NCBI RefSeq assembly: GCF_012273515.2 | Contig: NZ_CP050975.2 | Span: 186,001 to 250,000, forward strand | Length of the DNA stretch: 64,000 nt | Direction: 5' to 3' | Origin: Streptomyces sp. RPA4-2 | GTDB lineage: Bacteria > Actinomycetota > Actinomycetes > Streptomycetales > Streptomycetaceae | Shown: piece by piece, positions 1 to 64,000 of the stretch | How positions within the stretch are numbered: the stretch's first letter is position 1 | Layout of the letters: each line of letters starts with the position of its first letter | The notes under the pieces: generated by a model | Seen by the model: the letters and a program-made list of their open reading frames with translations, nothing else | Databases searched by the model: none | Told to the model about the DNA's origin: nothing | Program-made: the position numbers and the translations under genes

Positions 1-3000
1 CTGGGCGCAGCCCGCCGAGGTCGACGAGTCCGTAGTACGCGGTCAGGTAGACGATGGGCGCGGTGGCGGCCTGGGCGAAGGTCCAGCCGCGCGGGACGGC
101 GGCGACCATGCGTTCGTCGGCGACGGCGACGGGGCCGAAGGCTCCGGCGAACATGCCCATCACCCGGTCGCCGACGGCGAGTGAGGTGACGTCGGCACCG
201 GTCTCCGTCACCACGCCGGCGCCTTCCAGGCCGATCGCCGTGGCGTCGCCGGGATACATGCCGAGCGCGGTGAGGACGTCGCGGAAGTTGACGCCCGCGG
301 CGCGCATCGAGATGCGGACCTCGCGCGGTGCGAGGGGCCCTGTCACCTCGGGGCACGCGGTGAGCTTCAGGCTCTCCAGGGTTCCGCGTTCCTCGACGCA
401 GAGCCGCCAGGCGGCCGTGTCGGCGGGCTCGGTGAGCGCGCGCCGCACGTCGAGGGGGATGATCTTCGGTGTGGTCACCGTGCCTTCCCTGACGGCCAGT
501 TCGAGGTGGCCGGAGGCGAGGGCGGCGGGCAGCGCGGCCGCCGAGGCGGGCGCGGTGTCGAGGTCGGCGAGGACGAAACGGCCGGGGTTCTCGGAGCGGG
601 CCGAGCGGACCAGGCCCCAGGCGGTGGCGCGGGCCGGGTCGGCGGGCCGGGTTCCGACGCGCATGGCGTCGCGGGTGACGACCGCGAGCCGGGCGTGGGC
701 GAAGCGGGGTTCGTCGAGCCACTGCTGCACGAGCCGCAGTGTGGTGTGCGCGGTGGCGCGTGCGGCGGCGGCCAGACCGCCGGTGTGAGCGTCGGTGTCG
801 GTGTCCGTGTCCGTGTCCGTGTCGGGCAGGACCAGCAGGACGGTCTCGGGGATCTCGAGGTCCGAGGCGGCGAGCGCGGTCAGGTCGGGGAAGGCCCGCA
901 CCCGTGAGCCGGCCCGTTCCAGTTCCGCCGTCAGCGGCAGGGCTTCGGCGCCGCCGACCAGGGTCCAGTCCGTGCCGGGCGTCTGGGCGCTCGCGGACAC
1001 CGGCGCCCAGTCCAGTTCGTACAGGCCTTCCTGGCGCGGTGCGCCGATGGTGGCGCCCGCGAGGTCTCCGGTGAGTTCGCGCAGGGTGAGGGAGCCGACG
1101 GTGGCGACCGGGCGTCCCGTGGTGTCGGCGAGGGCCAGGCCGATCGACTCCGGGCCCGTCTGCACCATGCGCACCCGCAGGGCGTCGGCGCCGGCGGCCT
1201 CCAGGCGGACGTCGTTCCAGGAGAACGGCAGCCGGCCCGCGTCCTTCATGGGCACGAACATCACGGCGTGCAGGGCGGCGTCGAGCAGTGCCGGGTGCAG
1301 GTCGAACGCGTCGGCGGACGGGTCGGCGTCCTCGGGCAGCGCGACCTCGGCGAACACCTCCTCGCCGCGTGTCCACACCGACTTCAGGCCCTGGAAGAGC
1401 GGCCCGTACAGGTGGCCCCGTTCGGCGAACCGCTCGTAGAAGCCGTCGAGGGGTACTTCGTCGGCGTCCTGCGGCGGCCATGCGGTGAAGTCGTAGGGGG
1501 TTTCGGGCGTGGTCGTGGCGTCGGCGGTGAGCAGGCCGGAGGCGTGCAGCGTCCACGGTGTCTCGGGGCCGGCGTCCTCGGTCCGCGTGTGCACGGTGAG
1601 GGTGCGGGCGCCGTTCGCGTCGGCGGCCTCCACGTGCAGTTGTACGTGCAGGGCGCCGCTGTCGGGGAGGGTGAGCGGGGTGAGGATGGTCAGTTCCTCC
1701 ACCCGGTCGCAGCCGACGTGTTCGGCGGCGTGCAGGGCCAGGTCGAGGAAGCCGGTGGCCGGGAACAGGGCCGTGCTGGTGAGGGCGTGGTCCGCGAGCC
1801 AGGTCTGGCCGCGCAGCGACAGGCGTCCGGTGAAGAGGCGGGCGTCGCCTCCGGCCAGTTCGACCGCGGCACCGAGCAGGGGGTGCGCGGCGGGGTCCAG
1901 GCCCGCCGAGCCGACGTCGCCGAGCAGGACGGGCGGTCCGGGCCAGAACCGCTGCCGCTGGAAGGCGTACGTCGGCAGGGTCGTGGTCCGTGCGCCGGTG
2001 CTGTCGAAGACGTGGGCCCACTCGAGGTCGACGCCCTTGGCGAACGCCTGGGCCAGGCCGAGGAGCAGTGCTTCGCGCTCGGGGCGGTCCTTGCGCAGGA
2101 CGGGGACGAAGAGCATCTCGTCGCCGCCGGAGGCACTGGTCTGGGCGAGGGCGGTGAGGGTGCCGTCGGGGCCGAGCTCCACGAACCGGCGTACGCCGCG
2201 TCCTTCGAGCCAGGTGATCCCGTCGGCGAACCGTACGGCCTCCCGCACGTGGCGGACCCAGTAGTCGGCGGACTCCAACTCCCCCGCGCCGGCGGCCTGT
2301 CCGGTCACGTTCGAGACGACGGCCATACGGGCCGGCGTGTACGTCACGCTCTCGGCGACCGCACGGAACTCGGCCAGCATCGGTTCCATCAACGGCGAGT
2401 GGAAGGCGTGGGAGACCCGCAGGCGGGAGGTGCGGCGGCCCAGGGCCGTAATCTCCTGGGCGATGGCCTCCGCCACCGCTTCGACGCCGGAGATCACCAC
2501 CGAGCGGGGGCCGTTGACGGCGGCCACCGACACCTCCGTCTCCCGGCCCTCCAGCAGCGGGAGCACTTCGTCCTCGGCGGCTTCCAGCGCGAACATCGCC
2601 CCGCCGGAGGGAAGTTGCTGCATCAGGCGGCCGCGCGCCGACACCAGCCGGCACGCGTCCTCAAGGGAGAACACCCCGGCCACGTGCGCGGCGGCCAGCT
2701 CGCCGACCGAGTGGCCCACCAGGAAGTCGGGGCTCATCCCCCACGACTCCACCAGCCGGAACAACGCGACCTCGATGGCGAACAGTGCGGGCTGTGTCCA
2801 GCCCGTCTCGTTCAGGAGATCCGCGTCCTCGCCGAACACGACCTCGCGCAGGCCGTCGTCCAGGTGCGCGCAGACCGCGTCGAAGGCTTCGGTGAACACC
2901 GGGAAGGAGTCGTACAACTCCCGTCCCATACCGAGGCGTTGTGCTCCCTGGCCGGAGAAGAGGAAGGCGAGCTTGCCCTCGCCCCGGGCGGAGCCGGTCA

Positions 3001-4585
3001 CGGTGGAGGGGTTCGGCTCGTCGTCGGCCAGTGAGCGCAGGCCCTGGACGAGGGTGTCGTGGTCCTCGCCGAGGACGACCGCGCGGTGTTCGAAGACCGA
3101 GCGGTGCGCGGCCAGGGACAGGCCCACGTCGGCGGGGTCCGTCTCCGGCCGGTCGGTGAGGTGGGTGAGGAGCCTCTCGGCCTGGGCCCGCAGGGCGGTG
3201 CGGCTGCGGGCGGTCACGATCCATGGCACCGCGCCGCCGGCGGGGGCCGGTTCGGTGGCGGCGGGGGCGGGCGCGGGCTCCTCGCCGGTGGCGGCTTCGA
3301 GGATGACGTGGGCGTTGGTGCCGCTGATGCCGAAGGAGGAGACACCGGCGCGGCGGGGACGGTCCGTCCCGGGCCAGTCGACGGCCTCGGTCAGCAGCCG
3401 GACGTCGCCCTCCGTCCAGTCGACGTGGGTCGAGGGCTGGTCGACGTGGAGGGTGGCGGGCAGGACGCCGTTGTTCAGTGCCAGGACCATCTTGATGATC
3501 CCGGCGACGCCGGCGCCGGCCTGGGTGTGGCCGATGTTGGACTTGACCGAGCCGAGCCACAGCGGCTGTCCGGCCTCGCGGTCCTGGCCGTAGGTGGCGA
3601 GGACGGCCTGGGCCTCGATGGGGTCGCCGAGGGTGGTGCCGGTGCCGTGCGCCTCGACGGCGTCGACCTCCGCGGCCTTGACCCCCGCGTCGGCGAGCGC
3701 CGCGCGGATCACCCGTCGCTGGGCGGGGCCGTTGGGGGCGCTCAGGCCGTTGGAGGCGCCGTCCTGGTTGACGGCGGAGCCGCGGACGACGGCGAGGACG
3801 GGGTGGTTGTTGCGGCGGGCGTCGGACAGCCGCTCCACCAGGAGCATGCCGCCGCCCTCGGAGAAGCCGGTGCCGTCGGCGGCGTCCGCGAACGCCTTGC
3901 AGCGGCCGTCCTGCGACAGACCGCGCTGCCGGCTGAAGTCCACGAACAGGCCGGGTGAGGCCATCACGGTGACGCCGCCGGCGAGGGCGAGGTCGCACTC
4001 GCCGGAGCGCAGTGAGCGCACGGCCAGGTGCAGGGCGACGAGGGAGGCCGAGCAGGCGGTGTCGACGGTGACCGCCGGGCCCTCCAGGCCGAAGGTGTAG
4101 GAGAGCCGGCCGGAGACGACGCTGGCGGCGTTGCCGGTCAGCATGTAGCCCTCGAAGTCCTCCCGGGAGGCGGCCAGCATGCCGGTGTAGTCCTGGCCGT
4201 TGGTGCCGGCGAAGACGCCGGTGCGGCTGCCCTTCAGAGTCCTGGGGTCGATGCCGGCCCGCTCGAACGTCTCCCATGTCATCTCCAGCAGCAGCCGCTG
4301 CTGCGGGTCCATGGCGACGGCCTCGCGCGGGGAGATGTTGAAGAACGCCGGGTCGAAGCCGCTGGCGTCGTTCAGGAAGCCGCCGGTGCGGGTGTAGACG
4401 CTGCCGGGTTTTCCGGGTTCGGGGTCGTACAGCGCGTCGAGGTCCCAGCCGCGGTCCTCGGGGAAGGGGACGAGCCCCTCCTGGCCGTCGAGCAGCATGC
4501 TCCACAGCTGTTCGGGGGTGCTGACGTCGCCCGGGAAGCGGCAGCCCATGGCGACGACCGCGATCGGCTCGTCGTCCCGCGGGGG
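1..4585 (-). other. PKS module 10: KS-AT(malonyl)-DH-ER, cut by window edge
   Basis: KS10 (about 4585-3300) has DTACSASL around its active cysteine. AT10 (about 2965-2130) carries GHSVG and HAFH, the malonyl-CoA signature. DH10 (about 1910-1000) reads HALTSTALFP at about 1760-1789, so the usual glycine of HxxxGxxxxP is serine; HPALLDAALH and LYGPLFQG are intact. A linker with an Asp-Thr repeat leads to an ER whose AGVNFRDVLTALGMYP is at about 255-305. A KR and ACP are expected to the left but cannot be seen. If complete, the module adds a fully reduced acetate unit. Confidence 0.85.
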
Positions 4586-7500
4586 TACGGCGGGCTCGGA
4601 GGCCGGGGTGTCGGGCTGTTGCGTCCCGGCCAGCTCGGTCAGGAGGTGGCCGGCGAGGGCGTCGCAGTTGGGGTGGTCGAAGACGAGGGTGGCCGGCAGG
4701 CGCAGGCCGGTGATGCGGTTCATGCCGTTGCGCAGTTCGACGGCGCTGAGGGAGTCGATGCCCAGGTCGGTGAAGGGGCGGCCCGGTTCGACGGCCTCGG
4801 CGGACGGGTAGCCGAGGACATTGGCGACGTAGGAGCGGACGACGTCGAGGACGGCGCCGGCCCGGTCGTAGGCGGGCAGTTGGGCCAGGTGGGCCTGGAG
4901 GGAGGAGGCGTCCGCGGCGGGGCTCTCGGCCTGCTGGGTGCGGGCGGCGTCCAGGGCGCGGCGGGCGGCGGGCAGGTCGTCGAGGAGGTGGCTGGGGCGC
5001 GGTCCGGTGAAGGCGAGCGCGTAGGTGTCCCAGCGCAGGTCGGTGACGACGACGGTGGTGTCGTCGGCGTCCAGGGCGCGGCCCAGTGCGTCGCAGGCGG
5101 ACTTGGTGTCCATGGGGTGGACGCCGTAGCGGCGCATGCGGTCGCCGGCGGCGTCGCCGACCATGCCGCCGTCGGCCCACAGGCCCCAGGCGATGGCGGT
5201 GGCGGGCAGGCCCTGGGAGCGCCGGTGCTGGGCGAGGGCGTCGAGGTAGGCGTTGCCGGGGGCGTAGTTGCCCAGGCCCGCGCCGCCGAGGACGCCGGAG
5301 GAGGAGGAGAACAGGACGAACGCCGACAGGTCCAGGTCCTGGGTGAGTTCGTGGAGGTGCAGGGCGGCGGTGGCCTTGCCGCGCAGGACGGGGTCCATGC
5401 GCTCGGGTGTCAGGGAGTCGACGACGGTGTCGTCGAGGGAGCCGGCGGCGTGGAAGACGGCGTCCAGCGGGCGGTCGGCCGGGATCGAGCGGAGCAGGGC
5501 GTCCAGGGCGTCCCGGTCGGCGACGTCGCAGGCGGCGAGGGTGATGTCGGCGCCGAGTGCGGTGAGTTCGTCGCGCAGTGCGGCCGCGCCGGGGGCGTCG
5601 GCGCCGCGCCGGCCGGCCAGGACCAGGTGGGTGGCGCCGCGTCCGACGAGCCAGCGGGCGATGTGGCCGCCGAGGGCGCCGGTGCCGCCGGTGACCAGGA
5701 CGGTGCCACGCGGGTGCCAGGCCGGGGTGTCGGCGAGGGGGGCGGCGGCGTGGACCAGGCGGCGTCCGAAGGAGCCGGAGGGCCGGATCGCAATCTGGTC
5801 CTCGTCGCCGGGGGCGGCGAGGACGGCGCACAGGCGGGTGCCGGCCCGGCCGTCGAGTGCGGCGGGCAGGTCGACGAGGCCGCCCCAGCGTTCGGAGTGT
5901 TCCAGGGCGGCGACCCTGCCGAGGCCCCAGACGAGTGCCTGGACGGGGCTGGTGACGGTTTCGGAGGGGCCGACGGCGACGGCGCCGCGGGTGGCGCACC
6001 ACAGCGGGGCGTCGGTGTCGGTGTCACCGAGGGCCTGGAGGAGGGCGACGGTGCCGGCGAGGCCGTGCGGGAGCGCCGGGTGGTCGGGGTGGGGGCGTTC
6101 GTCGAGGGCGAGCAGGGACAGGACGCCCGCCACGGCGGGGGTGGCGTCCTCGGTGGTGAGGGCGGCCGTCAGGAGGGCGGCGAGGTGAGTGCGGTCGGTG
6201 TCGCCGTCGGGGACGGTGACCAGGCGGGTGTCGCGGGCGCCGCCGCCGGTCAGGGCGCGGTGGGCGTCGGCGACGAGGGCGTCGTGGATGCCGTCCGGGC
6301 CTGCTGGGGCGACGAGGAGCCAGGTGCCGGACAGGGCGCCCGCGGCGTTGTCGGTCAGCGGGGACCATCCGACGCCGTAGCGCCAGGAGTCCGTGGTGGA
6401 GCGTTCGCGGCTGGTGCGGCGCCAGGTGGACAGGGCCGGCAGGAAGGCGCTCAGCGGTGCGTCGGCGGGCAGGTCGAGGGCGTCGGCGAAGGCTTCCGGG
6501 TCTCCCTGGTCGACGGTCTCCCAGAAGCGGGACTCCACCGTGTCCGTGGCGGCGGTGACGGAGGAGGCGGAGGCGGAGGTGTCCCGCTCCGGCACGTGGG
6601 GCCAGTACCGCTGCTGCTGGAAGGGGTAGGTGGGTACGTCGACGCGGTGGGCGCCGGTGGCGGTGAAGACGGCCGTCCAGTCGAGGGCGACGCCGTTCAC
6701 GTGGGCCTCGGCGACGGAGGTGAGGAACTGGCCGAGGCCGCCCTTGTCGCGGCGCAGGGAGCCGAGCGCGGCGCCTTCGACGCCGGCGTCCTCCAGGGTC
6801 TCGCGCAGGCCGACGGCGAGCACGGGGTGCGGGCTGACCTCGATGAAGGTGCGGTGGCCTTCGGCGATCAGGCCGCGGACGGCCTCCTCGAAGCGGACGG
6901 TCTCGCGCAGGTTGGTGTACCAGTACTCGGGGTCGAGGGTGGTGGTGTCCTGCCACTGGCCGGTGAGGGACGAGCGGAAGGGGATCGCGGCGTCCTGCGG
7001 TTCGATGCCGGCGAGGGCGTCGAGCACGGTCGCGCGGATGGGTTCGACCTGCGGCGAGTGGGAGCCGTAGTCGACGGCGACCTTGCGGGCGCGTACGCCG
7101 TCCTCGGTGAGGGCGGTGAACAGTTCGTCGAGCGCGGCGGCTTCGCCGGACACCACCACCGAGGCCGGTCCGTTGACGGCGGCGACGGCGAGGCGGTCGG
7201 CCCACGGACTCATGCGGGCGCGGGTCTCGTCGGCGCTCAGCGGCACGGACATCATGCCGCCGGTGCCGGCGATGGCGACGATGGCCCGGCTGCGCAGGGC
7301 GACGATCCGGGCGCCGTCGTCGAGGGACAGGGCCCCGGCGACGCAGGCGGCGGCGATCTCGCCCTGCGAGTGGCCGACGACGGCCGCGGGGGTGATGCCG
7401 AGGGAGCGCCACAGGCCGGCGAGGCCGACCATGACGGCCCACAGGGCGGGCTGGACGACGTCGACCCGGCCGATGTCGGCCGCGTCCTCGTCGCCGCGCA

Positions 7501-10500
7501 GGACCGCGGTCAGGGACCAGTCGATGTGGGGGGCGAGCGCGCGTTCGCAGTCGGCGACGAGTGCGGCGAACAGGGGTGATTCGGTGAGGAGTTCGCGTGC
7601 CATGCCGGTCCACTGCGCGCCCTGTCCGGGGAAGACCAGGACGGGGTCGGCGGCGGTGGGCGCGGTGCCGGAGACGACGCCGGGTCCGGTGACGGGGGCG
7701 CCCGCGGCGAGGGCGGCGAGCGCCTCGTCGAGGGTGTCGCGGCCGGTGGCGAGGACGGCCGCCCGGTGTTCGAAGGCCGAGCGGGTGGTGGCCTGGGAGT
7801 AGGCGAGGTCGGTGAGCGGGGTGTCGGGGCGGGCGAGCAGGTGGGTGCGCAGGCGTGCGGCCTGGCTGCGCAGGGCGGCCTCGGTGCGGCCGGACAGCAG
7901 GGTCGGTACGACGGGCAGGGTGCCGGTGAAGACCGCGGTGTCCGGGGTCGCGGGCGGTGCGGTGGCCGTTTCGGGGGCGGGTGCCTGTTCGACGATGACG
8001 TGGGCGTTGGTGCCGCTCATGCCGAACGAGGAGACACCGGCGCGGCGCGGGCGCCCGGTCTCGGGCCAGTCCCGCTGTTGGTCGAGCAGGCGGACGTCGC
8101 CGGCGCTCCAGTCGACGTGCGGGGTGGGGTTGTCGGCGTACAGGGTGCGCGGCAGGACGCCCTCGCGGATCGCCATGACCATCTTGATGATGCCGCCGAC
8201 GCCGGCGGCGGCCTGGCTGTGGCCGATGTTGGACTTCAGGGAGCCCAGCCACAGGGGCCGGGCCTCGGGCCGGTCCTGGCCGTAGACCGCGATGAGCGCC
8301 TGGGCCTCGATCGGGTCGCCGAGGGTGGTGCCGGTGCCGTGTGCCTCGACCGCGTCGACCTCGGCCGGGGTGAGGCCGGCGCCGGCGAGCGCCTGGCGGA
8401 TGACGCGCTGCTGCGAGGGCCCGCTGGGGGCGGTCAGTCCGTTGGAGGCGCCGTCCTGGTTGAGGGCGCTGCCGCGGAGCACGGACAGGACGGGGTGGTG
8501 GTTGCGGCGGGCGTCGGAGAGCCGTTCGAGGACGATCATGCCGACGCCCTCGGCCCAGCTGGCGCCGTCGGCGTCCGCGGAGAACGGCTTGCAGCGGCCG
8601 TCGGGGGCGAGTGCGCGCTGGCGGCTGAACTCGATGAGGGAGCCGGGTGTGGACATCACGGTCACGCCGCCGGCGAGCGCGAGGGTGCATTCGCCCTGGC
8701 GCAGGGCCTGGGAGGCGAGGTGGAGGGCGACGAGGCTGGAGGAGCAGGCGGTGTCGACGGACACCGCGGGGCCTTCGAGGCCGAGGGTGTAGGCGATGCG
8801 GCCGGACAGCACGCTGGGTGAGTTGCCGGTGCCGACGTAGCCCTCGACGTTGTCGTCTGCGGCGGCCAGGATCGTGACGTAGTCCTGGTAGGTGACGCCG
8901 GCGAAGACGCCGGTGCGGCTGCCGCGTGCGGTGGCCGGGTCGATGCCGGCACGTTCCAGTGCCTCCCAGGACGTCTCCAGCAGCAGGCGCTGCTGGGGGT
9001 CCATGGCGAGGGCCTCGCGGGGGCTGATGCCGAAGAACGAGGGGTCGAACTGGCTGGCGTCGTGGAGGAATCCGCCCTCGCGGGTGTAGACGGTGCCCGG
9101 GTGGTCGGGGTCGGGGTGGTAGAGGGTCTCCGGGCTCCAGTTGCGGTCGCCGGGCAGTGGCGAGATGCCGTCGGCGCCGGCCACGACGAGGTCCCACAGG
9201 TCCTCGGGGCTGCGGACGCCGCCGGGGTAGCGGCAGGCCATGCCGACGATGACGATCGGGTCGTCGTCGGCGGACGCCGGGCGGCGGGTGGGGCCGTCGT
9301 CGTCGGTGGTGCCGCCGAACAGGTCGGCGTCGAGGTGCCGGGCGAGTGCGTGGGGGGTGGGGTGGTCGAAGACGAGGGTGGCCGGGAGGGCCACGCCGAG
9401 CGCGGTGCTGAGCGCGTCGCGCAGTTCGACGGAGGTGAGTGAGGTGAATCCGAGGGTGGAGAAGGAGTGGGCGGGCTCGATGTCGGTGGGGCCCTCGTAG
9501 CCGAGGACGTCGGCGACCTGGGTGCGCACGGTGGTGAGCAGGACGCGGGCGCGTTCGGCCGGGGGCCGGTTCGACAGCCGCTCCAGCAGGCTGCCGGGCT
9601 GCTGGGCGCGGGCCGCGGTGCGGCGGGCGACGGCCCGGGTGCGGGCGGGGGCGGGCCGGTCGGTGGTGGCGGGGGCGGCGGGGGCGCTCGTGTGGTGCGG
9701 GTCGAGGGGCCGCATCAGCAGGGAGGCGATGGTGAGGACGGGTTCGCCGATCGCGTCGGCGGCTTCCAGGGTCAGGGTGTCGGGGCCGCGGCGGGCGAGC
9801 CGGACGCGCAGGGTGGTGGCGCCGGTGGCCCGGAGCGAGGCGTCGGCGAGGGAGAACAGGACGCGGCCGTCGCCGAATCCGTCGAAGGTGCCCAGGCCGA
9901 GCGGGTGCAGGGCGGCGTCCAGGAGCGCGGGGTGCAGGTCGAAGCGTCCGGCCTCCTGCGTGGTGCCTTCGGGGAGGGCGACTTCGGCGTACACGTCCTC
10001 GCCGTGGGTCCAGGCGGCCCGCAGGCCCTGGAAGACGGGCCCGTAGTCGAGTCCCGCGGCGGCGAGCCGTTCGTAGACGCCGTCGACGTCGAGGGGTTCG
10101 GCGCCCGGGGGCGGCCAGGCGGTGAAGTCGAACTCCGGGGCGCCGGTTGTGCGTTCGGGGTGCCGGGTGCTCAACAGGCCGCCGGCGTGCCGGGTCCAGG
10201 GGCCGGCCGCGTTCAAGTTGTCCGGGTTGTTGAGGTTCTCGGGCCGGCCGTACACGCCGAAGACGCGGGAGCCCAGCGCGTCGGGTTCGGCGACCCGGAT
10301 CTGGAGGTGGACGCGGCCGTGTTCGGGCAGGACGAGCGGGGATTCGAGGACGAGTTCGCGTACGTGCCCGCAGTCGGTGTGGGCACCGGCGCGCAGGGCG
10401 AGTTCGAGGAAGGCGGTGCTCGGCACCACGACGGAGCCGTTGACGCGGTGGGCGGCGAGCCAGGGCTGCGCGTGGGCCGACAGGCGTCCGGTCAGGACGA

Positions 10501-13500
10501 CGGTGGCGCCCTCGGCGGGCGGGACGACGGCGCTCAGCAGCGGGTGGTCCGCGTCGAGGAGTCCGGCCGCGGCCGGGTCACCGGATCCGGTGGGTACGTC
10601 GAGCCAGAACGTGCGGTGCTGGAAGGCGTAGGTGGGCAGGGGTACGGGCCGGCCGCCGGGGGCGGCCGCGTCCAGGCAGGACTGCCAGTCGACCGGGACA
10701 CCGCGGGTGAACAGGGCGCCCAGGGCGGCGAGGAGGACGGCCGGTTCGGGGCGGTCGGCGCGCAGCGCGGGCACGGTGAGGTGACCGTGGGACTCCCAGC
10801 AGCCCTGGGCGAGGGTGGTGAGGGTGGCGTCGGGGCCGAGTTCGAGGCAGTGCTCGACGCCGTGGTGTTCCAGCCAGGCGATCCCGTCGGCGAAGCGGAC
10901 GGCCTGCCGGACGTGGCGCACCCAGTACTCGGGCGAGGTGAGTTCCCCGGCCTCGGCGGGCCTGCCGGTGAGGTCGGAGACGACCGGGATGCGCGGCTCG
11001 GCGTAGCCGATGCTTTCGGCGACGGCCCGGAAGTCGGCCAGCATCGGTTCCATGCGGGGTGAGTGGAAGGCGTGGCTGACGCGCAGCCGGGTGGTCTTGC
11101 GTCCCTGGCCCGCGAAGTGCGCGGCCACGGCGAGTACGGCCGGCTCGTCGCCGGCGACCACCACGGACCGGGGGCCGTTGAGGGCGGCGAGGCCGATCTC
11201 GTCCTCCCGCCCGGCCAGCAGGGGCAGGACCTCCTCCTCGGTGGCCTGCAGCGCGATCATGGCGCCGCCCTCCGGCAGGGCCTGCATGAGCCGGCCCCGG
11301 GCGGCGACCAGCCGGCACGCGTCGGGCAGGGTGAGGACGCCCGCGACGTGGGCGGCGGCCAGTTCACCGACGGAGTGGCCCAGGAGGTGGTGGGGCCGTA
11401 CGCCCCAGGACTCGACCAGGCGGTACAGCGCGACCTCGACGGCGAACAGGGCGGGCTGCGCGTACTCGGTGCGGTCGAGGAGGGCGGCGTCGTCACCGAG
11501 GACGACCTCGCGCAGCGGCTGTTCCAGCCGGCCTTCGAAGTGGCCGCACACGGCGTCGAAGGCGTCCGCGTAGACGGGGAAGGCGTCGTAGAGCTCGCGG
11601 CCCATGCCCGGCCGCTGGGTGCCCTGGCCGGCGAACAGGAACGCGGTGGTTCCCTCGGTCAGGGTGTCGCCGGTGACGGCGTCCGGGGAGGGTTCGCCCG
11701 CGGCGACGGCGGCGAGGCCGCGCAGGAGTCCGGTGCGTGCGGTGCCGCGGACCACGGCCCGGTGTTCGAAGCCGGGCCGGGTCGTCACCAGTGCGTGGGC
11801 GATGTCGGCGGTGTCGAGTGCGGGGTGCTCCTCGACGTGGGCCAGCAGGCGTGCGGCCTGTTCGCGCAGGGCGGCGGCGCTGCGGGCCGACACGATCCAC
11901 GGGGTCACCGTCTCGGCGGCGGGCTTAGAGCGGGCGGGTGCGGCGGGGGCGGCTTAAGCGTGTGCGGGGCCTGCTCGATCACGACGTGGGCGTTGGTGCC
12001 GGACACGCCGAAGGCGGAGACACCGGCGCGGCGCGGGCGGCCGGTGTCGGGCCACTGCCGCTGTTCGGTCAGCAGCCGGACGTCACCCGTGCTCCAGTCG
12101 ACGCGTGAGGAGGGCGCGTCGGCGTGCAGGGTCTGCGGGAGGACGCCCTGGTCGAGGGCGAGGACCATCTTGATGATGCCGGCGGCGCCGGCGGCGGCCT
12201 GGGTGTGGCCGATGTTCGACTTGACCGAGCCCAGCCACAGCGGCTGGTCGGCGGGGCGGTTCTGCCCGTACGTGGCGAGCAGTGCCTGTGCCTCGATGGG
12301 GTCGCCGAGGACGGTGCCGGTGCCGTGCGCCTCGACGGCGTCGACGTCGGCCGGGGTGAGGCCCGCGGAGGCGAGGGCGGCGCGGATGACCCGCTGCTGG
12401 GCGGGACCGTTCGGCGCGGTCAGTCCGTTGGAGGCACCGTCCTGGTTGACGGCGGTACCGCGGACGATGGCGAGGACGGTGTGGCCGCCTCGGCGGGCGT
12501 CGGACAGCCGCTCGACGACGAGGACGCCGACGCCCTCGGACCAGCCCGTTCCGTCGGCGCCGTCGGCGAACGCCTTGCAGCGACCGTCGGGTGCGAGACC
12601 TCCTTGGAGGCTGAACTCGACGAAGGCGCCGGGGTTCGCCATGACGGTGACGCCGCCGGCGAGGGCGAGGTCGCACTCGCCGGTGCGCAGGGACTGCACG
12701 GCCAGGTGCAGGGCGACGAGCGAGGAGGAGCAGGCGGTGTCGACGGTGACCGCGGGGCCTTCGAGACCGAGCGTGTACGCGACGCGGCCGGAGACGACGC
12801 TTCCGGCGCCGCCGGTCAGCAGGTGTCCGCCGAGGCCTTCGGGGACCTCGGTCAGGCCCGAGCCGTAGCCGGAGCTTCCGGCGCCGACGAAGACGCCGGT
12901 CCGGGTGCCCTTGAGGCCGGTCGGGTCGATGCCGCCGCGCTCCAGCGCCTCCCAGGACGTCTCCAGGATCAGGCGCTGCTGGGGGTCGATCGCGAGGGCC
13001 TCGCGGGGGCTGATGCCGAAGAACGGGGCGTCGAAGCCGGCGGCCTCCCGCAGGAAGCCGCCCGAGCGGGTGTCGCTGGCCGCGAGCAGGGTCTCCAGGT
13101 CCCAGCCGCGGTCCTCGGGGAATCCGGAGACCGTGTCGAGGCCGCCGGAGACGATCCGCCACAGCGCCTCGGGCCCGGCCACGCCGCCCGGCAGACGGCA
13201 GCCCATGCCGACGATGACGACGGGGTCGGTGTCGGTGACGGTGGCCGCCGGTGGCCGCGCGACGGTGTCGTCGCCGATGTCGGTGCCGAAGAGTTCGTCG
13301 CGCAGCCGGGCGGCGACGGCCAGCGGGGTCGGATGGTCGAAGACGAGGGTGGAGGGCAGCGGCACCCCGGTGGCGCCGGTGAGTTCGTTGCGCAGTTCGA
13401 CCGCGGTCAGGGAGTCGAAGCCGAGTTCACGGAAGGTCCGCCCGGCGGCGACGGCCGCGGTGTCGGTGTGGGCGAGCACGGTGGCGGCGCGCTCGCGGAC

Positions 13501-16500
13501 CAGGTCGAGCAGGGCCGTGTCGCGGTCCTCGGCCGGCAGCGGGCCGAGCCGTTCGCGCAGGGCGGCGCCCGCGCTCGTGGTGTCCGCCGCCGCTCCGGTG
13601 CCGCGCAGCGCGTCGGCGGCCTCCGGCAGTGCGGACAGCAGGGGGCTGGGGCGGCCGGTCGTGAACGCGGGAGCGAAGCGGTCCCAGTCGACGTCGGCCA
13701 CGACCACGGCGGTGTCGCCGAGTTCGAGGGCGCGGGAGAGGGCGCGCAGGCCCGCGTCGGGCTCCAGCGGCCGCAGTCCGCGGCGGCGCAGCAGGTCCTG
13801 GGCCTCGGCGTCGGCGGCCATGCCGCTCTCGCCCCAGGGGCCCCAGGCGACGGCGGTACCGGCAAGACCCCGGGCCCGGCGCCGCTCCACCAGCGCGTCG
13901 AGATGCGCGTTGGCGGCGGCGTACGCCGACTGCCCGCCACTGCCCCACACACCGGCGATCGAGGAGAACACCACGAACGCCGAAAGGTCCAAGTCCCGGG
14001 TGAGGGAGTCGAGATGGTCGGCGCCCGTAGCCTTCGCGGCCAGGACGGCGGCGACCCGCTCCGGAGTCAGCCGGTCGATCAGATCGTCGTCCAGCACACC
14101 CGCGGCATGGAACACCGCGTCGACCGGATACCGCGACAGCAGACCCGCGACCGCCTCCGCATCGGCCGTGTCACACGCCTCCACCACCACCCGCGCACCC
14201 AACTCCTCCAGCTCCTGGACGAGTTCGGCCGCACCGGGGGCGTCGATCCCACGACGGCTGGTGAGGACGAGCTCACTCGCACCCCGCCCCACCAGCCAAC
14301 GGGCCACCCGCGTGCCGAGCGCTCCGGTGCCGCCGGTGAGCAGCACCCGGCGGGGTGCGTTCCATCCGCCGCCCGCGTCGGCCGGGGCGGCGGCGTGGGT
14401 GAGGCGCCGGGCGAAGGCGGCGGTGCCGCGGACGGCGACCTGGTCCTCGGAGCCGTCGGCGACGACGGCGGCCAGCACGGCCAGGGCGCGGCGGTCGGGG
14501 CGGGCCGGCAGGTCGACGAGGCCGCCCCACCGGTCGGGGTGTTCCAGGGCGGCGACCCGGCCGAAGCCCCACAGGGCGGCCTGCGCCGGGTCGACGACGC
14601 CTTCGGACGGGGTGCCGACCGCTACAGCGCCGTGGGTGAGCTGCCACAGCGGTGCGGTCACTCCCGCGTCGCCCAGCGCCTGGACGAGGGTCAGCAGGGC
14701 GGCCGGGCCGGACGGGAACGCCAGGACGCCCGCGATCGGTTCGGTGTCGGCGGTGTCGGACAGGCCCGACAGGACGCCGGCCAGCGCGGCACGGTCCGCC
14801 TGCGGGTCGTACGTCACCCGCTCGGTCCCGGGCAGGAACTCCTCGATCCCCGCGAGCGTGTCCTCGCCGGCAGGCTGGAGCAGGAGTCGGCGGCCGGTGT
14901 CGGTCGCGGTGGGAGGGGTGACCGGCTGCCAGGCGACGCGGTAGCGCCAGCCGTCCACGCGTGAGCGCTCGGCCGCACCGCGCCGCCAGGCGGACAACGC
15001 CGGTACGACGGCGTCGAGTTCGGCCTCGTCCACGCCCAGGACCTCGGCGAGGTCGTGGGCGTCGCCGCGTTCCACGGCCGCCCAGAAGCTCGCGTCGAGC
15101 GGGTCGGCCGCCACGGGTCCGGCGGCAGCGGCGGGCTCGGGCCAGAACCACTCATGCTGGAAGGCGTAGGTGGGAAGGTCGACCGGCCGTGCGCCGGTGA
15201 GGAGGGCGGCCCAGTCGACGGCGGCACCGTGCGTGAACGCCCGCGACACCGCCGCCAGGACGGTGTCCGTCTCGGGGCGGTCCTTGCGCAGGACGGACGC
15301 GAACAGCAGGTCCTCGCCGCCGGAGACACTGGTCTGGGCGAGGGCGGTGAGGGTGCCGTCAGGGCCGAGCTCCACGAACCGGGTCACACCCCGCTCCGCC
15401 AGCGTGCGCACTCCGTCGGCGAACCGTACGGCCTCACGGACATGGCGGACCCAGTAGTCGGCGGACTCCAACTCCCCCGCACCGGCGGCCTGTCCGGTCA
15501 GGTTCGAGACGACCGCGATGCGGGCCGGCGTGTAGGTGACGCTCTCGGCGACCGTGCGGAACTCGGCGAGGATCGGTTCCATCAGCGGCGAGTGGAAGGC
15601 GTGGGAGACACGTAGACGAGAGGTACGGCGGCCCAGGGCGGCTATCTCCTGGGCGATGGCCTCCGCGACCGCTTCGACGCCGGAAATCACCACTGAGCGG
15701 GGGCCGTTGACGGTGGCGACGGACACCTCTGTCTCCCAGCCCTCCAGCAGCGGCAGGACCTCGTCCTCGGACGCCTCCAACGCGAACATCGCCCCACCGG
15801 CAGGAAGTTCCTGCATCAGACGACCCCGCGCCGACACCAGCCGGCACGCATCCTCCAACGAGAACACCCCCGCCACGTGCGCGGCGGCGAGTTCGCCGAC
15901 CGAGTGGCCCACCAGGAAGTCGGGGCTCATCCCCCACGACTCCACCAACCGGAACAGCGCCACCTCGATCGCGAACAGTGCGGGCTGCGTCCACCCCGTC
16001 TCGTTCAGCAGCCCCGCGTCCTCACCGAACACGACCCCCCGCAGACCCTCGTCCAGGTGCCCGCACGCCGCGTCGAAGGCCTCCGCGAACACGGGATACG
16101 CTTCGTACAACTCCCGCCCCATGCCCAGGTGTTGCGCGCCCTGGCCGGAGAAGAGGAAGGCGAGCTTGCCCTCGGTCGCGACGCCCTGGGCCACACCCGG
16201 CACGCTCTCGTCGCGGGCGACGGCGGCGAGGCCCGCGAGGAGTTCCTCACGGTCGCCGCCCCGGATCACCGCACGGTTGTCGAACGCCGACCGGGTCCTG
16301 ACCAGCGACAGACCCACGTCGGCGGGGTCCAGGTCGGGATGGGCCTGCGCATGAGCCAGCAGCCTGGCGGCCTGAGCGCGCAGAGCGGCGGGGCTCTGTC
16401 CGGAGACCACCCACGGGACGACGGGCAGCGCCGGAAGGATCGCGATGTCCGTGTCTTCGGCGGCCGTCTCCGCCTGTTCCAGCACCACGTGCGCGTTCGT

Positions 16501-19500
16501 GCCGCTCAGTCCGAACGAGGAGACACCCGCGCGGCGCGGACGGTCCGTCTCCGGCCAGTCCACCGCCCCGGCCAGCAGCCTGACCTCACCGGCTTCCCAG
16601 TCGACGTGCGACGAGGGTGCGTCGACGTGGAGGGTGGCCGGCAGGACACCGTGGCGCATCGCCTCCACCATCTTGATCACACCCGCCACACCGGCAGCAG
16701 CCTGCGTGTGACCGATGTTCGACTTCACCGACCCCAGCCACAACGGCCGCCCCGCGTCACGGTCCTTGCCGTAGGTCGCCAGCAACGCCTGCGCCTCGAT
16801 CGGGTCACCCAGTGTCGTGCCGGTGCCGTGCGCCTCGACCGCGTCCACGTCCAAGGCCGACAGACCCGCACTCGCCAAAGCAGCCCGGATCACCCGCTGC
16901 TGCGAAGGGCCGTTCGGTGCGGTCAGACCGTTCGACGCACCGTCCTGGTTCACCGCCGAACCACGTACGACGGCCAGCACCGGGTGACCGTTGGCGCGCG
17001 CGTCCGACAACCGCTCCACGAGCAGCACACCGACACCCTCACCCCAGCCCGTACCGTCCGCGCCTTCGGCGAAGGCTTTGCACAGGCCGTCGCCCGCGAG
17101 GCCGCCCTGGCGGCTGAACTCGATGAACGCGCCGGGGGTGGACATCACGGTCACGCCGCCGGCGAGTGCGAGGTCGCACTCCCCCGACCGCAGGGCCTGC
17201 GCGGCCAGGTGCAGGGCGACGAGGGACGAGGAGCAGGCCGTGTCGACGGTGACCGCGGGCCCTTCGAGGCCGAGGACGTAGGAGACCCGGCCCGAGAAGA
17301 CACTCGCCGCGTTGCCGGTGCCCACGTAGCCGCCGAAGTCACCCCCCGAGGACGCGAGGAGTGCCGGGTAGTCCTGGCCGTTCGTCCCCGCGAACACGCC
17401 GGTCCGCGAGCCGCGCAGCAGACGGGGGTCGATACCGGCCCGTTCCACCGCCTCCCACGACGTCTCCAGCAGCAGGCGCTGCTGCGGGTCCATGGCGAGC
17501 GCCTCGCGGGGTGAGATCCCGAAGAAGCCGGCGTCGAACGATCCGACGTCGCCCAGGAACCCGCCGCGGTGGGTGTGGCTGGTGTAGGGGCCGTCGAGTG
17601 CGTTGAGGGCGTCGAGGTCCCAGCCGCGGTTGCGGGGGAAGTCGGCGATGCCGTCGCGTTCCTCGGAGAGCAGGTTCCACAGTGTTTCCGGGGAGTCGAC
17701 TCCGCCCGGGAAGCGGCAGGCCATTCCGACGATCACGATCGGGTCGGCGGACACCTCGACACCGGTCGCGGTGGACGCGCCCGGAGTTTCCGCGACGACA
17801 CCGCTCAGCTCGCCGTGGAGGAAGTCGGCCAGGGCCGACGGAGTCGGGTAGTCGAAGACCACGGTGGCGGGCAGCCGTACCCCGCACTCCGCGCCCAGTA
17901 CGTTGCGCAGCTCCACCGCGATGAGCGAGTCCACGCCCAGTTCGCGGAAGGCGCGGTCGGCCGGAACCGCTTCCGGGCCGGCGTGACCGAGCACGGCGGC
18001 CGCGCGGGTACGGACCGTGTCGAGGAGTTCGGCGCGCTGGGCCGGTGCGGTCAGGCCGGTGAGGCGTGCGCGCAGGGCGGTCGCGGGGGCGGACGGTCCG
18101 GTCGTGTGCTGGGGGGCGGCATACAGTTCGCCGAGGAGCGGGCTGGTGCGGACGGCGGTGAAGGCGGGGCCGAACAGGGTCCAGTCGACGTCGGCGACGA
18201 AGGTGACCGGGGCCGGCGAGGCGGCGCAGACGGCGAGGGCGTCGAGGCCGGTCGCCGGGTCCAGGAGGTTGACGCCTCCGCGGCGCTGGCGGTCCTCGGC
18301 GGAGGCGTCGGCGGCCATGCCGCCGCCGGCCCAGGGGCCCCAGGCGATGGACGTGGCGGACAGACCCCGCGCACGGCGGCGTTCGGCGAGTGCGTCCAGC
18401 ATGGCGTTGGCCGCGGCGTAGTTGGCCTGGCCCGCGGAGCCGACGGTGCCGGCGAAGGACGAGAAGAGGACGAACGCCGAGAGGTCGCGCTCGCGGGTCA
18501 GTTCGTCGAGGTGGAGGGCGGCGGCGACCTTGGAGCGTACGACCGTGTCGAACTGCTCGGGGGTGAGCCGGTCGAGGACCCCGTCGTCGAGGACTCCGGC
18601 GGTGTGGACGACGGCGTCGACCGGGTGCTCGTCCAGTAGCTGCCGTACAGCCTCACGGTCCGTCATGTCGCAGGCGAGGAGGGAGACTTCGGCGCCCATG
18701 GCCGAGAGTTCGGCCTCCAGTTCGGCGGCGCCGGGTGCCTGCGCTCCGCGCCTGCTCGTGAGGACGAGACGGGTGGCCCCCTGTCCCGCGGCCCAGCGGG
18801 CCACCCTGGCACCGAGTGCGCCGGTGCCGCCGGTGACCAGGACCGTACCGCTGGGGGTCCAGGGGGTGCCGGGTTCCTCCGTGACCGCGACCAGGCGGCG
18901 GGCGAGGACACCCGCGGCGCGGACGGCGACCTGGTCCTCGTCGGCGCCGCCGCCGGAGAGCAGGGCGGCCAGTCGGGAGGCGGTGCGGCGGTCGAGTTCG
19001 TGCGGGAGGTCGATGAGACCGCCCCAGCGGTCGGGGTGTTCGAGCGCGGCCACGCGGCCCAGTCCCCAGACGGCGGCCTGGTCGAGGCGCGGGGGTACGT
19101 CGCCGCGGCCGGTGGTGACCGCTTCCCGGGTGAGGGTCCACAAGGGCGCGGTGATGTCGGTGTCGCCGAGTGCCTGGACGAGGAGGGCGGTGGCCAGGAC
19201 GCTTTCCGGGGTGGCGGTGTGTTCTCCCGGGGCCTGGGCCAGGGCCGAGACGACGCCGCTGACCGGGGTGCCGGCGGCCGCGGCGGCGAGCAGGCCGGCG
19301 AGCGTCGCGCGGTCGGCGTCGGCGGGGCATGGCACGGTGACGAGGTCGGTGGCGCGTGCGGCCAGGGCTTCGGTGAGGGCGCCGTCCCAGCCGTCGTCTC
19401 CGAGGGCGGCCGGGGTGACGAGCAGCCAGCGGCCGCTCAGTCGCGCCTCGGCGGGCAGGCCGGTCACGGGGCGCCAGGTCACCTGGTGGCGGTGGTCGCC

Positions 19501-22230
19501 TTCGGTGGTGGGCGCGGCGGAGCCGTCGGCCCGGTAGGAGCGTTCGAGCCAGTAGCGGTCCCGGCGGAAGGCGTAGGTGGGCAGGTCGACGCGTCCGGCG
19601 CCGGGGAGGAGGGAGTTCCACTCGGGCGTGCGGCCGTGCACGTGCAGGAGGCCGACGGCGGACGTCAGGGTCTCGGCCTCGTCCCGTTCCTTGCGGAGGG
19701 TGGGGGCGAAGAGCGCGTCGTGGCTGTCGGGCAGGCTGGTCTGGGCGAGGGCGGTGAGGGTGCCGTCCGGGCCGAGCTCCACGAACCGGGTGACACCGTT
19801 CGCGGCCAGCCACCCGATCCCGTCCGCGAACCGCACGGCCTCCCGGACGTGGCGGACCCAGTAGTCGGCGGACTCCAACTCCCCCGCGCCGGCCGCTTGT
19901 CCGGTCAGGTTCGAGACGACGGCGATGCGGGCCGGCGTGTAGGTGACGCTCTCGGCGACCGTGCGGAACTCGGCGAGCATCGGTTCCATCAGCGGCGAGT
20001 GGAAAGCGTGGGAGACACGCAGACGGGAAGTGCGGCGGCCCAGGGCGGCTATCTCCTGCGCGACCGCCGACGCCGCGGTCTCGACGCCGGAGACCACCAC
20101 CGAACGCGGACCGTTGACCGCGGCGACCGACACCCCGTCCGTCAACAGCGGCAGGACCTCGTCCTCGGACGCCTCCAGCGCGAACATCGCCCCACCGGAG
20201 GGAAGTTCCTGCATCAGACGACCCCGCGCCGACACCAACCGGCACGCATCCTCCAGCGAGAACACCCCCGCCACATGCGCGGCAGCGAGCTCACCGACCG
20301 AATGGCCCACCAGGAAGTCGGGCCGCACACCCCACGACTCCACCAGCCGGAACAACGCGACCTCGATCGCGAACAGTGCGGGCTGGGTCCAGCCCGTCTC
20401 GTTCAGCAGCTCGGCGTCCGCACCGAACACGACCTCCCGCAGACCCTCGTCCAGGTGCGCGCACACCGCGTCGAAGACCTCCGCGAACACGGGATACGCC
20501 TCGTACAACTCCCGGCCCATACCGAGACGTTGCGCGCCCTGGCCGGAGAAGAGGAAGGCGAGTTTTCCGTCGCCCTTCGTCGAGCCGGTGTGGACGCGGT
20601 CGGTGTGGTGGCCCTCGGCGAGGGCGGCGAGGCCGCTGAGCAGGTCGGCGCGGTCGGTCCCGAGGAGTGCGGCCCGCTCGGGGAGTGCGGCGCGGGTGGC
20701 GGCGAGGGACCAGGCGAGGTCGTAGAGGTCGGTGTCGGGGTGGTCGGTGAGGTGGGCGCTGAGGCGTGCGGCCTGTTCGCGCAGGGTGTGTTCGTCGCGG
20801 GCGGAGAGCACCCAGGGCAGCAGGGGCAGGCCGGCGCGGGCGGGAGCCTCGGTGGCCGGTTCGTCTGCGGGGGCCTGCTCGATGACGGCGTGGGCGTTGG
20901 TTCCGGAGACTCCGAAGGCGGACACGGCGCCGCGGCGGGGCCGGTCGGCCCGCGGCCAGTCGACGGACTCGGCCAGGAGCCTGACGTTGCCGGCGTTCCA
21001 GTCGACGTGGGAGGAGGGGTTGTCGACGTGGAGGGTGGGCGGGAGGACGCCGTGGCGGATCGCCAGGACCGTCTTGATGACGCCGACGACGCCCGCGGCG
21101 GCCTGGGTGTGGCCGATGTTGGACTTCACCGAGCCGAGCCAGAGGGGGCGGTCGGCCTCGCGGCCCTGGCCGTAGGTGGCGAGCAGGGCCTGGGCCTCGA
21201 TGGGGTCGCCGAGCGCGGTGCCCGTGCCGTGGGCCTCGACGGTGTCGATCTCGGTGGCGGGTACGCCCGCGCTCGCGAGGGCGGCGAGGATGACGCGCTG
21301 CTGGGAGGGGCCGTTGGGGGCGGTCAGTCCGTTGGAGGCGCCGTCCTGGTTGACGGCGGAGCCGCGGACGACGGCGAGGATGTGGTGGCCGTTGCGGCGG
21401 GCGTCCGAGAGCCGCTCGACGACGACGACGCCGACGCCCTCGGCCCAGCCGGTGCCGTCCGCGTCCTCGGAGAACGCCTTGCAGCGGCCGTCGGAGGCGA
21501 GGCCGCCCTGCTGGCCGAACTCGATGAAGGCGCCGGGGCTCGACATGACCGTCACGCCGCCGACGGCGGCGAGTGAGCACTCGCCGGAGCGCAGGGACTG
21601 TGCGGCCAGGTGGAGGGCGACGAGGGAGGAGGAGCAGGCGGTGTCGACGGTGATCGCGGGGCCTTCGAGGCCCAGGGTGTAGGCGACGCGGCCGGAGACG
21701 ACGGACATGGAGGTGCCGGTCAGCAGGTGGCCGCGGACGTCGTCGGGGACCTCTCGCAGTCCGCTGCTGTAGCCCTGGTCGCTGCATCCGACGAAGACTC
21801 CGCAGCGGCTGCCGCGCAGAGCGGCGGGGTCGATGCCCGCGCGTTCGAAGGCCTCCCAGGTCGCTTCGAGCAGCAGGCGCTGCTGCGGGTCCATGGCGAG
21901 GGCTTCGCGGGGTGAGATGCCGAAGAAGGCGGGGTCGAAGCGGTCGGCGTCGAAGACGAAGCCGCCCTGGTGGCGGGCGCCGCCGGTGGCGTCGGTGCCG
22001 AGGTCCCAGCCGCGGTCGGTGGGCCAGTCGGTGACCGCGTCGACTCCCGACACGAGCAGGTCCCAGAAGTCCTCGGGCGACCGGACACCGCCGGGCAGAC
22101 GGCAGCTCATACCGACGATGGCGACGGGTTCGTCGTCCTTGGACTCCAGCTGGCGGAGTTTGAGCCGGGTCTCGTGAAGGTCGACGGTGAGTCGTTTGAG
22201 GTAGTCCCGAAGCCGCGCTTCAGTTGTCAT
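1..22230 (-). CDS. Type I modular PKS, modules 6-10 (PKS3), partial, frame-broken once
   Basis: Multimodular polyketide synthase, cytoplasmic, extending the chain received from PKS2. ATG at 22230 begins MTTEARLRDYLKRL, a coiled docking helix, followed by KS at about residue 31; a longer upstream start adds only non-conserved residues. Order: KS6-AT-KR-ACP, KS7-AT-KR-ACP, KS8-AT-DH-ACP, KS9-AT-KR-ACP, KS10-AT-DH-ER and then the window edge. As written the frame closes with TGA at 11905-11907, soon after KS8, because of GCTTAAGC at 11952-11959. The same protein continues in the shifted frame, with no further stop, to position 1, where it reads PIVYLTAYYGLVDLGG of an ER domain. I treat it as one gene of at least 7,400 residues. 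It is separated from the futalosine-hydrolase-like gene by 178 bp holding an operator-like site, so it may have its own promoter. The C-terminus and any thioesterase lie outside. Confidence 0.9.
791..825 (-). repeat. Hexanucleotide repeat coding an Asp-Thr linker
   Basis: About six copies of a GTGTCG/GTGTCC hexamer (plus strand) code for alternating Asp-Thr in the DH-ER linker of module 10. It is in frame and probably a flexible linker prone to slippage. Confidence 0.8.
4650..9275 (-). other. PKS module 9: KS-AT(unusual YGSH)-KR-ACP
   Basis: KS9 (about 9275-7990) has DTACSSSL. AT9 (about 7640-6770) has GHSQG at 7371-7385, as in methylmalonyl-type ATs, but YGSH at 7058-7069 instead of the YASH of the other substituted-malonyl ATs here. 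KR9 (about 6390-5000) has LDD after HAAGS (B-type-like) and the catalytic YAPGN. ACP9 (about 4900-4640) carries LGIDSLSAVELR. No DH or ER lies between AT and KR. The predicted result is a beta-hydroxy unit with an alpha substituent. The exact extender is uncertain. Confidence 0.85.
9330..13220 (-). other. PKS module 8: KS-AT(malonyl)-DH-ACP, no KR
   Basis: KS8 (about 13220-11970) has DTACSSSL. The KS-AT linker holds GCTTAAGC and the frame break. AT8 (about 11650-10770) has GHSVG at 11366-11380 and HAFH at 11063-11074, so malonyl. DH8 (about 10570-9690) has HRVNGSVVVP, LDYGPVFQG and HPALLDAALH, so the catalytic residues look present. About 75 residues separate the DH from the ACP, far too few for a KR. 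ACP8 reads LGFTSLTSVELR near 9440, with Thr in place of the normal Asp before the phosphopantetheine Ser. The expected product is a 3-keto unit, for which this DH has no ordinary substrate. Confidence 0.9.
11952..11959. other. GCTTAAGC at frame break in PKS3 (KS8-AT8 linker)
   Basis: On the minus strand the frame coming from KS8 reads HTLKPPPPH and then runs out of frame. The downstream AT8 frame meets TAA inside this 8-mer. Reading GCCGGC here (two bases fewer) gives an uninterrupted linker, HTPAAPAAPARSKPAAETVT. A related 9-mer, GCTTAGAGC, lies at 11923-11931 in the same linker. Confidence 0.85.
13280..17745 (-). other. PKS module 7: KS-AT(malonyl)-KR-ACP
   Basis: KS7 (about 17745-16480) has DTACSSSL. 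AT7 (about 16170-15260) has GHSVG at 15895-15909 and HAFH at 15592-15603 (malonyl). KR7 (about 14980-13590) has HAAGVLDDDL and a Trp eight residues before the catalytic Tyr of YAAAN, a B1-like pattern. ACP7 (about 13510-13280) carries LGFDSLTAVELR. There is no DH. Predicted: a beta-hydroxy acetate unit. Confidence 0.9.
17800..22140 (-). other. PKS module 6: KS-AT(malonyl)-KR-ACP
   Basis: KS6 (about 22140-20880) has DTACSSSL. AT6 (about 20565-19650) has GHSVG at 20293-20307 and HAFH at 19999-20010 (malonyl). KR6 (about 19500-18110) has HTAGVLDDGVL (B-type-like) and YAAAN. ACP6 (about 18020-17800) reads LGVDSLIAVELR. No DH. Predicted: a beta-hydroxy acetate unit. The DNA of the AT6, AT7 and AT10 regions is strikingly alike. 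Confidence 0.9.
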
Positions 22231-22331
22231 GGACTGCCCCCATGCTGTTGTGGTGAGAAAGGGTCGCGCCTCGTGCGGCTTGGACAGCATGTCCCGGGGG
22301 TGGGCCGTTTCCGTGGCCCTGGCCGGGTTGT

Positions 22332-22347
22332 CTGGGGAAACCCTTGG
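22332..22347. promoter_or_regulatory. Operator-like site upstream of PKS3
   Basis: CTGGGGAAACCCTTGG lies about 100 bp upstream of the PKS3 start. From memory, the published PAS-LuxR (PimM-type) operator is CTVGGGAWWTCCCBAG; this site matches 13 of 16 positions. It resembles the GGGGAATTCC sites at 52176 and 56745. Function is inferred from similarity and position only. Confidence 0.4.
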
Positions 22348-22408
22348 AAATCATCACCGCAGGCCGGGGACGTGGCCGCGGACACGGCGAAGCGGCGGTC
22401 GGAGCCGC

Positions 22409-23156
22409 TCAGGTGTACGGGGGTGGATCGCCCTTCTCCAGGACGGTGCGCAGGACGGAGAAGGCCTCCTGAAGGGCGGTGAGGGCCTCGCCGATGCGCC
22501 AGGCCGAACGGTCGCGGGGGCCGACGGCGTTGGAGACGGTGCGGATCTCCAGTACGGGTGTGCCGTGCGCGGCGGCCGCTTCGGCGACGCCGAAGCCCTC
22601 CATGGCCTCCGCGCCGGCGTCGGGGTGGGCGTGTGCGAGGACGCGGGCGCGTGCGGCGGTGCCGGTGGCGGTGGAGACGGTCAGGACGGGGGCGTGGGTG
22701 GCGCCGAGGGCGCGGGCCACGGCGGTGGCGAGCCGGGGCGGGCAGGCGTGGGTGGTCCTGCCGAAGCCGAGGGTGTCGACGGGGAGGAAGCCGCCCGGGG
22801 AGTCGGCGCCGAGGTCGGCGGCGACGATGCGGTCGGCGACGACGGCGGCGCCGACGGGTGCCTGGGGGCGAAGCCGCCGCCGATGCTTAAGCGGCGATGA
22901 CGAGGTGGTAGGGCTCGTCGCGCAGGGCCGCGGCGGTGAGTGCGGCGCCGGTGGCGGCCGCGGCGGCAGCCGGGCCGACGCCCCCGGCGAGCAGGTCGGC
23001 GCGCAGCGGGCCGGGGGCGGTGCCGTCGCCGGTGCGTCTGAGGACGTAGCCGGGCAGGGCGTGTTCGGCGGGGGGTGCGGCGGGCTCGAGGCCCCGGGCG
23101 GCGGCTTCGCGTTCCGCGGTGACGGCGGTCACCACGAGCAGCCGTACGGGGGTCAT
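22409..23156 (-). CDS. mqnB: Futalosine hydrolase-like nucleosidase, frame broken twice as written
   Basis: Resembles MqnB, which removes the base from futalosine in the futalosine menaquinone pathway; I see no pathway partners nearby. ATG at 23156 overlaps the rmlA stop by 4 bp (ATGA), so translation is probably coupled. Visible family segments: LLVVTAVTAEREA near the N-terminus, GGVGPAAAAA, LVIAA followed in another frame by GIGGGFAP, then APVGAAVVADRIVAADLGA, LPVDTLGFGR, EAMEGFGVAEAAAAHG and VSNAVGPRDRSAWRIG. As written it stops at a TAA inside GCTTAAGC (22885-22892). Reading GCCGGC there, plus one extra C in the C-run at 22864-22868, restores a protein of about 248 residues, normal for the family. 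This is either a true pseudogene or, more likely to me, a sequence-quality effect. Its place inside a PKS operon is odd; it could serve another nucleoside substrate. Confidence 0.75.
22885..22892. other. GCTTAAGC at frame break in the futalosine-hydrolase-like gene
   Basis: On the minus strand ATC-GCC-GCT-TAA stops the gene in its most conserved glycine-rich segment. Replacing the 8-mer by GCCGGC gives ATC-GCC-GCC-GGC-ATC-GGC-GGC-GGC, which is IAAGIGGG, the expected family motif. Confidence 0.85.
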
Positions 23157-24220
23157 GACGGGATCTGCACGCGGCCGTGGTCACCGATCACGAACCGGTG
23201 GGCGGCGGGCAGGCGTGGGGCGAGGGTCACCTGGACGTTGCGGCCGATGAGGGAGGCCTCGACGCGGCGGATGCGGTCGAAGGAGGAGTCGCGCAGCACG
23301 ATGGAGAACTCGATCTCGCTGTGGGTGATGCGGCAGTTCTCGGCGACGGAGGTGGAGGGGCCGATGTAGGAGTCGGTGATGACGCTGCCGGCGCCGATGA
23401 TGGCGGGGCCGACGATGCGCGAGTTGCGGACCACGGTGCCGGCCTCGATGTGGACGCGTCCGATGATCTCGCTGGCCTCGTCGACGTAGCCGTCGATGCG
23501 GGTCTCCAGGCGTTCCAGGAGGGTGCGGTTGACCTCCAGCATGTCGTTGACGTTGCCGGTGTCCTTCCAGTACCCGGTGATCACGGTGGAGCGCACGGCG
23601 AGTCGCTGTTCGATCAGCCAGCGGAGGGCGTCGGTGATCTCCAGTTCGCCGCGCGGGGAGGGGGTGATGGCGCGTACGGCGTCGTGGATGTGGGGGGTGA
23701 AGAGGTAGACGCCGGCGACGGCGAGGTCGCTCCTGGGGTGTTGGGGCTTCTCCTCCAGGTCGACGACGTTGCCGCTGTCGTCGATGACGGCGACGCCGAA
23801 GGCGGTGGGGTCGGGGACGCGGGTGAGCAGGATCTGCGCGTCGCAGCGGTCCTTGCGGAACTCGTCGACGACGTCGGTGATGCCGTCGAGGACGAAGTTG
23901 TCGCCGAGGTACATGACGAAGTCGTCGTCGCCGAGGAAGGGGCGGGCGATGAGGACGGCGTGGGCGAGGCCGAGGGGGTCGCCCTGCTGTATGTAGGTGA
24001 TGTCCAGGCCGAAGGCGGAGCCGTCGCCGACGGCGGCCTCGATCTCCGCGGCGGTGCCTCCGACGATGATGCCGACCTCGGTGATGCCGGCTTCGGCGAT
24101 GGCTTCGAGGCCGTAGAAGAGGATCGGTTTGTTGGCGACCGGCACCAGTTGCTTGCTGGACGTGTGGGTGATCGGCCGCAGTCGCGTACCGGATCCCCCC
24201 GCGAGCACGAGAGCCTTCAC
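23153..24220 (-). CDS. rmlA: Glucose-1-phosphate thymidylyltransferase (long form)
   Basis: Activates glucose-1-phosphate with dTTP to dTDP-glucose, the first step to the deoxysugar attached to the polyketide. The N-terminus VKALVLAGGSGTRLRP is the nucleotide-binding signature; QLVPVANKPILFYGLEAI, YIQQGDPLGLAHA and YWKDTGNVNDMLEVN follow. The C-terminal third has hexapeptide-type repeats (IGRVHIEAGTVVRNSRIVGP), as in the long antibiotic-cluster RmlA family of about 355 residues; this protein has 355. I chose GTG at 24220 because the family begins MKALVLAGG; a GTG/ATG further upstream would add a non-conserved tail running into the PKS2 end. Its stop overlaps the next gene's ATG. No dTDP-glucose 4,6-dehydratase is in the window, so that step must be encoded elsewhere. 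Confidence 0.93.
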   Translation of the reverse strand: MKALVLAGGSGTRLRPITHTSSKQLVPVANKPILFYGLEAIAEAGITEVGIIVGGTAAEIEAAVGDGSAFGLDITYIQQGDPLGLAHAVLIARPFLGDDDFVMYLGDNFVLDGITDVVDEFRKDRCDAQILLTRVPDPTAFGVAVIDDSGNVVDLEEKPQHPRSDLAVAGVYLFTPHIHDAVRAITPSPRGELEITDALRWLIEQRLAVRSTVITGYWKDTGNVNDMLEVNRTLLERLETRIDGYVDEASEIIGRVHIEAGTVVRNSRIVGPAIIGAGSVITDSYIGPSTSVAENCRITHSEIEFSIVLRDSSFDRIRRVEASLIGRNVQVTLAPRLPAAHRFVIGDHGRVQIPS

Positions 24221-24325
24221 AGTTCCATCCAGGTGACGAGTAGCTGGTCGGCCGGTGGTCGCCGGGGCGTCCACGCGGCCGGGTGGGGTGGGGCGGCCGC
24301 CCTGCCGGACGGCCGCCCCCGTGGG

Positions 24326-39441
<15,116 letters not shown>

Positions 39442-39489
39442 GGCAAAAAGTCAGCCCTTCGAGAATCGGGAGCCATGACGGGGTTCCGC

Positions 39490-52085
<12,596 letters not shown>

Positions 52086-52415
52086 GGATGGCACTCCAAA
52101 CACCAAGGCGACGGGGTCGGGGCAGCCCTCACGGTTGCACGGTGTCCGGCGCGCTCCGCGCTCCTGCCAGGTGCTCTAGGGGAATTCCTAAGCGGTGCCC
52201 CGGTGCCCGGGAAGTGCCTTTCGCGGGCTCTGGGACCTGCCTCCATAGCGAGGGAGTGCGGGTCCGGGCAAGGGGACAAGTCTAGGCGTCTGCCCGAACT
52301 GGGGACGGCACGCTCAAGGGGCGGCAGCCGACTGCCGCGAGGCCTGCGCCCGTGTGCCGACAGCGTCGTGCGCGCGGGCCGATCGCTGTACCCCTGAAGG
52401 AGAAGAGGCGCATCC
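52086..52415. promoter_or_regulatory. Divergent intergenic region, PKS1 / NDP-hexose 2,3-dehydratase
   Basis: 330 bp with no gene. It must drive PKS1 leftwards and the sugar genes rightwards. An operator-like near-palindrome lies at 52176-52192. A purine-rich ribosome site (AAGGAGAAGAGG) precedes the ATG at 52416. I could not define convincing -10/-35 boxes. Confidence 0.6.
52176..52192. promoter_or_regulatory. Operator-like near-palindrome CTAGGGGAATTCCTAAG
   Basis: Lies about 90 bp upstream of PKS1 and 220 bp upstream of the dehydratase. It shares GGGGAATTCC with the perfect palindrome in front of the LAL gene (56745). It resembles the PAS-LuxR operator family. A good candidate for a site through which a LuxR-type activator switches on both operons; this is inference. 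Confidence 0.5.
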
Positions 52416-53807
52416 ATGACCGCGATGAACCTGGTGTTGCCGTCACGTGCCGCAGGCCCTCCCCTCGTGTCCCGGCTGGCGGCGTCGGCGGCGGTGGTCG
52501 AGGGCGGGGTGATGAGCAATGCGGAGGTGTTCGCCTGGCTCGACGAGCGGCAGCGTGAGCAGCAGCAGCATGTCGAGCGGGTGCCGTTCGCGGCTCTGCG
52601 TGGCTGGCGTTTCGACCAGCGCACCGGCGATCTGCGTCATGACAGCGGGCGGTTCTTCTCGGTGCTGGGGCTGTCGGTGCACTCGGACTTCGGGCCGGTG
52701 CGGACGTGGTCGCAGCCGATCATCCACCAGCCGGAGATAGGGATCCTGGGCATCGCGCTGCGGGACTTCGACGGCGTTCCGCATCTGCTGATGCAGGCGA
52801 AGTCGGAGCCGGGCAACGTGAACGGCGTGCAGTTGTCGCCGACCGTGCAGGCGACGAAGAGCAACTACACGGGTGTGCACGGTGGTTCGGCGGTTCCGTA
52901 CATGGACCTCTTCCGCAGGCCCGGGCCGGGGCAGGTGGTGGCGGACGTCCTGCAGTCGGAGCAGGGGTCGTGGTTCCTGCACAAGCGCAACCGGAACATG
53001 GTCGTGGAGGTGGGCCCGGAGGTGGTGGCCGGCGACGACTTCGCCTGGCTGACACTGGGGCAGGTCAACCTGCTGCTGCGGCACGACAACCTGGTGAACA
53101 TGGACGCCCGTACGGTGCTGTCCTGCCTGCCGGACTGGCGTGGCGGCCGGGAGAACCTGGTCGAGGACGCCGGCTGGTCGCTGCACACCGGCCGGGAGGT
53201 CCGCACCTGGATCACCCGGCGGCGTGCGGAGCACGAGGTGAGCGTGGCGCCGATCCCGCTGGCGCAGGCGCAGGGCTGGCTGCGTACGCAGCACGCGGTG
53301 ACGCACTGCAACGGCCTGTACTTCGATGTCGTCGCGGTGGACGTGTCCTCCCGCGGGCGTGAGGTGCCCGCCTGGTCGCAGCCCTTGCTGGAGCCCCGTG
53401 GCATGGGTGTCGCGGCGCTGTTCGTGAAGCGGATCGACGGGGTGGTGCACGCTCTGCTGCGGGCCCGTGCCGAACCTGGCTTCCTCGACGTGGTGGAGCT
53501 GGGTCCGACCGTGCAGTGTGTGCCGGAGAACTACGAGCATCTGCCCGAGGCGGACCGGCCGCCGTATCTCGCGCAGGCGCTGGCGCGCCGCGAAAGCGCC
53601 CGCTACGACGTGGTGCTGTCCGAGGAGGGCGGCCGGTTCCGCAACGCGCAGAGCCACTACATGATCATCGAGACGGAGAGCGACTTCCCCGCCGTGTCGG
53701 ACGAGTTCCGCTGGCTGACACCGCATCAGCTGGATGAACTGCTGTGCTACAGCCACCATTTGAACGTGCAGGCCAGGACACTGGTCGCGGCGTTGAGGTC
53801 GCTGTGA
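52416..53807 (+). CDS. NDP-hexose 2,3-dehydratase
   Basis: Removes water across C2-C3 of dTDP-4-keto-6-deoxyglucose, the first step of 2-deoxygenation. The 463 residues fit the family. It has the family's internal duplication: first half FSVLGLSVHSDFGPVRTWSQ with GVQLSPTVQATKSNY, second half FDVVAVDVSSRGREVPAWSQ with VELGPTVQCVPENY. ATG at 52416 is preceded by AAGGAGAAGAGG; ATG 52425 is an alternative. The stop overlaps the next gene's GTG start (GTGA), so the two are translationally coupled, as expected since the dehydratase product is unstable and is taken by the 3-ketoreductase. Cytosolic. Same family as the TylCVI/OleV group by motif recall. Confidence 0.93.
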   Translation: MTAMNLVLPSRAAGPPLVSRLAASAAVVEGGVMSNAEVFAWLDERQREQQQHVERVPFAALRGWRFDQRTGDLRHDSGRFFSVLGLSVHSDFGPVRTWSQPIIHQPEIGILGIALRDFDGVPHLLMQAKSEPGNVNGVQLSPTVQATKSNYTGVHGGSAVPYMDLFRRPGPGQVVADVLQSEQGSWFLHKRNRNMVVEVGPEVVAGDDFAWLTLGQVNLLLRHDNLVNMDARTVLSCLPDWRGGRENLVEDAGWSLHTGREVRTWITRRRAEHEVSVAPIPLAQAQGWLRTQHAVTHCNGLYFDVVAVDVSSRGREVPAWSQPLLEPRGMGVAALFVKRIDGVVHALLRARAEPGFLDVVELGPTVQCVPENYEHLPEADRPPYLAQALARRESARYDVVLSEEGGRFRNAQSHYMIIETESDFPAVSDEFRWLTPHQLDELLCYSHHLNVQARTLVAALRSL

Positions 53808-54847
53808 GCGGCGCCGCGCAACGGCCGCTGCGGCTGGGTGCGCTGGGGACCTCGTCCATCGCGCGCCGTCGTACGCTGCCGAGGGCGGTGGCCGCGCCGG
53901 AGGTGGAACTCGTCGCCGTCGCGGGCCGGTCGCCGCAGAAGACGGCGGCGTTCGCCGAGCGGTTCGGCTGTGCGGCGGAGGCGGATCTCGCGTCGCTGCT
54001 GGAGCGCCCGGACGTGGAGGCGGTGTACATCTCCACGCCGACCGCGCTGCACCGCACCTGGGCTGCGCGGGCGCTGCGGGCGGGCAAGCACGTGCTGGTC
54101 GAGAAGCCGGTCGGGGTGAACGCGCACGAGGCACGTGAACTGGCCGACCTGGCGCGGGAGCGCGGGCTGGTGCTGCGGGAGAACTTCATGTTCCTGCACC
54201 ATCCGCAGCACGCCTTCGCCGCGGACCTGGTGCGCCAGGGGCGGCTGGGCCGGCTGAGCACGATGCACGCCGCCTTCTGCATTCCGCCGCTGCCCGCCGA
54301 CGACATCCGCTACGTGCCCGACATGGGCGGCGGGGCCCTGCTGGACGTGGGGGTGTATCCGCTGCGCGCCGCCCAACTGCTGCTGGGCAAGGGGCTCCAG
54401 GTGGCCGGGGCGGTGCTGCGCACGCGTCCGGACGGGCTGGACCTGTCGGGTCAGGCGCTGCTGGTCTCACCGTCCGGTGTCCTCGCGAACGTGACGTTCG
54501 GTTTCGAGCACGCGTATGCGTCGGCGTACTCGCTGTGGGGTGACACGGCGCGTCTGTCGGTGACGCGCGCCTTCACCCCGCCGCCCGCGTACCAGCCCGT
54601 GCTCGTGCTGGAGGAGCAGGATCACGAGGAGCGGTTCACGCTCCCGGCCGCCGACCAACTGCACAATTGCCTGGCCGAGTTCGCGGCGGCGGTCCGGCGG
54701 GGCGACACGGGCGGCGCCGAGGAGGCCGACAGGCGCCGGGCCGTGGTGGCGGGCATGGACCTGGTCGACCTGGTGAACAAGGTGGCCGTGCGGGTGCCCG
54801 TGGGTGACGGCCGGGAGGAACGGGACAGACCCACCGGCGGCAGGTGA
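53804..54847 (+). CDS. NDP-hexose 3-ketoreductase (Gfo/Idh/MocA family)
   Basis: Reduces the 3-keto group of the dehydratase product with NAD(P)H, giving a dTDP-4-keto-2,6-dideoxyhexose. The N-terminal LRLGALGTSSIARRRTLP is the dinucleotide fold; YISTPTALH and HVLVEKPVGVNAHEA carry the family's conserved EKP lysine; MGGGALLDVGVYPLRAA is the C-terminal signature. GTG at 53804 overlaps the dehydratase stop; earlier starts lie inside the dehydratase. 347 residues, usual size. Which 2,6-dideoxysugar results (olivose type or other) depends on a 4-ketoreductase and transferase not in this window. Confidence 0.92.
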   Translation: MSGAAQRPLRLGALGTSSIARRRTLPRAVAAPEVELVAVAGRSPQKTAAFAERFGCAAEADLASLLERPDVEAVYISTPTALHRTWAARALRAGKHVLVEKPVGVNAHEARELADLARERGLVLRENFMFLHHPQHAFAADLVRQGRLGRLSTMHAAFCIPPLPADDIRYVPDMGGGALLDVGVYPLRAAQLLLGKGLQVAGAVLRTRPDGLDLSGQALLVSPSGVLANVTFGFEHAYASAYSLWGDTARLSVTRAFTPPPAYQPVLVLEEQDHEERFTLPAADQLHNCLAEFAAAVRRGDTGGAEEADRRRAVVAGMDLVDLVNKVAVRVPVGDGREERDRPTGGR

Positions 54848-55049
54848 GCACCGTTCCCCGATCATGACGTCCCGCCGTGCACGACGACCGGAAATCGCCC
54901 TCCCCGTGGGCGCACCCGTGGTCCACTGCCGGGCAGACCACCGTAAAGGGGGAGGGCCCGGAAGCCGACGAGCGGCGCACGCCCCCGTAACCCGTCCCGC
55001 CACGCCCACCGGCTTACCCGGATGCCGACCGCACCCCAGGAGTGTCCTC
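54848..55049. other. Intergenic gap
   Basis: About 200 bp after the ketoreductase. I see no gene and no convincing terminator; a CAGGAG ribosome site for the next gene is at about 55038-55043. Confidence 0.5.
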
Positions 55050-55757
55050 ATGGCTCCCCCCACCTCCCCCGGTTCCGCCTACGACAGTCCGCCGCCCCCG
55101 CCCGCCGGGGACGCGGACGAGGTTCCCGCGTCGCCCAGGGCCCCGGCCGGGGCATGGGGCTTCCTCGCCACCGTGGTCTGCGACATCGTCCTGCCGGCCG
55201 CCCTCTACTACGTGCTGCGCGACCTGGGCGCCGACGAGATCACCTCGCTGCTGGTCAGCGGATCGGCGCCCGCCCTGCACACGCTGTACTCGGCGGTGCG
55301 CCACCGCAAGGTCGACGCCCTCGGCGTCTTCACCATCACGCTGCTCGCCGTGAGCGCCCTCGCCTCGGTCGTGACCGCCAGCCCGCGCATCGTGCTCGCG
55401 CGCAACAGCCTGTTCACCGCCCTCGCCGGGGTATGGCTGCTGGTCACCCTCTTCACCGCCCGCCCCTTCACCTACCAGGCCGTCAAGGCACTGCTGCCCG
55501 GCCGTGGCGAACGCCTGGAGAGCCTGTGGGAACAGGACGTCGCGTTCCGCCGTGTGTGGCGCGCGGTGACCGTCCTGTGGGGCCTGGGGCTCCTCGCGGA
55601 CGCCCTGCTGCGCCTGATCATGGCTTACACCCTGCCCGTCGACAGCGTGCCCGCGCTCGACGCGGCCCTGTACGCGGCCACCTGGATCGTGCTCCAGGTC
55701 GTCACGCAGATCGCGCTGTACCGCTCGGGCACCTTCCGCAAGATTTTCTCCCGCTGA
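55050..55757 (+). CDS. VC0807-family integral membrane protein
   Basis: 235 residues with a polar, Pro-rich N-terminus and several hydrophobic segments: about residues 33-52 (FLATVVCDIVLPAALYYVL), 90-115 (FTITLLAVSALASVV), 125-140 (LFTALAGVWLLVTLF), 175-200 and 212-228. The pattern LLVSGSAPALHTLYSAVRHRKVDALGVF resembles the VC0807 family of unknown function. ATG at 55050 has CAGGAG seven bases upstream. Similar proteins occur singly in actinomycete genomes, so I cannot say whether it belongs to the cluster; transport or self-protection would be a guess. Confidence 0.75.
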   Translation: MAPPTSPGSAYDSPPPPPAGDADEVPASPRAPAGAWGFLATVVCDIVLPAALYYVLRDLGADEITSLLVSGSAPALHTLYSAVRHRKVDALGVFTITLLAVSALASVVTASPRIVLARNSLFTALAGVWLLVTLFTARPFTYQAVKALLPGRGERLESLWEQDVAFRRVWRAVTVLWGLGLLADALLRLIMAYTLPVDSVPALDAALYAATWIVLQVVTQIALYRSGTFRKIFSR

Positions 55758-55787
55758 CACCCGGCCGGAGCCGGCCCGGGGCCCGAC

Positions 55788-55858
55788 AGACTTAACGGTC
55801 GTTTAATTCGGATCTTTCGCGCTACATATGTAACTTCGAGATGATTATTCGGTTACGT
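55788..55858. promoter_or_regulatory. AT-rich island with inverted repeats
   Basis: In a region otherwise near 75% GC this stretch includes TTAACGGTCGTTTAA, an imperfect inverted repeat, and the 10-bp palindrome TACATATGTA. It may be a promoter or a binding site for a TetR-like butyrolactone receptor. No receptor gene is in the window. Low confidence. Confidence 0.3.
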
Positions 55859-56744
55859 GTGGTCGGTGTCGAGTTCGCCGACGGGTGCCCCGGCGGCGGG
55901 CCGGGCACCCGTCTCGCGCCGCCCGGCGCCGCCCGCCGTGCGGGCGGCCGCAAATGGGCAGCCGCGGTCGCGGGCGGCATCCGGCCGCCGCCCCGGATCG
56001 CCGCCGCAAACCCCGCGGCACCGGCCGCGGCCGGTGCCGCGCCCCGCGCGAAGGCCGTCGATCACGGCCCCCGCCTCGGCATCCTGGCCGGGACCGGCCA
56101 CCCCGCAACCCGGGCGAGCCGCACGGGCGTTCCGGGGCGCCACGCTGTCGAGCAAACTCCCGGCCCGCCGCCCCGGCGCCCGCCGCGGGCACGGCGGTCC
56201 CGCCGGCGACAGCCGGGGGTGCCCCGCGCACCGGCCGGGTGCGCCCCCGCGAGCCCCTCCGCGCCGGGCGCGAGGACGGCCGCACCCGGCGGTCACCTCA
56301 CGGACCGGAGGAAGGGTGAAGGTGACGTGAAGGTGTCGCCGGGGCGCGGTGGACGCGGCGGTCCCGGCGGGGTTGTGAAGTCGGCGGTCACAGCGGGCCC
56401 GCAGGCATAACCCGACCGAATACGGCGCACGCGCCACGGGCCGCCGCCGCTTCTCCTGACGGACGTCAAATGAGCGAGAACGTGTCCGGCCACCGGCGCC
56501 ACGGGCCGGACACCGGCCGGTGATTGGTCCCCGCGGGGCTCCGCCGTTGTCGCGGGCCGCCTCGTGAGCCCCAACCTCCATGCGGGAAAGTCTGGTTCGG
56601 GCATATCCAGCGAAGGGCCACGCAAACTTGAGACTCGCTGGAGACCCACTCGAAAGACGGTTGAATCCTGCAACGCGAACGTCAATTTCCGACCGCTTTC
56701 CTCTCTTCTTGTCGCTGCACCGCGCATTCGGCCGCTTGGCCACC

Positions 56745-56764
56745 TGTCGGGGAATTCCCCGACA
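56745..56764. promoter_or_regulatory. Perfect 20-bp palindrome upstream of the LAL regulator
   Basis: TGTCGGGGAATTCCCCGACA is its own reverse complement, 127 bp upstream of the LAL start. The core is the same as at 52176. Autoregulation by the LAL protein, or control by another LuxR-type regulator, is likely but inferred. Confidence 0.55.
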
Positions 56765-56891
56765 CCGCCCCAGCCCGCACCCACCCCCACCTGCACTTCC
56801 TGCCATGCAGGCACCGGCCAGCAGCAACCTCTTGGAACGCGCCTGACGATGCGCCAGCCTGCCCGTCAGCCGCAGCGACGAGGGAGGCCCC

Positions 56892-59264
56892 GTGCCGCAC
56901 GGGCAGGGCGGTGAGCCCGGGCAGGGTGTCCGCGCACACGAACTGGCCCTTCTGATGGAGGAGTTGGATCACGCGCGCGCGGCGTCCGGGTTCGTGCGGC
57001 TGAGCGGCGAACCGTGGGTCGGCAAGACCCGGCTGGCGCTCCGTCTGGCCCGGGCCGCGGCACACCGGGAGTGGGCCGTGGCGTGCGGCCGGGCCGCCCG
57101 GGACGGGACCGGCCGCCCCTTCCACGCCCTGGTGGACGCGCTCGACGACCAGCTCGCCTCGGCGGATCCCGCCGCCCTGGAACGGCTGGGGCCGGCCCGC
57201 CTGCGCGTGCTGGCCCAGGTCTTCCCCGCCCTGGGCGGCACCTTCACGGGAAGCCCGCGCGACGTCGACGTCCACGCGGTCGCCCGGGCGGTTCGTGCCG
57301 TGCTGGAGCAACTGGCGGGCCGGCGCGGGCTCCTGCTGGTGCTGGACGACGCGCACCGCGCGGGGCGGGAGGTGGCCGAGTTCGCCGAACACCTGCTGCG
57401 CCGCCCGCCGGACGCCCCCGTGCTCACGGTGCTCGTCCACCGCGGCAGCGGGCAGGGCGCCGGCCGGCTGGCCTCGCTCGCCCACCCGGACGGCGCCGTA
57501 CGCCACATCCCGCTGCGGCCGCTGCCGCGCGCGGCGGCCGCCGCGCTGCTGCCCGCCGGGCTCGCCCCGCTGCACCGGGAGCTGATCCTGCGGGACGCGG
57601 CCGGGGTGCCGGGGCTGCTGCGGGCACTGTCCGACGGCGAGCCGCCCGATACCGGGGGTGTCCCCCACAGCAGCCTCGAACTGGCCTGCGGCCCCTCCCC
57701 GTTGGCACCGTCCGTCCAGGCGCTGGATCTGGGCGCGCTGTCCCCGCTCGCCCGGCGCGCCGCAGCCTCGGCCGCCGCTACGGGTGACCCCTTCACCGTG
57801 GAGACGGTGGCGCACACCGCCCCGCTGTCCGTCGCGGAAGCCCTGCGCGCGATGGACGAACTGCACAGCGAGGGCATCGTCGGACCGGACCGCCGGGCGG
57901 GGTGGTTCCGCTTCCGCCGTCCCGCGGCCCGGGCCCTGTTGCACCAGGCCGCGGGGGCCGCGCAGCGGCGTGCGGCCCGGGAGCGGGCGCTCGCCGCGCC
58001 GGCCATGGGCGAGGACACCGGCGCGGCGGTCCCCGCGCTGCTGGAGACCACCGCGCCGCCCACGGCCGCGGAGGCGGACCTCCTGGAGAAGTACGCGCGC
58101 ACCACGGTCTTCACCCAGCCGGCCCGCGCCGAGCGGGCCGCCCGCCGGGCGGCGGAACGTCCCGGCGCCCCGCCCGGCGCGTGGCTGCTGCGGTGCCAGG
58201 CCCTGGTGCTGTGCGGGCGGCCGGCGCAGGCACTGACCGAGTACGCGCGGCGGTGGCCCCGCCAGGAGGCGGGACGGCCCCCCGCCGGCGCCGCGGAGCG
58301 GACCGGGACCGCCGTGTGGACCGAGGCCGCGGTGTGGCGGGCCCGGGCGCTGCGGCTGCTGGGGGCCCGCGCGCAGGCGAGACGTGTGCTGCGGGCGGTG
58401 TCCGCCGAGGACCGTGCCGCCGTCCCGGCGGCGCAGGCCGAACTGGCCGCGCTGCTGCTGGAGTCGGGGCAGCTGGCACGGGCGGCCGCGCTCGGCGCCG
58501 CCCGCCGCGCGGTGCGCTGCGCGCCGCAGAGCGACGTGGCCGCGCACAGCCATGCGCTGGCGCTGCTCGCCGCCGCGCACGCGGCGCGGGGGGCGGCCGA
58601 GGCGGCCCGGGAGGCGGCCGGGGAGGCCGGACCGCTGCTGTCCGGGCTCGGCCGGGAGGGGGCGGCGCCGGTCGTGGAGGCGTGGCGCTGGCTGGGCGAG
58701 GCCGTGGCGGACGGCGACGGCCGACGGGCCCGGCGGTGTTTCCAGCTCGGTTTCGACCTCGCCCTGCACCACGGGCAGGGGCATTTACTCGGCTCCTTCG
58801 CGCTGGGGCTGGCACGGGCCTGCCTGGATTCCGGGGACCTGACCGCCGCCGCCACTCACGCCCGTTTCGCCGCCACGGAATTCGACCGGCTCACCGCATA
58901 TGATTCGTCAGTCGCCGCACAGGATCTCCTCGAATTCATCGAAGAGGGTCCTTGGCATCATCCGGAGAAATATTTCGGAATTCCGCTCAGTACCCGCGAG
59001 AGAGAAATCGCGATGCTTATAGGCCCGGGTCTCACGAATAAACAGATCGCGGCCCGCATGAACATCAGCGTCAAGACCGTGGAAACCCACCTCGGGCGCA
59101 TATTCAAAAAACTCGGGGTGAAATCACGGGCGCAGGTCGTCTTCCTCCTCTCTTTTCCGGTGTCCGAATTCCCGGCCCCCGGGGAGGAATGCGGGCCCAC
59201 TCCGCGGAGGCCGGCCACCGTCCGTTCACCCTCACCCGGAGGGCACCCGCCCGGCTCCGGGTGA
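56892..59264 (+). CDS. LAL-family (ATPase-LuxR) pathway-specific regulator
   Basis: Large ATP-binding LuxR-family activator, the usual pathway switch in macrolide clusters. Walker A GEPWVGKT at residues 39-46, Walker B LLLVLDD near 150, and a C-terminal LuxR HTH at about 699-760 (LSTREREIAML, LTNKQIAARMNISVKTVETH, IFKKLGVKSRAQVV). GTG at 56892 follows GGGAGG by five bases. 790 residues, slightly short for LAL proteins. Residue 632 is a TTA leucine codon (58785-58787), so expression should need the bldA tRNA. From about 58865 the codon use becomes clearly less GC-rich (AAA, ATA, TAT) through the HTH, as if that end had a different history. A palindrome lies upstream, and an 18-bp inverted repeat overlaps the stop. 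Confidence 0.9.
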   Translation: MPHGQGGEPGQGVRAHELALLMEELDHARAASGFVRLSGEPWVGKTRLALRLARAAAHREWAVACGRAARDGTGRPFHALVDALDDQLASADPAALERLGPARLRVLAQVFPALGGTFTGSPRDVDVHAVARAVRAVLEQLAGRRGLLLVLDDAHRAGREVAEFAEHLLRRPPDAPVLTVLVHRGSGQGAGRLASLAHPDGAVRHIPLRPLPRAAAAALLPAGLAPLHRELILRDAAGVPGLLRALSDGEPPDTGGVPHSSLELACGPSPLAPSVQALDLGALSPLARRAAASAAATGDPFTVETVAHTAPLSVAEALRAMDELHSEGIVGPDRRAGWFRFRRPAARALLHQAAGAAQRRAARERALAAPAMGEDTGAAVPALLETTAPPTAAEADLLEKYARTTVFTQPARAERAARRAAERPGAPPGAWLLRCQALVLCGRPAQALTEYARRWPRQEAGRPPAGAAERTGTAVWTEAAVWRARALRLLGARAQARRVLRAVSAEDRAAVPAAQAELAALLLESGQLARAAALGAARRAVRCAPQSDVAAHSHALALLAAAHAARGAAEAAREAAGEAGPLLSGLGREGAAPVVEAWRWLGEAVADGDGRRARRCFQLGFDLALHHGQGHLLGSFALGLARACLDSGDLTAAATHARFAATEFDRLTAYDSSVAAQDLLEFIEEGPWHHPEKYFGIPLSTREREIAMLIGPGLTNKQIAARMNISVKTVETHLGRIFKKLGVKSRAQVVFLLSFPVSEFPAPGEECGPTPRRPATVRSPSPGGHPPGSG

Positions 59265-59276
59265 ACGGACGGTGGC
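59214..59276. terminator. 18-bp perfect inverted repeat overlapping the LAL stop codon
   Basis: Arms 59214-59231 and 59259-59276 pair perfectly around a 27-nt loop; the stop TGA (59262-59264) is in the right arm. There is no U-run, as is usual for streptomycete terminators. It could also block transcription from the other side. Confidence 0.65.
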
Positions 59277-59361
59277 ACGGGGGTCCGCCCGCGGAGGCGG
59301 TTCTGCCGGTGGCCGGTGCCCCCGGCAAAACCGCGGACAAACGGACCCGGTACGCCCGCTA

Positions 59362-59391
59362 CGGGCACCTTTGCGGCCACAAAGGTGCCCG
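59362..59391. terminator. 12-bp stem-loop
   Basis: CGGGCACCTTTG (59362-59373) and CAAAGGTGCCCG (59380-59391) pair around a 6-nt loop. It lies 98 bp after the LAL stop; probably a second terminator. Confidence 0.5.
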
Positions 59392-60099
59392 CCGACCCGG
59401 CTCCAGGACGCCGCCGCCAAGGACAACGCGCAGGTCCGGACCGGCGCCGGAGGATCGGGCGGGCCGGTGACGGGCGGGAGCGGGTCCGGGAGGATCCCGC
59501 CGGCCGCGCCGATGACGGCCGTATCGGGAACACGGGACCACCTTGCCCGCACACCGCCGCCACAGACCGACCGACCGCCCGGTACGCACCTCTCCACCAG
59601 GCCCGCAGGCCGCCGCCATGCACAGGAGCGGGCGCCTCGTCCAGAGCCTTACGGGCAGAGTGTCGGGCAGCGTCCGGCGGCGGCCCGCGGGGCCCGGCCG
59701 CCGGGCCCCGCGGGTCGCCGGCCGGGCGTGTCGGGCCCCGGGATCCGGCCAGGCCGCCGGGGCCCGGCCGGCTCCCGCGCCGGGCGGTTCCCGGCGGGCG
59801 CCCCGCGGGCGCCGTCCGGGCCACCGAACAGGCCTTACGTCGTCCAGGGCCGCATGCCCCGAGTCGCGCACGTCATGTGTGACAGCCGGAATTCGCCGAG
59901 GTGTCCAACAGTCCCCGGGCCGTCCGGCGGGAGCGGGGCCGGGGCCGCGCCGCACGCCGGAGCGAGCCTCGTCGCGGCGCGTACCGGCACGTCACCGGGC
60001 CCGCCCCCGCGGCGGGGCCGAGAGGCCTCGGCACGGCCCACCGCGGGCCGCGGCGTGCGCTCCCGGGGGCCGGCTCGACGGGCCGGCTGGTCGGGGCCG

Positions 60100-60152
60100 G
60101 CCCGTCGGGGTGAAACATGAGCAAAGCCCGCTTTACGGACATGCCGACGGGC
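60100..60152. terminator. Stem-loop downstream of the small peptide gene
   Basis: GCCCGTCGG (60100-60108) pairs with CCGACGGGC (60144-60152). The loop holds a smaller AAAGC/GCTTT hairpin. It lies 42 bp beyond the stop of the minus-strand peptide gene, so probably its terminator. Confidence 0.4.
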
Positions 60153-60193
60153 GGTCCGGGAAGCACCGGCCCGCCCGCGTCACAGCTGATCCA

Positions 60194-60373
60194 TCAGCCC
60201 CACTGGTCGTCCCCGAGCGGCGCGGCGTGCACGGAATGCGCCGGGAAGGGCGACGAGACGGCCACCTGGCCGTGCGCAATGGCGGGAACCGTAATGTTGG
60301 CCCCGAGCGCGCCGATGAATCCGGCGGTGGCCAGAAGTCCGGCGGTCGTGATTCGCAGTACAAGCTTGCTCAT
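60194..60373 (-). CDS. Small exported-looking peptide (59 aa), unknown
   Basis: ATG at 60373 is preceded by GTGGGGGTAGCT, a strong ribosome site. The sequence starts MSKLVLRITTAGLLATAGF: two positive charges and then a hydrophobic stretch to about residue 33, with Ala-rich possible cleavage near residues 31-34 (PAIAHG), leaving a tail of about 25 residues ending PLGDDQWG. It is divergent from the regulator at 60505, sharing a 131-bp promoter region. I do not recognise a family. The arrangement, small secreted peptide beside a dedicated regulator, suggests a signalling peptide, but nothing proves it; a small cell-envelope peptide is the alternative. Confidence 0.6.
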   Translation of the reverse strand: MSKLVLRITTAGLLATAGFIGALGANITVPAIAHGQVAVSSPFPAHSVHAAPLGDDQWG

Positions 60374-60504
60374 AGCTACCCCCACGTTCGACAGTTGGCC
60401 TTGCAGCAGCAAGACTCGCCGACCGGGGTTCTCCGCCCAACCCATTCCTGATGTCGTAAAGTTGCCTGACAAGAAGTTCCGTCGCGCGGGAATGCGAGCC
60501 TCCA
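60374..60504. promoter_or_regulatory. Divergent promoter region, peptide / regulator
   Basis: 131 bp less GC-rich than its surroundings. Towards the peptide gene a TTGTCA (complement of about 60460-60470) could be a -35 element; a clear -10 was not found. Confidence 0.4.
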
Positions 60505-61524
60505 GTGCCTGAAAGCTCTCTCCCTGCAGGCGCTTTCGCCATGCTGGATGACGCAGAAGCGAAGGCGTACCGCAATGCGGTCCTGCTGGGCCGCTTTGTC
60601 CGCGAGGAGATGGCGACCGCCCTCGGCGTCTCCCTGGAAAAGGTGGCACAAGTCGAGGAGCGTCTGACGGCGCTCAGCCTGCTGCGTCCGCTGCCCGGCG
60701 AACCGGAACTGCTGGTGCCGGTGAGCCCCGACACGGCGGTGGCCGACCTCGTGGGACCGGCCGAGGGCCGCATACGGGACCTGCAGCGGGAGGTCACCGA
60801 GATCCGTGACCAGATGGGCGCGCTGCGCGCGACGTACTTCGAGAGCCGCCAGCAGCGCAACCAGGCCGAGGCCTTCGACGTGATCAGCGACATCAACGCG
60901 CTGCAGGCCGTGCTGGACGAGCAGGGCGAGCGCTGCCGCACCGAGATGCTCAGCGCCCAGCCCGGCGGTGCCCGCCCCTCCAGCCTCCTGGCCAACGCCC
61001 GGCCCAGGACCCTGGAGCGGCTCAGACGCGGGGTGCAGATACGCCACCTCTACCAGCACACCGCGCGCAGCGACCTCGCCACCGCCTCCTACGTGCGGGC
61101 GATCACCGAGCACGGGGCCGAGGTGCGCACCACCGACGAGCTGATCGACCGGATCGTCATCTACGACCGGGAGGTGGCCTTCCTTCCCGAGCAGCACGTG
61201 GGCGGCCGGGCGCCCGGCGCGGTGGTGGTGCGCGAGCCGACCCTGGTGGCCTTCATCTGCCGGGTCTACGAGCATCTGTGGTCCGGGGCCACCCAGTTCG
61301 TCCCCGGGGCCGAGGACGGCAGCGAGATCACCGACGACCTGAAGCGGTCGATCATCAGGCTCATGGCGCAGGGCTACAAGGACGAGCTCGTGGCCCGCCG
61401 GCTGGGCATGTCGGTGCGCACCTGCCGCCGGTACATCTCCCAGATCATGCTGAGTGTCGACGCCAACAGCCGTTTCCAGGCCGGGGTGCACATCGCGCTG
61501 ACGGGGCTGCCGGACCTCCAGTGA
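60505..61524 (+). CDS. TrmB-like / LuxR-type transcriptional regulator
   Basis: About 339 residues. The N-terminus (ALGVSLEKVAQVEERLTALSLL) looks like a winged-helix segment, followed by a coiled-coil stretch (about residues 90-120, rich in Arg, Glu and Gln), a middle domain of the kind seen in solo LuxR regulators with a phospholipase-D-like fold, and a C-terminal HTH: IIRLMAQGYKDELVARRLGMSVRTCRRYISQIM. I use GTG 60505; ATG 60541 would remove 12 residues and neither has a clear ribosome site. Divergent from the 59-residue peptide gene, which may be its target or signal. 127 bp ahead of the AfsA-like gene, possibly co-transcribed with it. Confidence 0.75.
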   Translation: MPESSLPAGAFAMLDDAEAKAYRNAVLLGRFVREEMATALGVSLEKVAQVEERLTALSLLRPLPGEPELLVPVSPDTAVADLVGPAEGRIRDLQREVTEIRDQMGALRATYFESRQQRNQAEAFDVISDINALQAVLDEQGERCRTEMLSAQPGGARPSSLLANARPRTLERLRRGVQIRHLYQHTARSDLATASYVRAITEHGAEVRTTDELIDRIVIYDREVAFLPEQHVGGRAPGAVVVREPTLVAFICRVYEHLWSGATQFVPGAEDGSEITDDLKRSIIRLMAQGYKDELVARRLGMSVRTCRRYISQIMLSVDANSRFQAGVHIALTGLPDLQ

Positions 61525-61651
61525 ACCGGTCCGGCACTGCATGCCAGGCCACAACCTGTCACCGGACGCAAGTGGCCTTCCTGCCCCGCGCCCCGGCAGG
61601 CTGGTACGACCAGTCACATCGAGCCAGGACACCGCCGAGGAGAGTGAGGCG

Positions 61652-62644
61652 TTGGAGACTTCCCGGTCCGCGCCGCCGGGGTACGGACACGGCAGCCGCC
61701 ATCTGGTGCACCGGCCGCAGTGCTTCGGCCCCCAGACGCCCGACAGCCCCGACGACCGGTCCCAGGAGTTCGTCCTGACCGGTGAACTTCCCACCTCTCA
61801 CCCGCTGTTCAACGACGGGCACGACCGTTTCCACGATCTGCAGGCGGCCATGGCGATGGTCCGCCAGGTCAGCGGGGGTATCGGTCAGGCCCACTTCGGG
61901 GTCGCGGCGGACCGGGTGCCGATCTTCTACCGGTTCGGCCTGGAGATGGGCGAGGTCAGTGCCTGGCGCCGTCATTCCGGCCCCGGCACGCTGACGACGA
62001 CCATGCGGGTGCGGCCCGACAAGGTGATCTCCGGAGTCCCGCGGGCCCTGGAGTTCGACGCGCGCCTGGAGATCGACGGGGTCGCGGCGGGCACCGGTTC
62101 GGCCAATCTGCTCTTCCTCGCCCCGATGGCGCACCGCAGCCACCGTGAGCACTCCCGTCACACCGTCCTCGCGACGGCCGGGCAGCAGCATCCCGGTCAC
62201 GAGGACACCATCGACACGTCGCCGGGCCCCGCTCCCGCGGACGTGGGGCGCGCCAGCGCCGCCAACGTCCTGCTGCGGTCCCCGGTGACGATCAACGGTC
62301 AGCGGCTGTCCGCGGCGGTGCTCGCGCCGCACACCTGGCGGGCCGGCGCGGCCCGGCCGGACCAGGTGCCCTCGTCCGCGCTGCTGCTCGAAGTGCTGCG
62401 GCAGACGGCGCTGTTGACCGCCCACCGGCTCCATGGCCTGGATCCGCGGCACTGTGCGCCCGTGGCCATGCACACGCACTTCCGGGGCCACGCGGAGCCC
62501 GATCTGCCGCTGCGGTGTGTCGCCGTGGCGCAGTCGGCCGGGCAGGACGCGCTGGGGCGGCCGCTGGTCGCGATGACGCTCGCCCTGACCCAGGCGGGGA
62601 GGGCGGTGACGGAGGCGGCGGTGTCAGTCGTCGAGGATCTGTGA
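61652..62644 (+). CDS. AfsA-like gamma-butyrolactone synthase homologue
   Basis: AfsA-family proteins condense a beta-ketoacyl-ACP with dihydroxyacetone phosphate to start butyrolactone signal synthesis. Two hot-dog repeats are visible: FVLTGELPTSHPLFNDG with AMVRQVSGGIGQAHFGV, and GRASAANVLLRSPVTING with SALLLEVLRQTALLTAHR. I place the start at TTG 61652, eight bases after GAGGAGAG; the frame is open further upstream to 61541 but that part has no family similarity. No receptor gene is adjacent, unlike most AfsA loci. The 3' end overlaps the convergent PPTase by 21 bp. A specific role in this cluster's onset is likely but unproven. Confidence 0.75.
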   Translation: METSRSAPPGYGHGSRHLVHRPQCFGPQTPDSPDDRSQEFVLTGELPTSHPLFNDGHDRFHDLQAAMAMVRQVSGGIGQAHFGVAADRVPIFYRFGLEMGEVSAWRRHSGPGTLTTTMRVRPDKVISGVPRALEFDARLEIDGVAAGTGSANLLFLAPMAHRSHREHSRHTVLATAGQQHPGHEDTIDTSPGPAPADVGRASAANVLLRSPVTINGQRLSAAVLAPHTWRAGAARPDQVPSSALLLEVLRQTALLTAHRLHGLDPRHCAPVAMHTHFRGHAEPDLPLRCVAVAQSAGQDALGRPLVAMTLALTQAGRAVTEAAVSVVEDL

Positions 62645-63484
62645 CCAGTCCTCCTGTTCGGCGTCCAGCGCCTCCTGGATGGCCGCGACGGCCTCGGCGT
62701 CGAGCATCGTGGTGATCTCCGTGTCCAGGGTGCGGCCCATGCCGGCGTCGTAGACCGCGATGCTCACGACGAACTCGGTGCCGCCGCTGTTGAGGACGAG
62801 GGTCCGCAGTGTCCACTCGTCGCCCGCTCCCGGCGTACCGTCGGGCCGGTTCAGCTGGACGGGGCGGCTCTGCGGGCCGAAGCCGAACTCGTTGAAGCGG
62901 AACTGCATGCCCTGGCCGATCGCCTTGCTGTAGGCCTCCTTGAGCGTCCACAGCCGCACCAGGCTCGGATTGCGTTCCGGCTCCGGCAGGCCCGACAGCA
63001 TCCGCTGCTCGTCGGGTGTGCAGATGAGCCGGGCCAGGCCCCGGGCGTAGATGCTGCGGTCGGCGCGTTCCGCGTCCACTCCGATCAGGCCGCTGCTGGT
63101 CAGGCCGACCAGCAGGAGGTCGTCGGTGTGGCTGAGGCTGATGTCGATCTGGTCGCAGCCGCGCAGGTACGGCCGTCCGGTCGGCCCGTAGGCCAGTTCC
63201 AGGTCGATCGCCTCGGCCCGCAGGGCGGCCGCGGCCGCGTGTTTGAGCAGCCGCCGTGAAGCCGCGTACCGGCTCTGGATGTCCGGGTGTCCGATGTCGC
63301 GGTAGCGCGACCAGTCCCGGCCCAGCACGGCGCGCAGAGCGGGACCGTCCGGTGCTCGCGGGCGCCAGTCGGCGAGCCGGCCGTGGACCACCGCCGTGCC
63401 GTAGCGCCGCAGGTCCTCGCGGACCGCGGCCCAGTCGCTGTCCTCCGCTGTCACACCGATCAGGCCCCCGCCTACGGCGTTCAT
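62624..63484 (-). CDS. 4'-phosphopantetheinyl transferase (Sfp type)
   Basis: Attaches phosphopantetheine from CoA to ACP serines, converting the PKS ACPs and the neighbouring free ACP to the holo form. Motifs: DISLSHTDDLLLVGL, LIGVDAERADRS (Mg-binding Asp near residue 135) and WTLKEAYSKAIGQG (near residue 183). 286 residues, the larger Sfp class. ATG at 63484 overlaps the ACP stop by 4 bp (ATGA), so the two are coupled. It is the last gene of a minus-strand operon FkbH-like, ACP, PPTase. Confidence 0.92.
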   Translation of the reverse strand: MNAVGGGLIGVTAEDSDWAAVREDLRRYGTAVVHGRLADWRPRAPDGPALRAVLGRDWSRYRDIGHPDIQSRYAASRRLLKHAAAAALRAEAIDLELAYGPTGRPYLRGCDQIDISLSHTDDLLLVGLTSSGLIGVDAERADRSIYARGLARLICTPDEQRMLSGLPEPERNPSLVRLWTLKEAYSKAIGQGMQFRFNEFGFGPQSRPVQLNRPDGTPGAGDEWTLRTLVLNSGGTEFVVSIAVYDAGMGRTLDTEITTMLDAEAVAAIQEALDAEQEDWSQILDD

Positions 63485-63738
63485 CGGGTGTCCCTCCCTT
63501 CGGTGGTGACCAGTGAGTGGATCTCGCGCACGCTGCGCGCCTTGAGCAGGCGGCCGACCGGGACGCTGCGGCCCGTCTCGCGTTCCAGGAGCATCAGCAG
63601 GCGCAGCAGGTGCACCGAGTCCCAGTCGGGCAGCAGGTCGAAGTCCGCGGCGGCCTGTTCCTCGGTCAGGTCCAGGCCCAGGCCGTCGCGCACCGCTTCG
63701 AGGAAGCCGGCGAGGTCGGCCGTGCTGTCACGACTCAT
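63481..63738 (-). CDS. Free-standing acyl carrier protein
   Basis: 85 residues. LLPDWDSVHLLRLLMLLE contains the phosphopantetheine serine (Ser41). ATG at 63738 has CGAAGGAG upstream and overlaps the end of the FkbH-like gene by 11 bp. Discrete ACPs beside FkbH-like enzymes carry glyceryl units on the way to methoxymalonyl- or hydroxymalonyl-ACP extenders, or to tetronates; the context here fits but does not choose between them. Confidence 0.88.
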   Translation of the reverse strand: MSRDSTADLAGFLEAVRDGLGLDLTEEQAAADFDLLPDWDSVHLLRLLMLLERETGRSVPVGRLLKARSVREIHSLVTTEGRDTR

Positions 63739-64000
63739 CGGCGTCTCCTTCGAAGTCGGCCTCCACGGTCAGGTGACCGGGCGGGGCGGGGATGTCCTTC
63801 AGATCGTGCCGGAAGAGTGTCTCCGGGCTGTCGCCGGGAGTGTCGGGCACGAAGCCGAGTGAGGGGTAGAAGCCGCTCGCCCGGCCGTTGCCACGGGTGG
63901 CGCGGTAGCGGGCGCGGACCGCGGGCAGGCCCAGGTCACGGGCGTGCGCGAGCACCGCGGCGAGGCAGCCGTCCTCGATGCCCCGGGCCAGTACCCGGCA
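63728..64000 (-). CDS. FkbH-like protein, C-terminal fragment (runs off window)
   Basis: Frame open to the right edge. Visible sequence reads CRVLARGIEDGCLAAVLAHA, then RYRATRGNGRASGFYPSLGF, like the C-terminal acyltransferase-like part of FkbH proteins, which load 1,3-bisphosphoglycerate onto an ACP as a glyceryl group. The HAD catalytic part lies outside the window, so this rests on about 90 residues plus the adjacent ACP. A plain GNAT acetyltransferase is the alternative. Confidence 0.65.
   Translation of the reverse strand, partial: CRVLARGIEDGCLAAVLAHARDLGLPAVRARYRATRGNGRASGFYPSLGFVPDTPGDSPETLFRHDLKDIPAPPGHLTVEADFEGDADES

Follow-up and report, generated by a model that had tools for sequence, protein, structure and literature searches.

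The window analysed here, a stretch of 64,000 nucleotides from the contig of Streptomyces sp. RPA4-2, contains three copies of the eight-letter word GCTTAAGC, and at each of them a minus-strand reading frame breaks. This raises the question of whether two modular polyketide synthase (PKS) genes and a futalosine hydrolase gene are actually interrupted in this organism or whether the word is a mistake in the assembled sequence. The features to which the text refers are the following (positions are those of the window).

11952..11959, no strand assigned: GCTTAAGC, site 1, in the KS/AT linker of a modular PKS, at the frame break between ORF 11908-22350 and ORF 2-11953
22885..22892, no strand assigned: GCTTAAGC, site 2, within the futalosine hydrolase gene; two bases fewer in five of five relatives
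22859..22868, no strand assigned: second indel at site 2, one base short compared with five of five relatives; adjoins a run of five G
50701..50708, no strand assigned: GCTTAAGC, site 3, in the KS/AT linker of a modular PKS; lies in a near-tandem repeat of about 20 bases, in its 3' copy
50575-50600, 50619-50645 and 50732-50756: predicted G-quadruplex motifs by site 3
11923..11931, no strand assigned: GCTTAGAGC, at a distance of 29 bases from site 1; may be the same kind of error rendered differently
50680..50688, no strand assigned: GCTTGAAGC, counterpart of site 3 in the 5' copy of that near-tandem repeat, perhaps another rendering
2..22350, minus strand: modular PKS gene, two frames joining at site 1; may extend past the window
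22412..23156, minus strand: futalosine hydrolase gene, broken at site 2
39493..52175, minus strand: modular PKS gene, two frames joining at site 3

Occurrence of the word in the window and in the genome

Exact counting confirms that GCTTAAGC is present at these three positions and absent from the remainder of the window, as had been noted by eye, compared with 0.04 expected occurrences; none of 100 shuffled versions of the window yields three copies. The frame breaks described in the initial annotation are likewise real features of the deposited letters, as the minus-strand ORFs switch frame at all three copies (at site 3 from ORF 50706-52175 to ORF 39493-52128). Pfam assigns a ketosynthase to one side and an acyltransferase to the other side of sites 1 and 3, and both pieces of the gene broken at site 2 match futalosine hydrolase in NCBIfam, the first of them far under the curated cut-off. 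The futalosine hydrolase gene adjoins a gene for glucose-1-phosphate thymidylyltransferase (window 22412-24325), and a match across both is found in 5 of 391 same-genus genomes.

The window comes from a single contig of 9,860,181 bases which carries 95 copies of GCTTAAGC, compared with 0 to 10 copies per genome in 391 others of the genus, 149 of which were covered by a second count too. Such specificity for a strain or lineage is what is expected of a nanopore error mediated by base modification. For the site statistics given below, 73 of the 95 copies were located and their surroundings fetched, the other 22 being left out. The fetched sequence of this genome amounts to 655 kb, composed of the window, the flanks of the sites and six background stretches, and is biased towards sites; a small unbiased subset of 250 kb comprises sequence not chosen for sites, and 288 kb were available from relatives. 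Within the 655 kb, TTAA flanked by GC on both sides occurs 73 times, as opposed to one or two occurrences for each of the other four-letter AT words between two GC, while the 288 kb of relatives' sequence contain no GC-flanked TTAA.

The closest pair among the 73 sites is 258 bases apart, and the base 3' of the word is enriched in A (29% vs 12%) and depleted in T (6% vs 12%). Twelve of the first 50 copies lie within 189 kb near one contig end (C1:186000-375000), a clustering matched in a fraction of 0.0005 of 2000 random placements over 3.9 Mb, and five neighbouring pairs are less than 2.5 kb apart, where 1.6 are expected.

Evidence that the word probably stands for GCCGGC

Comparison of the surrounding letters with repeats and relatives makes it very probable that the three copies of GCTTAAGC are errors of the assembly consensus which stand for GCCGGC. 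The initial annotation had favoured just such a systematic error at certain GCCGGC sites, and the genome-wide counts, repeat copies, relatives and the depletion of GCCGGC around the sites all speak for it. In a dispersed hairpin repeat, GCTTAAGC is found in three copies (L052, L061 and L065), while a further copy (L039) reads GCCGGC in matching local context. Relatives could be aligned across ten of the 73 sites, no spanning alignment being obtained for the other 63. By best alignment, the genome under study has a surplus of two bases at seven of the ten, and at an eighth (L049_4001) in comparison with genome G013. Exactly GCCGGC is found in a relative at three sites (L038, L048 and L049_4001). 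The alignment at L049_12945 is of low complexity with many gaps, and at L041_6046 a two-base loss adjoins the gain. Finally, GCCGGC occurs only 18 times within 150 bases of the sites where 59 occurrences are expected, a ratio of 0.31 which is the lowest among the 64 GC-only hexamers (the next being 0.54). Repeat copies, relatives and depletion alike show the errors to be centred on this one short motif. The hairpin repeat, whose arms resemble CGCCGGACGGGCTGA, was observed in L016, L038, L039, L052, L054, L059, L061, L064, L065 and L070.

Reading frames provide a further measure. With a coding signal on both sides on one strand, the implied true length is divisible by three at 16 of 25 sites compared with 285 of 302 judged control GCCGGC, so that a plain 6-mer leaves a residual frame disagreement at 9 of 25 sites and 17 of 302 controls. 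In a stricter frame test, which judged six sites, the shift was 2 at four sites and 1 at two, the latter being copies of one repeat, but never 0, whereas control GCCGGC gave a shift of 0 in 484 of 488 cases; a clear coding signal was absent at 36 of the 73 sites and confined to one side at 31. Frequent occurrence of GCTTAAGC in intact genes, the result by which the error reading could have been refuted, was looked for as well and did not show: the word is in frame at 5 of the 25 two-sided coding sites, the other 48 of the 73 sites being unjudgeable in this way. Two sites lie in a repeat of 1,370 bases which is 99.9% identical between its copies at about 3.0 and 8.8 Mb (L043 3109-4478 and L074 9945-11314). 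By eye, the GCTTAAGC of each copy appears to be a real gene end with a start codon after it. Both sites were kept in the counts; if the repeat is counted once, the residual frame disagreement becomes 8 of 24.

The claim that replacement by GCCGGC repairs all three genes of the window holds in part. At sites 1 and 3 it agrees with the frame arithmetic of a 6-mer, although the alignment of these PKS linkers to relatives is unreadable base by base; at site 2 a 6-mer is at odds with the implied length. There, all five relatives lack two bases of the 8-mer and have one additional base about 20 bases away. Because of this second indel the replacement alone would lose the frame again, and in none of the five relatives is exactly GCCGGC found at site 2. 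A scan of contigs with a query which followed the frame given by the replacement alone, instead of the downstream frame, returned three distant loci and was discarded. Taken at their most likely meaning, the three gene breaks are sequencing mistakes and the genes are probably unbroken by GCTTAAGC. Hence, the word gives no ground for calling the PKS genes and the futalosine hydrolase broken, and a check is called for at about 95 places in this genome. GCTTAAGC is most likely an artefact and not part of the biology of the organism.

Given the spacing of at least 258 bases among the 73 sites, neighbouring GCCGGC must take other renderings, and several candidates for these are at hand. Both related words mentioned in the initial annotation, GCTTAGAGC at 11923 and GCTTGAAGC at 50680, are present. 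The former has 14 copies on both strands of this genome; each of 36 genomes of the genus has no more than 4, and genomes of the same order have up to 9. The latter has six other copies on both strands of the fetched sequence, all of which are at least 624 bases from a site. A third candidate is GGTAGC, which at L041 stands opposite GGGCCGGC. Each of the three is a single case, and only some such forms were found. GTAAGC is enriched near sites (9 vs 2.1), while TAA-like words show no general excess there (1.44 vs 1.37 per kb). Genome-wide, GGTAAGC occurs 232 times, marginally the highest count among 61 genomes (229 in the next). At the two alignable GTAAGC near sites or predicted quadruplexes, the relatives read GGCGGC and GGCGAC, not GCCGGC.

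Predicted G-quadruplexes around the sites

GCCGGC alone is no marker of a site, as it is intact at 17,390 places in this genome. What marks the sites is their nearness to predicted G-quadruplexes together with extremes of GC content. A predicted G-quadruplex motif lies within 100 bases of 43 of the 73 sites but of only 27 of 600 control GCCGGC taken more than 1 kb from any site. The difference is retained at a local GC content of 0.75-0.79, where 17 of 31 sites and 31 of 293 controls have such a motif within 100 bases. In the set biased towards sites, the share of GCTTAAGC in the sum of GCCGGC and GCTTAAGC amounts to 0.45 in the first 25 bases from a motif and to 0.61 in the next 25, then declines to 0.23 at 50-100 bases, 0.10 at 100-200, 0.03 at 200-400 and about 0.01 farther away. 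For the unbiased 250 kb this share is 2 of 20 near a motif compared with 4 of 455 far from one (p 0.023). The remaining 30 of the 73 sites are without a motif within 100 bases, among them site 1 and site 2 of the window, whose nearest motifs are 1116 and 307 bases away.

If the composition near predicted quadruplexes is compared with the prediction from relatives, GCCGGC is found 77 times instead of 134, GCTTAAGC 44 times instead of never and GTAAGC, on either strand, 19 times instead of once. Thus, the 57 missing GCCGGC are approximately matched by 62 odd words, GCTTAAGC and GTAAGC taken together. Other GC palindromes near these motifs range from 0.87 to 1.46 of expectation. Far from the motifs GCCGGC is slightly low too (1,207 vs 1,401). 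Hairpin stability does not mark the sites (mean -28.8 vs -28.1; in GC-matched windows the stability is lower by 3.2).

The same stretches carry other indels. At predicted quadruplexes with no GCTTAAGC within 300 bases, frame disagreement is seen in 16 of 82 cases in this genome compared with 9 of 122 in relatives (p 0.015), while elsewhere this genome and the relatives are about equal (60 of 988 and 90 of 1556, respectively). Additional indel errors in the same patches are expected of a hybrid assembly left unpolished there, and they were found at the coding sites, at predicted quadruplexes and at site 2. The assembly thus seems to have local weak patches at predicted quadruplexes.

Base modification as a probable cause, and alternatives

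Short reads probably fail at G-quadruplexes. We consider it probable, though with less assurance than the error itself, that base modification causes the consensus error at GCCGGC. The consensus would derive from single-strand long reads, most likely nanopore reads, in which GCCGGC would be miscalled owing to a modification in this strain, for which one of its cytosine methyltransferases may be responsible. One strand may have been called as GTAAGC, so that the other would appear as GCTTAC, and the union of both in the consensus would give GCTTAAGC. Polishing with short reads may then have repaired GCCGGC nearly everywhere except where these reads dropped out. The genome encodes four cytosine-5 methyltransferases, the gene of one of which adjoins that of a Vsr-like nuclease, and one HsdM-like protein; PF01555 has no match in it. 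The names given to relatives of the four methyltransferases, among the best 120 of about 8,000 matches each, contain no pointer to specificity for GCCGGC.

A variant of the same consensus error dispenses with modification and supposes that this k-mer defeats the base caller or the polisher in stretches of extreme GC content. The sites do follow predicted quadruplexes and GC extremes, and the bias in the base 3' of the word is of the kind that a k-mer effect would give. Yet the effect is met in none of the 391 other genomes of the genus, some of which were probably sequenced alike, which points to something in this strain or data set. We regard the variant as a possible but rather unlikely cause.

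Far less probable is that the word is a linker left where pieces were joined or gaps closed, an explanation which had been put forward alongside the consensus error. Although it could account for one word recurring at dispersed places, some of them in tandem repeats, and for the clustering described above, relatives align contiguously through both flanks at all ten sites with a spanning alignment, which makes contig joins unlikely, and in repeat copies which otherwise match locally GCTTAAGC takes the very place of GCCGGC. Least credible of all is a real change, in which some process acting on the whole palindrome would rewrite GCCGGC to GCTTAAGC near G-quadruplexes in this strain: the link to predicted quadruplexes is strong, and a clear two-sided coding signal is missing at 67 of 73 sites (612 of 1,100 control GCCGGC), a scarcity which selection against broken genes would produce but which the GC-extreme setting may explain too, while indels of other kinds occur in the same kind of stretch and we know of no process that makes this exchange.

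Returning to modification as the probable cause, motif-specific nanopore errors have been attributed to base modification for which the base caller was untrained (Chiou et al. 2023, PMC10687267). The errors reported there, in Listeria, lie at GCAGC or GCTGG and number 1,533 to 5,670 per genome, mismatches being the main kind; they survive long-read polishing and were recognised by comparison with hybrid assemblies that include short reads. They resemble the present case in being centred on one short motif and present in only some strains of the species. They differ from it in kind, since GCTTAAGC represents mainly a gain of two bases at GCCGGC, at about 95 places and near predicted G-quadruplexes. 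Two further studies report that nanopore assemblies of actinomycetes contain bases without Illumina cover, more of them at higher GC content (PMC11260486), and that persistent homopolymer errors need short-read polishing, some preparations giving regions of low depth (PMC9980784). Unlike what is seen at the GCTTAAGC sites, neither a motif error nor a link to G-quadruplexes is described in the passages concerned. A literature search for GCTTAAGC together with nanopore gave no match. GCCGGC is absent among the matches listed for a systematic nanopore error at this motif, and the titles listed for Streptomyces with TTAA or nanopore methylation basecalling contain nothing on a GCTTAAGC error. The matches for GCCGGC, Streptomyces and methyltransferase are unrelated, judged by title and the start of the abstract.

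These observations suggest that a finished assembly may carry the fingerprint of a probable modified motif which is visible without the reads, and that predicted G-quadruplexes may mark the places where such errors survive, which could be used for the screening of public assemblies.

We would like to mention that in C1:6112001-6146000 (L130, L131) the genes of a cytosine-5 methyltransferase, a Vsr-like nuclease, a HATPase protein and a helicase with an Mrr domain are found together, with the HsdM-like protein encoded nearby. This region is perhaps a restriction or defence island.
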